From Chloroflexales bacterium ZM16-3 (lineage in GTDB: Bacteria > Chloroflexota > Chloroflexia > Chloroflexales > Chloroflexaceae): 64,000 bases of DNA. Positions within the stretch are counted from its first letter, which is position 1. Every line of letters begins with the position of its first letter. Location of the stretch: assembly GCA_004138175.2 (NCBI GenBank), contig RYFE02000014.1, positions 1-64,000 of the forward strand. The letters are read 5' to 3'. A model generated the notes under the pieces. The model saw only the letters and a program-made list of their open reading frames with translations, was not told the DNA's origin and searched no databases. Below are positions 1-64,000 of this stretch, piece by piece. Made by a program: the position numbers and the translations under genes.

Positions 1-2
1 GC

Positions 3-992
3 GAGAAGACCGGCTACCCCCGCGAGACCCTGGAGCTGAGCATGGATATGGAGACCGACCTCGGCATCGACTCGATCAAGCGCGTCGATATTCTGGGCAC
101 CATGCAGACCCGCTTCACCCTCCCCCGCCTCGCCCCCGAGGAGCTCGCTGAGCTGCGCACCCTCGCCCAGGTCGTCGAGCATCTCCAGCGCGCCGCCGAC
201 GGGGCGAACGCGCCAGTCGTTCTCGCCAGGTCACTGCCGACGCCCGTGCCGCAGTGGGCCGTCGCCACCGCGCCTGCCACCCTGGTGCGGCTGCCCGCGC
301 CGGATCTGCTGGAGGCGTCGGTGCCGAATGGCTGGAGCTGTGTGATCACCGACGATGGCACGGACGCCGCCGCCGCCTCGGCCGCCGCCCTCGCCGAGCG
401 CGGCTGGCAGCCGGTGGTGCTGCGGCTGCCCGCTTCCCTGGTTGGCGCGCGGCCCGCGCTGCCGCCCAGCGTGGGACGGGTGGACCTTCAGGATCTGAGC
501 GAGGGCCAGCTTGAGCAGGCCCTGCGCACGATCAGCGAGAGCTACGGCCCGGTCGGCGGGTTCATCCACCTGCACCCGCAGCCCGCATCCCTGGCCCCAT
601 CCAACGGCCTGCTCAGCGAGGCCGAGCAGCAGATCGTGAAAATGGTCTTCCTGGCCGCCAAGCAGCTCTCGCCCGCCCTGACGGCGGCGGGGCGCGCCGG
701 TCGCCCGCTGTTTATGGCTGTCACCCGCATGGACGGCGAGCTAGGCACCGGCATGGCCCGCCAGATCAGCCCGGTCAGCGGCGGGCTATTCGGCCTGGTA
801 AAGACCCTGCGCCAGGAGTGGCCCGGCGTCTTCTGCCGCGCGGTTGATATCAGCCCGGACAGCAGCGCCGCGCAGGCCGCCCGGCTGATCGCCGCCGAGA
901 GCGCCGACCCCGACGCACGGCTGACCGAGGTGGGCCACGGCCCACAAGGCCGCGTCACCCTCGCCGCCGACCTGCCCATCGGTGGCGCGTGA
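3..992 (+). CDS. pfaA: PfaA-like PUFA synthase, C-terminal ACP and start of KR region (5' partial)
   Basis: The reading frame is already open at the window edge, so the gene begins upstream. The first residues form an acyl carrier protein ending: the phosphopantetheine motif LGIDSIKRVDIL is centred near position 70, with the serine that carries the arm. A proline/alanine linker and the structural half of a PfaA-type ketoreductase follow (about residues 100-330). In the PfaA family, tandem ACPs precede KR and DH domains in one chain that builds long polyunsaturated acyl chains from malonyl units. Here the frame stops at 990-992, just before the Rossmann glycine motif, which begins in another frame at 989. 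This is either a 1-base frameshift or a natural split joined by a GTGA overlap. The ACP assignment is secure. Whether the product is a PUFA or a related polyketide is inferred. Confidence 0.85.
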   Translation, partial: EKTGYPRETLELSMDMETDLGIDSIKRVDILGTMQTRFTLPRLAPEELAELRTLAQVVEHLQRAADGANAPVVLARSLPTPVPQWAVATAPATLVRLPAPDLLEASVPNGWSCVITDDGTDAAAASAAALAERGWQPVVLRLPASLVGARPALPPSVGRVDLQDLSEGQLEQALRTISESYGPVGGFIHLHPQPASLAPSNGLLSEAEQQIVKMVFLAAKQLSPALTAAGRAGRPLFMAVTRMDGELGTGMARQISPVSGGLFGLVKTLRQEWPGVFCRAVDISPDSSAAQAARLIAAESADPDARLTEVGHGPQGRVTLAADLPIGGA

Positions 993-2698
993 TGGTCAGC
1001 GCCGATGATCTCTTCCTGGTTAGCGGCGGGGCGCGCGGAATCACCGCCGCCTGCGTGATCGGCATGGCCCGCCGCTTCGGCTGCGGCTTCGTGCTGCTGG
1101 GACGCACGCCGCTCGCGCCGCCGCCCGCGTGGGCCGAGCCAGGGCTCGACGACGCAGCCCTCAAGCAGCGTATCGCAGCGGACATGACGGCGCGGGGCGA
1201 GCGCCCGCTGCCCGCCGCCATCCAGCGGGCCTGGCGCGATATCCGGGCCAATCAGGAGATCGCCGCGACCCTGCGCGCGGTGACGAAGGCGGGAGGGCGC
1301 GCCCGCTACGTCTGCGCGGATGTGGCCGACGAGGCGGGGCTGCGCGCCGCCCTGGCCGATGTCGGCCCGATCAGCGGAGTCATCCACGGCGCGGGCGCGC
1401 TGGCCGATAAGCGCATCGAGCAGAAGACCGGGGCCGACTTCGACTCTGTCCTCGGCCCGAAGATCGGCGGGCTGCGCGCCCTGCTGGCCGTCGCCCCGCC
1501 CGGCGGGCTGCGCCACCTGGTGATCTTCTCGTCGGCCGCCGGCTTCTACGGCAACCTCGGCCAGAGCGACTACGCGATCGCCAACGAGATCCTGAACAAG
1601 GCCGCCTACCAGATTCAGCGCGACCACCCGGCCTGCCAGGTGCTCTCGCTCAACTGGGGGCCGTGGGACGGCGGCATGGTCACGCCAGCGATCAAGGCGC
1701 TGTTCGCCCAGCGCCAGATCGACGTTATCCCGGTCGATGGCGGGGTGGAGGTGCTGCTGACCGCGCTAGAGGCAGACCGCCCCGGCGTGCAGCTGGTGGT
1801 GGGCAGCCCCATGCGCGCCGCGCCCGCCCCGCTCGACAGCGCGCTGATCAAGCAGCGCAGCTCGCGCCAGATCAGCGTCGAGGCAAACCCCTTCCTAGCC
1901 GATCATATGATCGGCATCCACGCCGTGCTGCCAGCGACGACCGCCGCATCCTGGATGATCGCGGCCTGCCAGCAGCTTCACCCCGGCTACCGCCTGCGCC
2001 GCTGCGACGGCTTCCAGGTGCTGAAGGGCGTGGTCTTCGATGAGCAACTGGCCGGGCGCTACCGGCTGGAGCTGAGCGAGACGGCTAAGGATGCGCCAGC
2101 GGGGATTGTGCAGCTCGACGTGCTGATCTCCAGCGTCACCGCCGAGGGCCGCCCGCGCTACCACTACCGGGCGTGCATTGAGCTGGGCCGCGAGGTGGAC
2201 GCGCCGCCCACGCTGGCCGGGCTCGACCTGGCCGAGCGCGACGCCCACGACGGCGCGATTCTCTACGCCGACGGCACGCTGTTCCACGGGCCGAGCCTGC
2301 GGAGTGTCCAGCGCGTGCTGCACATCGACAGCGCGGGCCTGACCCTGCGCTGCGCCCTGCCCACGCTCAGCGCCGAGGCCCAGGGCCAGTTCCCAGCGGG
2401 CGACTTCAACCCCTTCGTCGCCGACGCGCTATTTCAGGCATGCCTAATCTGGGTGCGCCGCACGTACAACGCCGCCAGCCTACCGCTGGGCTGGGCATCC
2501 GCCGAGCAGCACCTGCCGCTGGCCTTCGACACACCGACCTACCTAACCCTGGCGGTGCGCGAGGCCAACGAGCAGCGGCTCGTCGCCGACATCGCCGCCC
2601 ACGATGCGGCGGGCCGGGTGGCCCTCCAGCTGCGCGGCGTCGAGGCGGCAGTCAGCCGCCAGCTCAACCGGCTGTTTGCGCACGCGGGCACGTTATAG
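989..2698 (+). CDS. pfaA: PfaA-like synthase continuation: ketoreductase plus PS-DH-like dehydratase
   Basis: This is a 569-residue frame opening with GTG that overlaps the previous stop by four bases. Residues 1-300 are the catalytic half of a ketoreductase: the nucleotide motif SGGARGIT near residue 12, then SSAAGFYG and the active tyrosine in DYAIANE. Residues about 300-560 resemble the C-terminal polyketide-type dehydratase of PfaA, with the hot-dog start NPFLADHMIGIHAVLP and a later GPSLRSVQ motif. In the family the KR reduces the 3-keto group and the DH removes water. No convincing ribosome site precedes the GTG, so translation would rely on coupling to the upstream frame, or the two frames are one gene broken by a 1-base indel. 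Both belong to one ancestral PfaA. Confidence 0.85.
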   Translation: MMVSADDLFLVSGGARGITAACVIGMARRFGCGFVLLGRTPLAPPPAWAEPGLDDAALKQRIAADMTARGERPLPAAIQRAWRDIRANQEIAATLRAVTKAGGRARYVCADVADEAGLRAALADVGPISGVIHGAGALADKRIEQKTGADFDSVLGPKIGGLRALLAVAPPGGLRHLVIFSSAAGFYGNLGQSDYAIANEILNKAAYQIQRDHPACQVLSLNWGPWDGGMVTPAIKALFAQRQIDVIPVDGGVEVLLTALEADRPGVQLVVGSPMRAAPAPLDSALIKQRSSRQISVEANPFLADHMIGIHAVLPATTAASWMIAACQQLHPGYRLRRCDGFQVLKGVVFDEQLAGRYRLELSETAKDAPAGIVQLDVLISSVTAEGRPRYHYRACIELGREVDAPPTLAGLDLAERDAHDGAILYADGTLFHGPSLRSVQRVLHIDSAGLTLRCALPTLSAEAQGQFPAGDFNPFVADALFQACLIWVRRTYNAASLPLGWASAEQHLPLAFDTPTYLTLAVREANEQRLVADIAAHDAAGRVALQLRGVEAAVSRQLNRLFAHAGTL

Positions 2699-2713
2699 GT
2701 TGCCGCCGGACAG

Positions 2714-2850
2714 CCCTCACCCCCCCTGCCCCCTCTCCCGCGTTGCGGGAGAGGGGGGGCGTACAGCGCCAATATAGTCAGATGGCACAGGTATGCGCTA
2801 GAGTTCCCCCTCTCCCGCCGCAGCGGGAGAGGGGGACAGGGGGTGAGGGC
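2714..2850. repeat. Two head-to-head copies of the GC-rich palindromic repeat between the pfa genes
   Basis: Most of the 178-bp gap between the synthase genes is two copies of one element in opposite orientation, 2714-2759 and 2804-2850. Each has a hairpin core (CCCCTCTCCCGC...GCGGGAGAGGGG) and a CCCTCACCCCC / GGGGGTGAGGG tail. The same element recurs inside the next gene at 3346-3391, 4262-4361, 5470-5521, 7162-7206 and 7380-7429. Confidence 0.85.
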
Positions 2851-2876
2851 GTATACGAACCCTACGAAGGAAATCC

Positions 2877-5800
2877 GTGGAGCCTATCGCAATCATCGGC
2901 CTCGGCTGCCTCTTCCCCGGCGCCGATGGCCCGGCCGCCTTCTGGCAGAACCTAGTGGACGGCGTCGACTCGACCAGCGTGGCGACCGAGGCGGAGATCG
3001 GGGCCGACCCGGCGCTCTTCTTCGACCCGGCCCGCCAGCAGGCCGATGGCTATGCCTACGGGCGCGGCGGATTCGTGCGCGGGTTCAGCCTCGACCCGGC
3101 GGGCCTGGCGCTCTCCGCCGAGCAGCTGCGCGGGCTCGACCCGCTCTACCAGTGGGCGCTGCATGTGACCCGCCAGGCCCTCGCCGACAGCGGCTACCTG
3201 GAGCGGGCTGAGCTGCTCGGGCGCTGCGGGCTGGTGCTGGGCAACCTCTCCTTCCCGACCCGCTCCTCGCGCCGCCTGCTGGCCCCGCTCTACGCGGGCG
3301 CGGTGGAGGAGGCGCTGGATGAGATGTTGGCAGGCAGCGACTCGACTCCCCCTCTCCCGCCGCAGCGGGAGAGGGGGCTGGGGGGTGAGGGCGCAAACCC
3401 CATCAACGCAGGCATCTCCGGGCGGCCGGCCGCCGTGGTGGCCGAGGCGCTCGGGCTAGGCGGGCCGCGCCTGGCCCTCGACGCCGCCTGCGCCTCGTCG
3501 CTCTACGCGCTCGGGCTAGCCTGCGACTACCTGAACGCCGGCAAGGCTGACCTCATGCTGGCCGGGGCGGTCAGCTGCGCCGACCCACTGTTTGTGCTGA
3601 CGGGCTTCTCGATCTTCAAGGCGTACCCGCCCGAGGGCGGGGCCAGCCACCCGCTCGACCGCAGCTCGCGCGGGCTGACGGCTGGCGAGGGTGCGGGCAT
3701 GTTCGCGCTCAAGCGGCTGGCCGACGCCCAGCGCGACGGCGACCGGATCTATGGCGTCGTGCGCGGGGTGGGCCTATCGAACGACGGCGCGGGCAAGCAC
3801 GTGCTGGTGCCCAACCCCAAGGGCCAGCAGCTGGCCTTCGAGCGGGCCTACGCCGCCGCCGGGGTGCCGCCGCAGAGCATCATGTATGTCGAGTGCCACG
3901 CCACCGGCACCCCCGTCGGCGACATCGTCGAGCTGAACAGCATGGAGCGCTTCTTTGGCGCCCACGGCCACGCGCCCAGAATCGGCTCGGTCAAGTCGAA
4001 CTTCGGCCACCTGCTGACGGCGGCGGGCATGGCCGGGATGCTCAAGGTGCTGCTGGGCATGGCCCACGGCCAGATCCCGCCGACGCTGGGGATATCCGAC
4101 CCGCTGGCCTCGCAGGGCGGCGCGGTCGGCGGCGCTGGCACCGTGCGCGCCCTCGCGCCCTGGCCCAGCCTGCCCGGCCCGCGCCGCGCCGGGGTCAGCG
4201 CCTTCGGCTTCGGCGGGACGAACGCGCACGTCGTGCTGGAAGGGTATGCGGAGAGCCGGACGGCCCTCACCCCCAGCCCCTCTCCCGCTGCGGCGGGCGA
4301 GGGGAGTCGGACTCCCCCCTCGCCCGCCGCAGCGGGAGAGGGGGGCAGGGGGGGTGAGGGCCTTCAGCTCGTGATCACCGGCATGGACGCCTGCTTCGGG
4401 CCGTACCCGGATATCGCCGCCCTCGACCGGGAGCTGTACGCCGGGGAACGCACCATTGGGCCGCCGCCGTCTGGCCGCTGGCATGGGATGCCGGACAGGG
4501 CTGCGCCTGATGGGGCGTATCTGGCCGGTTTCGACTTTGACTTCCTGCGGGCCAAGATCCCGCCCGACCCCGCCGACCAGCCGCTTCCCCAGCAGCTCCT
4601 GCTGCTCCAGGTGGCCGACCGCGCCCTGCGCGATGCGGGCGTCAGACCCGGCGCACACGTCGCGGTACTGGTGGCCATGGAGGCCGAGCCAGCCATGCAC
4701 CAGCTACGCGGGCGGCAGGATCTAGGCTGGCAGCTACCGGAGATGCTGGCGCGGGCCGGGGTCGAGCTGGACGACGCTGAGCGCGAGGAGCTTGAGACCC
4801 TGCTGAAAGACGCCCTCCACCCGCACGCCCAGGTCAACCAGTACGTCAGCTTCATCGGCAACATCATGGCCTGCCGGGTGGCCGCCCTCTGGGATCTCAG
4901 CGGCCCGGCCTTCACCGTCTCGGCAGATGAAAGCTCGGCCTTCCGCGCCCTGGAGCTGGCCCAGATGATGCTGGCCCGTGGCGAGCTAGAGGCGGTCGTG
5001 GTGGCTGCGGTAGATCTGGCAGGCAGCGTCGAGCGAGCGACGCTGGACGCCGCCGCCGGGCTGGCGGGCCGGGCGATAGGCGAAGGCGCAGGGGCGCTGG
5101 TGCTGCGCCGCGCCGCCGACGCGCGCCGGGCGGGCGAGCGGATCTACGCCACGGTTGACGCGGTGGCGCTTGTGGGCGGCGGTAGGGGCGGCTCACGAGC
5201 CGCCCCTACCGCCGCCGCCCCTACGGCCCTCGCAGCCCGGCATGCCCTCTCCGCCGCCGGGGTGCGCCCGGACGAGGTGGGCTACCTAGAGCTGAGCAGC
5301 GGGTGTCCCGCCGAGATCGAAGGGCTGAGCCAGACATACGGCCCATCCGACAACCTGAGCTGCGCCGTCGGCTCAGTCACCGAGAGCATCGGCCACTGCG
5401 GCGCGGCTGCCGGTATCGCCGCCCTCATCCGTGCGGCCCTCAGCCTAGATGGGAAATATCTGCCGGGATCTCCCCCCTCGCCCGCCGCAGCGGGAGAGGG
5501 GGGCGGGGGGGGTGAGGGCCGCCACCCCTTCTACCTCGCCGAATTCGCACGGCCATGGCTGGCCCGGCGCGGCCAGCGGCGGCGGGCGGCGGTCAGCGGG
5601 CTCGACCACACTGGCGGCGCGGCCCACGTGCTGCTCTCCGCCGAGCCGGATTCCGCCGCGCGGCCCGCAGCCTTCGCCCGGCGCAGCCGGGTCTGGCTCA
5701 TCCCCCTGGCCGCCGACGGCCGCGCCGACCTGCTGGCCCAGCTTGATAGGCTTGAGACCCAGGCCGACACGCCGCTGGAGGAGCTGTCGCGCCAGGCCAT

Positions 5801-8800
5801 CCGTATCTACATGGGGCGATCCGCCACCCCCTACGCCCTCTCCCTTATCGCCCGCAGCGGCGAGGAGCTGCGGCGCGAGCTACGGTTCGCCCGCGCTGGC
5901 GTCGCCGCCGCCTTCGACCATGGCCGCGACTGGGAGACGCCCCTGGGCAGCTGCTTCAGCGCCCGCCCGCTCGGCCCGCAGGCCGGGCTGGCCTTCGTCT
6001 ACCCCGGCGCGTTTAGCGCCTACCCCGGCCTCGGGCGCGAGCTGTTCCAGCTCTTCCCCAAGCTGCACGCGCGCATGGACGAGCTGCTCGCCGATGCGCC
6101 CGCCGTCCTCGGCGAGCACAAGCTGTACCCGCGACGCCAGCACGCGCCGACGCCCGCCGACATCGGCCAGGATAAGGCGGCCCTGCGCGGCGACCCGCTG
6201 GGCATGATCCAGGCCAGCCTGAGCTTTAGCCTGCTACTCACCGCCGTCCTGCGCGAGCAGTTTGGCCTGCGGCCCCAGGCGGCCCTCGGCTACAGCATGG
6301 GCGAGGCGAGCATGCTCTGGTCGCTCGGCGCGTGGCGGGCCGATGACACCGCCCTCCAGCGGCTGCGCGAGTCGCCGCTGTTCACCCGCCGCCTGACTGG
6401 CAGGCGCGAAGCTGCCCGCGAGTACCTGGGCGTATCTGCCGACGGGCCGGACGACGTTTGGTGTATCTACATCGCCCAGGCCACGCCCGAGGCCGCCCGC
6501 GCTGCCCTATCCGGCGAGGGGCGGGCATTCCTGACCCTTATCAACACGCCGGGCGAGGTGGTGATCTCTGGCGCGCCCGATGCCGTGCAGCGGGTGATCG
6601 CCGAGCTAGGCTGCGAGGCGTTCCGCGCGCCCTTCGACACGGTAATGCACTGCCCGGCCATGCACTCCGAGTACGAGCTGCTGGTCGAGCTAAACCGCCT
6701 GCCGATGGACGAGGCCCCCGGCATCACCTTCTACGGCGCGGCCGACTACGCCCCGCTGCCGCAGGACCCCGAGCAGATCGCCCAATCCCTGGCCCGCGCC
6801 ACCTGCCAGCCGGTCGACTTCCCGCGCCTGGTCGAGCGGGCCTACGCCGACGGCGCACGGATCTTTGTTGAGCCCGGGCCAGCCAGCGCATGCACCCGCT
6901 GGGTCGGCACGATCCTGGCGGGCAAGCCCCACGTCGCCCTCGCCCTTAACCGCCAGGGCTCCGACGACGCCGCGAATGTGCTGTCCGTGCTGGCCCGCCT
7001 CGTCACCCAGCGCGTGCCGCTCGACCTGACAGCCCTGCTGCCGGCCGAGCCGCCGCCCGCCCCGGCGCGATCCCTGGTCAAGACGATCACCCTCGGCGGC
7101 GGCGACATCCCCGCCGCCCTGCGCGGCGAGCGGGGCAGAGCAATCTTGGTGGCCGGGCGGCCCTCACCCCCCAGCCCCCTCTCCCGCTGCGGCGGGAGAG
7201 GGGGGGCCGAGCATGTTTTGGAAGAGAAGGAGTGTCCTGTGCTGGAAGAAACGCCCGTGGCCGTCCCGCCCACCATCGCCGGCCACCGCGCCCTGCTCCA
7301 GCGCCGCCACGCCGAGCTGCTGGCTGTGGCAGATCGATTGCGGGAGAGTCCCGCCAGCACGGCGGGCGCTCAAGCTGAAGCTCCCCCTCTCCCGCCGCAG
7401 CGGGAGAGGGGGTCGGGGGGTGAGGGCCAATCCCTCCCCATTATCTGGGACACCGCCGAGCTGCTGGAGTTCGCCGAGGGCGACATCGCCAGGGTCTTCG
7501 GCTCCGAGTACGCCGTTATCGACGGCTACTCGCGCCGCGTGCGCCTGCCCCTGCCGCCCTACCTGCTGGTCAGCCGGGTGACGAAGCTGGACGCCCGTCG
7601 CGGCGAGTTCAAGCCCTCCACCGTCACCACCGAGTACGATATCCCTCATGATGCGTGGTACTCGGTCGATGGCCAGCCGCCGCTCGCCATCGCCGTCGAG
7701 TCCGGCCAGTGTGACCTGCTGCTGATCAGCTATCTGGGGATCGACTTCTCGTGCAAGGGCGAGCGGGTCTACCGCCTGCTCGACTGCACCCTAACCTTCC
7801 TCGACGAGCTGCCCAAGGACGGCGAGACCCTGCGCTACGATATCAGCATCAACTCCTTCGCCCAGAGCGGCGACACGCTGCTCTTCTTCTTTAGCTACGA
7901 GTGCTTCGTGGGCGAGCGCATGGTGCTGAAGATGGACGGCGGCTGCGCCGGGTTCTTCACCGACGCTGAGCTGGATGGCGGGCGCGGCGTGGTCGACTCG
8001 CGCGACGATATCGCCCAGCGCCGCCGCGCTATCCGCCAGACGTTTGCCCCGCCGCTGCGCACGTTCCGCCGCTCGCTCAGCGATGCCGACCTCGACCTGC
8101 TGATCGCCGGGCGGATCGCCGCCTGCTTCGGCCCGGCCTACGACCAGCGCGGGCGCAACCCCTCGCTACGCCTGCCCGCCCGCCAGATGCTCATGCTCAA
8201 CCGCGTGACCAGCATCGACCCGCAGGGCGGCAACTGGGGGCTCGGTCTGGTGATCGGCGAGCAGGATCTGACCCCCGAGATCTGGTTCTTCCCCTGCCAC
8301 TTCAAGGACGACCAGGTGATGGCTGGCTCACTGATGGCCGAGGGCTGTAGCCAGCTGCTCCAGATCTACATGCTCTCGCTCGGCCTCCAGGCATACACCT
8401 TCGACGCCCGCTTCCAGCCGGTGCCGAACGTCTCCCAGGTGGTCGTCTGTCGCGGCCAGGTGCTGCCCTGCACCGCGGTTATGACCTATCGACTGGAGGT
8501 GACGGCGCTCGGCCTGGAGCCGCAGCCCTACGCCTACGCCAACATCGACGTGATCCTGGACGGGCGGGTGGTGGTGCGCTTCCGCGATCTGGCGCTCCAG
8601 CTCACCGAGAAGAACCCACAGGTCGCCCCGCCCCTCGCCCTGGAGCGCCCCGCCACCGCGCAGCCGCCGCGCTACGACGAGGCGGCCATCCAGCAGTTCA
8701 CCACCGGCTCGATCGCCGCCTGCTTCGGCCCCGAGTACGCGATCTACAACAGCCGCCGCGCCCCGCGCAACCCCAACGGCGACCTCCAGCTGATCAGCCG

Positions 8801-9800
8801 GGTGGTGTCGATGGAGGGCCAGCGCGGCGAGATCGTCCCCGGCGCGAGCCTGGTTGCCGAGTACGATGTGCCGACCAACCCCTGGTTCTGCCGCAATAAC
8901 AGCTACCCCACCACGCCCTACTCGGTGCTGATGGAGATCGCGCTCCAGCCCTGCGGCTTCCTAACAAGCGCCCTCGGCACGACGCTGACCGACCCCGATC
9001 AGGATTTCTACTTCCGTAACCTCGACGGCACCGGCCACCTGCTGCGCGAGGTTGATCTCCGTGGCCGACGGATTACGGCGCGGGCCAGCCTGACTTCGTC
9101 GAACGCGATCACGGGCATGATCATCCAGAAGTTCGAGTTTGGCCTGGCCCTCGACGGCGAAGACTTCTACGTCGGCGACGCGGCCTTCGGCTACTTCAGC
9201 GCGCCAGTGCTGGCCAACCAGACCGGCCTTGACGCCGGGCGGGTCAAGCCGGCATGGTACGAGTCGACGGGCGCGACGGGCGGCGCGCAGATCGACTTGC
9301 GCGCAGACGCCCACCCGCTCTTCCGCGCCCAGCCCGACCGCGTCCACGAGCGGCTGGCGGGCGGCCAGTTTGGCCTGCTCGATAGCGCCCTGATCTTCCC
9401 GGCAGGTGGACAGCACGGCGCGGGCTACGTCTACGCCGAGAAGAAGGTTGACCCGGCGAGCTGGTTCTTCCCCTGCCACTTCTACAGCGACCCGGTGATG
9501 CCGGGGTCGCTCGGGGTTGAGGCCATCCTGGAGGCGATGCAGATCTACGCGCTGCACAGCGGGCTAGGCCGCGAGCTGCGCTCGCCGCACTTCGCCTCGC
9601 CCGTGGGCCAGCGCACGATCTGGAAGTATCGCGGCCAGATCCAGCCCAGCGCCGGGCTGATGCGCCTAGAGGTTCACATCAGCCGGGTCGAGCGGCGCGA
9701 CGACCAGATCATCATCCTCGCCGACGCCAGCCTCTGGCGCGACCAGCTGCGGATCTATGAGGTGCGCGACCTGGGGCTGGCGATAGTGTTTGACAGCTAG
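2877..9800 (+). CDS. pfaC: PfaC/Pfa3-like PUFA synthase subunit, KS-CLF-AT-DH-DH
   Basis: This 2307-residue multidomain synthase starts at GTG 2877 behind GAAGGA. A ketosynthase spans about residues 1-460, with active Cys205 in DAACASSL, the His motif HATGTPVGD and NFGHLLTAAG. A chain-length factor follows at about 495-900; its nucleophile position reads VSADESSAF, without cysteine. The acyltransferase (about 1000-1380) has Ser1140 in GYSMGE. Two tandem FabA-like dehydratase pairs (about 1490-2300) carry FPCHFKDDQVMAG and FPCHFYSDPVMPG, the His/Asp catalytic motifs of FabA. Fusing AT between CLF and DH matches the myxobacterial Pfa3 layout, not Shewanella PfaC, but no C-terminal acylglycerol acyltransferase is present. 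GC-rich palindromic repeats are inserted in frame at about residues 157-172, 462-495, 767-780 (a different hairpin), 865-882, 1429-1443 and 1502-1518. An internal GTG with a ribosome site lies at 7239. Domain calls are firm; the end product is inferred. Confidence 0.9.
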   Translation: MEPIAIIGLGCLFPGADGPAAFWQNLVDGVDSTSVATEAEIGADPALFFDPARQQADGYAYGRGGFVRGFSLDPAGLALSAEQLRGLDPLYQWALHVTRQALADSGYLERAELLGRCGLVLGNLSFPTRSSRRLLAPLYAGAVEEALDEMLAGSDSTPPLPPQRERGLGGEGANPINAGISGRPAAVVAEALGLGGPRLALDAACASSLYALGLACDYLNAGKADLMLAGAVSCADPLFVLTGFSIFKAYPPEGGASHPLDRSSRGLTAGEGAGMFALKRLADAQRDGDRIYGVVRGVGLSNDGAGKHVLVPNPKGQQLAFERAYAAAGVPPQSIMYVECHATGTPVGDIVELNSMERFFGAHGHAPRIGSVKSNFGHLLTAAGMAGMLKVLLGMAHGQIPPTLGISDPLASQGGAVGGAGTVRALAPWPSLPGPRRAGVSAFGFGGTNAHVVLEGYAESRTALTPSPSPAAAGEGSRTPPSPAAAGEGGRGGEGLQLVITGMDACFGPYPDIAALDRELYAGERTIGPPPSGRWHGMPDRAAPDGAYLAGFDFDFLRAKIPPDPADQPLPQQLLLLQVADRALRDAGVRPGAHVAVLVAMEAEPAMHQLRGRQDLGWQLPEMLARAGVELDDAEREELETLLKDALHPHAQVNQYVSFIGNIMACRVAALWDLSGPAFTVSADESSAFRALELAQMMLARGELEAVVVAAVDLAGSVERATLDAAAGLAGRAIGEGAGALVLRRAADARRAGERIYATVDAVALVGGGRGGSRAAPTAAAPTALAARHALSAAGVRPDEVGYLELSSGCPAEIEGLSQTYGPSDNLSCAVGSVTESIGHCGAAAGIAALIRAALSLDGKYLPGSPPSPAAAGEGGGGGEGRHPFYLAEFARPWLARRGQRRRAAVSGLDHTGGAAHVLLSAEPDSAARPAAFARRSRVWLIPLAADGRADLLAQLDRLETQADTPLEELSRQAIRIYMGRSATPYALSLIARSGEELRRELRFARAGVAAAFDHGRDWETPLGSCFSARPLGPQAGLAFVYPGAFSAYPGLGRELFQLFPKLHARMDELLADAPAVLGEHKLYPRRQHAPTPADIGQDKAALRGDPLGMIQASLSFSLLLTAVLREQFGLRPQAALGYSMGEASMLWSLGAWRADDTALQRLRESPLFTRRLTGRREAAREYLGVSADGPDDVWCIYIAQATPEAARAALSGEGRAFLTLINTPGEVVISGAPDAVQRVIAELGCEAFRAPFDTVMHCPAMHSEYELLVELNRLPMDEAPGITFYGAADYAPLPQDPEQIAQSLARATCQPVDFPRLVERAYADGARIFVEPGPASACTRWVGTILAGKPHVALALNRQGSDDAANVLSVLARLVTQRVPLDLTALLPAEPPPAPARSLVKTITLGGGDIPAALRGERGRAILVAGRPSPPSPLSRCGGRGGAEHVLEEKECPVLEETPVAVPPTIAGHRALLQRRHAELLAVADRLRESPASTAGAQAEAPPLPPQRERGSGGEGQSLPIIWDTAELLEFAEGDIARVFGSEYAVIDGYSRRVRLPLPPYLLVSRVTKLDARRGEFKPSTVTTEYDIPHDAWYSVDGQPPLAIAVESGQCDLLLISYLGIDFSCKGERVYRLLDCTLTFLDELPKDGETLRYDISINSFAQSGDTLLFFFSYECFVGERMVLKMDGGCAGFFTDAELDGGRGVVDSRDDIAQRRRAIRQTFAPPLRTFRRSLSDADLDLLIAGRIAACFGPAYDQRGRNPSLRLPARQMLMLNRVTSIDPQGGNWGLGLVIGEQDLTPEIWFFPCHFKDDQVMAGSLMAEGCSQLLQIYMLSLGLQAYTFDARFQPVPNVSQVVVCRGQVLPCTAVMTYRLEVTALGLEPQPYAYANIDVILDGRVVVRFRDLALQLTEKNPQVAPPLALERPATAQPPRYDEAAIQQFTTGSIAACFGPEYAIYNSRRAPRNPNGDLQLISRVVSMEGQRGEIVPGASLVAEYDVPTNPWFCRNNSYPTTPYSVLMEIALQPCGFLTSALGTTLTDPDQDFYFRNLDGTGHLLREVDLRGRRITARASLTSSNAITGMIIQKFEFGLALDGEDFYVGDAAFGYFSAPVLANQTGLDAGRVKPAWYESTGATGGAQIDLRADAHPLFRAQPDRVHERLAGGQFGLLDSALIFPAGGQHGAGYVYAEKKVDPASWFFPCHFYSDPVMPGSLGVEAILEAMQIYALHSGLGRELRSPHFASPVGQRTIWKYRGQIQPSAGLMRLEVHISRVERRDDQIIILADASLWRDQLRIYEVRDLGLAIVFDS
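3346..3391. repeat. GC-rich palindromic repeat inserted in frame in the KS domain
   Basis: A single copy of the GC-rich palindromic element is translated as a PPLPPQRERG...GGEG segment. It lies in the KS region between LYAGAVEEALDEML and NAGISGRPAAVV, where PfaC homologues have a variable loop ahead of the active-site cysteine. The frame is preserved. Confidence 0.85.
4262..4361. repeat. Double palindromic repeat at the KS/CLF border, in frame
   Basis: Two head-to-head copies fill about 100 bp and encode SPSPAAAGEG and PPSPAAAGEGG-like peptide between the end of the ketosynthase (NAHVVLEG) and the start of the chain-length factor (LQLVITGMD). This is the same arrangement as the intergenic double copy at 2714-2850. 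Confidence 0.85.
5175..5216. repeat. 42-bp near-perfect hairpin inside the CLF coding region
   Basis: A 19-bp stem (5175-5193 with 5198-5216) closes on four bases and encodes a GGGRGGSRAAPTAA-type peptide, 14 codons long. Its core GTAGGGGCGGCTC is shared with the intergenic palindrome at 23939-23966, so this is a second palindromic family that also entered the gene without breaking the frame. Confidence 0.8.
5470..5521. repeat. GC-rich palindromic repeat in frame in the CLF domain
   Basis: One copy is translated as PPSPAAAGEGGGGGEG between SLDGKYLPG and HPFYLAEFARPW. Orientation matches the copy at 3346. Confidence 0.8.
7162..7206. repeat. GC-rich palindromic repeat at the AT/DH border
   Basis: This copy is in inverse orientation to those at 3346 and 7380 and is translated as SPPSPLSRCGGRGG. 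It is followed within 35 bp by an in-frame ribosome site and GTG codon (7239), so it occupies what would be the gap between two genes if the DH part were once separate. Confidence 0.8.
7224..7241 (+). promoter_or_regulatory. Internal Shine-Dalgarno and in-frame GTG start candidate
   Basis: AAGGAG at about 7227-7232 precedes an in-frame GTG at 7239 by about six bases. This would allow separate translation of an 853-residue protein holding only the two FabA-like dehydratase pairs. It may be active or an ancestral remnant. Confidence 0.45.
7380..7429. repeat. GC-rich palindromic repeat in frame ahead of the first FabA-like domain
   Basis: The copy encodes PPLPPQRERGSGGEG in the linker between a short alpha-helical stretch (RALLQRRHAELLAVADRL) and the dehydratase start IIWDTAELLEF. 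The frame is kept. Confidence 0.8.
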
Positions 9801-9819
9801 GCGTACGTTATTGTACAGT
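9790..9819 (+). promoter_or_regulatory. Sigma-70-type promoter of yefM-yoeB
   Basis: TTGACA at 9790-9795 and TACAGT at 9814-9819 are 18 bp apart. The -35 box overlaps the last codons of the synthase gene, and the -10 box overlaps the first half of the YefM-type operator. Confidence 0.6.
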
Positions 9820-9831
9820 ACTCCTGTACAA
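9811..9831. promoter_or_regulatory. YefM-type operator palindrome
   Basis: TTGTACA and TGTACAA form an inverted repeat with a 7-bp spacer. The TGTACA core is the known recognition word of YefM-YoeB repressor complexes. It covers the -10 box and ends just before the ribosome site AAAGGAG, which fits autoregulation. Confidence 0.7.
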
Positions 9832-9844
9832 AAGGAGCCTCGCC

Positions 9845-10132
9845 ATGACCATTCAGACAACCTATACCCAGGCCCGCGCACAGCTCGCCAGCCTGCTCGA
9901 TCAGGTTACGAATGACCGCGAGATTGTGATCGTGCAGCGCCGTGGCGCAGAGGATGTCGCGATGATTGCAGCGGATGAGCTTGCCGGTCTATTAGAGACG
10001 GTTCACCTGCTGCGATCACCAGCGAATGCAGAACGCCTGCTGAACGCGCTCAACCGGGTTCGCCAGCGCACCGGCACACCACAGACGCTCGAACAGCTGC
10101 GCGCTGAGGTTAACCTGCATGACGCCGAGTGA
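9845..10132 (+). CDS. yefM: YefM/Phd-family antitoxin
   Basis: This 95-residue protein starts at ATG 9845, seven bases after AAAGGAG. The N-terminal half has the Phd/YefM fold signature: TYTQARAQLASLLDQV, then VIVQRRGAEDVAMIAADELAGL. This part binds DNA as a dimer, and the C-terminal tail (TLEQLRAEVN) would wrap the toxin. It overlaps the yoeB start by 14 bases, the usual tight coupling of the pair. A promoter and operator precede it, so it should be expressed apart from the synthase. The family neutralises YoeB and represses its own operon. Confidence 0.88.
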   Translation: MTIQTTYTQARAQLASLLDQVTNDREIVIVQRRGAEDVAMIAADELAGLLETVHLLRSPANAERLLNALNRVRQRTGTPQTLEQLRAEVNLHDAE

Positions 10133-10400
10133 CCCGCATAGGCAGCGTGACGCCATATTTCAGACTGAGTTTCGTGAAGATCTGCGCTACTGGATTGAAA
10201 CGGAGCGACGCACCGCACTGCGTGTGCTGACGCTGGTCGAAGCAATCATGCGCGATCCCTTTGACGGAATTGGGAAGCCAGAGCCGCTCAAGTATATGGG
10301 GGCAGGTGTCTGGTCACGCCGGATTACCCAAGAGCATCGCTTGGTGTATGTCGTCAGCAATGATCGGATCGATTTCGTTCAAGCACGTTATCACTATTGA
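10119..10400 (+). CDS. yoeB: YoeB/Txe-family mRNA interferase toxin
   Basis: The 93-residue protein overlaps yefM by 14 bases. The core EDLRYWIETERRTALRVLTLVEAIMRDPFDGIGKPEPLK is followed by WSRRITQEHRLVYVV and the C-terminal ARYHY, which matches the conserved end of YoeB with its catalytic histidine and tyrosine. YoeB enters the ribosomal A site and cuts mRNA during translation. The gene ends only 10 bases before pfaD, so the pair sits inside what would otherwise be an uninterrupted pfa gene row. Length is close to the E. coli protein (84 residues), with a slightly longer N-terminus. Confidence 0.88.
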   Translation: MTPSDPHRQRDAIFQTEFREDLRYWIETERRTALRVLTLVEAIMRDPFDGIGKPEPLKYMGAGVWSRRITQEHRLVYVVSNDRIDFVQARYHY

Positions 10401-10410
10401 GGATTAGCAT

Positions 10411-12033
10411 ATGCGCGAGCGTAACGCCGCACTCAGCGCCGGGCCAGCGGCCATGCCCGGCCAGGGATGGGAGGGCCCACAGAGCGATATCGCCTTCGAC
10501 GCCGCAGGCATCCGCGAGCGGCTGGCCGACCTGGCACGGCCCTGCTTCATCGTCCGCGCCGGGGGGCGGGTCGGGCTGACATCGGCGGGCCAGCCGACCT
10601 ATGGCCAGCCCGTGGGCGGCGCGGAGCTGCTCGGCGCGCTGCCGCCGCTGCCAATCGAGCAGCTTGGCGACCCGGCCTTCCGCGCGGCCCACGGGCTGCG
10701 CTACGCCTACGCCGCCGGGGCTATGGCGGGCGGGATCTCATCGGTCGAGCTGGTGATCGCCCTCGGCCAGGCTGGTATGCTCGCCTCATTCGGGGCCGCC
10801 GGGCTGGTACCCGCCCGCGTCGAGGATGCCATCCAGCGCATCCAGGCCGCGCTGCCCGCCGGGCCATACGCCTTCAACCTCATCCACAGCCCCAGCGAGG
10901 AGGCATTGGAGCGCCGCGCCGTCGAGCTCTACCTGCGCCACGGCGTCCGTACCGTCGAGGCGTCGGCCTTCCTCAGCCTGACCCCGCACATCGTCCATTA
11001 TCGCGCCGCCGGGCTGAGCCTCGACCCCGCCGGGGCGATCACGATCAGCAACCGCGTGATCGCCAAAATCTCGCGCCGCGAGGTGGCCGAGCCGTTTATG
11101 CGCCCGGCCCCCGACGCCATCCTCGCGCCGCTGGTGGAGGCGGGCCTGATCACGCCGATCCAGGCCCGCCTAGCCGCCCAGGTGCCCATGGCCGACGACA
11201 TCACCGTCGAGGCCGACTCGGGCGGCCACACCGATAACCGGCCCCTGGTCTGCCTGCTGCCCTCGATCATCGCCCTGCGCGACGAGATCCAGGCCGAGCT
11301 GGGCTACCCGCAGGCCGTGCGGGTCGGCGCGGGCGGCGGGATCGGCACACCCGCCGCAGCCCTAGCCACCCTCATGATGGGCGCGGCCTACATCGTCACC
11401 GGCTCAGTCAACCAGGCATGCGTCGAGTCGGGGGCCTCGCCCCACGCCCGCAAGCTGCTGGCCCAGGCCGACATGGCCGACGTGATCATGGCCCCGGCCG
11501 CCGACATGTTCGAGCTAGGCGTGAAGGTCCAGCTGCTCAGGCGCGGCACCTTCTTCCCCATGCGCGCCCAGAAGCTCTACGACACCTACCAGAAGTACGC
11601 CTCGCTCGACGACATCCCGCCCGCCGAGCGCGAGCAGCTAGAGCGACAGATCTTCCGCAAGCCGATCACCGAGATCTGGCAGGAGACCGAGGCATTCTTC
11701 GCCGAGCGCGACCCCGACCAGATCCGGCGGGCGGCTGACAACCCCAAGCGCAAGATGGCACTGGTCTTCCGCTGGTACCTGGGTCTGTCGTCGCGCTGGA
11801 TGACCAGAGGCGAGCCGGGCCGCGAGATGGACTACCAGATCTGGACTGGCCCGGCCATGGGTGCCTTCAACGACTGGGCGCGCGGCTCCTACCTGGAGAT
11901 GCCCGAAGCCCGCCACGCCGCCGACGTGGCCCGCCATCTGCTCACCGGCGCGGCCTACCTCTACCGGGTTCAGCAGCTGCGGGCCTATGGCGTGGGCATG
12001 CCGGCCGAGCTGGGCAGCTACCGACCGGGGTGA
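10411..12033 (+). CDS. pfaD: PfaD-like trans-acting enoyl reductase
   Basis: The 540-residue protein starts at ATG 10411 with GAGGA seven bases upstream. It is a TIM-barrel FMN enzyme of the 2-nitropropane dioxygenase/FabK type: YAYAAGAMAGGISSVELVIALGQAGMLASFGAAGL near residue 90, the substrate histidine region DSGGHTDNRPL, and the phosphate-binding RVGAGGGIGTPAAALATLMMGAAYIVTGS. The family reduces enoyl-ACP intermediates in trans for PUFA synthases. The length and the C-terminal DYQIWTGPAMGAFNDW region match PfaD and the related trans-AT PKS reductases. In the pfa context the job is well supported. Confidence 0.93.
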   Translation: MRERNAALSAGPAAMPGQGWEGPQSDIAFDAAGIRERLADLARPCFIVRAGGRVGLTSAGQPTYGQPVGGAELLGALPPLPIEQLGDPAFRAAHGLRYAYAAGAMAGGISSVELVIALGQAGMLASFGAAGLVPARVEDAIQRIQAALPAGPYAFNLIHSPSEEALERRAVELYLRHGVRTVEASAFLSLTPHIVHYRAAGLSLDPAGAITISNRVIAKISRREVAEPFMRPAPDAILAPLVEAGLITPIQARLAAQVPMADDITVEADSGGHTDNRPLVCLLPSIIALRDEIQAELGYPQAVRVGAGGGIGTPAAALATLMMGAAYIVTGSVNQACVESGASPHARKLLAQADMADVIMAPAADMFELGVKVQLLRRGTFFPMRAQKLYDTYQKYASLDDIPPAEREQLERQIFRKPITEIWQETEAFFAERDPDQIRRAADNPKRKMALVFRWYLGLSSRWMTRGEPGREMDYQIWTGPAMGAFNDWARGSYLEMPEARHAADVARHLLTGAAYLYRVQQLRAYGVGMPAELGSYRPG

Positions 12034-12043
12034 GTGTCGAGTA

Positions 12044-12790
12044 TTGAGTGCGTCACCCAATCTGCAATCTGCAATCTACAATCTGCAATCTGCGCTAGGC
12101 GGCGAGGTTCACCTCTGGCTGATAGACCTAGCCGCCGCCGCAGATAACCTCGGCGCGCTGGCGCAGACCCTCAGCCCAGACGAGCGGGCGCGCGCCGAGC
12201 GGCTGCGCGTGCCGCTGGCCCGCGAGCGCTTTGTGGCGGCACGCGGCGCGCTGCGGGCGAGCCTGGCCCGCTACGCGGGGGTGGCCCCAGCCGCGCTGCG
12301 CTTCCGCTATGGCCCGGCCGGTAAGCCCTACCTCGACGGCCCACTCAGCGATGCGATCAGCTTCAACCTGGCCCACTCAGATCATCTGGCGCTGCTAGCG
12401 GTGTCCAGTGGCAGTGCCCGCGTCGGCGTCGATATTGAGATCGTCGGCGACGCAGACCACGAGATGATCGCCAGCCGGTTCTTCGCCCCGGCCGAGCGGC
12501 GCGCCCTCGACGAGCTGCCGCCCGATCAGCGGAGAGACGCATTCTATCGCTGTTGGGTCTGCAAGGAGGCATTCGTCAAAGCACGCGGCGAGGGACTGGC
12601 CCTAGCCCTAGACCAATTCACAGTAGACGTAGCGCCCAGCGCACCCGCCGCCTTGCTCCATATCGACGGCGACCCAGACGAGGCCGGGCGCTGGCGACTC
12701 GCCGCCCTAACCCCGGCGGAGGGCTTTGTCGCCGCGTTGTGCCTTGAAAGGCGCGAGCAGAGCGAGAGCACTGAGCAGATGAGCCACTGA
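12044..12790 (+). CDS. Sfp-type 4'-phosphopantetheinyl transferase
   Basis: About 248 residues. The enzyme attaches the phosphopantetheine arm of CoA to the synthase ACPs, the role called PfaE in other clusters. Visible motifs are KPYLDG, FNLAHSDHLALLAV, the Mg-binding VGVDIE, and FYRCWVCKEAFVKARGEGL with the W-x-x-KEA signature. The start is uncertain. An upstream ATG would overlap pfaD by 170 bp, with a frame-shadow composition. The first plausible codons after the pfaD stop are TTG 12044 and CTG 12062 or 12083, all within or beside a heptanucleotide tandem repeat. Homology begins only at about 12107 (VHLWLIDL). It follows pfaD directly and probably shares its transcript. Confidence 0.88.
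   Translation: MSASPNLQSAIYNLQSALGGEVHLWLIDLAAAADNLGALAQTLSPDERARAERLRVPLARERFVAARGALRASLARYAGVAPAALRFRYGPAGKPYLDGPLSDAISFNLAHSDHLALLAVSSGSARVGVDIEIVGDADHEMIASRFFAPAERRALDELPPDQRRDAFYRCWVCKEAFVKARGEGLALALDQFTVDVAPSAPAALLHIDGDPDEAGRWRLAALTPAEGFVAALCLERREQSESTEQMSH
12058..12092. repeat. Heptanucleotide tandem repeat, five units of CAATCTG
   Basis: Five adjacent 7-bp units (the third is CAATCTA) lie between pfaD and the conserved part of the phosphopantetheinyl transferase. Because 35 bp is not a multiple of three, a change in unit number would alter any upstream start frame. Confidence 0.85.
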
Positions 12791-12816
12791 GGCACTGAAC
12801 TTGGTGGCTCAATCGC

Positions 12817-13194
12817 TCAATCATTCCGCTCAGCGCTCTCGTCACCCAGCACAGCAAGAAGATCCTGGACGCTGGGAATGAGATCTGGGCGGGCGCGCAG
12901 GGCATCGGCGATCTCGGCGATCTGCCCCTCCGGCGGGGTGGCGGCGGACAGCGGGAGGAACGCAGCCACGGGATGACCGAGGGCGGCGGCGATATCGAGT
13001 AGCAGGGCGATAGAGATGGCGCGCTCGCCGCCCTCGTAGCGCGACATGCTCTCGCGTTTCACCCCGAGACCAGATGCGAGCTCCTCCTGAGTCATCAGGC
13101 GCGCGAGACGCAGGTCGCGCACCCGCCGAGCTACATAGCGCGCAACCAGTACGTCGCGGGATCGCCGGCGGGACGAGGTAGGATCGCCGCTCAC
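12817..13194 (-). CDS. XRE-family helix-turn-helix regulator
   Basis: A 125-residue protein with a Cro/CI-type domain at about residues 20-80: VRDLRLARLMTQEELASGLGVKRESMSRYEGGERAISIALLLDIAAAL. The short acidic C-terminal tail has no recognised domain. The start ATG overlaps the stop of the antirepressor-like gene by four bases, so the two are co-translated. A repressor plus antirepressor pair is typical of phage or mobile-element switches. Inverted sequence elements around the operon promoter (14051-14067 and 14135-14151) are candidate binding sites, implying autoregulation. Confidence 0.85.
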   Translation of the reverse strand: MSGDPTSSRRRSRDVLVARYVARRVRDLRLARLMTQEELASGLGVKRESMSRYEGGERAISIALLLDIAAALGHPVAAFLPLSAATPPEGQIAEIADALRARPDLIPSVQDLLAVLGDESAERND

Positions 13195-14036
13195 AACAGG
13201 CGCTCCTGGCGCTGCGGTAAGGCATCGGGGTCGTCCGGCAGCAGGGCGCGGGCCTGCGCCTCGATCCAGTCAAGGGCCTGCTCATACTTATGGGCGGGCA
13301 GCGCATCATAGCGAGGGGTGCCCATCGCCTTGCAGAACTGGGCGAAAAGCATGGCGTAGCGCTCATTGCCAGTGCGCTGCTGGTAGCGAACCGCGACTCG
13401 CTTGATCGCCCGTTTGATCGCCTCCTGCTGCGCCGGTGCGACAGCAGTGTGCTGGAGAATCTGCTGCTGAAGGTCATCGACGACCGTCTCGACTGCATCG
13501 AGGCGCGCATCCTGTACAGCCTCGCCAGCCCGCTGCTCGCGCAGCAGCTCGCGCGTCAGGCGTAGCTCAACCAAAAGATCATCGAGGCGACGCTCCAGAG
13601 CCGCCACCGCCGGGTCAGATGAAACAAGCCGCGTAGGAGCAAGCTCATCGCCATAAAGCCGGTTAAGCACATCGACCAGATCGGTCTGATAGCGAACTAG
13701 CTTCGGCCGCATCTCCCCGGAAACCTGGCCAGGGGTCACGGTGGCCAACCAGAAGGGAATATAGCGGCTCAGGATAGCAACCACAACCTGGAGCTTCCCC
13801 CCTTGGGGCATACGCACCTCGCGCAGCCCAGCGACGAGGACATCGTGCTCGCGCAGCCGCTGAAGCTGGTAGCGCGGGTCGAGCCCAAGAGCCTGGCATG
13901 CCGCCCGCACCGGCAGCGCAGCGCCATCCCCATCCAGGATCACGGCGACCAGCTGATCGCCATCGAACGCGACATCCTTGAAGGCGGGGCGGCGCTGCGG
14001 CAGACGCGGCAGCGATTCGTCGGATAAAGGGTCCAC
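13191..14036 (-). CDS. Phage antirepressor-like protein (P22_AR_N type)
   Basis: A 281-residue protein. Residues about 20-130 match the phage antirepressor N-terminal family: VAFDGDQLVAVILDGDGAALPVRAACQALGLDPRYQLQRLREHDVL, followed by a region on maintaining IPFWLATV and lysine-rich KLVRYQTDLVDVL. The middle (about 140-210) is likely coiled coil, with AALERRLDDLLVELRLTRELLREQ. In phage, such proteins bind a repressor or DNA to release the lytic switch; in chromosomes they pair with XRE regulators. It is first in a two-gene operon with its own promoter. No other phage genes are nearby, so it is probably a domesticated or satellite remnant. Confidence 0.75.
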   Translation of the reverse strand: MDPLSDESLPRLPQRRPAFKDVAFDGDQLVAVILDGDGAALPVRAACQALGLDPRYQLQRLREHDVLVAGLREVRMPQGGKLQVVVAILSRYIPFWLATVTPGQVSGEMRPKLVRYQTDLVDVLNRLYGDELAPTRLVSSDPAVAALERRLDDLLVELRLTRELLREQRAGEAVQDARLDAVETVVDDLQQQILQHTAVAPAQQEAIKRAIKRVAVRYQQRTGNERYAMLFAQFCKAMGTPRYDALPAHKYEQALDWIEAQARALLPDDPDALPQRQERLL

Positions 14037-14050
14037 ATGCGGCTCCTAGA

Positions 14051-14067
14051 AGTGCCAGATCGGTACG
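14051..14067. promoter_or_regulatory. Candidate operator half for the XRE regulator
   Basis: AGTGCCAGATCGGTACG lies over the predicted transcription start of the antirepressor operon. Its reverse complement matches 14 of 17 bases at 14135-14151, upstream of the -35 box. Two such sites around a promoter fit repression by a dimeric HTH protein. Confidence 0.4.
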
Positions 14068-14070
14068 CCA

Positions 14071-14099
14071 AGCGTAGCACATCGTTGCGAGTGTGTCAA
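14071..14099 (-). promoter_or_regulatory. Sigma-70-type promoter of the antirepressor-XRE operon
   Basis: Read on the minus strand, TTGACA (14099-14094) and TACGCT (14076-14071) are separated by 17 bp. The start codon is at 14036, giving a leader of about 28 nt. Confidence 0.6.
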
Positions 14100-14134
14100 T
14101 ATGGTACCTCGAAGGCACTGCTTCCATCCCCCGA

Positions 14135-14151
14135 CGTACCGAATTGGCACA
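14135..14151. promoter_or_regulatory. Second candidate operator, inverted copy of 14051-14067
   Basis: CGTACCGAATTGGCACA sits about 36 bp upstream of the minus-strand -35 box and mirrors the downstream site with three mismatches. The rest of the gap 14152-14563 holds the shared 80-bp repeat at 14198-14277 and AT-richer sequence without a supported gene. Confidence 0.4.
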
Positions 14152-14197
14152 TTACGAGTAAGATATAGGCCATACCGCAGAAGTGGCACTATCACCC

Positions 14198-14277
14198 TGC
14201 GCGGCCTCCGGTAGGCCACGCAGGCGGCCTTCGCAGACCATAGCCCGCCCGTTTACGGGCCGGGCGTGTGACCTGAG
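14198..14277. repeat. 80-bp intergenic repeat, copy A
   Basis: The segment begins CTGCGCGGC and contains a 26-bp block (14241-14266) identical to 41073-41098, with the palindrome GCCCGCCCG...CGGGCCGGGC. Outside the block the two copies diverge. It occupies part of the 527-bp gap ahead of the polysaccharide locus. Confidence 0.7.
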
Positions 14278-14563
14278 AATATCGGTTACAGAAATGCGAT
14301 ACAATATAGTACCGTGGTACCATAGAAGCATGCCAAACTGATATGTACGGCAAATATCAAAAAATAGAAATGTCGCGTTCTGTTATACGCTCTGTTAGCG
14401 CCTGCCGATGCCAGATCCCTGCATTTTCTAGGGCAGACATCTCGGTGAACTAATATTCACATGCACGCTTGAGAGCTGTAAGGCAATTGTTCACTAGTAC
14501 TGATAGAGTTCAGTCTGTGAAAAGTATTACCTCAACCTATAGAGGTAAAGCAAGAGGTGCCTG

Positions 14564-15304
14564 ATGCGTCCAACGGAGATGGAACAGCAGCTCGATCCAA
14601 AAACTCTCCGCATGGTGGAGAAGTTCGCGAACCGCCGCTTCCAGAGTACGAGAGCAAACCAGCGCCTACGTTTCGTGATGTCGTGGTGGGTGATCCGCAA
14701 CAAGGTCGTGGGCAACCTCAAGCGCGCGCTCGACATAAGCGTGGCGCTCGTGGCAATTATCCTCAGCTCACCGCTCATGCTCCTCACCGTCCTAGCGATC
14801 AAGCTCGACTCGCCCGGCCCAGTCCTCTTCCGCCAGACTCGCGTCGGCAAAGATGGCGAGCACTTCCCCTGCTACAAATTCCGCTCGATGTATATTGACG
14901 CTGAACAGCGTAAGGCAGAGTTGATGGCCAAAAACGAGGCCGACGGCCCCGTCTTCAAGATGAAGAACGACCCACGGATCACCAAGGTGGGCCGGATCAT
15001 CCGCAAGCTGAGCATTGACGAGCTACCACAGCTCTTTAATGTCCTCAAAGGCGAGATGAGCCTCGTCGGGCCGCGCCCGGCCCTCCCGAGCGAGGTTGCC
15101 AAGTATAACTACGACCAGATCGGACGGCTCCACGCAATCCCAGGTATCACGGGCCTCCAGCAGGTCTCTGGCCGCAGCGAGGTAGACTTTAAGCGCTGGG
15201 TCGAGCTCGATCTCCAGTACATCTCCGAGCAGAGTATCTGGAAGGATCTCGAAATTCTTATCAAGACCATCCCTGCCGTACTGTTCAGCAAAGGCGCGTA
15301 TTGA
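14564..15304 (+). CDS. Undecaprenyl-phosphate sugar-1-phosphate transferase
   Basis: A 246-residue monotopic phosphoglycosyl transferase of the bacterial sugar transferase family. An N-terminal basic stretch (about residues 1-45) precedes a membrane re-entrant helix (ALDISVALVAIILSSPLMLLTVLAIKLDS). Catalytic motifs follow: FRQTRVGKDG, YKFRSM, the acidic LSIDELPQLFNVLKGEMSLVGPRP and PGITGLQQVSGRS. The enzyme loads the first sugar phosphate onto undecaprenyl phosphate at the inner membrane, which starts repeat-unit assembly. Only this catalytic half is present, as in PglC-like short forms, without the WbaP five-helix N-terminus. It is the first gene of the locus after a long non-coding gap. Confidence 0.92.
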   Translation: MRPTEMEQQLDPKTLRMVEKFANRRFQSTRANQRLRFVMSWWVIRNKVVGNLKRALDISVALVAIILSSPLMLLTVLAIKLDSPGPVLFRQTRVGKDGEHFPCYKFRSMYIDAEQRKAELMAKNEADGPVFKMKNDPRITKVGRIIRKLSIDELPQLFNVLKGEMSLVGPRPALPSEVAKYNYDQIGRLHAIPGITGLQQVSGRSEVDFKRWVELDLQYISEQSIWKDLEILIKTIPAVLFSKGAY

Positions 15305-15311
15305 GGAATAT

Positions 15312-15376
15312 TGAATGCTGAATGCTGAATGTTGAATGTTGCATTCAACATTCAACATTCAACATTCAGCATTCAT
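15312..15376. repeat. Inverted heptanucleotide tandem repeat between transferase genes
   Basis: Four units of TGAATGC/T (15312-15339) are followed after two bases by five units of CATTCAA/G/T (15342-15376). The arms are reverse complements and can form one long hairpin in the 84-bp leader of the downstream gene, ending 12 bases before its ATG and so next to its ribosome site. Confidence 0.85.
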
Positions 15377-15388
15377 AGAGGGGCTCTG

Positions 15389-17056
15389 ATGCGCAAGCTG
15401 CTCGTTGTTCTGGGAGTGCCGGTCGATAATCTGACCATGGAGGAGGCTCTGGATCGCTGCGATGAGTTCATCGCCGTGGGCCGGGCCACTGGGCGCACCC
15501 ACCAGATCGCGACCGTGAACGCCGACTTTGTGGTGAACTCGCTCCATGACCCAGAGCTTCAGCGGATTCTGCAGGAGTCCGATATGGCTACTGCAGATGG
15601 TATGCCGCTGGTGTGGGGTGCCCGCATGCTCGGCGGTCGGCTGCCAGGTCGCGTCACTGGCGCAGATATGGTGCCGGCCCTGGCCCGCCGCGCCGCGCAG
15701 AAGGGCTACTCGATCTTCTTCCTGGGTGCCCGCGAGGGAATCGCCGCGCAGGCCGCCGCAATCCTCCAGGGGCACAACCCAGGCATGCAGATCGCTGGGG
15801 TGCTCTCGCCGCCGCCACGCTCGATCCTCGACATGGATCGCTCGGTGGTCGATGCGGTGAAGGCCGCCAAGCCTGATATTCTGCTGGTGGCGTTTGGCAA
15901 CCCCAAGCAGGAAAAGTGGATCCGCATGTACGCCCATGAGATCCAGGTGCCGATCTGCATCGGCGTGGGTGGCACCTTCGACATGATTGTCGGCGTCACG
16001 AAGCGCGCCCCGGCATGGGTGCAGAAGATCGGACTGGAGTGGGCCTACCGCCTCTCGCAGGAGCCGCGCCGCCTGGCGAAGCGCTACCTGCACGACTTTG
16101 GCTACTTCGGGTATTTCTTCGCTCGCCAGTGGTGGGGCATGCGCCAGGGCACTGCTGTATCGATGAGGCCGACAGTCGCCCCAGAGCAGGTGCCTGCTGC
16201 GCCGCCGCCAGCGCCCCCGGTGCAGGTCTCCCCACCCCCTCCGCACCCAGCACCTCCAACCATAGCCATACCCGCTGTTCCAGAAGAGGAAACATCGCCA
16301 CAGGCGATCGCTGCGCTCGAAGAGCCGCAGGCCGCCGCCGCGCCGACAACAGTCAACAGCACCCCAGTGATCTACCTGCGCGGCAGGCTGGACATCAACA
16401 ACTATGAGGTGTTTGCAATCGAGGCGAACCTCATGTTTGATCAGTCGCCCTACCTGATCATTAATATGTCCGAGGCCACCTTCCTCGATAGCTCGGCGCT
16501 AGGCACCCTGGTAGCCCTCGCAAATAGGGCGCGGGCCGACGGCGGGGCGCTCTGGCTTGTCGAGATGCCCCCGCAGATCAAGAGCCTGCTCGCCCTAGTG
16601 CGCCTGGAGAATTTCTTTGAAGTGTACCCCGACGCCGAGGCCGCCGAGTTTAAGCGGCGTCAGTCTCCTCAGCCGGCGACCCCGCGCGCAACCGATAATG
16701 GCTGGAGCGTCATCCATATGCCGCGGATATTCGACGGCAACAATATCGAGGTCATCGTTGATCGCTGCCTAGCTGGCATCGAGACGAATCCACACCTGGT
16801 GATGGACTTCGGCGAGACGGTATTCATGTCCAGCGCCGGCATGGCCGCGCTGCTCAAGCTCGACCGCGCCGCCCGCGCAAAAAGCGGCGCGCTGCGAGTC
16901 GCGGATTGCTCCCAGGATCTGCTTCGCACACTGAAGCTCATCAAGCTCGATAATATTCTGACGATAGTGCCTGATGTAGCCACAGCGACAAGAGAACCGA
17001 CATCAGCAGCACCAGACCTCGCAGGGCTACGGATCATGCCCGCCGGCCAGCAATAG
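15389..17056 (+). CDS. WecG/TagA/CpsF glycosyltransferase fused to two STAS domains
   Basis: 555 residues from ATG 15389, preceded by GAGGGG. An upstream in-frame ATG lies within the heptad repeat and is not favoured. Residues about 1-240 are a GT26 enzyme: NADFVV, TADGMPLVWGARMLG, FGNPKQEKW and IGVGGTFDMIVG, then basic C-terminal residues for membrane contact. This family adds an N-acetylmannosaminyl or similar residue to the lipid-linked sugar. A Pro-rich linker (about 260-325) leads to STAS domain 1 (about 328-425), with the serine motif FLDSSALG at Ser368/369, and STAS domain 2 (about 435-535), with FMSSAGM at Ser481/482. STAS serines are phosphorylated by RsbW-type kinases. The neighbouring genes encode a STAS protein, a PP2C phosphatase and such a kinase, so the enzyme is probably switched by that system. 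I know of no common precedent for this fusion. Confidence 0.88.
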   Translation: MRKLLVVLGVPVDNLTMEEALDRCDEFIAVGRATGRTHQIATVNADFVVNSLHDPELQRILQESDMATADGMPLVWGARMLGGRLPGRVTGADMVPALARRAAQKGYSIFFLGAREGIAAQAAAILQGHNPGMQIAGVLSPPPRSILDMDRSVVDAVKAAKPDILLVAFGNPKQEKWIRMYAHEIQVPICIGVGGTFDMIVGVTKRAPAWVQKIGLEWAYRLSQEPRRLAKRYLHDFGYFGYFFARQWWGMRQGTAVSMRPTVAPEQVPAAPPPAPPVQVSPPPPHPAPPTIAIPAVPEEETSPQAIAALEEPQAAAAPTTVNSTPVIYLRGRLDINNYEVFAIEANLMFDQSPYLIINMSEATFLDSSALGTLVALANRARADGGALWLVEMPPQIKSLLALVRLENFFEVYPDAEAAEFKRRQSPQPATPRATDNGWSVIHMPRIFDGNNIEVIVDRCLAGIETNPHLVMDFGETVFMSSAGMAALLKLDRAARAKSGALRVADCSQDLLRTLKLIKLDNILTIVPDVATATREPTSAAPDLAGLRIMPAGQQ

Positions 17057-17091
17057 GTCACAGCTCGCTGCACCATCAGCAATACAAGACT

Positions 17092-18774
17092 ATGCAAGCG
17101 ATTATTCTCGCAACAAACGAGGAGCGCAAGCTCCCGCCTCTAACCGATACCATGCCTGGGCCGCTGATCCCGGTGATCGACCGTCCAGTGATGGCGATGA
17201 CGGTGGAGATCCTCGCCCGATCTGGACAGAAGCGTATCCTTATCAGTCTCTATAATCAGGGCGGGTCGATCGCAGCCTACTTTGGCAGCGGCAAACACTG
17301 GGGCGTCGATCTGGAATATGTTGCCCAGCGCGAGAGCTGGGGCTCGGCCGGTTCGCTCACTTGGGCGGGCCGCCTGCTCGACCAGACCTTTTTGGTGATG
17401 CCAGGGGACGCCCTGATCGATATCGATGTCGCGGCAGCGCTGGCATTCCATCAGGCCCACGGCGGCCCGGCAACGGTTATTCTCCACAGCCCGGTTCCTG
17501 GCAGCCGTGCCCCCCTGCGTCACCTTGGGCCAGATGCGCAGCTGGCCGAGACGGGCAAGCCCCTGAGTGTAACTGGTGCCTTCATCTTCGAGCCGAACGT
17601 GATCAACCATATCCCTGGGCGCAGCAAGCTCGATATTCTTGACGATCTGCTGCCAGCGATTGTCGCCGCAGGTGAGCCGGTGTACGGATTTCAGATGGCC
17701 GACTACTGGAGCCCGCTCGACACCCTAGCCTCGTTTCAGGAAGCCCAGCAAGTCGTGCTCTATAGCGCCTTTAAGGAGAACGCCCCGGAGATGTCCGCTG
17801 AAGGGCCGAGGGCGATAGTCCGCCATCCCTCGCTCAGCAGCCGCCAGATCGTGCCCGGAGTCTGGGTCGGCCTAAACCACTCGATCCACCCTAGCGTCAA
17901 GATCGCCGCACCCGTCTACATTGGTGAGAACAGCTATATCGGCCGCGAGGTTGAGATCGGTGCTGGCACGGTGATCGGCTCGAATGTCGTCATCGACGAC
18001 GAGGCGACCGTCAGCGGCAGTACGATCATGAGCGACACGTATGTCGGCCAGCTACTAAAAGTTGAGGGCCGGATTGTCACCGAAAAAAGCATTAGCGAAC
18101 CGGAATCGGGCGAGACGACAGAGGTTCTCGACCCCTTCCTGCTCAGCCGGGCGGGCACACAGAACGAAGGGCCGAACCAGTTCGCCCGCACTCTGAATAC
18201 AGTCGTGGCGGTGGCCCTGATTGCCATTTCTAGCCCGCCGATGATCCTCTTCTGGATCATAGCGCTCATCAGCAGCGTGGGCAGGCCGATCGCCCGCAAA
18301 TCACGGCTTGGCCAGCGAATCACCAACGCCGACGGAAGCCCTGGCCTGTATACATTCGACCTGCTCAACTTCCAGACTCGCCGACGGAACGGGGGCTACC
18401 TCCCTGGCGGGCGGTGGATGGAGCACTGGGAATTCAATCGCCTGCCAGAGCTATTTAATGTGCTGCGTGGAGACATGGATCTGGTGGGGGTCAAGCCGCT
18501 TCGGCCTGAAGATGCCGACCACCTCAACGAGGAATGGCACCAGAAGCGCCACGACGCGCGGGCGGGAATGACCGGCCTGTGGTACCAGGAAACAGATCCA
18601 AGCAGCGACCTAGATACCGTTATCATTGCCGATGTATACTATACCGCAACGCGCACATGGCGCAGCGACCTGATGCTGTTCCTGCGCACGCCATCCATCT
18701 GGGCACGTCGGCATCTCCGGCGTCACACGACGCCCAACGCCCTGATCCACGTCGATAACGTGGGAAACATGTAG
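17092..18774 (+). CDS. Nucleotidyltransferase, left-handed beta-helix and sugar transferase fusion
   Basis: A 560-residue protein. Residues 1-235 are an NDP-sugar pyrophosphorylase fold (MQAIILATNEERKLPPLTD, then PVIDRPVM, FLVMPGDALIDID). Its pyrophosphate loop is poor: the usual G-x-G-T-R-L is replaced by ATNEERKL, so activity is doubtful. Residues about 260-335 are hexapeptide beta-helix turns (VYIGENSYIGREVEIGAGTVIGSNVVI). Residues about 355-540 form a second phosphoglycosyl transferase-like unit with a membrane helix (TVVAVALIAISSPPMILFWIIALIS), FNRLPELFNVLRGDMDLVGVKPL and AGMTGLWYQE. The acidic pair of the active site reads EFNRLPE, unlike the IDELPQ of the first transferase. No clear ribosome site precedes it. 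The role may be regulatory or catalytic. Confidence 0.82.
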   Translation: MQAIILATNEERKLPPLTDTMPGPLIPVIDRPVMAMTVEILARSGQKRILISLYNQGGSIAAYFGSGKHWGVDLEYVAQRESWGSAGSLTWAGRLLDQTFLVMPGDALIDIDVAAALAFHQAHGGPATVILHSPVPGSRAPLRHLGPDAQLAETGKPLSVTGAFIFEPNVINHIPGRSKLDILDDLLPAIVAAGEPVYGFQMADYWSPLDTLASFQEAQQVVLYSAFKENAPEMSAEGPRAIVRHPSLSSRQIVPGVWVGLNHSIHPSVKIAAPVYIGENSYIGREVEIGAGTVIGSNVVIDDEATVSGSTIMSDTYVGQLLKVEGRIVTEKSISEPESGETTEVLDPFLLSRAGTQNEGPNQFARTLNTVVAVALIAISSPPMILFWIIALISSVGRPIARKSRLGQRITNADGSPGLYTFDLLNFQTRRRNGGYLPGGRWMEHWEFNRLPELFNVLRGDMDLVGVKPLRPEDADHLNEEWHQKRHDARAGMTGLWYQETDPSSDLDTVIIADVYYTATRTWRSDLMLFLRTPSIWARRHLRRHTTPNALIHVDNVGNM

Positions 18775-18802
18775 AATTTAAGCTGTTAAGGAGGCTCTCC
18801 AT

Positions 18803-19141
18803 ATGGAGATGAAGACTCGCGTTGCCGGTGACGTGAATATCCTGGAGATCTCCGGGCGCTTCGATACGAACACCGTCCCCCCAGTCGCCGCTTGGCTTGA
18901 GCAGGTCACGTCAGCACCGAAGTCGAGAGTGCTGGTTAACCTCGCAGAGACCACCTTTGTCGACTCGACGGCCCTCGCGACGCTCGTGCAGGGGCTCAAA
19001 CGCTGCCAACAGGTGCAGGGCGACCTCTGCGTCTGTAGCCTGAGACGACCCGTGTACATGATCTTCGAGCTGACCCGGCTAGACAAGGCATTTAACATCT
19101 TCGTCGATGAAGAGCACGCCCTACAATCCTTGAAAAGCTGA
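18803..19141 (+). CDS. STAS-domain protein, RsbV/SpoIIAA-like
   Basis: 112 residues, a single STAS domain: VNILEISGRFDTNTVPPVAAWLEQV, then VLVNLAETTFVDSTALATLVQGL. Ser55 in VDSTAL is at the position phosphorylated by RsbW/SpoIIAB-type kinases. The ribosome site AAGGAGG lies about 10 bases before ATG. In partner switching the unphosphorylated form binds the kinase and frees its other target. It sits between the STAS-fused glycosyltransferase genes and the phosphatase gene, and is probably the soluble competitor in the system. Confidence 0.9.
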   Translation: MEMKTRVAGDVNILEISGRFDTNTVPPVAAWLEQVTSAPKSRVLVNLAETTFVDSTALATLVQGLKRCQQVQGDLCVCSLRRPVYMIFELTRLDKAFNIFVDEEHALQSLKS

Positions 19142-19182
19142 TCGGAATATGGGCAAACCATGCGGGATGCCCAACATAAGCT

Positions 19183-20706
19183 ATGCTCGTTACCCTACTC
19201 AGCTCACAATACAAGCGTTTCGCAGCCATAGCTGAGGCGTGGTTAGCTCAGGGGGCCAGCGCCTTCGGAGTCTTTCAGGACGGACGCCCCCTGGTGTACT
19301 GGCCAGCCGGACATCGGCTGGCCATGCCAAGCATCACGGCACCGATCACGAAAGACGATGAGGAGATCGCCGACCTGCGCGTCGCCGGAATCAGTGGGAT
19401 GACCGCAGAGATCCGGCTCAAGGCCGACGCAGCCATGATCAGCTACATGCTCCAGCTCGAAAATGAGCTCCAGTGCATGACGGCCGACCTGGTGACGAGC
19501 CAGGATCAGCAGCTGTCGCTCTACCGGCTCACCCAGACAATGCGCAACCATATGTCTGTGGATGAGACACTCCAGGCGCTGGTGATCGAGGCGCTGCGAA
19601 TGACGAAGTTCCAGGCCGGGTTCGCCGTCTTTGTGCCCAGCAACGGGCAAGGGCCGCTCCTCATCCAGTCGGCCGAGAACTTCTTCGATGACGATGTGGC
19701 CTGGCAGATCTACTGGCATACCTTCTCGCACGAACATGATGCGATCTTGCCCGACCCAGAGAGCGAGTTGCCCTGCCCGAAGGGGGTTGAAAACCTGCTG
19801 GCCGTGCCGATCTGGGTGCGCGGCGGTGTGATGGCAGGGATGGGCCTGGCCAATCGGCCCGGCGGTTTTGGGACACCTGAGATCAAGCTTGTGCGGGCGA
19901 TAGCAGATCAGGCCAGCGCCCAGATCGAGCGCATGTTGCTCTACCAGGAGATGTTCGACCAGGCCAGGTTGCGAACCGAGATGGATCTGGCCCGACGGGT
20001 ACAGCTCGACCTGCTGCCGCGTCATCTGCCCAAGGTGGCGGGTATCGACCTCTATGCCAGCTCACGCCCGGCGCTCCAGGTGGGGGGAGACTTCTTCGAC
20101 TTCATCCTCGGCGAGGGGCGACCGATGATCTTCTCGCTCGGCGATGTGACCGGCAAAGGGCTCTCGGCGGCCCTGCTGATGACTATGACCCGCTCTGCCA
20201 TCCACAGCAAGGCCCAGTTTATGCCATTCCCAACACCTGAGGCAGTGATGCGCCAATCGAATGAAGATCTGTACAATGACTTCACACGGGTGGGAGTCTT
20301 CGCCACCGCCTTTGTCGGTCAGTACGAGCCGGGCAGCCAGCAGATGATCTACGCCAACGCCGGACACGCGCCAGTGATCTATCGGCCCTTCGATGGCAAG
20401 CCAGAGCTCCTGCGGGCCGACAGTACCGCAATCGGGATCCTCCCAGTAAGCCACTGCCGGGATCAGACCCTGCGTATGCACCCCGGCGACCTGCTGATCG
20501 TCGCCACCGATGGCTTTAGCGACGCCCGAAATCCACACGATGAGACGTTTGACATCGAACGCCTGATCGACCTTGTCGATCATCTCGCCCCACGAACTGC
20601 ACGCGAAATCGCTGATGCGATGTTTGAGACGGTTGATCGCTTCGGAGGGGGGCGCAACCAGGATGATGATCAGACCCTCGTGGTGATCAAAGGAGCAGCA
20701 TCGTGA
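19183..20706 (+). CDS. GAF-domain PP2C (RsbU/SpoIIE-type) serine phosphatase
   Basis: 507 residues. The N-terminal ~100 residues are a small sensory region (FGVFQDGRPLVYWPAGHRL) followed by a short helix. A GAF-like domain spans about 120-265. The SpoIIE-type PP2C domain covers about 280-505: LDLLPRHLPKVAGIDLYA, VGGDFFDFI, GDVTGKGLSAALLM, NAGHAP and LLIVATDGFSDARN, with the metal-binding aspartates present. This phosphatase removes phosphate from STAS serines. The stop overlaps the GTG of the kinase gene by four bases, so the pair is made together. The signal sensed by the GAF domain is unknown. Confidence 0.92.
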   Translation: MLVTLLSSQYKRFAAIAEAWLAQGASAFGVFQDGRPLVYWPAGHRLAMPSITAPITKDDEEIADLRVAGISGMTAEIRLKADAAMISYMLQLENELQCMTADLVTSQDQQLSLYRLTQTMRNHMSVDETLQALVIEALRMTKFQAGFAVFVPSNGQGPLLIQSAENFFDDDVAWQIYWHTFSHEHDAILPDPESELPCPKGVENLLAVPIWVRGGVMAGMGLANRPGGFGTPEIKLVRAIADQASAQIERMLLYQEMFDQARLRTEMDLARRVQLDLLPRHLPKVAGIDLYASSRPALQVGGDFFDFILGEGRPMIFSLGDVTGKGLSAALLMTMTRSAIHSKAQFMPFPTPEAVMRQSNEDLYNDFTRVGVFATAFVGQYEPGSQQMIYANAGHAPVIYRPFDGKPELLRADSTAIGILPVSHCRDQTLRMHPGDLLIVATDGFSDARNPHDETFDIERLIDLVDHLAPRTAREIADAMFETVDRFGGGRNQDDDQTLVVIKGAAS

Positions 20707-21137
20707 GCCTGCAGCACCCAGAGGTTATCCGGCTAGATCTGCCGGCCCGCTACGCCTACCTGCATATCCTCAGCGATTGCATCGCCGATATGCTGCGCCA
20801 GATCGATGGAGTCGAGGATCACGAGATGCTGACCTACAATATGCAACTGGCTGCCCACGAGGCTTGCACAAATATTGTTGGCCACGCGTACGACGGTGCC
20901 CAAAATGGCGACGAGCGTATCATTATCTCGCTCTCGCTCTTCCCGCAGCCGCGCCGGCTAGAGATCGAACTGCACGACACCGGAAAGCCTTTTAACCCAG
21001 AAGTCGTTCCGGCACCGAGCCTTGAGCAGGCGCAGATTCACGGCTATGGGCTCTTCCTCATGCGGAATCTGATGGACACGGTCACCTATACGTCCCAGAC
21101 AGGAGATAACTACTGGTGCCTGGTAAAAAATCTTTAA
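20703..21137 (+). CDS. Anti-sigma-type serine kinase (HATPase, RsbW-like)
   Basis: A 144-residue GHKL ATPase. The N box is AAHEACTNIVGHAYDG (Asn57), the G1 box ELHDTGKPFNP and the G2 region IHGYGLFLMRNLMD. It begins at GTG inside the phosphatase stop (GTGA overlap). RsbW-like proteins bind and phosphorylate STAS proteins; classical ones also hold a sigma factor. No sigma factor gene is in the window, which leaves the STAS-fused glycosyltransferase as an attractive local target. Confidence 0.9.
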   Translation: MSLQHPEVIRLDLPARYAYLHILSDCIADMLRQIDGVEDHEMLTYNMQLAAHEACTNIVGHAYDGAQNGDERIIISLSLFPQPRRLEIELHDTGKPFNPEVVPAPSLEQAQIHGYGLFLMRNLMDTVTYTSQTGDNYWCLVKNL

Positions 21138-21152
21138 GGGGGAGCGGCGGCT

Positions 21153-21563
21153 ATGACAACCATCCTAATCGTCGATGACTACGCGCCTAACCACCGACTG
21201 ATGAGCTTCGTCCTTGAACAGCACGGGTATGCGGTCGTGGCCGCCTATGACGGGGAGCAGGCGCTTGACCGCCTCAATAATGCAGCCATCGATCTGGTGC
21301 TGACGGATCTGACGATGCCGAAGATGGATGGCATGGCGCTGACCCGCGCCATCCGCGGCGATGCACGGTTCGCCGAACTGCCGATCATTATTGTCACCGG
21401 CAGCACCCGCGAACAGGATCATGTGCGCGCCAGCGGCATCGGCGTCAATGCGTTCCTGACGAAGCCGGTTGAATCTGAGGATCTGGTACACGAGGTGTCC
21501 ATCCTGATCAACCGGGACAAAACACCCCCTCCGCAGACGATGCTCCAGCCAAAGGTGGCCTGA
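21153..21563 (+). CDS. Single-domain response regulator receiver
   Basis: A 136-residue CheY-like receiver: ILIVDDYAPN, phospho-acceptor Asp52 in TDLTMPKMDG, VTGST and the lysine in FLTKPV. There is no output domain. It starts 15 bases after the kinase gene with GGGGGAG before the ATG, and should be in the same operon. No histidine kinase is nearby. It may feed an external two-component input into the partner-switching set. Confidence 0.92.
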   Translation: MTTILIVDDYAPNHRLMSFVLEQHGYAVVAAYDGEQALDRLNNAAIDLVLTDLTMPKMDGMALTRAIRGDARFAELPIIIVTGSTREQDHVRASGIGVNAFLTKPVESEDLVHEVSILINRDKTPPPQTMLQPKVA

Positions 21564-21643
21564 TCGCTTTTGACCGAATTGACACTGCAATTTTTCGCAC
21601 GTTCATAGAAGATTTATACAACCCAGATACTCTGCGATAAGGG

Positions 21644-21690
21644 AGATCGAGGGAGATCGGGGGGGGTCTCTCTCGATCTTTCTTTTTTTT
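21644..21690 (+). terminator. Intrinsic terminator (possible attenuator) just ahead of a glycosyltransferase gene
   Basis: A 13-bp stem (21644-21656 with 21667-21679, one G-T pair) is followed by TTCTTTTTTTT. Only 24 bases separate the T-run from the next start codon at 21714, and I see no promoter in between. Downstream genes therefore depend on read-through. Confidence 0.8.
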
Positions 21691-21713
21691 GCAGCAACGT
21701 GGAGCGCAGCCCT

Positions 21714-22829
21714 ATGGCCGTCTACAATATCGGCTTCATCATGGAACAGGCCCTCGGCCATGTCACCCACACGAAGAATCTTCAGGCTAATGTCGCCAAC
21801 GACCCCGAGGTTCGCGCCCACTGGGGGCTGATCCCCTTCGAGGCGACCGGGATCGCGGGCCGCATCCCGGTCTATAAGAGTAACTGGACGGTGCGCGCCG
21901 GGATTCGGGCGCGCGGCGAGGTGGCGCGGATCGCCCGCCAGACGAAGATTGACGCGCTGTTCTTCCATACGCAGGTGCCGGCCATCCTCGCTACAAGCTG
22001 GCTCAAGAAGATCCCTGGGATTGTCTCGCTCGACGCGACACCGATGCAGTATGACCAGCTCGGCGCATTCTACCAGCACGAGCAGGGGCCGACCTGGCTA
22101 GAGGGGCTGAAGTGGCGATTGAACCGCGACTGCTACCGCGCCGCGCGCCATATTGTGGCCTGGGGCGAGTGGACGAAGCGCGGCCTGATCGAGGACTACG
22201 AGGTGCCCGCCGATAAGATTACAGTCATCCCGCCCGGCGTGAATGTGCGCGACTGGATGCGGCCGACGCCGCGCACCCGCCACGATGGCCCGGTGAAGAT
22301 CCTCTTCGTCGGGGCGAACCTGGAGCGTAAGGGCGGGCTGCTCCTGCTGGACGCCTTCCGCGCACTGCGCCCCCTCGGCGTTGAGCTGCACCTCGTGACG
22401 AAGGATAAGGTCACGCCTGAGCCTGGGCTCTTCGTCTACAACAGCATGCAGCCGAATAGCCAGCCGCTCAAGGATCTGTACCACAGCTGCGATATCTTCG
22501 CCCTGCCGACCTTCGGCGACTGCCTGCCGATGGTGCTCTCGGAGGCTGGCGCCGCCGGGATGGCGGCGGTCTCCACAAACGTGGCCGCCATCCCCGAGAT
22601 TGTGCATAATGACGAGACCGGGCTGACGGTTCCCGTAGGCGACACCGCCGCGCTCACCGAGGCGCTGCGCCGACTGGTCATGAGCCCCGACCTGCGTATG
22701 AGCCTAGCCGAGCGGGCGCTGGCCCACGTTGCCCGCGAGTACGACGCTAAAAAGAATGCCGGTCGCCTGCTCGACCTGCTCAAGGGTGAGGCCGATATGG
22801 CCCGCATGAAGATGAAGGTCGCGGCATGA
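21714..22829 (+). CDS. GT4-family glycosyltransferase
   Basis: A 371-residue retaining glycosyltransferase with GT-B fold. The acceptor half includes FIMEQALGHVTHTKNL and HFFHTQVPA-like segments. The donor half has KILFVGANLERKGGLLLLDAF and the E-x7-E motif region LPMVLSEAGAAGMAAVSTNVAAIPEIV. ATG 21714 is chosen over GTG 21699 because GGAGCGC lies about 10 bases before it. The stop overlaps the next gene's ATG (ATGA). It is likely to act at the inner membrane on the undecaprenyl-linked unit; the sugar is unknown. Confidence 0.9.
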   Translation: MAVYNIGFIMEQALGHVTHTKNLQANVANDPEVRAHWGLIPFEATGIAGRIPVYKSNWTVRAGIRARGEVARIARQTKIDALFFHTQVPAILATSWLKKIPGIVSLDATPMQYDQLGAFYQHEQGPTWLEGLKWRLNRDCYRAARHIVAWGEWTKRGLIEDYEVPADKITVIPPGVNVRDWMRPTPRTRHDGPVKILFVGANLERKGGLLLLDAFRALRPLGVELHLVTKDKVTPEPGLFVYNSMQPNSQPLKDLYHSCDIFALPTFGDCLPMVLSEAGAAGMAAVSTNVAAIPEIVHNDETGLTVPVGDTAALTEALRRLVMSPDLRMSLAERALAHVAREYDAKKNAGRLLDLLKGEADMARMKMKVAA

Positions 22830-23935
22830 ATAAACAGGTGCTTCTGACGGTCTCCGGCACGATCGCTGCCGATATCGACACGAAAATCGCCGCAGGCTCG
22901 CGGCCACGGGCCGACTACCGCGCGCTCGCCGAGGCGTTCGAGGCGGATCTGCTCGACTACCCGGCGGCACGAGGGGCATCTGGCTCGATTGGAAAGCTCC
23001 TGGAGCGGGTCGGCGGACCAGAGTTGATGCTGGCCTGGGCCTGCTTCGCGCTGCGCCATCGCTACAAGGTGATCGTCACCGACGGCGAGCAGATCGGCCT
23101 GCCGCTTGCCGCCCTGATGAAGTTCCTCGGCCCAGGCATCCGACCGCGCCACCTGATGATCACCCATATCATCTCGGTGCCAAAGAAGATGCTCTTCCTC
23201 GACCGACTCGGCGTGCAGAGCCATATCGACCGCTTCCTCGTCTACGCAACGTCGCAGAAGCAGTTTATCGAGCGGCGCTGGAAGATACCCGGCGCACGGG
23301 TTGTCTTCACACCGTTTATGGTAGACAGCGACTTCTTCGCGCCCGATGCGGTGCAGGCCAACGATGCGGAGCCACAGATCTGTGCGGTGGGGCTGGAGCG
23401 CCGCGACTACCCGACCCTGCTGAAGGCGGTTGAAGGGCTGCCGACGAAGGTGGTGATCGCCGCCGCCAGCCCCTGGTCGAAGCGCAGCGATAGCACCCAG
23501 GGCCAGGATATCCCGGCAAATGTTGAGGTGCGCCGCTTCACCCAGTTCGAGCTGCGCCAGCTCTACGCAGACAGCCGCTTCCTGGTGATGCCCCTGGAGA
23601 ATGTGGAGTTTCAGGCCGGGATCACCGCCATCCTGGAGGCGATGTCAATGGATCGGGCGGTCGTCTGCTCGCGCACGCCTGGGCAAACGGACGCGGTCAT
23701 CGAAGGGGAGACGGGCACCTATGTGGCACCGGGCGACCCGGCGGCGCTGCGGGCAGCTCTGGAGCATCTGCTGCTACACCCCGAGGAGGCCAAGCGGCTG
23801 GGCAAGGCCGGGCGGCGGGTTGTGCTCCAGCACATGAGCCTCGACCGCTACGCCGAGCGGCTGGGCGGGCTTGTCCGCGAGGCTCTTGACAGAGCGGAAC
23901 AGCCCCCGCAACAGATCAAGCAACATTCCAAGTAA
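22826..23935 (+). CDS. GT4-like glycosyltransferase
   Basis: 369 residues, translationally coupled to the previous glycosyltransferase by an ATGA overlap. The N-terminal half (residues about 1-180) is a weakly conserved acceptor domain. The C-terminal half has the GT-B signature FRFLVMPL-type loop and FQAGITAILEAMSMDRAVVCSRTPGQTDAVIEGETGTYV. The KxR-type donor phosphate-binding region is less canonical than in the neighbouring gene (ICAVGLERRDYPTLLKAV). Sugar and acceptor cannot be told from sequence. Confidence 0.82.
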   Translation: MNKQVLLTVSGTIAADIDTKIAAGSRPRADYRALAEAFEADLLDYPAARGASGSIGKLLERVGGPELMLAWACFALRHRYKVIVTDGEQIGLPLAALMKFLGPGIRPRHLMITHIISVPKKMLFLDRLGVQSHIDRFLVYATSQKQFIERRWKIPGARVVFTPFMVDSDFFAPDAVQANDAEPQICAVGLERRDYPTLLKAVEGLPTKVVIAAASPWSKRSDSTQGQDIPANVEVRRFTQFELRQLYADSRFLVMPLENVEFQAGITAILEAMSMDRAVVCSRTPGQTDAVIEGETGTYVAPGDPAALRAALEHLLLHPEEAKRLGKAGRRVVLQHMSLDRYAERLGGLVREALDRAEQPPQQIKQHSK

Positions 23936-23938
23936 CCA

Positions 23939-23966
23939 TAGGGGCGGCTCGCGAGCCGCCCCCTAC
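23939..23966. repeat. Short palindrome related to the in-gene hairpin at 5175
   Basis: TAGGGGCGGCTCGCGAGCC and its complement form a near-perfect palindrome with one extra C. It fills half of the 60-bp gap between glycosyltransferase genes and could act as a weak terminator, though there is no T-run. Confidence 0.75.
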
Positions 23967-23995
23967 ATGCAAATAACCCTGCGGAGATATCTTCG

Positions 23996-25189
23996 GTGAA
24001 AAAACTTGTCTCGACCCTAACAAAGCTGTTGATTGCCGGTGAGGTGGGGCTCGCGCTGATCATCGACTACCTGCTGCTGCTGACGGCGGCGGCGATGTTC
24101 GCAAAGCGCAAGACTCCGCCACGCCCCGACAAGCCCTCCACCCGCTTCGTGATCATGGTGCCTGCCCATAACGAGGAGCGCCTGCTGCCGCAGCTCCTAG
24201 ATAGCCTATCCCAGATCGACTATCCGCACGATCTGTACGCGGTGCATGTGGTGGCCGACAATTGTAGCGACCGCACCGCCGAGCTTGGGCGCGCTGGCGG
24301 GGCGATTGTCCACGAGCGCGTCAACACCGAGCTGCGCGGCAAAGGCTACGCCCTAGAGTGGCTGCTCCAGCAGATCTGGGAGCGGGGCGACGCGCACGAC
24401 GCGGTTGTGATCCTCGACGCGGACTCGGTTGTCTCGCCGAACTTTCTGCGGGTGATGGACGCGCGCATGAGCCGGGGCGAGCGGGTGATCCAGGCGTACT
24501 ACGCGGTGCGCGAGCCAGAGAACGCCCGCAGCGCAGGCATCCGCGCCGTGGCCCTAACCGTGCTGCACTACCTGCGACCGCAGGGACGCATGGTGCTAGG
24601 CGGATCAACCGGCCTCAAGGGCAACGGCATGGTCTTCGCCGCCGACATCCTGCGCGAGCACCGCTGGACAGCCTCACTCACCGAGGATATTGAGTACCAT
24701 ATGGAGCTGATCCGAGCGGGCGAGCGGGCCATGTTCGCGCCAGATGCGGTTGTCTGGGCGGAGATGCCCGATAGCCTGAAGTCGTCGCAGACCCAGAACG
24801 AGCGCTGGGAGCGCGGGCGCATGGAGATGATCAAGACCTATGTGCCCGGCCTGCTCGGTGAGGGGCTGCGCCAGAGAAACTTCCTGCTGCTCGACGCAGC
24901 AGTTGAGCAGCTGATCCCGCCCTTCTCGGTGGTCGCCGGGCTAAGCGGGGCAGCTATGCTGGCCTCCCTGCTCCTGCGGAGCCGACAGGCTATCGCCCTA
25001 GCCACAGCCATCATCACCGGCCAGGTGATCTATATCTTCAGCGGGCTCGCCTTGGCCCGCGCGCCGATCACCGTCTACAAGGCACTGCTCTTCGCACCAG
25101 CCTTTATGGCCTGGAAGCTCGTGCTCTACGGCAAACTGCTGCTGGGCATCAAGCCGCAAGGCTGGGTGCGGACGAGCCGTAACGAGTAG
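23996..25189 (+). CDS. GT2-family membrane glycosyltransferase
   Basis: 397 residues from GTG 23996 with CGGAGA upstream. One N-terminal membrane helix (LLIAGEVGLALIIDYLLLLTAAAMF) precedes a GT-A domain: FVIMVPAHNEERLLPQLLDSL, the metal-binding LDADSV and the processive-type QNERWERGRM (Q-x-x-RW). Two or three C-terminal helices follow (from about residue 305). This layout matches cellulose/hyaluronan-type or ceramide-type enzymes that add sugar on the cytoplasmic face. It converges with a minus-strand GT2 gene six bases beyond its stop. Confidence 0.9.
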   Translation: MKKLVSTLTKLLIAGEVGLALIIDYLLLLTAAAMFAKRKTPPRPDKPSTRFVIMVPAHNEERLLPQLLDSLSQIDYPHDLYAVHVVADNCSDRTAELGRAGGAIVHERVNTELRGKGYALEWLLQQIWERGDAHDAVVILDADSVVSPNFLRVMDARMSRGERVIQAYYAVREPENARSAGIRAVALTVLHYLRPQGRMVLGGSTGLKGNGMVFAADILREHRWTASLTEDIEYHMELIRAGERAMFAPDAVVWAEMPDSLKSSQTQNERWERGRMEMIKTYVPGLLGEGLRQRNFLLLDAAVEQLIPPFSVVAGLSGAAMLASLLLRSRQAIALATAIITGQVIYIFSGLALARAPITVYKALLFAPAFMAWKLVLYGKLLLGIKPQGWVRTSRNE

Positions 25190-25194
25190 CACAA

Positions 25195-26169
25195 TTAGTG
25201 AGGCCGCTGGTAGAGACAGCGCCGCCGATCAACTGGCTTGGCAAACCCGAGGGCGAGGCCGCGCCAGGGGTAGATCAGCTGCGAGAAGCCGCTGCGCACC
25301 CTGCCCATGTTGCGCCGCCAGATCCCTGCCGGGATCTGGCGCAGGCCATGGTAGGCGATCCAGCGAGCGAGGATCAGCCACGCGGCCGGGTCGCCGCAGC
25401 GCACGTACTTCGCCACCGCAGCGCCCACGCCGATGCCGTAGCCCTCATACTGCTTCCACACGTCGCGCCAGAGGACCCAGTGACAGTGGTAGGCCAGACC
25501 AGCGGGCACATAGGCGATAGCACCGCCCCGGCGGATGGCACGATAGCCTATGTCCAGGTCGTCCCATGAGCGGAACGGGGCACCCGCGCCGTGCAACTCG
25601 TCGAACCCCCCCAGCTCCGTAAAGGCATCCCGCCGGACGGCCATGTTATGGCCATGGCCAAAGCTCAGCTCGAAGCGATTGCCCCGGTAGACCCCGCCGT
25701 GAGGCCAATCCTTAACCGCCAGCACGGTAGCATTGCCCTCAAGGCCGGGCAGGCGCGGGCCTGGCAGCACCATGCCGAATGCGAGCCAGATCCCTTCTTC
25801 CCTAAGCGCGGTCGCCATCGCACCAGCCCACCCCGGATCGACGGTACAGTCACTGTTCGTAAACAGGATAGACGGGGCGATCCCCAGCGCGGCCCCGCTG
25901 TTCCGCGTTGCCGTCATCCCACGCAGCGGGACTCGCCGGTACTGAACGCGCGAGTCCGCAGCCACATGTTCACGCAGGGCACCCTCGGTCAGATCATCAA
26001 CGCTCTGATCCAGCACCCAGAGGGTGAAGTTGGTGTGCTGGCTCTGCCTGATACTGGCGACAGTAGCACCGATCTGCGCGCTCTGCCCGATGGTGGAGAT
26101 CACAATATCAATGGCTTCGTCGATCATTGGCGGTGGGTCTTTCAGGCTGCCAGGGATGCCGAACAGCAT
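25195..26169 (-). CDS. GT2-family glycosyltransferase
   Basis: 324 residues if ATG 26169 is used; ATG 26127 gives a 310-residue form starting just before the domain (IDIVISTIGQ) and is equally possible. Neither has a strong ribosome site. GT-A features are VLDQSVDD, ATRNSGAALGIAPSILFTNSDCTVD (the metal-binding acidic motif) and HNMAVRRDAFTELGGFDE, the usual acceptor-loop signature, followed by WDDLDIGYRAIRRG. It belongs to the rhamnosyl/galactosyl GT2 group. It is alone on the minus strand between the + strand polysaccharide genes and the primase gene. Confidence 0.87.
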   Translation of the reverse strand: MLFGIPGSLKDPPPMIDEAIDIVISTIGQSAQIGATVASIRQSQHTNFTLWVLDQSVDDLTEGALREHVAADSRVQYRRVPLRGMTATRNSGAALGIAPSILFTNSDCTVDPGWAGAMATALREEGIWLAFGMVLPGPRLPGLEGNATVLAVKDWPHGGVYRGNRFELSFGHGHNMAVRRDAFTELGGFDELHGAGAPFRSWDDLDIGYRAIRRGGAIAYVPAGLAYHCHWVLWRDVWKQYEGYGIGVGAAVAKYVRCGDPAAWLILARWIAYHGLRQIPAGIWRRNMGRVRSGFSQLIYPWRGLALGFAKPVDRRRCLYQRPH

Positions 26170-26364
26170 TGCGGTTTGTTGTCTATTTTTGCTCGATAAT
26201 TCGCACCTATCTTATCATAGTTATCAGCGGTCGCGGGCGACTGAAGTCGTACCACGGGAGACTGCGGCTGGTCGCCTGCCTGCGCACGCGGTTCGGCGTC
26301 GGCGTCGGCCTGCACCGACGCTCGGTACAACGCGCCAAATGCCTTTAACCAGCGCTTATTCCAG

Positions 26365-29300
26365 TCAATCTGGCGGGTCAGTTGTGCTGGGATGGCTTCG
26401 CCGCTTATACATATACGGCGAGCGGTAGCAGAGCGGAAACCGATACGTTAAGCGGGTAACATATAGCTTGTTACGTGCTAAAAGCAACGGTTTTACATTC
26501 TGTGGCTGCGCCTGATCCTCCACAATGCGCGGCTCTGGCCTTGGCGGAACTGCGCGCCCTCGCCGAACGAGTGTCTTCCGCCGATATGATCGCTGCTGTC
26601 CACCAGGAGGGAAGACATCGTCGCGTACCTGATGCCCGTGGCGCAGGTGCAGCTTCGTTGCGACATACTCCCAATACTTCCGTACGGACGCTTCGCTTAG
26701 GTTAGCTGCCTCGGCAAGTTCGCCAATGTCGAACCAGCGCTTGCCTTCCGCGAGCAGCCGTTGTGCCGCCTCGATAATACGGGTTCTTGCGGCATCCTGC
26801 CGACCGCTGTTGCTCTCGGGTGAGGTATGGCCCTCTCGGATGTGGGTGGGCGTGAGTCCCGGCAGCGGTAGCCCAAAGAGCAGGGTGATCTGCGCCTCTG
26901 GGTGGTCGAGCGGTCTTCCCCGCATAGCGCACTGAACCATCTCGGCCTCGCGCCGACTCTCAAGGAGCGCGGTGAGCCGGGGGTCGGCGAAGGTGGGAAC
27001 CTGTACAGCCCAGCGTGTCCCAGCTGCATCGTGAAGCACGCGGCTGGTGGTGATGATCTCCTCATCGAGCGGGGTGCCGTCATCTGCGAACAGCGCTCGG
27101 CCTTCGCGGATGATCGCCTCCATGTTGGGGTGGTAGACTTGGGCCAGGATGACGTCGTAGCCTTTGTAGGCGTTTGATCCGCGCAGCGCCCCGTAGTGGG
27201 CCACCTCGACCTGGGTGTGGCCGCGATTCGCCAGTGTCTGCCTCAGCCCGCTCTCGCACTCCAGGGTGCAGACGACGAGGGTCTGCCGGTCGGGTCTGAT
27301 CTGGGCTTCAACTTCGTCGTACCAGCGTTCTCTCCGATCACCGCGCAAGGTGGACTTAGCCCAGTCGCGGGTGATGATCTGGGATACCTGTGCCCCGCCA
27401 GCGATGTTCGGTCGCTCGATCTGGATGGGGGTGTCTGGGAAGATAGCGCGCAGCAGGTCGTCGCTCACGGTGGCGTCGAGCACAACCTTTGGCTGCTCGG
27501 GATTTGCCAGCTGGGCGATCATGTGGTCGATGCGCAGAAAGAGGATGAGCCTGCCGCCATTGATCTCGATGCGGCTGGTAAATGGCGTGCCGGACAGGTG
27601 GATGCGGCGCTCGTGGGCCAGCCGCTGGAGCAGGATGGCTAGGTAGTTCGGTGGGAGCGCCTCGTATTCGCTTATGCTGGCCCCCTGGGGGAAGCCGGGG
27701 AGCATCTGCTGTAGTTCCTCTGGGGGGAGGCTTGCGCAGGCTGCGTTGAGGGTTGTGTCGAGGCTAAGACCTTCATTGCGGGCGGCGGTGTCGAGTTCTG
27801 CAATGAGCATGTCGCCGCTGATGTGGCGATCACTGGTTCCGGCGAGCGTTATGCTGAGCCAGCGCAGGATGGCATGGGCGTGGGGGCTTGTGTCGGCCCG
27901 CCCCATCGCCGCTAGGTCGGCGCTGGTTAGGTGTACGATGCGGGTGAGCCGGGCTGGGTCGAACTCATCGAGGACGAGCACACCGGCTTCCTCCCACCAT
28001 CCGGTGGCCTGAAGCAGCGGCATCGGCGCAAAGAAGTTGGCGTCCTGCTTGAACTGTTGTAGGTAGATGCAGCGATCCACGAAGGGGCAGCGGCGCTGGC
28101 AGAGCGTGTCACGCACGCTGTAGCCCTTGGCGCTCAGTATCTGAGCTTCCCCATACTTATGGCAGTTGCTCGGGTTGCGCCCGTGGAGCGGCGTAATCTT
28201 TAGCCCGTCCTGGTCGTGAATCTGCTCTTTGCGCAGGGCCGTCCATGCGATCTTCCCAGGATCGCCTTGGCTGCTCGCCTGGTATTCGTTCAGGCCGATG
28301 ATCGTGTTGTGGCCCTTGCCTACGCCGGGCGGGTGGGCGAGCACAAGGAAACCCTCGCCTGCCTGGGCGTGATCCTGCACGCGTGATGCGATCTCGGCTC
28401 TGGCGTCGTCCAGGCTGATGGTGGCCTTCTGGGCTGCTTCTGCCGGGATGGGCTCGCCTTCAATGCGCTGCGGGCGGGCCCGGCGGGTCGGATATACCTG
28501 GGCTAGGGGGAGCTTCGCCGCTGTGAGCAGGTTGCGCGGCAGCGCGCGGTGGAAGTCGCGCAGGGTTGGCGCGGTGTCGATCAGGTGCTGGAGGCGTGTG
28601 GCGCTGTGTTCGAGCAGGAATGCGTCAAGGTCGGCCTTCTGCTGTCCAGGGGCGAGTGGTAGGCGCAGGACGCGCACTGTCAGACCGGCGGCGGCGAGGC
28701 GCAGTCCGTGGCGGATGCTCCATGTCTCCTCGGGGGATAGCTGGAGCACGCCGTCTTTGATCGGGCGAGGCCCGCTGTCATAGGCCAGGATGACGGTGCG
28801 CACGCCGCGTGCGCGCAGCTCGGCGGCCCACTCCTCGCGGATGTAGGACAGGCCGGGGTGGGCCAATGCCGGGATGCTCAGGCGCGTATTCTCGTATGCC
28901 TGGGTCACGGCCAGGGCTTTGAATTCGCCCTCGGTAAGGATGATCGTCTCTGCGCTGTCGAGGTCGTCCCATCCGAAGGGGAAGATCGCGCCGCGCTCGC
29001 TGTAGCCGCCAGGAAGGGATCGGTAGCCCTTGCCGGGGTAGCTGCGGGCGCGCAGGTCGACGATCTCCCCATTGGCAATGTAGGGAAAGATCAGGGCACC
29101 GCAGAGGTTGGGGTGGCCCCGCAGCGCGCCGTCATAGTCTCGCGTGAGGACGCCAGCCTCCTCTGCGAAGGGGAGCAGCTCAGGGCACTCGCGGCGCAGC
29201 AGATCTGGGATGGCCTGCGGGTCGCGCAGGGTGACGCCGAGCACATGGCGTCTGACGGTGGTATCGCTGATGCCGCGCTGGTTGATGTAGGCCAGCGGCT

Positions 29301-29661
29301 CAGGGTTGGCCTCATCGACCATAAGGGCGTGCGCCCACAGGGCGATGGTGGCGTATATCAGGCGGTAGTGATCTTGGTTCTCGGGCGCGGCGGCCCGCGC
29401 CTGCGGCCCAGGTTTCGGTCGGTGCGACACGATGACGCTTGGCCGGATCTCCTCGCCAAGGAGCTTCTTGAGCGGCCCCTTCGCATCGCAGCCGCGGCAC
29501 CAGTAGCGCTCGTGGCCGGGCTCCATCCAGACGTGGAAGCGGTCGCTGCGCTGGTCGCCGCCGCAGAAGGGGCACGCGCTAACATGCTCCTGGGTGCGCG
29601 GGTTGACCAGCCGTAGCGGCGGGAGGCCATGTGGCAGGGATGTGTTTGGTTGCTGATCCAT
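26365..29661 (-). CDS. Primase-helicase fusion: CHC2-type zinc finger, TOPRIM, P-loop ATPase, C-terminal HTH
   Basis: About 1098 residues from ATG 29661; longer forms from 29691 or 29781 run into promoter-like DNA. A zinc finger has paired Cys30/33 and Cys55/58 (ACPFCGG...YWCRGC). A TOPRIM domain follows near 238-300 (TIILTEGEFKAL, then VILAYDSGP). A P-loop ATPase has PPGVGKGHN at 443-451 and a Walker B-like LVLDEFD near 562-568. Four cysteines between them (about 500, 521, 525, 531) recall the Fe-S cluster of XPD/DinG helicases. Near the C-terminus FDIGELAEAANLSEASVRKYWEYV looks like a winged helix. Phage and plasmid primase-helicases combine CHC2, TOPRIM and a helicase. No other replication or integration gene is visible. 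Function is inferred from the domains. Confidence 0.72.
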   Translation of the reverse strand: MDQQPNTSLPHGLPPLRLVNPRTQEHVSACPFCGGDQRSDRFHVWMEPGHERYWCRGCDAKGPLKKLLGEEIRPSVIVSHRPKPGPQARAAAPENQDHYRLIYATIALWAHALMVDEANPEPLAYINQRGISDTTVRRHVLGVTLRDPQAIPDLLRRECPELLPFAEEAGVLTRDYDGALRGHPNLCGALIFPYIANGEIVDLRARSYPGKGYRSLPGGYSERGAIFPFGWDDLDSAETIILTEGEFKALAVTQAYENTRLSIPALAHPGLSYIREEWAAELRARGVRTVILAYDSGPRPIKDGVLQLSPEETWSIRHGLRLAAAGLTVRVLRLPLAPGQQKADLDAFLLEHSATRLQHLIDTAPTLRDFHRALPRNLLTAAKLPLAQVYPTRRARPQRIEGEPIPAEAAQKATISLDDARAEIASRVQDHAQAGEGFLVLAHPPGVGKGHNTIIGLNEYQASSQGDPGKIAWTALRKEQIHDQDGLKITPLHGRNPSNCHKYGEAQILSAKGYSVRDTLCQRRCPFVDRCIYLQQFKQDANFFAPMPLLQATGWWEEAGVLVLDEFDPARLTRIVHLTSADLAAMGRADTSPHAHAILRWLSITLAGTSDRHISGDMLIAELDTAARNEGLSLDTTLNAACASLPPEELQQMLPGFPQGASISEYEALPPNYLAILLQRLAHERRIHLSGTPFTSRIEINGGRLILFLRIDHMIAQLANPEQPKVVLDATVSDDLLRAIFPDTPIQIERPNIAGGAQVSQIITRDWAKSTLRGDRRERWYDEVEAQIRPDRQTLVVCTLECESGLRQTLANRGHTQVEVAHYGALRGSNAYKGYDVILAQVYHPNMEAIIREGRALFADDGTPLDEEIITTSRVLHDAAGTRWAVQVPTFADPRLTALLESRREAEMVQCAMRGRPLDHPEAQITLLFGLPLPGLTPTHIREGHTSPESNSGRQDAARTRIIEAAQRLLAEGKRWFDIGELAEAANLSEASVRKYWEYVATKLHLRHGHQVRDDVFPPGGQQRSYRRKTLVRRGRAVPPRPEPRIVEDQAQPQNVKPLLLARNKLYVTRLTYRFPLCYRSPYMYKRRSHPSTTDPPD

Positions 29662-29727
29662 GGGAGCGCTTGTTCCAACCCCACTCCGCATGCAGGCAAC
29701 AAAAAGACAACGTGTAACACGAAGCTG

Positions 29728-29757
29728 TTGACACAGGGAGTCGGGGGATGGTATAGT
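29728..29757 (+). promoter_or_regulatory. Strong sigma-70-type promoter pointing away from the primase gene
   Basis: TTGACA (29728-29733) and TATAGT (29752-29757) are 18 bp apart. Downstream on this strand there is no gene before the terminator at 29860, so the transcript should be a short RNA. Confidence 0.65.
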
Positions 29758-29762
29758 AAAGG

Positions 29763-29888
29763 CGAGTAGCGCACATTCCAACTCCTTCCATAGGGGTTGT
29801 GTGCTGGGGGCCTTCGACCACTTGCTTGCTGGCGGTGGGGTCGGGGGCCTTGTCCATGTCCGCGAGTCACATCTGACTCGCGGTTTTT
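29763..29888 (+). ncRNA. Predicted structured small RNA (about 125 nt) upstream of the primase gene
   Basis: The segment is bounded by a near-consensus promoter and an intrinsic terminator and holds no plausible reading frame. By hand it folds into a two-part stem-loop (AGCGCAC with GTGTGCT, then AACTCC with GGGGTT, 29768-29803). A second stem follows (GGCC/CGACC/AC with GT/GGTCG/GGCC, about 29809-29850), then the terminator hairpin. It is divergent from the primase gene. If the longest primase start were used it would be antisense to that 5' end, as copy-control RNAs often are. The gene class is inferred; the family is not recognised. Confidence 0.5.
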
Positions 29889-29889
29889 G
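29860..29889 (+). terminator. Intrinsic terminator of the predicted small RNA
   Basis: CCGCGAGTCA (29860-29869) pairs perfectly with TGACTCGCGG (29874-29883) over a 4-base loop, followed by TTTTT. The gap 29889-30188 then holds the CGCGCCA repeats and the perfect hairpin below. Confidence 0.8.
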
Positions 29890-29999
29890 CTACCTGCCTC
29901 TGGTCTTTATGTGCTGATGGGAACTATTGTACTATATTTATCTAATTCCGTGTAGCCCCGACACCGGGGCTCATGTCTACGTATCGAGTCTAGCAAAAT

Positions 30000-30120
30000 C
30001 TCGCGCCATACTCAATAGGTTAGCGCGCCAGTATGCGCGAATCTCGCGCCAATCTCGCGCCACTCGCGCCACTCGCGCCACTCGCGCCATGTTCGCGCCA
30101 CGTTCGCGCCACTTGCGCCA
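30000..30120. repeat. Tandem array of CTCGCGCCA-type units (iteron-like)
   Basis: About ten copies of the core CGCGCCA (variants TTGCGCCA, TAGCGCGCCA) occur; those from about 30040 are spaced 9 or 11 bp and the first few are looser. All point the same way. There are no spacers of CRISPR type. The array lies between the predicted small RNA and the RecG-like gene. Same-strand spacing near one helical turn is typical of iterons or multi-site operators. Confidence 0.7.
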
Positions 30121-30124
30121 ACGC

Positions 30125-30170
30125 CATACGCGCCGAACGGCCAGGATTTCCTGGCCGTTCGGCGCGTATG
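30125..30170. terminator. Perfect 22-bp hairpin downstream of the RecG-like gene
   Basis: CATACGCGCCGAACGGCCAG and its complement close on a two-base loop. It begins 18 bases beyond the stop of the minus-strand gene ending at 30189, so it may end that transcript, although no T-run follows. It also directly abuts the repeat array and could be a replication or nicking structure. Confidence 0.5.
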
Positions 30171-30188
30171 ACGAGGGTTCAGAGTACG

Positions 30189-31169
30189 TTACTTGCGCGC
30201 CAGCCGGTAGCGCGCTCGCGTTGTCGGCCCCTCCATCTGCACCAGGCCGAGCTTCAGGAGGATCTGGAGATCGCGCTGAACATTGCGCCGCGCCTCACTG
30301 ATGGCACTGGCCAGATCTGCGCTGGTGGCCGTGCGCCGACCGCCGATCTCAGCCAAGATTCGCTCCTGGCGCAGGGTCAGGGTCAGATCATCGGTGCCAG
30401 GGGAATCGCTCATTGGCCGGGCGAACACATGGAAGGTGAAGAAGGTCGCGTCATCGTGGTAGATCGGCGGCTCGCAGCCCATGCTGGCCAATGTGTCGAG
30501 CACGGTGTCGATCCCCATGCCGAACTTCTCCACCAGGCCGCCGTGGTAGAGCAGCTGGGCCAGCGCCGGGTTGCGCGAGACCTGGGCGACCCGGATGTTC
30601 TCGACGGTGACGCCGGGGGGCAGGCCACCTGGTGTCACCCAGCGGATGAATCCGGGGTGCATCTCGATGCGGGCGACCGAACCCGCTAGCCCCCAGTCGC
30701 GGTGGCAGAGGGTGTTCACTGTCAGCTCGCGCAACACCGTGGTGTTGAAGGCGTGCTCCTCAACCCGCTCGGCCCCCTCCAGCCGGTAGCGATGTTCGGA
30801 TCTCGCCCAGAGCAGATCGACGGTGCGGTTGATCGCATCAATGATCGGCCCGCGGATCTGGCGCGAGAAGACCATGGCGGTCGAGTGGGCGTTTGGCCCG
30901 CTGAACTGGGCGATATCGACCCCGGCGGTGTCGAGCCAGCGATCCGGCTCGGCGGCGAAGACCAGCAGACCGGCGATGGTCGGTCGCAGCGCATCGTCGT
31001 CGGATGCGAGGCAGTGGTAGCGCTGGAGGTAGGTGATCGGGTCTGCGGTGCCCTCGTAGCCGCGCCGCTCGACGGCGGTGCGGATGTGACGCCGCACCAG
31101 ATCGAGATCCAGATCCTCGATGCGTGTACCGGCGACTGGCCGCCGCTCTGTTAGCTGCTGATCGTTCAT
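30189..31169 (-). CDS. RecG C-terminal/AlbA-type ATP-binding regulator with winged helix (N-terminally short)
   Basis: About 326 residues from ATG 31169; an ATG at 31211 adds 14 residues of doubtful value. The sequence matches the C-terminal part of AlbA_2/RecG-related proteins: LRPTIAGLLVFAAEPDRWL, FNTTVLRELTVNTLCHRDW, PGGLPPGVTVENI, NPALAQLLYHGGLVEKFGMGIDTVL. These form a GHKL-like ATP-binding fold. A C-terminal winged helix follows (LTLRQERILAEIGGRRTATSADLASAISEARRNVQRDLQILLKLG). The usual AlbA_2 DNA-binding domain of about 110 residues is missing: the protein begins at GTRIEDLDLDLVRRHI, normally mid-protein. It is either a natural short form or a truncated copy. Role unknown, probably transcriptional control. 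Confidence 0.75.
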   Translation of the reverse strand: MNDQQLTERRPVAGTRIEDLDLDLVRRHIRTAVERRGYEGTADPITYLQRYHCLASDDDALRPTIAGLLVFAAEPDRWLDTAGVDIAQFSGPNAHSTAMVFSRQIRGPIIDAINRTVDLLWARSEHRYRLEGAERVEEHAFNTTVLRELTVNTLCHRDWGLAGSVARIEMHPGFIRWVTPGGLPPGVTVENIRVAQVSRNPALAQLLYHGGLVEKFGMGIDTVLDTLASMGCEPPIYHDDATFFTFHVFARPMSDSPGTDDLTLTLRQERILAEIGGRRTATSADLASAISEARRNVQRDLQILLKLGLVQMEGPTTRARYRLARK

Positions 31170-31221
31170 CTCATACCGCAACGGGCAGTTCGATTGAGCT
31201 TGCGAACACAAGGCGCTCGTT

Positions 31222-31256
31222 CAGTGGCTCAACTAGTCTGCTCCGCGCTATAGGGC
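31222..31256. repeat. Short intergenic repeat, CAGTGGCTCAA...GCTATAGGG
   Basis: A 35-bp segment closely matches 41512-41547, and a looser form occurs at 12802-12837. All three are in gaps next to gene ends or starts. The copy here overlaps the last bases of the SAF-domain gene. Confidence 0.6.
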
Positions 31257-32540
31257 GTCTTGCTCAGCGCGCAGCCGGTGGCGCAGTGTGCCCTGCGGAA
31301 TCTCTACGTCCGCGTAGCAGATCACCTGGTCGCGCGGGATGTCGCGGGTGAGCGTACACCCCTCGGCCAGGCCGATCGGCAGCAGCCCCTCGGCGCGGGC
31401 CACATCGGCATTCTCGCAGAGGCCGTAGGTCATGTAGTGGCCGATGCCGTCAAGGGTTTGCCCGGCCCGCAGGTCTATCTTGGCGGCGGCGATCACCTCC
31501 ACGCTTGGCGGGCTGCTCGGGCGAAGGGCGGCGTCGCCAAAGAGGGCTGCGCGGGCGATTGTGTTTGGCACCTCGAAGTGACAGAGGTGGTAGGGCGTGT
31601 AGAAGCAGTAGAGCGGCCCCTCGCCAAGCTTGTAGAGGTTCAGGTAGTGCTTCATCATCGGGTCGTCGTGGGTGCCGAGGATGAAGACGCCCGGCCCTGG
31701 GCTTGCGCCAACCACGTAGTCCACGATCCCCGGCCCCTCAAGCATCTGCTCTAGCGGGTAGAGCCCGGCCACCTCGCTGATCGGCGTGCCGGTGGGCACC
31801 GTGGGGCCAACCATGCCCCGTTGGGCCACGCGCATCCCGGTTGCGTTGGCCACCACCGCCTGCTCAAACGAGATCTTGCTGCCGTCGGCGAACGATGTGA
31901 CCATGCTCGGCGTCTGGCCCCAGCGCTCCGCGAATCCCTTCTGGGTTGTCGGGTTGCGGTAGGGGTCGTGCAGTCCCTTGATATTCCCGCAGAGGGCCGG
32001 GCGCACGCCGATGCCGCGCACAAACCGATAGAGGTTCATCGTCACGCCAGGCTGGTCGCCGTCCGAGAGGCTGAGGATGACCCCCGCCCGCTGGGCATAT
32101 GTCTGGAGGATGGTGCCGATGGTGGCGTCGAGCTCGGCGCTCATGGTGACGACATGCTTCCCTGCAGCCATCGCAGCCAGGATGATCTCGGCACCGAACT
32201 CGATCGCCCCGGTGATCTCCAGCACAACATCTACACCGTCGGCCTGGCAGACCAGCAGGGCGTCGTCGGTGATCGCGGGGACGCCGGAGGTGATCGCCTG
32301 CTCCAGGGCGGCCCGGCTCTCCACCGCGCGGATGCCATCGCCCGGCACACCGGCGACCTCGTAGGCGGTGCGGGCGCGATCCAGGGTGCGGTTGGCGATA
32401 GCCACCAGGCGCATGCCCTTTGTGTACTGGACGATCTGGCGTGCGGTGCCGCGGGCCATAAACCCGGCCCCGATCATCCCGACCCTGATGGGTCGTCCCT
32501 CGGTCTCGGCGCGCTCAAGCGCGGTGTCGATAAGGATCAT
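31248..32540 (-). CDS. SAF-domain NAD(P)-dependent dehydrogenase
   Basis: 430 residues. The N-terminal Rossmann fold has VGMIGAGFMARGTARQI and VDVVLEITGAIEFGAEIILAAMAAGKHVV, as in homoserine-dehydrogenase-like oxidoreductases. The C-terminus from about residue 340 contains an SAF-type segment (AKIDLRAGQTLDGIGHY...). Related proteins are often next to CDP-glucose pathway genes, and here it ends the row rfbF-lhgO-rfbG-epimerase-dehydrogenase. It probably reduces the 4-keto (or another) group of the CDP-sugar made by RfbG and the epimerase. Substrate is inferred from context only. Confidence 0.72.
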   Translation of the reverse strand: MILIDTALERAETEGRPIRVGMIGAGFMARGTARQIVQYTKGMRLVAIANRTLDRARTAYEVAGVPGDGIRAVESRAALEQAITSGVPAITDDALLVCQADGVDVVLEITGAIEFGAEIILAAMAAGKHVVTMSAELDATIGTILQTYAQRAGVILSLSDGDQPGVTMNLYRFVRGIGVRPALCGNIKGLHDPYRNPTTQKGFAERWGQTPSMVTSFADGSKISFEQAVVANATGMRVAQRGMVGPTVPTGTPISEVAGLYPLEQMLEGPGIVDYVVGASPGPGVFILGTHDDPMMKHYLNLYKLGEGPLYCFYTPYHLCHFEVPNTIARAALFGDAALRPSSPPSVEVIAAAKIDLRAGQTLDGIGHYMTYGLCENADVARAEGLLPIGLAEGCTLTRDIPRDQVICYADVEIPQGTLRHRLRAEQDAL

Positions 32541-32561
32541 GCGAAGTCCTCGGCGATATAC

Positions 32562-32591
32562 CGTAGGGACGCAGCGCGCTGCGTCCCTACG
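32562..32591. repeat. Perfect 30-bp palindrome CGTAGGGACGCAGCG...
   Basis: The palindrome lies in the 78-bp gap between the SAF-domain gene and the epimerase gene, followed by two looser repeats of TACGTGCGTC. It shares the GTAGGGRC edge with the palindromes at 5175-5216 and 23939-23966. Confidence 0.8.
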
Positions 32592-32618
32592 TGCGTCTCT
32601 ACGTGCGTCCTATGTTTG

Positions 32619-33149
32619 TTATCTTTCAAACAGCGGCCAACTCGTATCCTTCGGGCTCATCTCGGTGGGCGGCAGCGGCCACTCGATGTTGAAGGCTGGG
32701 TCGTCGTGACGCACGCCGCCCTCTGCGCTGGGGGTGTAGGCATGGGAGACCTGGTACATTACCTCGACATCATCGGCCAGGGTCTGGAACCCGTGGGCGA
32801 ATCCCTCGGGCACATAGAGGGCGCGCCGGTTCTCTGCGGTGAGCTCGACGCCGATCCAGCGCTTGAAGGAGGGAGAGTCGGGGCGCAGGTCGATAATCAC
32901 GTCGAGGATGGCCCCGCGCACGCAGCGCACCTGCTTGGTCTCGGCGTAGGGGGCGTGCTGGAAGTGCATGCCGCGCAGGGTGCCCTTCGTGCGGTTGTAC
33001 GAGAGATTCATCTGGGCAATGTGCGTGACGAGGCCGCGACTCTCGAACTCATCGGGCGACCACGTGCGGGCAAAGAAACCGCGGTTGTCCTCAAAACGCT
33101 GGAGGTCGATGATGAATGCGCCTACGAGCTCGGTTGGCGTGAAGAACAT
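32619..33149 (-). CDS. RmlC/RfbC-like sugar-nucleotide epimerase
   Basis: A 176-residue cupin of the dTDP-4-dehydrorhamnose 3,5-epimerase family: FEDNRGFFARTW, NLSYNRTKGTLRGMHFQ (the catalytic His is in GMHFQ), VRCVRGAILDVIIDLR, and YVPEGFAHGFQTL. It begins 10 bases after rfbG. With a CDP-glucose 4,6-dehydratase and cytidylyltransferase upstream, the likely substrate is CDP-4-keto-6-deoxyglucose rather than the dTDP form. An epimerase acting at C3 and/or C5 fits a CDP-6-deoxyhexose branch. The dTDP enzyme RmlB is encoded elsewhere in the window. Confidence 0.85.
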   Translation of the reverse strand: MFFTPTELVGAFIIDLQRFEDNRGFFARTWSPDEFESRGLVTHIAQMNLSYNRTKGTLRGMHFQHAPYAETKQVRCVRGAILDVIIDLRPDSPSFKRWIGVELTAENRRALYVPEGFAHGFQTLADDVEVMYQVSHAYTPSAEGGVRHDDPAFNIEWPLPPTEMSPKDTSWPLFER

Positions 33150-33159
33150 GCTGCTACCT

Positions 33160-34233
33160 CTAGCTGTTGTCGGCCAGTCGCGCCATATAGTGCGCGATCT
33201 GCTGCTCTGTGATCATGCGGACATCGTGCCCGTTAAGATACTCCCGATACCAGGTTATTGTCCAGTCGAGGGCCTCGCCCAGGCGTAGCCGGGGGGTCCA
33301 GCCGAGTTGGCTATGCGCCTTGGTGCAGTCGAGGGTGAGCAGCCCCGCCTCGTGCGGGTGCTGTCCGCCGTCATGCGCCCAGCTCGCCCTTGCACCCCAT
33401 GCCCGTACCATATAGTCGAGTACCCAGGCGACTGGCCGGGCGTCCTCGGGCTGCGGGCCAAAGTTCCAGCCCTCGGCGAAGGCTACGCCCCCCGTGTAGA
33501 GGCGCTCGGCCAGGTGCAGGTAGCCGCCCAGGGGCTCGATGACGTGCTGCCAGGGCCGCACGGCTCGCGGGGATCGGATCTGCACCGGCTGGCCCTCGCC
33601 GAACGCCCGCAGGATGTCGGGCACCAGCCGGTCGGCCGACCAGTCGCCGCCGCCGATCACATTGCCTGCTCGCGCGCTGGCCAGAGCCACCCCGTGCTCA
33701 GCGTAGCGGCCTGGCGGAAAGTAGGAGTCGCGGAAGGCTGCTGTCACCAGCTCGGCGCAGCCCTTGCTGCTAGAGTAAGGGTCGTGGCCACCCATCGGGT
33801 CGTCCTCGCGGTAGCCCCAGATCTGCTCGCGGTTCGCGTAGCACTTATCGCTCGTGACGATGACGACGGCCCGCACCCCCGGCGTCCGGCGCACGGCGTC
33901 GAGGAGGTTGGCCGTGCCCATCACATTGGTCGCGTAGGTCTCCAGGGGGTTGGCGTAACTATAGCGCACCAGGGGCTGGGCGGCCAGGTGGAACACCACC
34001 TCGGCCCTGCTCTCGGCTAGAGCAGCCGCGAGCCCGTCGGCGTCGCGCACATCGCCGATCAGGCTGTGCATGCCCTCGGACACGCGGGCCAGTTCGAAGA
34101 GGCTCGGCTCCGTGCCCGGTGCCAGGGCGTAGCCGGTCACCTCCGCGCCGAGGTGCTGTAGCCAGAGGGCGAGCCAGCCGCCTTTGAACCCCGTGTGGCC
34201 GGTGAGGAAGACGCGCCTACCCATCCAGAACAT
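33160..34233 (-). CDS. rfbG: CDP-glucose 4,6-dehydratase
   Basis: A 357-residue extended short-chain dehydrogenase. The NAD motif is GHTGFKGGWLALWL, a hallmark of this family, and the catalytic Y-x-x-x-K is in YSSSKGCAELV. Also visible are VIVTSDKCYANREQIWGYREDDPMGGHDPY and ARAGNVIGGGDW. It converts CDP-glucose to CDP-4-keto-6-deoxyglucose. It lies downstream of rfbF and the LhgO-like gene, with a MITE-like repeat between. The length is normal and the key residues are intact. Confidence 0.95.
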   Translation of the reverse strand: MFWMGRRVFLTGHTGFKGGWLALWLQHLGAEVTGYALAPGTEPSLFELARVSEGMHSLIGDVRDADGLAAALAESRAEVVFHLAAQPLVRYSYANPLETYATNVMGTANLLDAVRRTPGVRAVVIVTSDKCYANREQIWGYREDDPMGGHDPYSSSKGCAELVTAAFRDSYFPPGRYAEHGVALASARAGNVIGGGDWSADRLVPDILRAFGEGQPVQIRSPRAVRPWQHVIEPLGGYLHLAERLYTGGVAFAEGWNFGPQPEDARPVAWVLDYMVRAWGARASWAHDGGQHPHEAGLLTLDCTKAHSQLGWTPRLRLGEALDWTITWYREYLNGHDVRMITEQQIAHYMARLADNS

Positions 34234-34280
34234 CGGCCAATGCCTTTCTGCGCTGCGGCAAAGCTCCGCATAGGGCTGTT

Positions 34281-34394
34281 GCCAAAAGCATAAGTAACGC
34301 TGTCACCCTGAGCGAAGCGAAGGGTCCCGGTCGGGATTCTTCGCTTCGCTCAGAATGACAGGACGCCTCACAGCGTTACTTCTGCAGTACTGCC
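34281..34394. repeat. MITE-like palindromic element, copy 1
   Basis: An imperfect palindrome of about 110 bp has the ends AAGTAACGCTGT / ACAGCGTTACTT and the inner arms CTGAGCGAAGCGAAG / CTTCGCTTCGCTCAG around CCCGGTCGGG. It fills most of the 234-bp gap between rfbG and the LhgO-like gene. Copies 2 and 3 are at 42887-43003 and 46904-47005. Confidence 0.85.
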
Positions 34395-34467
34395 AAAAAA
34401 GCCACATGTTGTGCCCATATGCCAGCGGGGCTGGCACATGGCGGCACTACAAACAACCAGCACGAGA

Positions 34468-35679
34468 TCACCGTGCCGTGCGGCGCTCGGGCGCGGGGAT
34501 GCGCTCGACGATGGCTTTACCTATCTCGATCGATGCGGTCGCCGCCGGCGATGGCGCGTTACAGATATGGATCGAACGCCCGCTATCGATGATCACAAAG
34601 TCGTCCATCAGCGTGCCGTCGCGCATCAGCGCCTGGGCGCGCACACCTGCGTGGGTCGGCACCACATCCTGGGGCCGAATCTCCGGGATGATCCGCTGCA
34701 TGCTGCGCACAAACAGCGCCTTGCTGGCCGAGCGCAGCATCTCCTTCATCCCCTCGCCCATATATTTGCCAGCCAGCTTCCAGAAGGCCGGGTAGCTCAA
34801 CACCTCGCCCAGGTCGCGCAGGTCGATATCGGTCTTCTTATAGCCCTCGCGCTTGAGGGCCAGCACCGCGTTCGGTCCGGCGTGAACCGTCCCGTCGATC
34901 ATGCGGGTGAAGTGGACGCCCAGGAATGGGAAGTTCGGGTTCGGCACCGGGTAGATCAGCGCCTTCACCAGATGGCGCTTCTCGGGCACCAGCTCATAAT
35001 ACTCGCCACGGAAGGGGATGATCTTCATGTTGGTGCGCGCGCCCGCCATATTGGCCACGCGGTCGCTGTGCAGGCCCGCGCAGTTGATCAGGTAGTGCGC
35101 CTGCATCTTCCCCTTGCTGGTCTTCACCGTCACTGTATCGCCACGCTCGCGCACCGAGCGCACCCGCGTATTGAGGTAAAGCTCACCACCCTGCGCCTCG
35201 ACGATCCGGGCGTAGGCTTCGCTCACCTCGGTGTAGTTGACGATCCCGGTGCTCGGGATGTAGATTCCGGCGACGGCTTTCACGTGGGGCTCGCGCTCGC
35301 GGATCTGCTCGGGGCCGATCTTCTGGGCATCCAGGCCGTTGGCCAGGGCGCGCTGGTAGAGACCCTCCAGCCGCTCCAGCTCATTCTTGGCGGTGGCGAC
35401 AATCAGCTTGCCGCACACCTCGTAGGCGATCCCCTGCTCCTGACAGAACGCCACCATCGAGCGCTGCCCCGCGTGGGCGAACATCGCCTTCATGCTGCCC
35501 GGCTTATAGTAGACCCCGGCGTGGATCACGCCGCTGTTATTGCCAGTCTGGTGGGCCGCCCAGTGCGACTCCTTCTCGCAGACGGCGATCTTTGCCTGAG
35601 GGTGCTGCTTCCCGAGGGCCATGGCCGTAGAGAGGCCGACGATCCCTCCGCCGACGATCAGATAGTCATAGGTTGGCAT
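34468..35679 (-). CDS. lhgO: L-2-hydroxyglutarate oxidase-like FAD enzyme
   Basis: A 403-residue protein of the DAO flavoprotein fold. The dinucleotide motif is YLIVGGGIVGLSTAMAL, followed by FHQTGNNSGVIHAGVYYKPGSMKA-like sequence (here AAHQTGNNSGVIHAGVYY), typical of LhgO. Further matches are YLINCAGLHSDRVA, PFRGEYYEL and PTHAGVRAQAL. LhgO oxidises L-2-hydroxyglutarate to 2-oxoglutarate and feeds the quinone pool. It sits 10 bases after rfbF and in the same direction as rfbG, which suggests either a sugar-oxidation role here or a chance housekeeping gene within the operon. The family call is firm; the substrate in this setting is not. Confidence 0.88.
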   Translation of the reverse strand: MPTYDYLIVGGGIVGLSTAMALGKQHPQAKIAVCEKESHWAAHQTGNNSGVIHAGVYYKPGSMKAMFAHAGQRSMVAFCQEQGIAYEVCGKLIVATAKNELERLEGLYQRALANGLDAQKIGPEQIREREPHVKAVAGIYIPSTGIVNYTEVSEAYARIVEAQGGELYLNTRVRSVRERGDTVTVKTSKGKMQAHYLINCAGLHSDRVANMAGARTNMKIIPFRGEYYELVPEKRHLVKALIYPVPNPNFPFLGVHFTRMIDGTVHAGPNAVLALKREGYKKTDIDLRDLGEVLSYPAFWKLAGKYMGEGMKEMLRSASKALFVRSMQRIIPEIRPQDVVPTHAGVRAQALMRDGTLMDDFVIIDSGRSIHICNAPSPAATASIEIGKAIVERIPAPERRTAR

Positions 35680-35688
35680 GGTAGGTGC

Positions 35689-36471
35689 TTAGCTCCAGAT
35701 CTTCCAGGGTGCGCGTCCGCTCTGCCAGAGATCTTCGAGGTAGTTTTTATCGCGCAGGGTGTCCATGGGTTGCCAGAAGCCGTGGTGGCGGTAGGCGGCT
35801 AGTTGGCCCTCGTGTGCCAGGCGCTCAAGCGGCTCGCGCTCCCAGACTGTGTTGTCGTTATCGATATAGGTGAGGGTACCTGGCTCTAGCACAAAGAACC
35901 CGCCGTTCACATAAGCACCCTCGCCGCCGCCAGGGGGCTTCTCCTTGAAGGTCTCCACGCAGTTTTGTGTCTCGCCAAGGGTGAACGCGCCAAATCGGCC
36001 CGGCGGCTGCACCGCCGTGAGCGTGGCCAGACGGCCCTGGGCTCGGTGGTAGGCCACCAGCGCGGTGATATCGACATCGCCCACGCCATCGCCGTAGGTC
36101 AGGCAGAAGGTGCCGCTCCCCAGGTGCTCGCGCACCCGCCGCAGGCGCCCGCCGGTCATCGTTGTCTCGCCGGTGTCGATCAACGTCACCAGCCATGGCT
36201 CGGTGGCTGCGCGGTGAACCTGCATGCTGTTATCGCGCATGTCGAAGGTGATATCGGCGGTGTGCAGGAAGTAGTTGGCGAAGTACTCTTTGATCATGTA
36301 GCCCTTGTACCCGCAGCAGATCACGAAGTCGTTGATCCCGTGGGCCGAGTAGGTCTTCATGATGTGCCAGAGGATGGGCTTGCCGCCGATCTCAACCATC
36401 GGCTTGGGCCGGATGGCGCTCTCCTCGCTGATCCGTGTGCCGTAGCCTCCGGCGAGGATCACTGCTTTCAT
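35689..36471 (-). CDS. rfbF: Glucose-1-phosphate cytidylyltransferase
   Basis: 260 residues. The nucleotidyltransferase start is [39 protein letters not shown], matching RfbF. Then come [32 protein letters not shown] (metal-binding aspartates) and [23 protein letters not shown]-type sequence. It makes CDP-glucose from CTP and glucose-1-phosphate, the first step toward the CDP-4-keto-6-deoxyglucose made by RfbG. No ddhC-type dehydrase gene is present, so a 3,6-dideoxyhexose is not the expected product. Confidence 0.96.
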
Positions 36472-36490
36472 GTTGGCTCCACATCAACAG

Positions 36491-36538
36491 ACAGAGGTGC
36501 CTGCACGGAGGGCGTTGCCCTCCGTGCAGGCACCTCTG

Positions 36539-36539
<1 letters not shown>
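36491..36539. terminator. Perfect 23-bp hairpin between UDP-xylose synthase and rfbF genes
   Basis: ACAGAGGTGCCTGCACGGAG begins a 23-bp stem (36491-36513 with 36517-36539, 3-base loop). It touches the stop codon of the minus-strand gene to its right and may end that transcript or protect its 3' end. No T-run follows on the minus strand, so rho-independent termination is uncertain. Confidence 0.55.
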
Positions 36540-37489
<950 letters not shown>

Positions 37490-37756
37490 ATGAATCTCCT
37501 CTTCCTGTGCGGTCATTCCGCCCAGGCCCGTTTCTGTGTCGCAGCCTACTCTATCGTGCCTCGGTGAATGCCCGATGAGGCTTATGGCGCGCTGCGCTAT
37601 CGAGATCGTCACCTCGATCTATTTCCATTGTACACGACGCTTTCTTCTGTGCCATACTACGGCGCTCTTCTGGCGCTTCAGCAGCCCTCAGAGCACCTCA
37701 TGGTACAATCCCTCGCAGTACTCAGCGTATGTTGCTGTTTGGTGCCGCGCCTTTTG

Positions 37757-37791
37757 CCTGTACCCTGTACCCTGTACCCTGTACCCTGTAC
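37757..37791. repeat. Heptanucleotide tandem repeat, five units of CCTGTAC
   Basis: Five perfect 7-bp units lie just before the ATG of the aminotransferase gene, where a ribosome site would be expected. The same unit in reverse complement (GTACAGG) occurs at 55454-55481. The surrounding 37490-37801 gap holds no supported gene. Confidence 0.88.
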
Positions 37792-37801
37792 CCTTGCTCT
37801 G

Positions 37802-38938
37802 ATGAGACACTTGATGCAATCTCCCGCTGTTCCATTTGGCGATCTGCGCCGCCAGAGCGCTGCTTTGCGCGCCGAGCTCGACGCGGCTGTGTCCCGCGTG
37901 ATCGCCAGCGGCTGGTATATCCTTGGCCGTGAGGTCGCATCCTTCGAGGAAGAGTTTGCCGCCTACTGCGGCGCTGCCCATTGCGTCGGCGTGGCCAGCG
38001 GGGCCGAGGCGCTCTACCTGGCGCTGGCCGCCCTCGATGTTGGCCCCGGCGCTGAGGTGATCACGGTCGCGAACGCCTGCATGTATCAGGTGGTCGCTAT
38101 CCTCCAGACGGGCGCGCGTCCGGTGCTGGTCGATGTTGATCCAGCCACGCACACGATGGACCCACAGCTCCTCGCGGCGGCGATCTCGCCGCGCACGCGG
38201 GCGATCATGCCGGTACATCTCTTCGGCCGCCTCGCCGATATGCCTGCGATTATGGCGATCGCCGATCACCACGGCATCCCGGTGGTCGAGGACGCCGCCC
38301 AAGCCCACGGCGCATTGCTGGACGATGCCGGTGGCCGTCCGCGCCGCGCCGGTGCCTGGGGCACGCTCGCCTGCTTCAGCTTCTACCCCTCGAAGAACCT
38401 CGGCGCGCTCGGCGATGGCGGCGCGCTGACAACGAGCGACCCCGATCTCGCCGCTCGGCTGCGCCGCCTGCGTATGTATGGCTGGGGCAGCAAGTACCAC
38501 ACTGCTGAGTCTGGGGGCCGCAACTCGCGTCTAGATGAGCTACAGGCCGCCCTGCTCCGGGTGAAGCTGGGCTACCTGGACTCTGGCAATGCGGCCCGCC
38601 GTGAGCGGGCCGCCTGGTATGCCGAACTGCTCGCCGACACGCCCCTGATCCTCCCCGCCGATTACCCCGGCCACGTCTACCACCTCTATGTGGTCGAGTC
38701 GGCGCGGCGCGATGTCCTGCGCGCACACCTGCAATCTGTCGGCGTCGGCTGCGATGTCCACTACCCCGAGCCGGTTCATCTCCAGTCGGCCTACGCTGAC
38801 CTTGGCTATGCGCCCGGCAGCCTGTCCCATACCGAGGCTCTGGCTGGCCGTATCCTCTCGCTGCCGATGTTCCCCGAGCTGAGCCGCGCTGAGGTTGAGA
38901 TCGTGTCTTCCGCCGTTATCGAGGGGCTATCCCGATGA
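37802..38938 (+). CDS. DegT/DnrJ/EryC1-family sugar aminotransferase
   Basis: 378 residues from ATG 37802 (ATG 37814 also possible). The family motifs are [48 protein letters not shown] and the PLP lysine in CFSFYPSKNLGALGDGG. It ends in VGCDVHYPEPVHLQSAY. These enzymes transaminate 3-keto or 4-keto sugar nucleotides. It overlaps the next gene by ATGA. Its position next to an SDR and rmlB suggests an amino-sugar route starting from dTDP-4-keto-6-deoxyglucose, such as 3-amino or 4-amino-6-deoxyhexose. The heptad repeat replaces an ordinary leader. Confidence 0.92.
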   Translation: MRHLMQSPAVPFGDLRRQSAALRAELDAAVSRVIASGWYILGREVASFEEEFAAYCGAAHCVGVASGAEALYLALAALDVGPGAEVITVANACMYQVVAILQTGARPVLVDVDPATHTMDPQLLAAAISPRTRAIMPVHLFGRLADMPAIMAIADHHGIPVVEDAAQAHGALLDDAGGRPRRAGAWGTLACFSFYPSKNLGALGDGGALTTSDPDLAARLRRLRMYGWGSKYHTAESGGRNSRLDELQAALLRVKLGYLDSGNAARRERAAWYAELLADTPLILPADYPGHVYHLYVVESARRDVLRAHLQSVGVGCDVHYPEPVHLQSAYADLGYAPGSLSHTEALAGRILSLPMFPELSRAEVEIVSSAVIEGLSR

Positions 38939-39939
38939 TCGATGCGCATCCCATCGCCGAGCACTTCGCCGGTGCCCACGTCCTGATCACCGGTGGCCTC
39001 GGCTTCATCGGGGCGAACCTGGCCCGCCGCCTTGTTGATCTTGGCTCAGAGGTGACGCTGGTCGACTCGCTGATCCCCGAGTATGGCGGCAACTTGTACA
39101 ACATCAGCGGCTTTGAGGATCGCGTGCGGGTTAACATCGCCGATGTCCGCGATGAGCATTCTATGAACTACCTTGTCCAGGGCAAGGATTACCTGTTTAA
39201 CCTGGCTGGACAGACCAGCCACATGGACTCGATGCGCGATCCCTACACCGACCTGGAGATCAATGGTCGCGCCCAGCTCTCCATCCTGGAGGCTTGTCAC
39301 AAACATAACTCGGGCGTTAAGATCGTCTATGCCAGCACCCGCCAGATCTATGGAAAGCCCGACTACCTGCCGGTGGATGAGCGCCACCTGCTGCACCCCA
39401 CCGATGTCAATGGCATCAACAAGATGGCCGGCGAGTGGTATCACATTCTCTATAACAATGTCTATGGGGTGCGCGCCTGTGCCTTGCGCCTGACCAATAC
39501 CTATGGCCCGCGCATGCGTGTGAAGGACGCTCGCCAGACCTTTCTTGGCATCTGGATCAAGAATCTGCTCGATGGTGTGCCCATCCAGATCTGGGGCGAC
39601 GGTATGCAGATCCGCGATTTCACCTATGTCGATGACTGTGTGGAAGCCCTTCTGCTGGCGGCCTCCACACCGAGCGCCCACGGCCAGATCTTCAACCTCG
39701 GCAGCGACGAGACGATCAATCTGAAGAACCTAGCCGCCTTGGTGGTTGATATCGCCGGTGCCGGTAGCTATGAGATCATCCCCTTCCCGGCCGACCGTAA
39801 GCCGATCGATATCGGTGACTACTACGGCGACTACCGATTTATCCAGGGCCGCCTCGGCTGGCGTCCCTCCGTTGGCCTGCGCGATGGCCTGGCCCGCACG
39901 ATTGCCTTCTATCGCGAGAATAAGCAGTTTTATTGGTGA
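38935..39939 (+). CDS. NAD-dependent epimerase/dehydratase (extended SDR)
   Basis: 334 residues, coupled to the aminotransferase by an ATGA overlap. The N-terminal motif is LITGGLGFIGANLARRLVDLG, then [47 protein letters not shown] and WGDGMQIRDFTYVDDCVEALLLA. At the usual Y-x-x-x-K position the sequence is NGINK (Asn159, Lys163), so the catalytic tyrosine is absent or supplied from elsewhere. The family covers 4-epimerases and 4,6-dehydratases. The exact reaction is unknown. Confidence 0.85.
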   Translation: MIDAHPIAEHFAGAHVLITGGLGFIGANLARRLVDLGSEVTLVDSLIPEYGGNLYNISGFEDRVRVNIADVRDEHSMNYLVQGKDYLFNLAGQTSHMDSMRDPYTDLEINGRAQLSILEACHKHNSGVKIVYASTRQIYGKPDYLPVDERHLLHPTDVNGINKMAGEWYHILYNNVYGVRACALRLTNTYGPRMRVKDARQTFLGIWIKNLLDGVPIQIWGDGMQIRDFTYVDDCVEALLLAASTPSAHGQIFNLGSDETINLKNLAALVVDIAGAGSYEIIPFPADRKPIDIGDYYGDYRFIQGRLGWRPSVGLRDGLARTIAFYRENKQFYW

Positions 39940-39948
39940 GGGATACAC

Positions 39949-40959
39949 ATGCAAAACCTACTCGTCACCGGCGGGGCCGGCTTCATCGGCTCGAACTTCG
40001 TCCACTATATGCTGGACAAGTACCCCGCATACAAGATCGTCGTCTATGATGCGCTTACCTACGCCGGTCGTATGGAGAACCTGGAGCGCGCCACAGATAA
40101 CCCGCAGCTGGCCTTTGTGCGCGGCGACATCTGCGACATTGACGCTGTGCGCGCCACTGTGGACGCGCATAAGATTGACACGATCATCAACTTTGCCGCC
40201 GAGACCCACGTCGACCGCTCGATCCTCGCTCCCGATGCGGTCGTCCGCACCAATGTCAACGGCACATGGGCGCTGCTGGAAGTTGCCCGCGAGCGCCAAC
40301 TGGAGCGCTTCCACCAGATCAGCACCGATGAGGTCTATGGGGCGATCCCCGAGCCACAGCGCTCCAAAGAGGGCGATCCGCTGGAGCCGCGTAGCCCCTA
40401 CTCGGCCAGCAAAGCTGGTGCCGAGCACCTCGTTTATGCCTACTTCGTCACCTATGGCCTGCCAGTGACGACGACCCGTGGCTCGAATAATATCGGCCCC
40501 TTCCACTACCCCGAAAAGGCCGTCCCGCTCTTCGCCACGAACGCGATCGACGATATCCCGCTGCCGATCTATGGCGACGGGCGTCAGGTGCGCGACTATC
40601 AGTTTGTCCTCGACCACTGCGAGGGCATCGATCTCGTGCTACACAGCGGTCAGCTCGGCGAAATCTACAATGTTGGCACCGAGGTCGAGACGCCGAATAT
40701 CGAGATGGCCCGCAAGATCCTCGATATCCTCGGCAAGCCCCACAGCCTGCTCCAGCACGTCACTGATCGTGCCGGGCACGACCGGCGCTACGCCCTGGAC
40801 TGTAGCAAGCTGCGCGCGCTCGGCTGGCGCTCGCGTCACAGCTTCGACGCCGCTCTGGAGCGTACGGTGTGTTGGTATGTCGAGAACGAGTCTTGGTGGC
40901 GTCCGATCAAGTCCGGCGAGTATCTAGAGTATTACAAGACGCAGTACGGCGGGCGGTAA
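39949..40959 (+). CDS. rmlB: dTDP-glucose 4,6-dehydratase
   Basis: 336 residues: VTGGAGFIGSNFVHYMLDKYP, DALTYAGRMENL, FAAETHVDRSI, QISTDEVYG, YSASKAGAEHLVYAY (Y-x-x-x-K) and GSNNIGPFHYPEKAVPLFATNAI. All match RmlB. It turns dTDP-glucose into dTDP-4-keto-6-deoxyglucose. No rmlA, rmlC or rmlD is in the window, so either they lie elsewhere or this product feeds the adjacent aminotransferase. It starts 9 bases after the SDR gene. The following 590-bp gap (40960-41553) has no gene. Confidence 0.95.
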   Translation: MQNLLVTGGAGFIGSNFVHYMLDKYPAYKIVVYDALTYAGRMENLERATDNPQLAFVRGDICDIDAVRATVDAHKIDTIINFAAETHVDRSILAPDAVVRTNVNGTWALLEVARERQLERFHQISTDEVYGAIPEPQRSKEGDPLEPRSPYSASKAGAEHLVYAYFVTYGLPVTTTRGSNNIGPFHYPEKAVPLFATNAIDDIPLPIYGDGRQVRDYQFVLDHCEGIDLVLHSGQLGEIYNVGTEVETPNIEMARKILDILGKPHSLLQHVTDRAGHDRRYALDCSKLRALGWRSRHSFDAALERTVCWYVENESWWRPIKSGEYLEYYKTQYGGR

Positions 40960-41028
40960 GCTGCGCTCTCTAAAGGACGGTGTCGCGCCCGGCGGCTCAA
41001 TCTGTAGCTACGGTTCTGCAAAGGCTGC

Positions 41029-41109
41029 CTGCGCGGCATCCGCCAGCCCGCTCAGGCGTGCTTCGCTGACCGTAGCCCGCCCGTTTACGGGCCGGGCGCT
41101 TGGGGTGAC
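41029..41109. repeat. 80-bp intergenic repeat, copy B
   Basis: This is the related copy of 14198-14277, sharing the 26-bp block 41073-41098 with its GCCCGCCCG/CGGGCCGGGC palindrome. Further along the same gap, a GCAGGCTGGAAGCCTGCG palindrome lies near 41202. Nothing in the 40960-41553 gap looks coding. Confidence 0.7.
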
Positions 41110-41353
41110 AGCGTTCCTTCTGCGCTATGACAAGGTTCATAAGCACTTGACAGTTCATCGTGAATGTAGCACCGTCTTCCAGGCGGTCAGGAACACCACC
41201 GCAGGCTGGAAGCCTGCGCTACCAACTGTCAAGCTGAATCGCCTCTTCTGAAACCTTGTCTATTACAGAAAATGATAGCTTTGTCATTGGATTTACGTAT
41301 TTCCCATCACAAAAAATCAATATGAACTGGCTCTTATGCAAAAGACTACAATC

Positions 41354-41382
41354 TTGTCATACTTGATGATGTCATTTATCAT
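41354..41382 (+). promoter_or_regulatory. Candidate promoter for the second polysaccharide block
   Basis: TTGTCA (41354-41359) and TATCAT (41377-41382) are 17 bp apart, within a short inverted repeat TGATGAT...ATCATCA (41364-41385). It lies about 170 bp upstream of the GT4 gene start at 41554. Confidence 0.45.
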
Positions 41383-41553
41383 CATATGGCAATGCCACGC
41401 CGCTACGATATGATGAGCATGATCAGCGCTCTTATAGCGGCGGACAGAACCATTGAGCCTGTCGTAGCAAGGTCAAGGTGCGAGTGCAGCGAGCCACCAT
41501 GTTCAGTGCCTCAGTGGCTCAAGCATTCTGCTCAGTGCTATAGGGAGGTGATC

Positions 41554-42822
41554 TTGGAATTTCAATCTTCACATAAGCCTTCTCCATCGGGTCTTCTCTC
41601 ATCTCAGGGGCGCTCGGGCAGTGTGCGTGTCCTCTTTCTTCACGCAGCCTTGGATCATCTCTCTGCTGAGTATAAAGTCCACAAGGTGCTGGCGGAGAGC
41701 GCCGATTCTCATGGGGTAGAGAGCTTCTTCATCTGGCAGCGGGGCGCGCGATCCACGGGCGATAATGCGATCAGATTCGCTTGGCCCGAGCGGGTGCGCT
41801 ACCTTGATTTTGGCCGTGACCTCTCGACCTCTCCTCAGGTCGGTCGTTTGGGACGCGGATTGAGGATGCTGCGTAGTCTGCCGGGCGCGACCCTTGCGTT
41901 GCTCGCCTATGTACGCACGATCCAGCCAGATCTGATCTATACGTCGCAGCAGATCTACGATGTTCGAATCGCCCGCATCATCTCGCGGCTGACCCGTGTC
42001 CCCCACGTGATCCACATTCACTATACGGTTGGCCACTGGCTGGGCGGTGATGTCATGAAGGCCATGCATCAGAACCCGCGCCTTATTGCGGTCTCTGAGT
42101 TTATTCGCCAAAACGCGATGCTCCAGGGTATTAACCCGTCGGATGTTAGCACGGTGCCTAACTCTATTGATCCTGAGGTGTTCCAGCATACGGGCGACCG
42201 CGCCGCCCTGCGGGCCGAGTTTGGCTGGGAGCCCGACACCCCCGTGCTGCTCTCCGCCGGGCGCCTCGACCAGATGAAAGGCCACCTCCAGTTGCTCGAT
42301 AGGTTTGCCTTGGTGCGTGCCCAGATGCCTCACGCTCGTCTGCTGATCTGCGGTCGGATGCAAAGCCTATCGAACTACCCGGATCTGTTGCATCAGCGTG
42401 TCATCGAGCTTGGACTTCAGGGATCTGTGGCTTTCGCCGGGCATCGTTATGACCTCCCCGAGATCATGCGGGCGGCCGATGTATTTGTCCTGCTCTCGGA
42501 GATGGAGCCGTTCGGCCTTGTCTTCCTTGAGGCGATGGCTGCTCGTCTTCCCGTGGTGGCCTATTACTCGGGTGCAATCCCCGAGATTGTGGTCGATGGT
42601 GTGACGGGGCTGCTTTCCTACCCAGAGCATCCGGAACCACTTGTGCAAAATCTCGTACGACTGCTCTCTAATCGTTCTCTGGCGTCTCAGCTTGGTGCGG
42701 CAGGATCTGCGCGTGCCGCCAATCACTTTTCCTCCGAGAGGATTGCTCCGCTCTGGGCCACGCTTATCTACCGCTTTGCCGGTAAGGTTGCGCCGATCTC
42801 AATCGCTTCGGCTGTTGGGTGA
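41554..42822 (+). CDS. GT4-family glycosyltransferase
   Basis: 422 residues from TTG 41554, which follows AGGGAGG by about five bases; GTG 41548 is an alternative. A longer frame from 41386 reads through repeat DNA and is not favoured. The donor half has VLLSAGRLDQMKGHLQLLDRFA, HARLLICGRM, FAGHRYDLPEIMRAADVFVLLSEMEPFGLVFLEAMAARLPVVAYYSGAIPEIV, the full GT-B E-x7-E signature. The acceptor half has VRVLFLHAALDHLSAEYKV. It likely adds a sugar to the growing lipid-linked unit. Confidence 0.9.
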   Translation: MEFQSSHKPSPSGLLSSQGRSGSVRVLFLHAALDHLSAEYKVHKVLAESADSHGVESFFIWQRGARSTGDNAIRFAWPERVRYLDFGRDLSTSPQVGRLGRGLRMLRSLPGATLALLAYVRTIQPDLIYTSQQIYDVRIARIISRLTRVPHVIHIHYTVGHWLGGDVMKAMHQNPRLIAVSEFIRQNAMLQGINPSDVSTVPNSIDPEVFQHTGDRAALRAEFGWEPDTPVLLSAGRLDQMKGHLQLLDRFALVRAQMPHARLLICGRMQSLSNYPDLLHQRVIELGLQGSVAFAGHRYDLPEIMRAADVFVLLSEMEPFGLVFLEAMAARLPVVAYYSGAIPEIVVDGVTGLLSYPEHPEPLVQNLVRLLSNRSLASQLGAAGSARAANHFSSERIAPLWATLIYRFAGKVAPISIASAVG

Positions 42823-42886
42823 GTGGCTGGTATGGTCGCGCCTGTGACGTATCGGTGATAGGTCCTCTTCTCGCAGTATCTTCTAT

Positions 42887-43003
42887 GGCAGTACCGCAAA
42901 AGGAACGCTGTGGTATTTACTTGTCATTCTGAGCGAAGCGAAGAATCCCGGCCGGGACCCTTCGCTTCGCTCAGGGTGACAGCGTTCCTTTTGCTCTACT
43001 GCC
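42887..43003. repeat. MITE-like palindromic element, copy 2
   Basis: The best preserved copy, 117 bp. Its terminal inverted repeats (GGCAGTACCGCAAAAGGAAC at the left, mirrored at the right) match at about 22 of 25 positions, and the inner arms are CTGAGCGAAGCGAAG and its complement. It lies in the gap between the GT4 and glycoside hydrolase genes, with the inner asymmetry reversed relative to copy 1. Confidence 0.88.
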
Positions 43004-43024
43004 TTCTATGAATAAGGTGCCCCT

Positions 43025-44719
43025 ATGATCCGATTCTTCTCCTTGCTAAGCATCCTGATCGTGAGCGCCTTCGTCTTGGGCGCTTGCGCCCAATCAGGCC
43101 CCAGCCGCCCAGCTTCCAACGCTGCCCCGTCGCCGACCTCGTTACTGTCTGAGGCTCCCGTGACTGATGCTCTGGCCCCCACAGATGCTCCAACGAGTAC
43201 GCCGGCCTCTTCTACCGCCGACGGTCGCCCAGTGATCCGGGTTGATGTCGATGGTGAGGCACGCCCGCTCGATAGCCGCCTTCTTGGTACGAATGTTCCG
43301 GCATGGCTTGGCCCTAGCCGTCTTGGTGACAGTGATGTTATCGCAAGCACGAGTGTCCTCGGCTCGTCTGTGCTGCGCATCCCCGGCGGTAGCTGGAGTA
43401 ATGCCTATAGCTGGCTGGCCTGTGAGAACGGCGACGGCGATGGTTGCTACTGGACATGGGCCGCCCGGCCGACGGACTTCCTCAACTTTGTGCGCGCCAC
43501 TGGACAGCAGGCAATGTGGACGGTCTCGATCAATGGGACAGCGAAGGAGGCTGCTGCCCTCGTCGCCTTCTTCAATGGCTCGGTCGATGATACGACCCCG
43601 ATAGGGGTCGATGTCCGCGGCCAAGATTGGAAGACGGTCGGGGAATGGGCGCGGCTGCGGGCTGAGCATGGCAACCCTGATCCGCTGCCGATCAAGCTCT
43701 GGGAAGTTGGCAATGAGGTCTATGGCGGCAAAATCGATGGGGGCGGCCTTGAGTGCGCTTCATGGGGCTGGGAGGATGTTTGGACCTGTGATGGTCGTGA
43801 GTATATGCTTGGTAAGGGCGAGGGCTCCGACCGACACGAGGGCTACCTTGAGTTCCGCGCCGCGATGCATGCTGTTGACCCGACTATTATGGTCGGCGCG
43901 GTCGGTGTGCCTCACCCCGGCGACTGGTCGAACTGGGGGAATGAGGTGATCGGCGAGGGGCGTGAGAACCTCGACTTTTATGTCGTTCATTATTACGCAT
44001 TCGACCAGCAACCAGAGAACGCCGCGTCTGTCCTTGTCACCCCTCAGCAGATCTGGAAGGGGATCATGGACTCGACAAACGCCTCCTTCGATGCCCTCGC
44101 CGGGGGGCGTCGTGTCCCTGTCGCTGTCACCGAGTATAACCTAGCGGCGTTCCAGGATCTCGATAACGAGCAACTGATGACCCGCGCGGTGAACGCGCTC
44201 TTCATTGCCGATATGATCGGCCAGATGGCAGTGAATGGCGTGACGATGGCGAACCAGTGGGATCTGGCGAATGGTCGGGCGAATAATGGCACCGACTATG
44301 GCCTGATCAGTGCTGATGATGGAACGCGTGCGCCGCAGTACTATGCGCTTCACCTCTGGAGCCGCTTCGGCAGCGCGCTCCTCCCGGTCGATTCTCCCTT
44401 GCCCGATACGACGACGCTGAGCGTCTATGCTGGCCGGGCCGATGATGGCACGCTGAGTATTCTGGCTATCAACAAGACAGCCGACCCGCTTGATGTGCAG
44501 ATCCAGATCGCCGGGGCGAATGTCGACTTTCACCTCTCATCTGATACGCTGGCCGCACAGCGATTGGAGGATATCGATATGACCTTTAATGGTGTCGCCT
44601 CACCGGCTATCGATCTTTCTGATGCGCCATCGCTGGATCTGGGCACGGTTAATGGGTCGTTTGATCATAACTTTCCACCATACTCAATCACGTTGCTCCG
44701 ACTCTCGCTTATGCGCTGA
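43025..44719 (+). CDS. Lipoprotein glycoside hydrolase, clan GH-A, alpha-L-arabinofuranosidase-like
   Basis: A 564-residue lipoprotein: signal MIRFFSLLSILIVSAFVLGAC with lipobox LGAC, then a Ser/Pro/Thr-rich spacer to about residue 75. The (beta/alpha)8-type region includes VLRIPGGSWSNAYSW, LWEVGNEVYGGK with probable acid/base Glu231, VHYYAFDQQ, and VAVTEYNLAA with probable nucleophile Glu370. The last ~110 residues form a beta-sandwich. This layout resembles GH51 and related families that remove arabinofuranose or similar residues. Attached to the membrane outside the cell and encoded in a polysaccharide locus, it may trim or release the polymer. Substrate is inferred. Confidence 0.78.
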   Translation: MIRFFSLLSILIVSAFVLGACAQSGPSRPASNAAPSPTSLLSEAPVTDALAPTDAPTSTPASSTADGRPVIRVDVDGEARPLDSRLLGTNVPAWLGPSRLGDSDVIASTSVLGSSVLRIPGGSWSNAYSWLACENGDGDGCYWTWAARPTDFLNFVRATGQQAMWTVSINGTAKEAAALVAFFNGSVDDTTPIGVDVRGQDWKTVGEWARLRAEHGNPDPLPIKLWEVGNEVYGGKIDGGGLECASWGWEDVWTCDGREYMLGKGEGSDRHEGYLEFRAAMHAVDPTIMVGAVGVPHPGDWSNWGNEVIGEGRENLDFYVVHYYAFDQQPENAASVLVTPQQIWKGIMDSTNASFDALAGGRRVPVAVTEYNLAAFQDLDNEQLMTRAVNALFIADMIGQMAVNGVTMANQWDLANGRANNGTDYGLISADDGTRAPQYYALHLWSRFGSALLPVDSPLPDTTTLSVYAGRADDGTLSILAINKTADPLDVQIQIAGANVDFHLSSDTLAAQRLEDIDMTFNGVASPAIDLSDAPSLDLGTVNGSFDHNFPPYSITLLRLSLMR

Positions 44720-44764
44720 TAGCTTATCTCTCCAGTAGTGCTCAATCAACCAACGAGGGTCTTT

Positions 44765-46183
44765 ATGATGAGCATCAATCGCTACCGCATCCCGTCTCTC
44801 TTTATCCTCGCAGCGAGTCTCCTGATCTTCAGTGTCTCTCCGGCTCGCGGATCTGGCCTCGCCGCTGTTACGGTTACGCCTAAGGGCCAGACAGGCTGCG
44901 CCGCCGGTACGGTCGTCGCCGGTGCGAATAAGGTCTTTAATGGTAGCTTTACGGTCTCTCCCGGCGATGAACCGGATGTCGATCCGGCCGCAGGCTTCGA
45001 GAGCGAATTGCCGAATGTTGGGCCGGATACATACCCGAATGACTATTTCGGTGGTGGCTTCTCGATCATTAGTACTACCAATACGTTCACGGTTCCTGAT
45101 CGCAGCATGATTTATGGCCGTTCTTTCCCTGGTGATCCCCGCCGTCTGGTTGATCCTTCCAATACGTTCTTCTACTCCAACCCCAACAAGGATAAGGATG
45201 GCAATGATATCTATGGCTCGGGTAAAGACTATGCCACCCTCTGGTCGCAGCAGGTGACTCTAACCGTTGGGACGACCTACAACTTCTTTGCCTACTTTGA
45301 TAACCTGCTTCTGTCCGGCGATGGTGATAACTACTTTGTCGATCCGACCATCAAGCTTCTTGTGAACGGAGTCCCTGCGGGCGATCCTATCCCGGTGCCG
45401 GAAAGCCCTGATGCGTGGGTGCCTGTCCAGTTCTCCTTTACGCTCAGTGGCACAACAGGAGCGCAGGCTTCAGTCAACCTCGAGATCCGTGACTACGCCA
45501 ATAGTACGATTGGCGATGACTTTGCTATGACTGGGATCAACCTTAAGCAGTGTGTTTCGGGTCTGGGGGTCGCCTTCACCAACCAGATGTCTGTCGATAA
45601 TGGCGACGGTACCTACGATATCCCCTTTATCGTTACGCTGCGCAACTATGGTGTAGATCCGCTGCCTCTTTCAGATCTTCAGGTCACCGCTGACTTGTCC
45701 TCGATTGCTAATGCTGTCGAGTCGTTCGAGATCTGGGATCTTATGAGCGCCACACTGGCGGTGAACACGGGCTTTAATGGGACGAGCGATACCAAGTTGC
45801 TCGCTACCAGCCCTCAGAATGAGCTTGAATCAAGGACGACGACGACGATCACATTCAGGGTGCGGATCAAGCTCTTGGCTGGCTCTGATAACGTTGGCCC
45901 GTTCAATATCCAGGTCGGGGCTTCGGCCCAGGCTGGCACCGAGACGAGTGGGGCGAACACAGGTGATCCGATTATCGTAAGCGATCTATCCACGCCGGGA
46001 CTCGATCCAGACCCTGGCACCGACCCTGGCACCGACCCTGGCACCGACCCTGGCACCGACCCTGGCACCGACCCTGGTACTGACCCTGGTGATGGCAGTG
46101 GATTTAATAACCCCATTCAGGATGTCCCGACTCCGGTGTATATCGTGCCGCTGAAGACATACTTGCCGCTTGTTCGTCGCTAG
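44765..46183 (+). CDS. Secreted protein with DPGT repeats and Chloroflexia-type C-terminal tail
   Basis: About 472 residues from ATG 44765 (GAGGG five to ten bases upstream; GTG 44738 is less likely). The signal peptide is SLFILAASLLIFSVSPARG. A carbohydrate-binding-like beta domain may span about 30-260 (NGSFTVSPGDEPDVDP...VNLEIRDYANSTIGDDFAMTGI). A second domain, about 270-405, resembles secreted repeat modules (VDNGDGTYDIPFIVTLRNYG). Six or seven DPGT units follow (nucleotides 46010-46092), then the tail VPLKTYLPLVRR. A hydrophobic-Pro-basic ending of this sort is common on exported Chloroflexia proteins. No enzyme motif is seen; it may be a structural or adhesive matrix protein. Confidence 0.78.
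   Translation: MMSINRYRIPSLFILAASLLIFSVSPARGSGLAAVTVTPKGQTGCAAGTVVAGANKVFNGSFTVSPGDEPDVDPAAGFESELPNVGPDTYPNDYFGGGFSIISTTNTFTVPDRSMIYGRSFPGDPRRLVDPSNTFFYSNPNKDKDGNDIYGSGKDYATLWSQQVTLTVGTTYNFFAYFDNLLLSGDGDNYFVDPTIKLLVNGVPAGDPIPVPESPDAWVPVQFSFTLSGTTGAQASVNLEIRDYANSTIGDDFAMTGINLKQCVSGLGVAFTNQMSVDNGDGTYDIPFIVTLRNYGVDPLPLSDLQVTADLSSIANAVESFEIWDLMSATLAVNTGFNGTSDTKLLATSPQNELESRTTTTITFRVRIKLLAGSDNVGPFNIQVGASAQAGTETSGANTGDPIIVSDLSTPGLDPDPGTDPGTDPGTDPGTDPGTDPGTDPGDGSGFNNPIQDVPTPVYIVPLKTYLPLVRR
46010..46092. repeat. 12-bp tandem repeat encoding DPGT
   Basis: GACCCTGGCACC units repeat about seven times inside the secreted protein gene. Unit number can change without breaking the frame. Confidence 0.9.
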
Positions 46184-46203
46184 GTGTTCGTCTGGCGAAA
46201 GCC

Positions 46204-46239
46204 GAAAGAGAGCGTCAGGTTCTCCTGGCGCTCTCTTTC
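46204..46239. terminator. Bidirectional terminator hairpin between convergent genes
   Basis: GAAAGAGAGCGTCAGG pairs with CCTGGCGCTCTCTTTC over a 4-base loop (one G-T pair). It lies between the secreted protein gene (+) and the acyltransferase gene (-), 20 bases from each end. Confidence 0.7.
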
Positions 46240-46257
46240 AATCATCTGACGATCATT

Positions 46258-46872
46258 TCATGAGTCGGTGATGGTTCGGATAACCCGCGCTGGCACACCA
46301 CCGACCATTGTATTTGGCGGTACATCTTTAGTTACTATTGCGCCTGCGCCTACTATGCTCCCGGCTCCTATCGTGATCCCGGGCATCACGACGCTGCGCG
46401 CGCCGATCCATGCTCCATCCTCAATGGTGATGGGCGCAGTGAATAGCGGCCCTGCCCTGTGGATCGCTTTGTCGATCTGATGTGATGATGTCAGGAACAT
46501 TACTTCGTGGCCGATAGCGACATGATCGCCGATCATGATTGGCCCACTAAGATCGAAGACACATCCAATATTGATGACTGTATAGCCGCCGATGTGTAGT
46601 TGGCGGATAATCTTTCCCTCGCCGTAGAGGAGCGGCGTGCCCATCAAGATACTGCCATGCCCGATCTGTATCCCGGCGGCTCTCAAGATGTGCGCGCGCA
46701 ATCTTGTGCCGGCGTACCTTGGTATCAGGCTGGTCATGAAGCGGATGAGGATAAGCCGAGGCTGAAGTGGGCTGAGTTCTTCATGCAAGATCTGTCCGAT
46801 CTTCGTTATGATCTCATGTGCGGTCGGTGTCAGATCATCCGATCTAGTTAGGTTCTTCTCAGTATTATCCAT
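46258..46872 (-). CDS. Hexapeptide-repeat acyltransferase
   Basis: A 204-residue left-handed beta-helix acetyltransferase: IGHGSILMGTPLLYGEGKIIRQLHIGGYTVINIGCVFDL, GDHVAIGHEVMFLTSSHQ, the His/Asn active region, and IEDGAWIGARSVVMPGITIGAGSIVGAGAIVTKDVPPNTMVGGVPARVI. This is the WbbJ/maltose-acetyltransferase-like group that O-acetylates sugars in polysaccharides. It stands alone on the minus strand; its promoter must be in the 466-bp gap (46873-47338), which also holds a MITE-like copy. Confidence 0.9.
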   Translation of the reverse strand: MDNTEKNLTRSDDLTPTAHEIITKIGQILHEELSPLQPRLILIRFMTSLIPRYAGTRLRAHILRAAGIQIGHGSILMGTPLLYGEGKIIRQLHIGGYTVINIGCVFDLSGPIMIGDHVAIGHEVMFLTSSHQIDKAIHRAGPLFTAPITIEDGAWIGARSVVMPGITIGAGSIVGAGAIVTKDVPPNTMVGGVPARVIRTITDS

Positions 46873-46903
46873 TCACAACACTCCGCCTTTGCAAAAGAAA
46901 TAT

Positions 46904-47005
46904 GGCAATACCGCATACGTAACGCTGTCACGCTGAGCGAAACGAAGCGCCCGGCCGAGATTCTTCGCTTCGCTCAGAATGACTGGACACTTCATAGCGT
47001 TACTT
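46904..47005. repeat. MITE-like palindromic element, copy 3
   Basis: The ends GTAACGCTGTCA and TAGCGTTACTT enclose CTGAGCGAAACGAAG and CTTCGCTTCGCTCAG arms. It is slightly decayed relative to the other two copies. It lies in the gap between the acyltransferase and Wzz-like genes. Confidence 0.82.
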
Positions 47006-47268
47006 AACCTATACGAACAAGTGGTTGTTGCTTATTTTTAAGCATGTGAATAAAATGTTAGAGAATTTCATGCTACGACGGATCATCGTTTCTGCATCAC
47101 AAGCTCTGATTCAGTCCCTTACGTCTCATCTCAACGCATGATGTGGCGGCTTTCTCATCTGTTCTTCATATATTCGGATGAACATTTGAAAATGTGGTAA
47201 TTCATACCCTGTATGCTTTATCCTGCTAGGATTCTCTCAACTCAGAGCGGGCTGGCGCATGGATCCCC

Positions 47269-47297
47269 TTGACTCTTATGCGCCTTTGTTCTTATGA
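47269..47297 (+). promoter_or_regulatory. Candidate promoter of the Wzz-like operon
   Basis: TTGACT (47269-47274) and TTATGA (47292-47297) are 17 bp apart, ending about 40 bp before the Wzz-like start codon. Confidence 0.4.
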
Positions 47298-47338
47298 TGG
47301 AGCAGCGTCGTTACAGTATACTCCGAGGGTGAACAGCT

Positions 47339-48433
47339 ATGGTACGGATTGTTCTGCTGAGGCTACTGGAGAGCTACTTCCGGCATCGCTGGCTGTATGT
47401 GCTCCCCATTGTGATCGCGGTTGTCGCTGGCGGCGTGTATGTCTTGAGTATACCGCCCGAGTATTCTGCGAGCGGGCAGATCTACGTTTCGCAAACGAAC
47501 CTTCTGGCTGACCTCACCTCTAGTAATACCAGCGGCTCCTGGTGGGTCTCGGCGGCTCAGTCAACGGTCACTGAGATCGATGAGTTGATGGGTACGCAGG
47601 CATTTGTCCGTACGGTGATCCAGAAGACCGATCTAGAGCAGGATATGTCAGCCGGCCCTGATGCGGTGGCTGAGACGATCAGTTATGTGCGTGACATCCT
47701 GAGCACGCAGGCTGTTGGCGATAAGCTCGTTGAAATCAGCGCCACTGGCGATGATCCGGATCTTGTGTATCAGGTTGTCACCTCAACCATGGATGCTTAT
47801 GTTCAATGGAAGATCAACAGCGGCTATCAGGAGAGCATCGCCGCACGAACCTTCTTTGACAACTTGATCACACCTTACCAGGGAGAGCTCGATCAGGCTC
47901 GCAACGATCTGGTTGCCTTCCTCTCTGCCCATCCCACGCCGGTGCGTGGTGATCGCCCGCCGGCAGAGCAGATGGAGCTTGATCGCCTGCAGCAAGCTGT
48001 GCAGGCTGCCGATGATAGGCTTTCTACCGCGCGTGGTAACGAAGAGAGCGCACGCCTCTCTCAGGTACAGTCTGAGAGCGTCACCAAGCAGACCTACATG
48101 GTGATCGATCAGCCGCAGATCCCCCAGGAGGCTGCGGTCTCATCGAAGACGATCATCTCAAATATGGCAATCTTTCTGGTTGTTGGCATCTTCCTTATGG
48201 TGGTCGGGGTCGCTGGCGGCGCGCTGATTGATCGCAGCCTACGCTTTCCGATCGATGTGCGCCATGGCCTGAGCCTGCCGGTGCTAGCGATGGTGCCGGT
48301 TGGGAAGCCGCTGATCCCTGCCGTTGCCACTGCTGATCAGGCGGCAGCCGCACCTGTACCTACCTCGGTAGATCGGGTCTCCTCTGATGAGGGCACGCAG
48401 GGTGACTCCTCGGTGCTCCAGCCCCAGACCTAA
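47339..48433 (+). CDS. Wzz-type chain-length determinant
   Basis: A 364-residue inner-membrane protein. The first helix is LYVLPIVIAVVAGGVYVLSIPPEYSASG, whose end IPPEYSASGQIYVSQ is the usual Wzz periplasmic start. The periplasmic part (about 45-275) has coiled-coil potential around 200-250 (LDRLQQAVQAADDRLSTARGNEE). The second helix is MAIFLVVGIFLMVVGVAGGALI near residue 285, followed by a 60-residue cytoplasmic tail. Wzz controls polymer length, and in CpsC/Wzc systems the tail activates a tyrosine kinase. Here the next gene is a CpsD-like ATPase, as in split Gram-positive-type systems. Confidence 0.88.
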   Translation: MVRIVLLRLLESYFRHRWLYVLPIVIAVVAGGVYVLSIPPEYSASGQIYVSQTNLLADLTSSNTSGSWWVSAAQSTVTEIDELMGTQAFVRTVIQKTDLEQDMSAGPDAVAETISYVRDILSTQAVGDKLVEISATGDDPDLVYQVVTSTMDAYVQWKINSGYQESIAARTFFDNLITPYQGELDQARNDLVAFLSAHPTPVRGDRPPAEQMELDRLQQAVQAADDRLSTARGNEESARLSQVQSESVTKQTYMVIDQPQIPQEAAVSSKTIISNMAIFLVVGIFLMVVGVAGGALIDRSLRFPIDVRHGLSLPVLAMVPVGKPLIPAVATADQAAAAPVPTSVDRVSSDEGTQGDSSVLQPQT

Positions 48434-48501
48434 TGCTGTCGAGGATGAACACTTCTGTAAGAGTCGCACCTATGGTGCTCTAGCTGTCGAGACACGAACT
48501 C

Positions 48502-49296
48502 ATGGCCAAGCGACGTAAGAAGAATCAGGACATCAATCAGGATAATGTGCTCTCGCTGCGCGCTGCTGGAGGTGCGCTTCAGCGCACCTTTGATGCCGAT
48601 GTCATCCAGAGCTTTCGCTATATGTCCACTGAGCTGAAGCTCAACCGCGATCTGCCCCGTAGGGTTGCCGTGATCGCGGCGCTTCGTGGCGAGGGTGTCA
48701 CCCATACGGCGGTCGCTCTGGGGCTTACACTTGCCAATGATACCGGTGCCAGGGTCTGTGTTGTTGAAGTGAACTGGTGGGCACCGGGTTTGATCACCTT
48801 GCTTGACCCCAGATCTCTCGCGGATTCTGCTACAAAGAAGCGTCGTAAGAAGAATAGTGATGTGGCCCAGTCTGATCCGGCACTCCCCGACCACCCTGGC
48901 CTTGCTCAGGTACTTGCTGGCGAGGCGAGCCTCGATGATGCGCTGATCCATACGGATATGCCGAACTTCGATCTGCTCCCCGCAGGCACTATTCCCGTTG
49001 CCAGGCGCCCGCCTCTTGCACGCAGCGCAGTCCTGCGCGAGTTTCTCGATCAGCTATCGACTCGCTATGATCATCTGCTGCTGGATGTTCCAGCTGTTCG
49101 CACTACGAGCGATGCGATTGCCCTTGCCTCGCTTAGTGATGCGTGTATTGTCGTGTCGCGCCAGGGTGCGACATCTACCACGAGCGTGCAGCAGGCTCTG
49201 GATGATGTAAAGAGCTTGACGATGCTTGGCGTGGTGCTCAACAAAGTCTCCATCAAAACCCCACGCTGGATACTCTCCCTCATTCCGCAAGAGTAG
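48502..49296 (+). CDS. CpsD-like P-loop protein with degenerate Walker motifs
   Basis: 264 residues resembling CpsD/CapB bacterial tyrosine kinases and MinD-type ATPases: RVAVIAALRGEGVTHTAVALGLTLA, VCVVEVNWWAPG, LLLDVPAVRTTSDAIALASLSDACIVVSRQGAT. The Walker A lysine is replaced by Val66 (GEGVTHTA rather than GEGKT), and the A' motif has VVEVNWW in place of the D-A-D type. No C-terminal tyrosine cluster is seen. Nucleotide hydrolysis is therefore doubtful, and the protein may act as a scaffold for Wzz. The family call is good; activity loss is read from the sequence. Confidence 0.78.
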   Translation: MAKRRKKNQDINQDNVLSLRAAGGALQRTFDADVIQSFRYMSTELKLNRDLPRRVAVIAALRGEGVTHTAVALGLTLANDTGARVCVVEVNWWAPGLITLLDPRSLADSATKKRRKKNSDVAQSDPALPDHPGLAQVLAGEASLDDALIHTDMPNFDLLPAGTIPVARRPPLARSAVLREFLDQLSTRYDHLLLDVPAVRTTSDAIALASLSDACIVVSRQGATSTTSVQQALDDVKSLTMLGVVLNKVSIKTPRWILSLIPQE

Positions 49297-49337
49297 GCTG
49301 TTGCCCTGCTGACTCGGCTATTCTGAGGTGATGTCTC

Positions 49338-49481
49338 ATGAAGGTCTTTATGGGGTTTCTGCTCGTCTGCTTCTTTGCTGGGTGGCTGATGAATAAGCTC
49401 AGCATGAAGCAGATGACGTTCATTCTGCTTGGCTTGAGCATGATGGTCGCTTTTGGCTACTTTTTCCTGGGAATGATCTAG
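49338..49481 (+). CDS. 47-residue membrane microprotein
   Basis: ATG 49338 follows GAGGTGA by about 7 bases; the frame runs to TAG 49479-49481. The product MKVFMGFLLVCFFAGWLMNK continues with KQMTFILLGLSMMVAFGYFFLGMI, giving two hydrophobic helices joined by a short Lys/Met turn. It fits precisely between the CpsD-like gene and the polymerase gene, with 41 and 45 bp on either side, in the same direction. It may stabilise the Wzz/Wzy assembly. Because it is so short, only context, ribosome site and membrane profile support it. Confidence 0.6.
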   Translation: MKVFMGFLLVCFFAGWLMNKLSMKQMTFILLGLSMMVAFGYFFLGMI

Positions 49482-49526
49482 GGCTGTCGGGCACCTCTGC
49501 CCGCATTCCTTGAGGAATACCCCTGC

Positions 49527-51197
49527 ATGGCTGTTGACGCATTTCTATCAAAGCGGGTGCCTACGGTCACCGAATATATACGGCGTGCGCAGATCTCCTG
49601 GTGGTTCATGTTTCTGGGCCTCCTCGGGCTGAGCAGCATAGCTTCCCTGTTGATGATACGCAATACGCCATCGTGGTCGATGATCGCTTGGATCATCTAC
49701 TTCGCTGGCATTGTGGCAATCTTCTACAACCCGCGCTATGGCGTCTATATGATCCTCGGCTTTGCGCTGATGGGTGATCAGGTCATGCTGTTCATCTACC
49801 CATTCTCTAAAAACTTCTCCAGCCCAGAGTCGATGATGTTTTTATCACGCGCGGTGAACTTTAGCCCGCTCGAGAGCTACATCATATTTACATTTGGCGC
49901 GTGGATGGGCCGGATGATTATGGAGCGGCGCTTTCGCTTTTATATGGGGACGCTCTTCTGGCCAGCACTGATCTTTGCTTTCTTTATCACCGTTGGTATG
50001 GGCTATGGCATTCTGCGCGGTGGTGCATTCAAAATCGCGCTGATGGAAGTCCGCCCGATGTACTACATCCCGCTGATGTTGATCCTGACGAGTAACCTGA
50101 TCGAGACTCGCCTCCAGGTGAATCGCTTGATGTGGATCATGGCACTCGCCATCGCCTATAAAGGTATCGCTGGCGTGATCTATGTCGCCACTGTGCTGCA
50201 ATGGGATATCGGTAGTGTTGAGCAGATTGGCGAACATGCCATGTCGATCCACTTCAACGCCTTTTTTATCTTTGCGATCATTGCTTGGTTCTACCACGAC
50301 TCTGTGCTCAAGCGACTCATCTTTCCTGTTCTCACGCCGTTTCTGTTCTATAGCTTTCTCGCAAACCATCGCCGCGCTGGCTTTCTTACCCTGGGGCTTG
50401 GGATCGCTATTATCTTGACGATGCTCTATCGTGAGAACCGCAAGCTTTTCTTTACCCTCGCACCGACGGGGCTCGTCATCTTCCTTGTCTATCTTGCGGC
50501 CTTCTGGAATAATACGGGCTCGATCGGCATTATTGCCCGTGCGGTTCGTTCAGTGGTGGGGCAGCCTACCGCTCGCGATGCTGCTTCAAATGTCTACCGC
50601 GATCTTGAGAATGTTAACACGATGTTTAATATTAATAGATCGCCTATTTTTGGTATTGGTTTTGGGAATAAATTTATCATCGTAGCACCCATGCCCGATA
50701 TTAGCTTTTTTACATTTTGGGAGTATATTACACACAACTCGATCATGTGGATCTGGATGGAGGCTGGCGTTGGCGCGTTCTTCTCGCTCCTTCTGATGAC
50801 TGGTATGACAATGATTGTTGGGGGGCGTGCTGTCTGGAATATGCCCTATGGGCCGCTGCGTGGTGTGGCGCTCACGGCTACGCTCTATATCTTTATGCAC
50901 TTCACCTACGGCTATGCTGATATGTCCTGGGAAGGTATCAGCCTGACGTTTGTTGGTACGATGATGGGACTGATCAATAGCTTGGAGGTTATTGCTGCGC
51001 GCCCTTTGCCGATTCAGGTCAAGCGCTGGCCTTGGGTGCCTGATGCTGATGCAACAGCTGAAAAGCGCTGGCCCTGGCTTCCCGATCATGGTGTGCTTCC
51101 GCCTTACTGTCAGCCGAATGTCGCACCGATGCCGGTTCCTGCCTATCGTGTCGCACAGGCCGCCCGAGCTGCTGAGCGTGCGGCGCACAACATGTAA
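49527..51197 (+). CDS. O-antigen polymerase/ligase-like membrane protein (Wzy)
   Basis: A 556-residue polytopic protein with about 10-12 membrane segments: FMFLGLLGLSSIASLLMI, SMIAWIIYFAGIVAIFYNP, YGVYMILGFALMGDQVMLF and others to residue about 480. A large loop lies before AHNSI/THNSIMWIWMEAGVGAFFSLL, the Wzy/WaaL-type histidine-containing motif (EYITHNSIMWIWMEAG). The soluble C-terminal ~75 residues repeat KRWPWVPD and KRWPWLPD. Wzy polymerises undecaprenyl-linked repeat units outside the membrane. The gene lies between Wzz-like and Wzx genes, which favours Wzy over a ligase. Confidence 0.87.
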   Translation: MAVDAFLSKRVPTVTEYIRRAQISWWFMFLGLLGLSSIASLLMIRNTPSWSMIAWIIYFAGIVAIFYNPRYGVYMILGFALMGDQVMLFIYPFSKNFSSPESMMFLSRAVNFSPLESYIIFTFGAWMGRMIMERRFRFYMGTLFWPALIFAFFITVGMGYGILRGGAFKIALMEVRPMYYIPLMLILTSNLIETRLQVNRLMWIMALAIAYKGIAGVIYVATVLQWDIGSVEQIGEHAMSIHFNAFFIFAIIAWFYHDSVLKRLIFPVLTPFLFYSFLANHRRAGFLTLGLGIAIILTMLYRENRKLFFTLAPTGLVIFLVYLAAFWNNTGSIGIIARAVRSVVGQPTARDAASNVYRDLENVNTMFNINRSPIFGIGFGNKFIIVAPMPDISFFTFWEYITHNSIMWIWMEAGVGAFFSLLLMTGMTMIVGGRAVWNMPYGPLRGVALTATLYIFMHFTYGYADMSWEGISLTFVGTMMGLINSLEVIAARPLPIQVKRWPWVPDADATAEKRWPWLPDHGVLPPYCQPNVAPMPVPAYRVAQAARAAERAAHNM

Positions 51198-51207
51198 GGC
51201 TCGCTCA

Positions 51208-52029
51208 ATGTCACATTCCTTCGCTCGATATACTGTCCTGTGCTCTCTGCTGTGCTCTCTTGCTCTTGTCGGTTGCGGCCAACAGCAATCGGGCACTTCT
51301 GATCAGGCTACTCCGCTGGCCGCCCCTACGGTCTCGTCGATCTTTGGCGTGCAGCCCACGATGCTCCCTGAGCCAACTCGCGATTCGCTGGATCCAGGTG
51401 TACTTCCGACAACCGATCCTACGGTTATTGCGCAGGCTACCATCACTGCGCTCGGTGAGAATCAGCTCAAGGAAGTTTCGGTCTACGCTGAAACCCTCAG
51501 TGCTGACTGGTCGCTCCAGCATAGCTTTCAGACCAATATCGATCTCAGAAGTAGAGGCTATGTCCATCAGGGACGCTATGCGATCAAGGCTCAGCCGCAG
51601 TATACGACTGGGATCCTCTACTTTACGCTGAATAGTACGGCGAAAGATGTTTTTCGCCGTGATCGCGTTCAGGCTGTGCGATTTTATCTCAGTGGTGGGC
51701 CAGAGCCGATCAATAACGAAACGCTCACGGTGGCTGTCGTTGGGAGTAACCTTTACCCCTACTGGGTTGAGAACGACAAATCGGTCAAGATTGATGGTCG
51801 AGTTACCGATGACCAGCCGGTCTTTTCTGAGACGAGGCTCTCCTTTCTAGGTATTAAGACGGCTATTCCTCGCAAAACCTACGCTGAGGTGACGGTCTGG
51901 CTCGATAGCTTGCTCTATGATCCGCTCTACACCTATGTTACGGGCTTTTATCTGAAGACCGATAAGGCGTCTGTACCAGCGTTCTATGTTGATCGGGTGA
52001 GCCTGCTGGTGCTTCCCAAGACGCGGTAG
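51208..52029 (+). CDS. Secreted lipoprotein of unknown function
   Basis: A 273-residue lipoprotein from ATG 51208: signal FARYTVLCSLLCSLALVGC with the lipobox ALVGC. The mature part has a Thr/Pro-rich start and then a beta-rich domain (LQHSFQTNIDLRSRGYVHQGRYAIKAQPQ...), which resembles the carbohydrate-binding-like beta-sandwich in exopolysaccharide loci (VRFYLSGGPEPINNETLTVAVVGSN and YAEVTVWLDSLLYDPLYTYVTGFYLKTD). Such modules often bind glycans. It lies between Wzy and Wzx, suggesting a surface role with the polymer. I do not recognise a named family. Confidence 0.72.
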   Translation: MSHSFARYTVLCSLLCSLALVGCGQQQSGTSDQATPLAAPTVSSIFGVQPTMLPEPTRDSLDPGVLPTTDPTVIAQATITALGENQLKEVSVYAETLSADWSLQHSFQTNIDLRSRGYVHQGRYAIKAQPQYTTGILYFTLNSTAKDVFRRDRVQAVRFYLSGGPEPINNETLTVAVVGSNLYPYWVENDKSVKIDGRVTDDQPVFSETRLSFLGIKTAIPRKTYAEVTVWLDSLLYDPLYTYVTGFYLKTDKASVPAFYVDRVSLLVLPKTR

Positions 52030-52127
52030 CTATCGCAATCCTAATCCTGCTTATAAGCCCTGTCAGGTGGGCCAGTTTCAGACATGTATGGCGACGTGCT
52101 CACACGTGCAATAGGGAGTAGCCTCTG

Positions 52128-53618
52128 ATGATCAGCGGAAAGACAATCGCCAAAAATGTTGGCGTCATGATGGTGTCGCAGCTCACGACATGGGTGCTGG
52201 CCTTTGTTTTAGCGATATTTTTACCTCGCTACCTCGGCGCTGAAAATATTGGTGCGATCTCAATTTCCAATTCGATTTGGTTGATTATGAGCGTGTTGCT
52301 CACGTTCGGCATGGATACCCATCTGATCAAGAGCATCGCTCGCGAGCCCGAGAGCACATCCGAATTACTTGGTACTAGCTTGTTAGTTCGCACCGTTTTC
52401 TTTGTGATCAGTTGTGGCCTGGTACTCTTGTATGCTACGGTGATGCAGTACAATGAGACATTAGTTACGGTGATCTGGATTCAGGCTATCTTCTACCTTA
52501 TCGCTACTTACTCTAGTGCGTTCACATCTGCGCTCATTGGCCTGGAGCGCATGGAGTTTATCTCGATAGCGAGCATTGTTAATAAAGCTCTGCTTACGGG
52601 TTTGAGCGTCCTCTTGATCTTCCTGAATGCCGGTCTGTATCTGATTGTCTCTGTTAATATTGTCGCAACGCTGATCTCTAGCAGTATCCTTTTTTTTGCG
52701 CTCAATCGTCAGTATCCTCTGCGACTCCGGATCAACTTTGCGCGCGCGCGGTTCATGATCAGCCAGTCATCTGTCTATTTGATCTCTAGCCTTGCCATTG
52801 TGGTCTATCAGCAGATCGATAAGCCTTTCATCTCTGCGCTTGTCGATACCAAGACAGTTGGCTGGTATGGTACGGCCATGAATCTGTTTGGCACGATGAT
52901 GTTTCTCCCTGTTGTCTTTGGGACAGTTATCTTTCCTTCTCTGGCCCGCAGCTACGCTTCCGGAGATGCGAAGCTTAATCTTATCGCTCAGCGTAGCTTT
53001 GATCTGATGTTCCTGATCAGCGTGCCGGTGGGTCTGGGGCTTGTGGTTGTCGCCCAGCCGCTAGTGTTACTGCTCTATGGAGCGGATTTTGCTCCCAGTG
53101 GCGGCATCCTGATGATGCTGGGTGTTGTACTGATCTTCACCTATCTCAACACGATCCTCGGCCAGTTGCTGATTTCGACGGATCGTACCGACAAGTGGAA
53201 TGTGGTGATGATTGTGGCGATTGCTGTTACGTTGCCGATTGACTATCTACTTGTTCCTTGGACTCATCGTGTCTTTGCTAATGGTGGCTTAGGCGGAACG
53301 CTGGCCTTTCTCATCACCGAGTTTGGCATGGTCGTCTCTGCCATCTTGCTCCTTCCCAAGAATACGCTCCAGTGGTCGAATGTGCGTACCGCTGTACTGA
53401 CACTCTTCTCCGGTTTGCTGATGATGGCTGCTAGTTGGTGGTTTCGCGATACGATGGTTCTTTTGTCGATCATCATTGCCGTTGTTACGTATATTGCGGC
53501 GGTCGCGATCCTTCGGATCATTCCCCGCGAGGATCTGCTGCTGATTAAGAATGCAGTTATGGGGATTATTGGTCGGCTGCGCCGCAACAAGGGTACACCT
53601 GCAAGTGTTGGTGATTAG
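52128..53618 (+). CDS. Polysaccharide flippase (Wzx, MOP superfamily)
   Basis: A 496-residue integral membrane protein with about 12-14 helices. The start KTIAKNVGVMMVSQLTTWVLAFVLAIFLPRYLGAENIG is the typical Wzx N-terminus. Other hallmarks are SSVYLISSLAIVVYQQIDKPFISALVDTKTVGWYGTAMNLFGTMMFLPVVFGTVIFPSLARSYA and a long C-terminal helical bundle. Wzx moves undecaprenyl-linked repeat units across the inner membrane before Wzy polymerises them. It follows the lipoprotein gene by about 100 bp. Confidence 0.93.
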   Translation: MISGKTIAKNVGVMMVSQLTTWVLAFVLAIFLPRYLGAENIGAISISNSIWLIMSVLLTFGMDTHLIKSIAREPESTSELLGTSLLVRTVFFVISCGLVLLYATVMQYNETLVTVIWIQAIFYLIATYSSAFTSALIGLERMEFISIASIVNKALLTGLSVLLIFLNAGLYLIVSVNIVATLISSSILFFALNRQYPLRLRINFARARFMISQSSVYLISSLAIVVYQQIDKPFISALVDTKTVGWYGTAMNLFGTMMFLPVVFGTVIFPSLARSYASGDAKLNLIAQRSFDLMFLISVPVGLGLVVVAQPLVLLLYGADFAPSGGILMMLGVVLIFTYLNTILGQLLISTDRTDKWNVVMIVAIAVTLPIDYLLVPWTHRVFANGGLGGTLAFLITEFGMVVSAILLLPKNTLQWSNVRTAVLTLFSGLLMMAASWWFRDTMVLLSIIIAVVTYIAAVAILRIIPREDLLLIKNAVMGIIGRLRRNKGTPASVGD

Positions 53619-53642
53619 TGTGTATGGGTGAAAGGTGGCTAA

Positions 53643-54197
53643 ATGGCAACGATTCATCCGACGGCCGATGTCTCTCCTCAAGCGGATATCGGCGAGGGTA
53701 CGCGGGTCTGGGCTCATGTGCAGATCCGCGAACGTGCGAAGATTGGGCGGAACTGTATTATCGGTCGGAATAGCTATATTGAGTTCGATGTCTCCGTCGG
53801 CGATAACGTCAAGATCCAGAACAACTCCTCTCTCTACGTCGGCCTCACCGTTGAAGATGGGGTCTTCATTGGCCCCCACGTCATCTTCACCAACGACAAG
53901 CTCCCCCGTGCGATCAACCCTGATGGTAGTCTGAAGAGCGCTGCCGACTGGCATGTCGGTAAGACCCTTGTGCAATATGGGGCGTCAATCGGTGCTGGCG
54001 CTGTGATTGTCACGGGCATCACGATTGGTCGCTGGGCGATGGTTGGCTCTGGCTCAGTGGCCACAAAGGATGTCCCCGACCACGCACTTGTGGTGGGCAA
54101 TCCGGCCCGCGTGATCGGCTATGTCAGCGCCAACGGCGTACGCTGTGTCTCCCAGGAGGAGGCGGCTGCGCTGACCCAGGCTGAACGGGGTTCCTAA
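53643..54197 (+). CDS. Sugar-nucleotide N-acetyltransferase (WbpD/WlbB/FdtC-like)
   Basis: A 184-residue left-handed beta-helix transferase: IHPTADVSPQADIGEGTRVWAHVQIRERAKIGRNCIIGRNSYIEFDVSVGDNVKIQNNSSLYVGLTVEDGVFIGPHVIFTNDKLPRA. This asparagine-rich region and the FTND motif are characteristic of the WbpD/WlbB group that acetylates a 3-amino sugar nucleotide. It precedes a Gfo/Idh/MocA oxidoreductase and a DegT aminotransferase, which together would make a 3-acetamido or 2,3-diacetamido sugar. The start ATG follows a short gap after Wzx. Confidence 0.88.
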   Translation: MATIHPTADVSPQADIGEGTRVWAHVQIRERAKIGRNCIIGRNSYIEFDVSVGDNVKIQNNSSLYVGLTVEDGVFIGPHVIFTNDKLPRAINPDGSLKSAADWHVGKTLVQYGASIGAGAVIVTGITIGRWAMVGSGSVATKDVPDHALVVGNPARVIGYVSANGVRCVSQEEAAALTQAERGS

Positions 54198-54446
54198 ACC
54201 TGCTCTCATCCTCTTCCCCCTACCCTTTCTTGCCCGGATGGACAGTTATAGGTGATACATGTGTGCGTGCTAGTTGTGAAGATACGTCTTCTTCCTGGGC
54301 CTTAGCCGCACCGTAATTTATTTCTTATATGCGACGTGGGGGATGCTCATCTCATCCTCATCTGCGTGTATAACTATGGTATCGCTACGGGGAAAACATC
54401 GGGCAAGATTTCTTTCCTGGCCTATGTATCAAAGGATGGACTACAC

Positions 54447-55454
54447 ATGGTCGGCATTGGTGTCATTGGCTATGGCTACTGGGGTCCGAACCTTGTTCGC
54501 AACTTCTCGCTGGCGAGGGGTGCCCAGGTCATAGCGGTCTGCGATCAGCGTCCCGAGCGGCGTGAGTTGGTAGAGAAGGTCTATCCCTCTGTACGCACAT
54601 ACGCCGATATAGATGAGATGCTCGCTAGCCCTGATGTCCAGGCCGTTGCTATTGCGACCCCCGTCACCTCACACTTTCCGTTGGCGATGCGCGCGCTCGC
54701 GGCTGGCAAACATGTCTTTGTCGAGAAGCCATTCACCGCTACGCTCGCCGAGGCTGAGCAGCTGGTGACCGAGGCTGAGCAGCGCAAGCTCACCCTGATG
54801 GTCGATCATACCTTTATCTACACCAGCGCGGTGCGCAAGATCAAAGAGCTTGTCTCCAACGGCTCTTTGGGCGAGCTTTACTACTACGACTCGGTCCGTG
54901 TCAACCTTGGCCTCTTTCAGAGCGATGTGAGCGTCCTCTGGGATTTGGCTGTCCACGACCTGTCGATCATGGACTTCTTGATCGGGCGCAGCCCGACCAT
55001 GGTGGCCGCCACGGGCATGTCCCATGTCCCCGGTCGCCCTGAGAATATGGCCTACCTGACCTGCTTCTTCACCAATAATCTGATCGCCCATTTCCATGTG
55101 AACTGGCTGGCCCCGGTGAAGATTCGGCAGACTCTAGTCGGCGGCTCGGAGAAGATGATCGTCTATGATGACATGGAGATGAGCGAGAAGATCAAGGTCT
55201 ACGATAGCGGTATCACCGTTAACCAGGATGAGGACTCGATCTATCAGCGACACGTGGGCTATCGCACCGGCGATATGTGGGCGCCGCGCCTTGATAATAT
55301 TGAGGCGCTGAAGATTGAGGCCGAGCACTTTGTCGAGTGTATCGAGACTGGCAGCCAGCCGCTTTCGAGCGGACAGGCCGGGCTTCGCGTTGTTAAGATC
55401 CTTGAAGCCGCCTCGCGTTCCATGGCCAATCACGGGCAGCCGGTTGAGCTTTAG
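54447..55454 (+). CDS. Gfo/Idh/MocA-family sugar-nucleotide dehydrogenase (WlbA-like)
   Basis: 335 residues from ATG 54447 (AAGGATGGA about 9 bases upstream; an upstream ATG at 54336 lacks homology). The Rossmann start is GIGVIGYGYWGPNLVRNFSLARGAQVIAVCDQRPERRELV, then the EKPF motif (GKHVFVEKPFTATLAEAEQLV) of the active-site lysine, and a C-terminal beta sheet domain with DLAVHDLSIMDFLIG. WlbA oxidises C3 of UDP-GlcNAcA before transamination. The 249-bp gap upstream of it (54198-54446) shows no gene or clear signal. Confidence 0.87.
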   Translation: MVGIGVIGYGYWGPNLVRNFSLARGAQVIAVCDQRPERRELVEKVYPSVRTYADIDEMLASPDVQAVAIATPVTSHFPLAMRALAAGKHVFVEKPFTATLAEAEQLVTEAEQRKLTLMVDHTFIYTSAVRKIKELVSNGSLGELYYYDSVRVNLGLFQSDVSVLWDLAVHDLSIMDFLIGRSPTMVAATGMSHVPGRPENMAYLTCFFTNNLIAHFHVNWLAPVKIRQTLVGGSEKMIVYDDMEMSEKIKVYDSGITVNQDEDSIYQRHVGYRTGDMWAPRLDNIEALKIEAEHFVECIETGSQPLSSGQAGLRVVKILEAASRSMANHGQPVEL

Positions 55455-55483
55455 GGTACAGGGTATAGGGTACAGGGTACAGG
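55454..55483. repeat. Heptanucleotide tandem repeat, four units of GGGTACA
   Basis: Four 7-bp units (the second is GGGTATA) directly follow the oxidoreductase stop. The unit is the reverse complement of that at 37757-37791. Confidence 0.82.
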
Positions 55484-55526
55484 AGCGCATCAGAACTCTT
55501 CATCCCGAACCTAATAGGAGTCTTTT

Positions 55527-56627
55527 ATGGTTCCGTTTGTCGATCTAAAGGCGCAGTATCTCTCCATTAAGGAAGAGGTCGATGCCGCAGTTATTAGCCT
55601 GCTAGAGAGCACCCAGTTCGTGCTGGGCAAAGAGGTCGCCGCTTTCGAGGAGCTGTTCGCCGCCTACACCCAGACAAGCTATGTGATGGGGGTGAACACC
55701 GGCACCAGCGCGCTGCACCTCGCCTTGCTCGCCGCTGGCATTGGCCGGGGCGATGAGGTTATCACCACGCCCTTCACCTTTATCGCTACGGTCTCGGCGA
55801 TTGATTACACTGGTGCGACCCCGGTCTTCGTCGATATTGATCCTGTCTCCTTCACGATTGACCCGGCGAAGATTGAGGCGGCGATCACCCCGCGCACCAA
55901 GGCGATCCTGCCTGTTCACCTCTACGGCCAGCCCGCCGAGATGGATCCGATCATGGAGATCGCGAAGCGTCACGGGCTTGTCGTGATCGAGGATGCCGCC
56001 CAGGCTCACGGCGCTGAGTATAAGGGCCGCCGTGTCGGTAGCATCGGCGACCTCGGCTGCTTCAGTTTCTACCCTGGCAAGAATCTGGGTGCCTATGGCG
56101 AGGGCGGCGCAGTCACGACGAATAATCCTGAGTTTGCTCGCACGGTGAAGATGCTGCGTGACTGGGGGGCCGAGCGGAAGTACTACCACGACCTGAAGGG
56201 CTTTAACTATCGCCTTGAGGGTATCCAGGGCGCGGTGCTCAAGGTGAAGATGAAGTATATCGAGGGCTGGACCGATGCCCGCCGCGCGGTGGCTGCGCGC
56301 TACGACGAGGCGTTTGCCGGTACGAGCATCCGTACTCCGGTCGCCCTCCCCGACCGTCGCCATGTCTATCATGTCTACGCGATCCGCGATGCCCAGCGCG
56401 ATACGCTCCAGACCTTCTTGCACGACCATGGGGTGAGCACGGGTATCCACTACCCGATCCCCGTCCATCTTCAGCGTGCGTTCGCAGAGCTTGGGCATAA
56501 GGAGGGCGACTTCCCTCACTCCGAGGCCGCTGCCCGTGAAGTGCTCTCGATCCCGATGTACCCCGAGCTGCCTGCGGATCAGCAGGATCTGGTGATCGCT
56601 GCCCTCAAGGCATGGCCGCTTCAATAA
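55527..56627 (+). CDS. DegT/DnrJ/EryC1-family aminotransferase (WlbC/WbpE-like)
   Basis: 366 residues: [80 protein letters not shown] and the PLP lysine in [19 protein letters not shown], with [12 protein letters not shown] at the C-terminus. It follows the WlbA-like gene and completes an oxidation-transamination-acetylation set with 53643-54197. The expected reaction is transamination of a 3-keto sugar nucleotide. It is not identical to the aminotransferase at 37802; the two differ in substrate loop. Confidence 0.9.
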
Positions 56628-56654
56628 TTCCTTCTTACTAGGAGATTTCATATT

Positions 56655-57638
56655 ATGAGCACAACCCCCCAGCGTGTCCTCGTTACCGGCGGCGCGGGCC
56701 TGATCGGCTCGCATATCGTCGATCTGCTGATGGATGGCCGCGAGCAGGGCAAGTACGGCGAGATCGTTATTGTCGATAACTTTGTGCGCGGCCGGATGGA
56801 GAATCTGGCCGCTGCGAAGGCTCGTGGCGACCTGACGATTGTTGAGGGCGATATCACTGACCGCAAGCTGATGGCTGAGGTTATGCAGGGCATTGATCTC
56901 GCCTTCCACCTGGCGGCCATCCGCATCACGCAGTGTGCCGAAGACCCGCGCCTGGCCGTTGATGTTCTTGGAAATGGGACGTTCAATGTGCTTGAGGCCG
57001 CCGTGCAGGCCAACGTGAAGAAGGTGGTGGCCTCGTCTTCGGCCTCGGTCTATGGCCTGGCTGAAGTGTTCCCGACTACGGAGAAGCATCATCCCTACAA
57101 CAACCGCACGATCTATGGTGCGATCAAGGTCTTCAACGAGGGTCTGCTGCGCAGCTTCAATGATATGTATGGCCTGAACTATGTGGCCCTGCGCTACTTC
57201 AACGTCTACGGCCCGCGCATGGATATCTACGGGGCGTACACCGAGGTGCTGATCCGCTGGATGGATCGGATCATCGATGGTAAGTCGCCGCTGATCTTCG
57301 GCGACGGCAAGCAGACGATGGATTTCGTCTACGCCCCCGATATCGCCCGCGCCAACATCCTCGCCGCCGAGGCCGATGTTTCTGACGAAGTGTTTAACGT
57401 AGCCTCCGGCGTCGAGACGAGCCTGGAGGATCTGGCCCACGCCCTGATGCGTGCGATGGATGTGGACATGCCGCTTGAGTACGGCCCCGAGCGTAAGACG
57501 AACCCGGTGCCTCGACGTCTGGCCGATATCAGCGCGGCTCGCGAAAAGCTGGGCTTTGTGGCTCAGGTTGGGCTTGAGGACGGCCTGCGCGACCTGGTGG
57601 CCTGGTGGAAGTCGCAGAAGAATGGGGTGTCGGCATGA
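56655..57638 (+). CDS. NAD-dependent epimerase/dehydratase (UDP-sugar 4-epimerase-like)
   Basis: 327 residues: VLVTGGAGLIGSHIVDLLMD, DNFVRGRMENL, FHLAAIRITQCAEDPRLAVDVL, VVASSSASVYG, the catalytic region NNRTIYGAIKVFNEG (Y-x-x-x-K as YGAIK), RYFNVYGPRMD, and FGDGKQTMDFVYAPDIARAN. The family includes UDP-glucose and UDP-GlcNAc 4-epimerases. The stop overlaps the next gene's ATG by four bases, so the epimerase and the following aminotransferase are coupled and probably act in sequence. Confidence 0.9.
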   Translation: MSTTPQRVLVTGGAGLIGSHIVDLLMDGREQGKYGEIVIVDNFVRGRMENLAAAKARGDLTIVEGDITDRKLMAEVMQGIDLAFHLAAIRITQCAEDPRLAVDVLGNGTFNVLEAAVQANVKKVVASSSASVYGLAEVFPTTEKHHPYNNRTIYGAIKVFNEGLLRSFNDMYGLNYVALRYFNVYGPRMDIYGAYTEVLIRWMDRIIDGKSPLIFGDGKQTMDFVYAPDIARANILAAEADVSDEVFNVASGVETSLEDLAHALMRAMDVDMPLEYGPERKTNPVPRRLADISAAREKLGFVAQVGLEDGLRDLVAWWKSQKNGVSA

Positions 57639-58798
57639 CGACAGATCAGAAGCGGCGCACCATTCCGCTCGCTCGCCCGCTGATCGGCGAGGCCGAGGCT
57701 GAGGCATCGCGGCGACCGATTATGTCCGGCTGGCTCACCCAGGGGCCAGAGGTGGCCGCCTTCGAGCAGGAGTTCGCCGCCTACACTGGCGCAAAGCACG
57801 CCACGGCTGTCTCGAACTGCACCACCGCGCTGCATCTGGCCCTGCTGGCCGTTGGCGTTGGCGCAGATGACGAGGTGATCACCGTGAGCCACTCGTATGT
57901 GGCCACGGCCAACGTGGTGCGCTACTGCAACGCCACCCCGGTCTTCGTTGACATCGAGGCCGCCACCAGCAACATGGACCCGGCCAAGATCGCGGCGGCG
58001 ATCACCCCGCGCACCAAGGCCATCCTCTGCGTTCACCAGATGGGCATGCCCTGCGACATTGCGGCGATTGTCGCGGTAGCGAAGGAGCATGGCCTGCCGG
58101 TGGTCGAGGATGCGGCCTGCGCCAGCGGCAGCGAGATCCGCTGGGATGGCCAGTGGGAGAAGGTCGGCAAAGCCCACGGCGACATCGCCTGCTTCTCGTT
58201 CCACCCGCGCAAGGTGATCACCACCGGCGACGGCGGCATGATCACGACGAATAACTCGGACTACGACAAGCAGTTCCGTCTGCTGCGCCAGCATGGCATG
58301 AGTATCAGTGATCGGGTACGCCATAGCGCCAACCAGGTGATCTTCGAGGAGCACTCGGTTATTGGCTATAATTACCGCATGACCGATGTGCAGGCCGCGA
58401 TCGGGCGCGAGCAGCTCAAGCGTCTGCCCGATATCGTGGCCACCCGCCGCCGTCTGGGCGACCGCTACCGGCAGCTGCTGTCCGCCGCTATCCCCGGCCT
58501 GACCATGCCCCATGAGCCAGAGTGGGCGCGCACCAACTGGCAGAGCTTCTGGGTGCGCCTGCCGGATGCGCTCGACCAGCGCGAGGTGATGCAGGGCATG
58601 CTGGATCGCGGCGTAGCCACCCGGCGCGGCATTATGTGCGCCCACCGCGAGGTGCCCTACCAGCGCGAGAGCGGCTACGACCTGCCCGAGTCTGAGCGGG
58701 CGCAGGATCGGAATATCATCCTGCCGCTCTATCCGCAGATGACCGACGAAGAGCAAGACTACGTCGTCGAGATGCTCAGCGAAGTGTGTACGCAGTAG
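57635..58798 (+). CDS. DegT/DnrJ/EryC1-family aminotransferase
   Basis: 387 residues from ATG 57635 (ATGA overlap with the epimerase; the longer frame from 57605 lies inside that gene). Motifs are [77 protein letters not shown], and the PLP lysine in CFSFHPRKVITTGDGGMITT. It resembles the PseC/perosamine-synthase group that aminates 4-keto sugars. It is followed at once by a decayed copy of its own last 118 bp (58801-58918). Confidence 0.9.
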   Translation: MTTDQKRRTIPLARPLIGEAEAEASRRPIMSGWLTQGPEVAAFEQEFAAYTGAKHATAVSNCTTALHLALLAVGVGADDEVITVSHSYVATANVVRYCNATPVFVDIEAATSNMDPAKIAAAITPRTKAILCVHQMGMPCDIAAIVAVAKEHGLPVVEDAACASGSEIRWDGQWEKVGKAHGDIACFSFHPRKVITTGDGGMITTNNSDYDKQFRLLRQHGMSISDRVRHSANQVIFEEHSVIGYNYRMTDVQAAIGREQLKRLPDIVATRRRLGDRYRQLLSAAIPGLTMPHEPEWARTNWQSFWVRLPDALDQREVMQGMLDRGVATRRGIMCAHREVPYQRESGYDLPESERAQDRNIILPLYPQMTDEEQDYVVEMLSEVCTQ

Positions 58799-58800
58799 AC

Positions 58801-58918
58801 ATGTCGAGTCCGAGCGAGCATAAGACTGCAACATCATCCTACCCCTCTTATCCGCAGACGACCGATGAAGAGTAGAATTACGTCGTCGAAATCTTAGCGA
58901 GGTGTGTACACAGTAGAC
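58801..58918 (+). pseudogene. Decayed tandem duplicate of the aminotransferase 3' end
   Basis: This 118-bp segment aligns without gaps to 58683-58800, the last coding part and stop of the preceding aminotransferase gene. Examples are ATCATCCTACCCCTC against ATCATCCTGCCGCTC, and CCGATGAAGAG against CCGACGAAGAG. A premature TAG follows the shared GAAGAG, and many substitutions are present, so it is not translated. It marks an unequal exchange or a replication slip. Confidence 0.85.
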
Positions 58919-58959
58919 AAGTGTACGGTTACCATATTCCATGGGAGGAAAGACAACCG

Positions 58960-60021
58960 ATGCGAATTCTCAGGAAGATCACTGATGATTTTTGGTGGGA
59001 CGTTGCACGTAAGTGCGACTATGCAACGTTCTACCATACACCGATATGGAGAGATCTAGCAGTTCGCAGCTTTCCAGGGATCTACCGCGATGAAACCTTC
59101 GGAGCCATCTTACCCACTGGGGTATGTGTGGTATTCCCTATGATTAGCAGCCGTCGGCTAGGACCACTGCGTTGGCTCATGTCGACCTTTGAGGGTTGTT
59201 ATGGTGGTTATATCGCTGATGGGCCAGTCTCTCCGAATGAGGCGGTCCGGATTTACAAGCATGTATGTTCGTGTTCGGCCTATACATTCCACATGCTTGA
59301 CAACCCATTGGCTCCACCACTGCCAGATGAGCTTACGTCGCGATTTACGTGCGTGGTTAATGAGGTCACCTATACGCTCAAACTAGACGAAGACTTCGAC
59401 AGCATCTTCGCGCGCTTTAGCAGAACCCAACGCAATAGCTATCGCAAAGGGTTAAAAAATGGTGTTCAGATCCGCCTGGCAAATTCTCTTGATGACTACC
59501 AGGCATACTACACCACCTATCGCGACGCAGTTTGCCGATGGGGCGAAAGCGAGAGCTACGGCTATCAATGGAGTTTGTTCGAGCAACTCTACAATCTGAG
59601 CCAAATCTACCCCACAAATATCAAGCTCTGGCTCATGATCTTCAATGACCAGATCGTCGGTGGAAGGTTCGTTTTTTACTGGGGCTTGCAAGCAACTGGC
59701 TGGAATGGTACGGCGCATCGTGACTTCCTTAAGTACGATGTCATGCCAGTGTCAGATACCGAGATCATTCGCGACGCGATCTCTCAGGGTTATACATACT
59801 TCGACTTCAATACGAGCGGACTTAACGAGGGAGTCATCTCCTATAAGCAGCGATACAACCCTGAAGGCATCCCCATCAATGTCTGGCGCTTCGAGAATTC
59901 TATTCTCAAGCCAATCCAATCGGTTTACTGGCAACTAACAGCAAGACCGTACAAGAGTAAATCTGCTAAGCAAAGGGCACCACAGTCCAACTACCATGGG
60001 AAAGTGTTGGAGAGTAAGTAG
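58960..60021 (+). CDS. FemAB-like GNAT peptidyl/acyl transferase, paralogue 1
   Basis: 353 residues from ATG 58960 (GGAGGA about 10 bases upstream); GTG 58921 adds residues the paralogue lacks. Its start RKITDDFWWDVARKCDYATFYHTPIWRDLAVRSFPG is close to the second paralogue at 60201. The core resembles FemAB/GNAT proteins of exopolysaccharide loci (FSRTQRNSYRKGLKNGVQIRLANSLDDYQAYYTTYRDAV, IVGGRFVFYWG, and DFNTSGLNEGVISYKQRYNPEGIPINVWRFEN). FemAB proteins transfer amino acids from tRNA or acyl groups to amino sugars. Which donor is used here is unknown. Confidence 0.8.
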   Translation: MRILRKITDDFWWDVARKCDYATFYHTPIWRDLAVRSFPGIYRDETFGAILPTGVCVVFPMISSRRLGPLRWLMSTFEGCYGGYIADGPVSPNEAVRIYKHVCSCSAYTFHMLDNPLAPPLPDELTSRFTCVVNEVTYTLKLDEDFDSIFARFSRTQRNSYRKGLKNGVQIRLANSLDDYQAYYTTYRDAVCRWGESESYGYQWSLFEQLYNLSQIYPTNIKLWLMIFNDQIVGGRFVFYWGLQATGWNGTAHRDFLKYDVMPVSDTEIIRDAISQGYTYFDFNTSGLNEGVISYKQRYNPEGIPINVWRFENSILKPIQSVYWQLTARPYKSKSAKQRAPQSNYHGKVLESK

Positions 60022-60065
60022 TGGGATTTTGCTAAAGAAGCGGATCTCTTTAATCATTCAAATAT

Positions 60066-60103
60066 GACGTATGATCCCTGGATACGCCAGGGCATCATAC
60101 GTC
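60066..60103. terminator. Hairpin between the two FemAB-like genes
   Basis: GACGTATGATCCCTGG pairs with CCAGGGCATCATACGTC (one bulged C) over ATACG. No T-run follows, so it may be an mRNA 3'-end protector rather than a strong terminator. Confidence 0.5.
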
Positions 60104-60200
60104 ACAGATCATGCAGTTGGTGGGATGATGAAAAGTTTTCGCTTTCACTTCTGAGTTGTCGCACTGAGACCTGATATATCTGCCCGAAGGATGAAAACCG

Positions 60201-61226
60201 ATGCAATTCATCAATAAAGTGACTGATGATTTCTGGTGGGAAGTAGCAAGCAAATGCAGCTATGCGACTTTTTACCATACACCGATCTGGAAGGAGATAG
60301 CGGAACGTTCTTTTCCCTCCCAATACCGCAATGAAACTTTCGGAGCCATTTTGCCTAGCGGGGCGCGAGTCGTCTTCCCCTTGATGAGCTCGCGGCGCAT
60401 TGGCCCCCTCCGCTGGCTAGAGTCTACATTTGCCGGATGTTACGGTGGTTTTATCGCTGATGGGCCGATCTCCTCTGCTGAGGCAGATCAGATTTATAAG
60501 CAGGTATGCTCCTACTCGACATACTCCTTCCTTGTCCTTGAGAACCCGATTGGGCCACCCCTTCCAGATGCGATTAAGGCGCAGCTCAGCCTTGTGGTGA
60601 ACGAGGAATCCTATACAATCCCGCTAGACGGTGATTTTGACTCGATTCTCGCACGCTTCAGCCGCAGCCGACGAACCTCCTACCGTAGTAGCTTCAGAAA
60701 AGGTGTACGGATCCGTCTGGCCACCTCGATTGATGACTACCGAGCCTACTATGACACGTACCGTGACGCCGTTGATCGCTGGGGAAAGGACGAGAGCTAT
60801 GGCTATCAGTGGGGTGTGTTCGAGCAGATCTACCAGCTGAGCCAGCTTTTCCCCGAGCAAATCAAGCTCTGGTTGATTATCGCCGATGAGCGGATTGTGG
60901 GCGGCAGGCTGTTTTTCTACTGGAATCAGCATGTGGCATTCTGGACGGGAACCGCACACCGTGACTATCTGTACCAGAATGTGCTTCCTCTGGCCGACAC
61001 GGAGATCATTCGTGACGCTGTAGCGCATGGGTTCCGCTACTTCGATTTCAATACCAGTTCGCATGATGATGGCCTTATCACCTATAAGAAGCGCTTTGGG
61101 GCCAAGGCCATCCCGATCAATGTCTGGCGCTTTGAGAATCCTATCCTCAAGCCAGCCCAGATGCTCTACTGGCGGCTGACAGCTCGGTCGTCGAGGGCCG
61201 CACCTGCTCCTGTAGCGAGTGAGTAG
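60201..61226 (+). CDS. FemAB-like GNAT peptidyl/acyl transferase, paralogue 2
   Basis: 341 residues; starts QFINKVTDDFWWEVASKCSYATFYHTPIWKEI. It matches paralogue 1 over its whole length, including IGPLRWLESTFAGCYGGFIADG and the end PINVWRFENPILKPAQMLYWRLTAR. The two are tandem duplicates with clear divergence, so they may serve two acceptor sugars. An AAGGA ribosome site lies about 10 bases upstream. Codon use differs somewhat from the GC-rich pfa genes, as it does across this end of the window. Confidence 0.8.
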   Translation: MQFINKVTDDFWWEVASKCSYATFYHTPIWKEIAERSFPSQYRNETFGAILPSGARVVFPLMSSRRIGPLRWLESTFAGCYGGFIADGPISSAEADQIYKQVCSYSTYSFLVLENPIGPPLPDAIKAQLSLVVNEESYTIPLDGDFDSILARFSRSRRTSYRSSFRKGVRIRLATSIDDYRAYYDTYRDAVDRWGKDESYGYQWGVFEQIYQLSQLFPEQIKLWLIIADERIVGGRLFFYWNQHVAFWTGTAHRDYLYQNVLPLADTEIIRDAVAHGFRYFDFNTSSHDDGLITYKKRFGAKAIPINVWRFENPILKPAQMLYWRLTARSSRAAPAPVASE

Positions 61227-61247
61227 ATATTCTTTTTATGTATATTT

Positions 61248-61268
61248 TTTTGGTATAATGATACCGAA
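61248..61268 (+). promoter_or_regulatory. Extended -10 promoter ahead of a glycosyltransferase gene
   Basis: TGGTATAAT (61251-61259) has a perfect -10 hexamer with an extended TG. No good -35 box is visible. It follows a T-rich stretch at 61229-61250 and is 24 bp before the start codon. Confidence 0.45.
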
Positions 61269-61282
61269 TAAAGGATAAGCTC

Positions 61283-62320
61283 ATGGCTGTTTCTACGCCT
61301 CTGCTCTCAGTCACGGTCCTCAATTATAACTATGCGCACTTTCTGCCCACCTGTCTGGACTCGATCCTGGGGCAGTCATTCAGGGACTTCGAGCTCATCC
61401 TGATCAATGACAAATCGACCGACAACTCGTTAGCGGTGATCCAGCCCTACCTGGCCGACCCTCGGGTGCGCCTGATCGATCACCAGAAGAACAAGGGGTT
61501 TGTCGGCTCACTGCTTGAGGGAGTCGATCTCTCGCGTGGAACCTATATCAGTGTGATCTCAGCCGATGACTGGGTGGTTGACCCAAGTGCTTTCGCGAAG
61601 CAGATAGCCGCGCTCGAAGAGAACCCCGATGTTGTCTTTGCATTCGGCAACTACGGGTTCTACGCCGATGAGAAGCGCTGCACCTCCGTCCGGAACCCTT
61701 CCGCAGAGAGCTATATCCGATCGGGCCGCGAGGTCTTCCAGCAGATGGTCATCGACCGTGCACCACAGCATAGCGGCACGATGATCCGGCGGACGGCCTA
61801 CGATAAACTGGGCGGCTATGACCGAAACATGCGCTATGCGGTTGATGGGCAGATGTGGCTTGGTCTGTGCCATCTCGGGAAAGTCGCCTACATCCATGAT
61901 GTGCTCTATGCCTACCGGATGCACACGACGAACATGACCAAGAATAGCCAGGCGATCGAGCGCAGCATCCGCGAGGTGCTTCAGATTTTGGACTGGTCAT
62001 TCGGTATGCTGCCGCCAGCGGATCGGCGCTCGCTCAACTGGCTCTACAACAAGGCAGTGCGCTGGACGCTCGTCGAGTATGCGACAAAGGCGACCTTCGA
62101 GGAGAACAACCTACAACTTGGCTGGTCGTATTTTTGGATGGCGTTTCGCATCCGGCCATGGCCGACTCTCGCGCAGAATATGCTGATCACCCTCTTGCTC
62201 TGCACGCTTCTCGGGGTTCGGGGCTATAAGTCGCTGGAGCAACTGAAGGCGCGGGTGAATCCGCAGACGCGTTCGCGTCTACGAAATGAGACCCATCATC
62301 TACCAGTGGAGACACGATAA
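61283..62320 (+). CDS. GT2-family glycosyltransferase
   Basis: 345 residues with a typical GT-A start: LSVTVLNYNYAHFLPTCLDSILGQSFRDFELILINDKSTDNSLAVI, then ISADDWVVDP (metal-binding aspartates) and GTMIRRTAYDKLGGYDRNMRYAVDGQMWLGL. The C-terminal ~80 residues contain a hydrophobic stretch (LGWSYFWMAFRIRPWPTLAQNMLITLLLCTLLGVRG) that may contact the membrane. It likely adds a side sugar or works in a later stage of polymer assembly. Confidence 0.92.
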   Translation: MAVSTPLLSVTVLNYNYAHFLPTCLDSILGQSFRDFELILINDKSTDNSLAVIQPYLADPRVRLIDHQKNKGFVGSLLEGVDLSRGTYISVISADDWVVDPSAFAKQIAALEENPDVVFAFGNYGFYADEKRCTSVRNPSAESYIRSGREVFQQMVIDRAPQHSGTMIRRTAYDKLGGYDRNMRYAVDGQMWLGLCHLGKVAYIHDVLYAYRMHTTNMTKNSQAIERSIREVLQILDWSFGMLPPADRRSLNWLYNKAVRWTLVEYATKATFEENNLQLGWSYFWMAFRIRPWPTLAQNMLITLLLCTLLGVRGYKSLEQLKARVNPQTRSRLRNETHHLPVETR

Positions 62321-62321
62321 T

Positions 62322-63050
62322 ATGGCACTGCGAAGCACTAAACAGGCCGCGACAAAGATCATCGACACCACAGGGAATCTGGTACTCAGCCCGCCCTACG
62401 GCGGCTTCGGCTTCTATCACAACCACGGCCCACGCACCGAGCGCAAGGTGGCACTCACATTCGATGACGGTCCGAATAAGCCGAGTACTGAGATGCTCCT
62501 CGATACACTTGGGGAGCTCGGGGTGCCTGCCACCTTCTTCTGTCTCGGTATCCAGGCCCAGTTTCACCCGGATCTGATCACACGCATTGATACCGAGGGG
62601 CATGTGATTGGCAATCACTCAATGCGTCACGCCCGTAAAGACACCCTGATGCTTCGCGGTGGACAGCACATTGATGAGTGTGCCGACGTGCTGGCCCAGT
62701 TGCTTGGGCGGCGCCCACGGCTCTACCGTCCGCCGTGGGGTTGGCTGACCCCTTGGGAGGGCAGTCGGCTGATCCAGCGCGGCTACGCAATCATCGGTTG
62801 GGATGTTTACACGCTCGACTGGAAGCTACCCGAGGTTGATGGGCGCGTACTTGCCGATGGTATGTACCGCGATACAAAGCCAGGTTCAATCATCTTGCTC
62901 CACGACTCAAACGGCATCAGGCCCGAGAGCCAGAAAGTCCAGATGACTCACGCAGTACGACACCTTGTGCCTCGCCTTCAGGCGGAAGGCTATACCTTCG
63001 TCACTGTCCCTGAGTTACTCAATATGCCTGCCTATATCCCGCTGCTATAG
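62322..63050 (+). CDS. Polysaccharide deacetylase (NodB, CE4)
   Basis: 242 residues from ATG 62322, two bases after the previous stop (an upstream ATG at 62286 lies inside that gene). The NodB motifs are intact: KVALTFDDGPNKPST, GHVIGNHSMRHARKDT (the zinc histidines), YRPPWGWLTPWEG and SIILLHDS. CE4 enzymes remove N- or O-acetyl groups from polysaccharides or peptidoglycan. No signal peptide is obvious, so it may act on cytosolic or lipid-linked precursors, or export may be non-classical. Confidence 0.92.
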   Translation: MALRSTKQAATKIIDTTGNLVLSPPYGGFGFYHNHGPRTERKVALTFDDGPNKPSTEMLLDTLGELGVPATFFCLGIQAQFHPDLITRIDTEGHVIGNHSMRHARKDTLMLRGGQHIDECADVLAQLLGRRPRLYRPPWGWLTPWEGSRLIQRGYAIIGWDVYTLDWKLPEVDGRVLADGMYRDTKPGSIILLHDSNGIRPESQKVQMTHAVRHLVPRLQAEGYTFVTVPELLNMPAYIPLL

Positions 63051-63221
63051 TGCTTCGTTCGGCCCTGTCCGATGGGGCGGGAGAGAATTCTTCGCTGGGA
63101 GGGATGAGCCCTCCCAGCGCCTCTCCCAACGCGGCAATTGAGGCAGCCCTCAATGGCATCTTTCCTCCCCTCTTACGTTCAGTACAACGAGAGCTTCTGA
63201 GGGATATCAGGAAGAGGATCC

Positions 63222-64000
63222 ATGAAAATCGTTCATTTTCTTAATAGCAGTGGTCACGCGGGCGATGCTCAGGTTGCGCTGCTTGTGGCAAAACAGCAAC
63301 GTATTATTGGGCATGACGCACGAATTATTATTGAGCAAAGCCGTAATTCGGCATTGTTCCTTGCGCGAGCTAGGTCTGAGGGAGTTCCTGCGCTAGAGGC
63401 CTCGGCCTTAAGCTACGATGTTGACTCTCCCACGCCCAAACGCGCGCTGGAGTTTTGGAAGGTGCTCATAAAATACCCGAATGTAATCTTACATATGCAC
63501 ACTGGAAGGCCGCTCGTGCGGACGGCTGACGTGCTGGCTGCGCGTATGCTGCCGCTAAAGGCGCGTGTGGCAACCGTCCACGCGCCGTCTGACTGGTCAA
63601 CCTATGATGACCCTGAGGGCCGAAAAAAGACTTGGCGGCGCGCCTCAGTCGGGCTAGATCTTGTGCTTTGCCCAAGTTCCTATTCCCGGAAGTTGCAACT
63701 GGAGGCGGGGTTGCCGCCTGCAAAAGTTCGTGTACAGCCCAACCCGGTCGATATAGAGCAGATCAAAAAGGGAGATCGAGGCGCGACACGTCAGCAACTC
63801 GGGCTCTCTGAGAGCGATCTTCTTGTCCTCTTTCTGGCTCGGCTTGATGATGACAAGAACCCTGTCGACGCGATACACGGCTTTAGCGCAATTACTAGTA
63901 AGTTCCCCAATGCGATCCTGGCCCTAGCTGGCTCGGGGAACCAGGAGAGCGCATGCCTACGCGCTGTCGAAGAGTTACACCTAACGCAAAAGGTTCGCTT
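63222..64000 (+). CDS. GT4-family glycosyltransferase (3' partial)
   Basis: The frame opens at ATG 63222 (GAAGAGGA upstream) and is still open at the window end, about 259 residues. It reads MKIVHFLNSSGHAGDAQVALL, then the acceptor half, VLCPSSYSRKLQLEAGLPPAKVRVQPNPVDIEQ and VLFLARLDDDKNPVDAIHGF, the GT-B donor start. The E-x7-E region would lie beyond the edge. The preceding 171-bp gap has a short GGGAGAG/CTCTCCC-like palindrome but no supported gene. Confidence 0.85.
   Translation, partial: MKIVHFLNSSGHAGDAQVALLVAKQQRIIGHDARIIIEQSRNSALFLARARSEGVPALEASALSYDVDSPTPKRALEFWKVLIKYPNVILHMHTGRPLVRTADVLAARMLPLKARVATVHAPSDWSTYDDPEGRKKTWRRASVGLDLVLCPSSYSRKLQLEAGLPPAKVRVQPNPVDIEQIKKGDRGATRQQLGLSESDLLVLFLARLDDDKNPVDAIHGFSAITSKFPNAILALAGSGNQESACLRAVEELHLTQKVR

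Follow-up and report, generated by a model that had tools for sequence, protein, structure and literature searches.

Partner-switching modules usually control sigma factors. In the 64,000-nucleotide stretch of DNA from Chloroflexales bacterium ZM16-3 that we analysed (contig RYFE02000014.1, positions 1 to 64,000; hereafter the window), the genes of such a module lie beside a gene for a glycosyltransferase fused to two STAS domains, and the locus raises the question of whether this enzyme is itself the output of the switch. The original prediction held that glycan assembly is switched directly by protein phosphorylation rather than through a sigma factor. We consider an operon-encoded partner switch with the enzyme as its output, gating commitment of the lipid-linked glycan at the WecG-STAS-STAS protein, to be the best explanation of the locus and, on balance, a probable one.

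Locus layout and domain content

Seven genes on the forward strand, spanning 14564-21563, look like one transcription unit. The first encodes an initiating polyprenyl-phosphate sugar-1-phosphate transferase (14564..15304; Bac_transf and EPS_sugtrans, Pfam 1.4e-68; TIGR03025 above cut-off) and adjoins the fusion on its upstream side in most relatives. The fusion gene (15389-17053) is a single uninterrupted open reading frame of 555 residues. An alternative in-frame ATG is present at 15329; the start in relatives corresponds to position 15389, and residue numbers for the fusion are counted from the ATG there. The original prediction gave the next genes as a free STAS protein, a GAF-PP2C phosphatase, an RsbW-like kinase and a receiver. 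All four are present, but the gene directly after the fusion, which had been omitted, encodes a 560-residue protein with NTP_transferase, hexapeptide and Bac_transf domains (17092..18774; Pfam domains). It is followed by genes for an RsbV-like, free single-domain STAS protein with the motif FVDSTALA (18803..19141; Pfam 4.9e-16; TIGR00377 above cut-off), an RsbU-like phosphatase consisting of an N-terminal domain, a GAF domain and a SpoIIE/PP2C domain (19183..20706; Pfam 1.5e-41, alignment and structure model), an RsbW-type serine kinase (20703..21137; HATPase_c_2, Pfam 2.5e-22; PDB RsbW 6m36, 5e-08) and a stand-alone response-regulator receiver (21153..21563; Response_reg, Pfam 1.8e-28). The intergenic gaps are, in order, 84, 35, 28, 41, -4 and 15 bases, the negative value being a 4-base overlap of the phosphatase and kinase genes. 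A terminator-like hairpin of 20 pairs with a T tail (21639..21684, forward strand), 3' of the receiver gene, closes the unit. Operon linkage by itself is no proof of protein contact.

The N-terminal part of the fusion (15389..16210) is a WecG/TagA-type glycosyltransferase domain with a TagA C-terminal appendage. It matches Glyco_tran_WecG in Pfam (8.8e-60; 201.8 bits against a curated cut-off of 27.4) and TagA in the PDB (7mpk, 9.6e-41), and the fusion protein scores 146 against a cut-off of 69 for TIGR00696. Work on TagA implicates Thr37, Asp65, Arg221 and its C-terminal appendage in catalysis and attributes activation at the membrane to the appendage (PMC6493773). Residues T42, D70, R221 and R228 of the fusion align with T37, D65, R214 and R221 of TagA and are invariant in the 22 aligned fusions. 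A Pro/Ala-rich linker of variable length (16211..16339, from the alignment), predicted to be disordered (pLDDT below 50 over residues 250-317), separates this domain from the STAS tail. Confidence in the structure model of the whole fusion is moderate (mean pLDDT 69, pTM 0.41), and the orientation of its domains is not interpreted.

The tail consists of two STAS domains, at 16340..16690 (motif FLDSSALG) and 16697..17053 (motif FMSSAGM), identified by Pfam (8.4e-26 for the two stretches), alignment and fold comparison. Thus a WecG/TagA enzyme with two C-terminal STAS domains in one open reading frame is present as predicted. The modelled domains fold like the anti-sigma-factor antagonists SpoIIAA and RsbV (Z about 14 to 18), which they match by sequence or fold, and the fold of the stressosome protein RsbS is likewise similar. 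Phosphorylatable serines had been proposed at 368/369 and 481/482; in the alignment S368 of the first domain and S482 of the second occupy the position of the phosphorylated Ser58 of SpoIIAA and are the candidate phospho-acceptors. The free STAS protein also has serine at this position. S368 does not vary among the 22 aligned fusions, and only one of them lacks S482 (present in at least 90%); in the second domain no aspartate precedes the serine. Since the acceptor serine sits at a helix start within a fold-defining motif, its conservation could reflect structure.

The kinase has RsbW as its best model matches and aligns with Bacillus subtilis RsbW (6m36), the two having the EACTN motif (E-x-x-x-N) in common; a stressosome (RsbR/RsbS/RsbT) would pair an RsbT kinase with RsbR and RsbS. 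The PP2C aspartates of the phosphatase (D303, D321, D443, D495 and D496) are invariant across the aligned relatives. Judged from these sequence features, both halves of the system, the WecG enzyme and the STAS/kinase/phosphatase switch, look functional.

Distribution of the fusion and its switch genes

The original prediction called for a search for other WecG-STAS fusions and for a check of whether they travel with RsbU/RsbW genes. The fusion is present, with conserved domain order, in 23 of the 61 genomes searched in the order, a recurrence that led us to reject a sequencing or open-reading-frame artefact. Matches include Candidatus Chloroploca mongolica, further Chloroflexales MAGs and MAGs labelled Anaerolineae. 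The same genomes also encode WecG paralogues that stand alone, about 250 to 300 residues long and with no STAS domain, and we therefore also rejected the idea that WecG proteins of this group carry STAS domains as a rule.

An RsbW gene is linked to the fusion in 25 Chloroflexota loci; 18 of these belong to Chloroflexales, including one split over two contigs, and 7 lie outside that order. Three further loci are cut by contig ends. With about 5 RsbW-type genes in a genome of 6.27 Mb, only about 0.016 would be expected per 20 kb by chance. The order transferase, WecG-STAS-STAS, NTP/transferase, STAS, RsbU, RsbW, REC is kept in Chloroflexales, in Anaerolineae-labelled MAGs and in other Chloroflexota MAGs, and with the arrangement conserved across genera and classes we rejected chance adjacency. 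In three Chloroflexota loci, all from one genus, fusion and switch are unlinked. There the operon of transferase, NTP/transferase, STAS, RsbU, RsbW and REC genes is kept at another site of the genome, next to a flippase-like gene; the fusion, now apart from it, retains both serines. In two loci of another genus RsbW lies beside the fusion while the free STAS, RsbU and REC genes are elsewhere.

When the 61 genomes are scored for the fusion and for a close orthologue of the RsbU-like phosphatase, 21 have both, 2 have the fusion only, 5 have RsbU only and 33 have neither, so the fusion is not missing from all relatives that carry the switch genes, an outcome that had been named beforehand as a refutation of the idea. 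The association has a Fisher P of about 1e-9 within the order and 7e-4 within the family, taken to be Chloroflexaceae, values that ignore shared ancestry. Among the fusion-only genomes, G010 has a more diverged RsbU and G026 has a contig end at the operon. One RsbU-only genome, G018, has a contig that ends within the operon, leaving four with true absence of the fusion. In these four relatives the fusion and the NTP/transferase gene are both gone and STAS-RsbU-RsbW is kept; the NTP_transferase/hexapeptide/Bac_transf gene is absent along with the fusion in six genomes checked. The set must therefore have another use in the four relatives, and the fusion is not the sole possible client of the switch.

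A scan also identified WecG-STAS or WecG-STAS-STAS proteins in Verrucomicrobiota, Armatimonadota, Acidobacteriota and Luteimonas panaciterrae. In one verrucomicrobial locus (L111) genes for a STAS protein, a kinase-PP2C fusion and a receiver lie directly upstream of the WecG-STAS-STAS gene, and in two others (L105, L115) the same set is found within the locus. The acceptor serine is kept in nearly all Verrucomicrobiota fusions, most of which have no kinase gene in the locus examined. Of the Acidobacteriota single-STAS fusions, all 8 examined have lost this serine, as have most Armatimonadota fusions, and no kinase gene was found in the fusion loci of these two phyla. Loss of the serine where the kinase is missing agrees with regulation where the switch is present, a correlation that is confounded by phylogeny. 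The wider proposal is that WecG-STAS fusions from several phyla make up a so far unrecognised glycosyltransferase family, the enzymes being regulated directly through serine phosphorylation by a partner-switching module, with control of surface polysaccharide thus independent of sigma factors; it seems to us evenly poised between right and wrong.

Relation to known systems

The system resembles RsbU/RsbV/RsbW and SpoIIE/SpoIIAA/SpoIIAB in that one operon encodes a PP2C phosphatase, a STAS substrate and a HATPase kinase whose motifs match. It differs from them in that the operon has no sigma factor and two extra STAS domains are fused to a glycosyltransferase. Partner switching governs polysaccharide in the SypE/SypA system of Vibrio fischeri (PMC4517449) and the HmpUVW system of Nostoc (PMC8256260), and for SypA no sigma factor has been shown as the target (PMC4517449). 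SypA and HmpV are single-domain proteins, whereas here the STAS domains are part of the enzyme; kinase and phosphatase are separate genes in the window, not one SypE-like protein, while the verrucomicrobial kinase-phosphatase fusion does resemble SypE.

Direct control of an enzyme by a small phosphorylated protein is known from SiaABCD of Pseudomonas aeruginosa, in which a kinase/phosphatase pair sets the phosphorylation of SiaC and unphosphorylated SiaC activates SiaD directly (PMC8457831). SiaC, however, is not part of the enzyme it controls and is phosphorylated on Thr68; SiaD is a diguanylate cyclase. In Caulobacter, HfiA gates the WecG-type HfsJ through the HfsJ C-terminus (PMC3900383). 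As in our proposal, the committing enzyme is of the WecG/TagA type and a protein controls it directly at the C-terminus, but HfiA is a small inhibitor, and STAS domains, kinase and phosphatase are not involved. Thus HfiA/HfsJ, SiaC/SiaD, SypA and HmpV provide precedents for each step of the mechanism. A glycosyltransferase-STAS fusion is not new in itself either, since Anabaena all4160, known from work on the genes for heterocyst envelope polysaccharide, is a glycosyltransferase with a STAS domain (cited in PMC8256260); as the citing paper describes it, that domain is N-terminal, whereas those of the present fusion are C-terminal.

In the literature searched, with most subscription journals outside its coverage, we found no description of a WecG-STAS-STAS protein with a switch operon, no paper in which WecG occurs together with 'STAS domain', and none that joins Chloroflexus aurantiacus with partner switching. 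For several of the partner switches that govern biofilm polysaccharide, SypA among them, no sigma-factor target is known. Because the STAS domains here are covalently part of the predicted committing glycosyltransferase, the proposed target is a definite protein that lends itself to work with purified components. The arrangement, found in many relatives, suggests that surface-glycan synthesis is controlled at the enzyme and not via gene expression. If so, commitment of lipid-linked glycans would be gated by protein phosphorylation in several phyla, including filamentous anoxygenic phototrophs, and sigma-independent control of surface polysaccharide would gain a defined enzymatic target.

Proposed mechanism, alternatives and sigma factors

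We propose that the adjacent initiating transferase supplies a lipid-linked primer, that the WecG/TagA domain adds the second sugar to it, and that this addition commits the lipid to one glycan. The RsbW-type kinase would dock on the two STAS domains of the fusion and phosphorylate them, and the free STAS protein would compete for it. The GAF-PP2C protein would dephosphorylate the STAS domains and so reset the switch, with input through its GAF domain and probably from the receiver. A signal would thus move the kinase between the free STAS protein and the STAS tail of the enzyme, and the committing step, with it glycan output, would be opened or closed. In TagA the active site is completed only when the C-terminal appendage folds on the membrane. 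The corresponding segment of the fusion immediately precedes the STAS tail, and binding of the kinase could therefore plausibly hold the enzyme off: a kinase bound near the appendage could keep the enzyme off the membrane or stop the appendage from completing the active site.

No sigma gene is found in the operon or in the conserved gene order of relatives, and a SigB/F/G-type sigma factor has no match on the contig and none above the curated cut-off in the genome. The predicted lack of a sigma factor among the switch genes thus stands, and canonical SigB/F control was rejected for want of a match above the cut-off. Several sigma-70-family genes are present elsewhere in the genome, so a transcriptional branch is possible. 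Together with the retention of the switch after loss of the fusion in four relatives, and with sigma factors being the usual targets of such switches, these genes would suit a scheme in which information flows the other way: the STAS tail reports the state of the pathway, and membrane-engaged WecG binds or releases the kinase and thereby acts through the free STAS protein on a sigma factor or another distant target. With no SigB/F-type candidate above the cut-off, and no room for a sigma gene within the operon as it is conserved in relatives, we find this scheme quite unlikely.

STAS is a common docking fold, and the fused domains might instead be passive, oligomerising, binding lipid or docking on initiating transferases without being substrates, while the switch genes have a different target and lie in the operon only to be co-expressed. 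The fusions of Acidobacteriota and most Armatimonadota, in which the STAS domain persists and the serine is lost, and those of Verrucomicrobiota, mostly lacking a linked kinase, would fit such a role. On the other hand, S368 is invariant where the kinase is linked, another phylum shows the linkage again though its module is laid out differently, and fusion and switch are both retained when physically separated; passive domains are thus rather unlikely. That the free STAS protein is the only output, binding the glycosyltransferase or an initiating transferase directly with the fused domains only stabilising the complex, has a model in the binding and activation of SiaD by unphosphorylated SiaC, but it leaves the conserved serines of the fused domains unexplained and appears highly improbable. 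Among these readings, conservation in the sequences compared lends most support to control at the glycosyltransferase itself. The original prediction of direct, sigma-independent switching is partly supported, by the linkage of fusion and switch across Chloroflexota orders, the conserved serines and the retention of both fusion and switch when separated; it is tempered by the four relatives that keep the switch without the fusion and by the sigma-70-family genes elsewhere in the genome.

As a separate observation, ECF sigma genes lie a few kb from the orphan modules in loci L159 and L160, apparently with their own anti-sigma gene, as judged by eye.

Partner-switch sets and extended WecG proteins in other genomes

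Paralogous sets of genes for RsbU (phosphatase), RsbW (serine kinase), a STAS protein and a receiver (REC) occur in relatives' loci L075, L076, L077 (8938-12055) and L078 (8425-11365). Because some such sets in relatives adjoin glycosyltransferase- or flippase-like genes, they suggest that partner switches have repeatedly been coupled to glycan loci. In one relative (L069), partly duplicated REC/RsbW sequence lies between the kinase and receiver genes (7881-8165).

WecG proteins of ~390 to 500 aa with a C-terminal extension were found in eight loci, most of them from Acidobacteriota (L108, L109, L114, L119, L126, L127, L128 and L130). These extensions gave no STAS match with the profiles used, and they may be additional, degenerate STAS domains.

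Other genes in the window

The glycan operon, which encodes the WecG-STAS-STAS fusion, is adjoined by a gene on the reverse strand for a protein with a P22_AR_N domain, a phage antirepressor-type domain (13191-14036). A reverse-strand ORF of 1138 aa (26365-29781) had no Pfam match at E 0.001. At the window start, a forward-strand PUFA/PKS-like synthase cluster (42-12790) encodes KR-DH, a KS/AT/FabA protein (2307 aa), a PfaD-like protein and a phosphopantetheinyl transferase, and within it lies a YefM/YoeB toxin-antitoxin pair (9845-10400).
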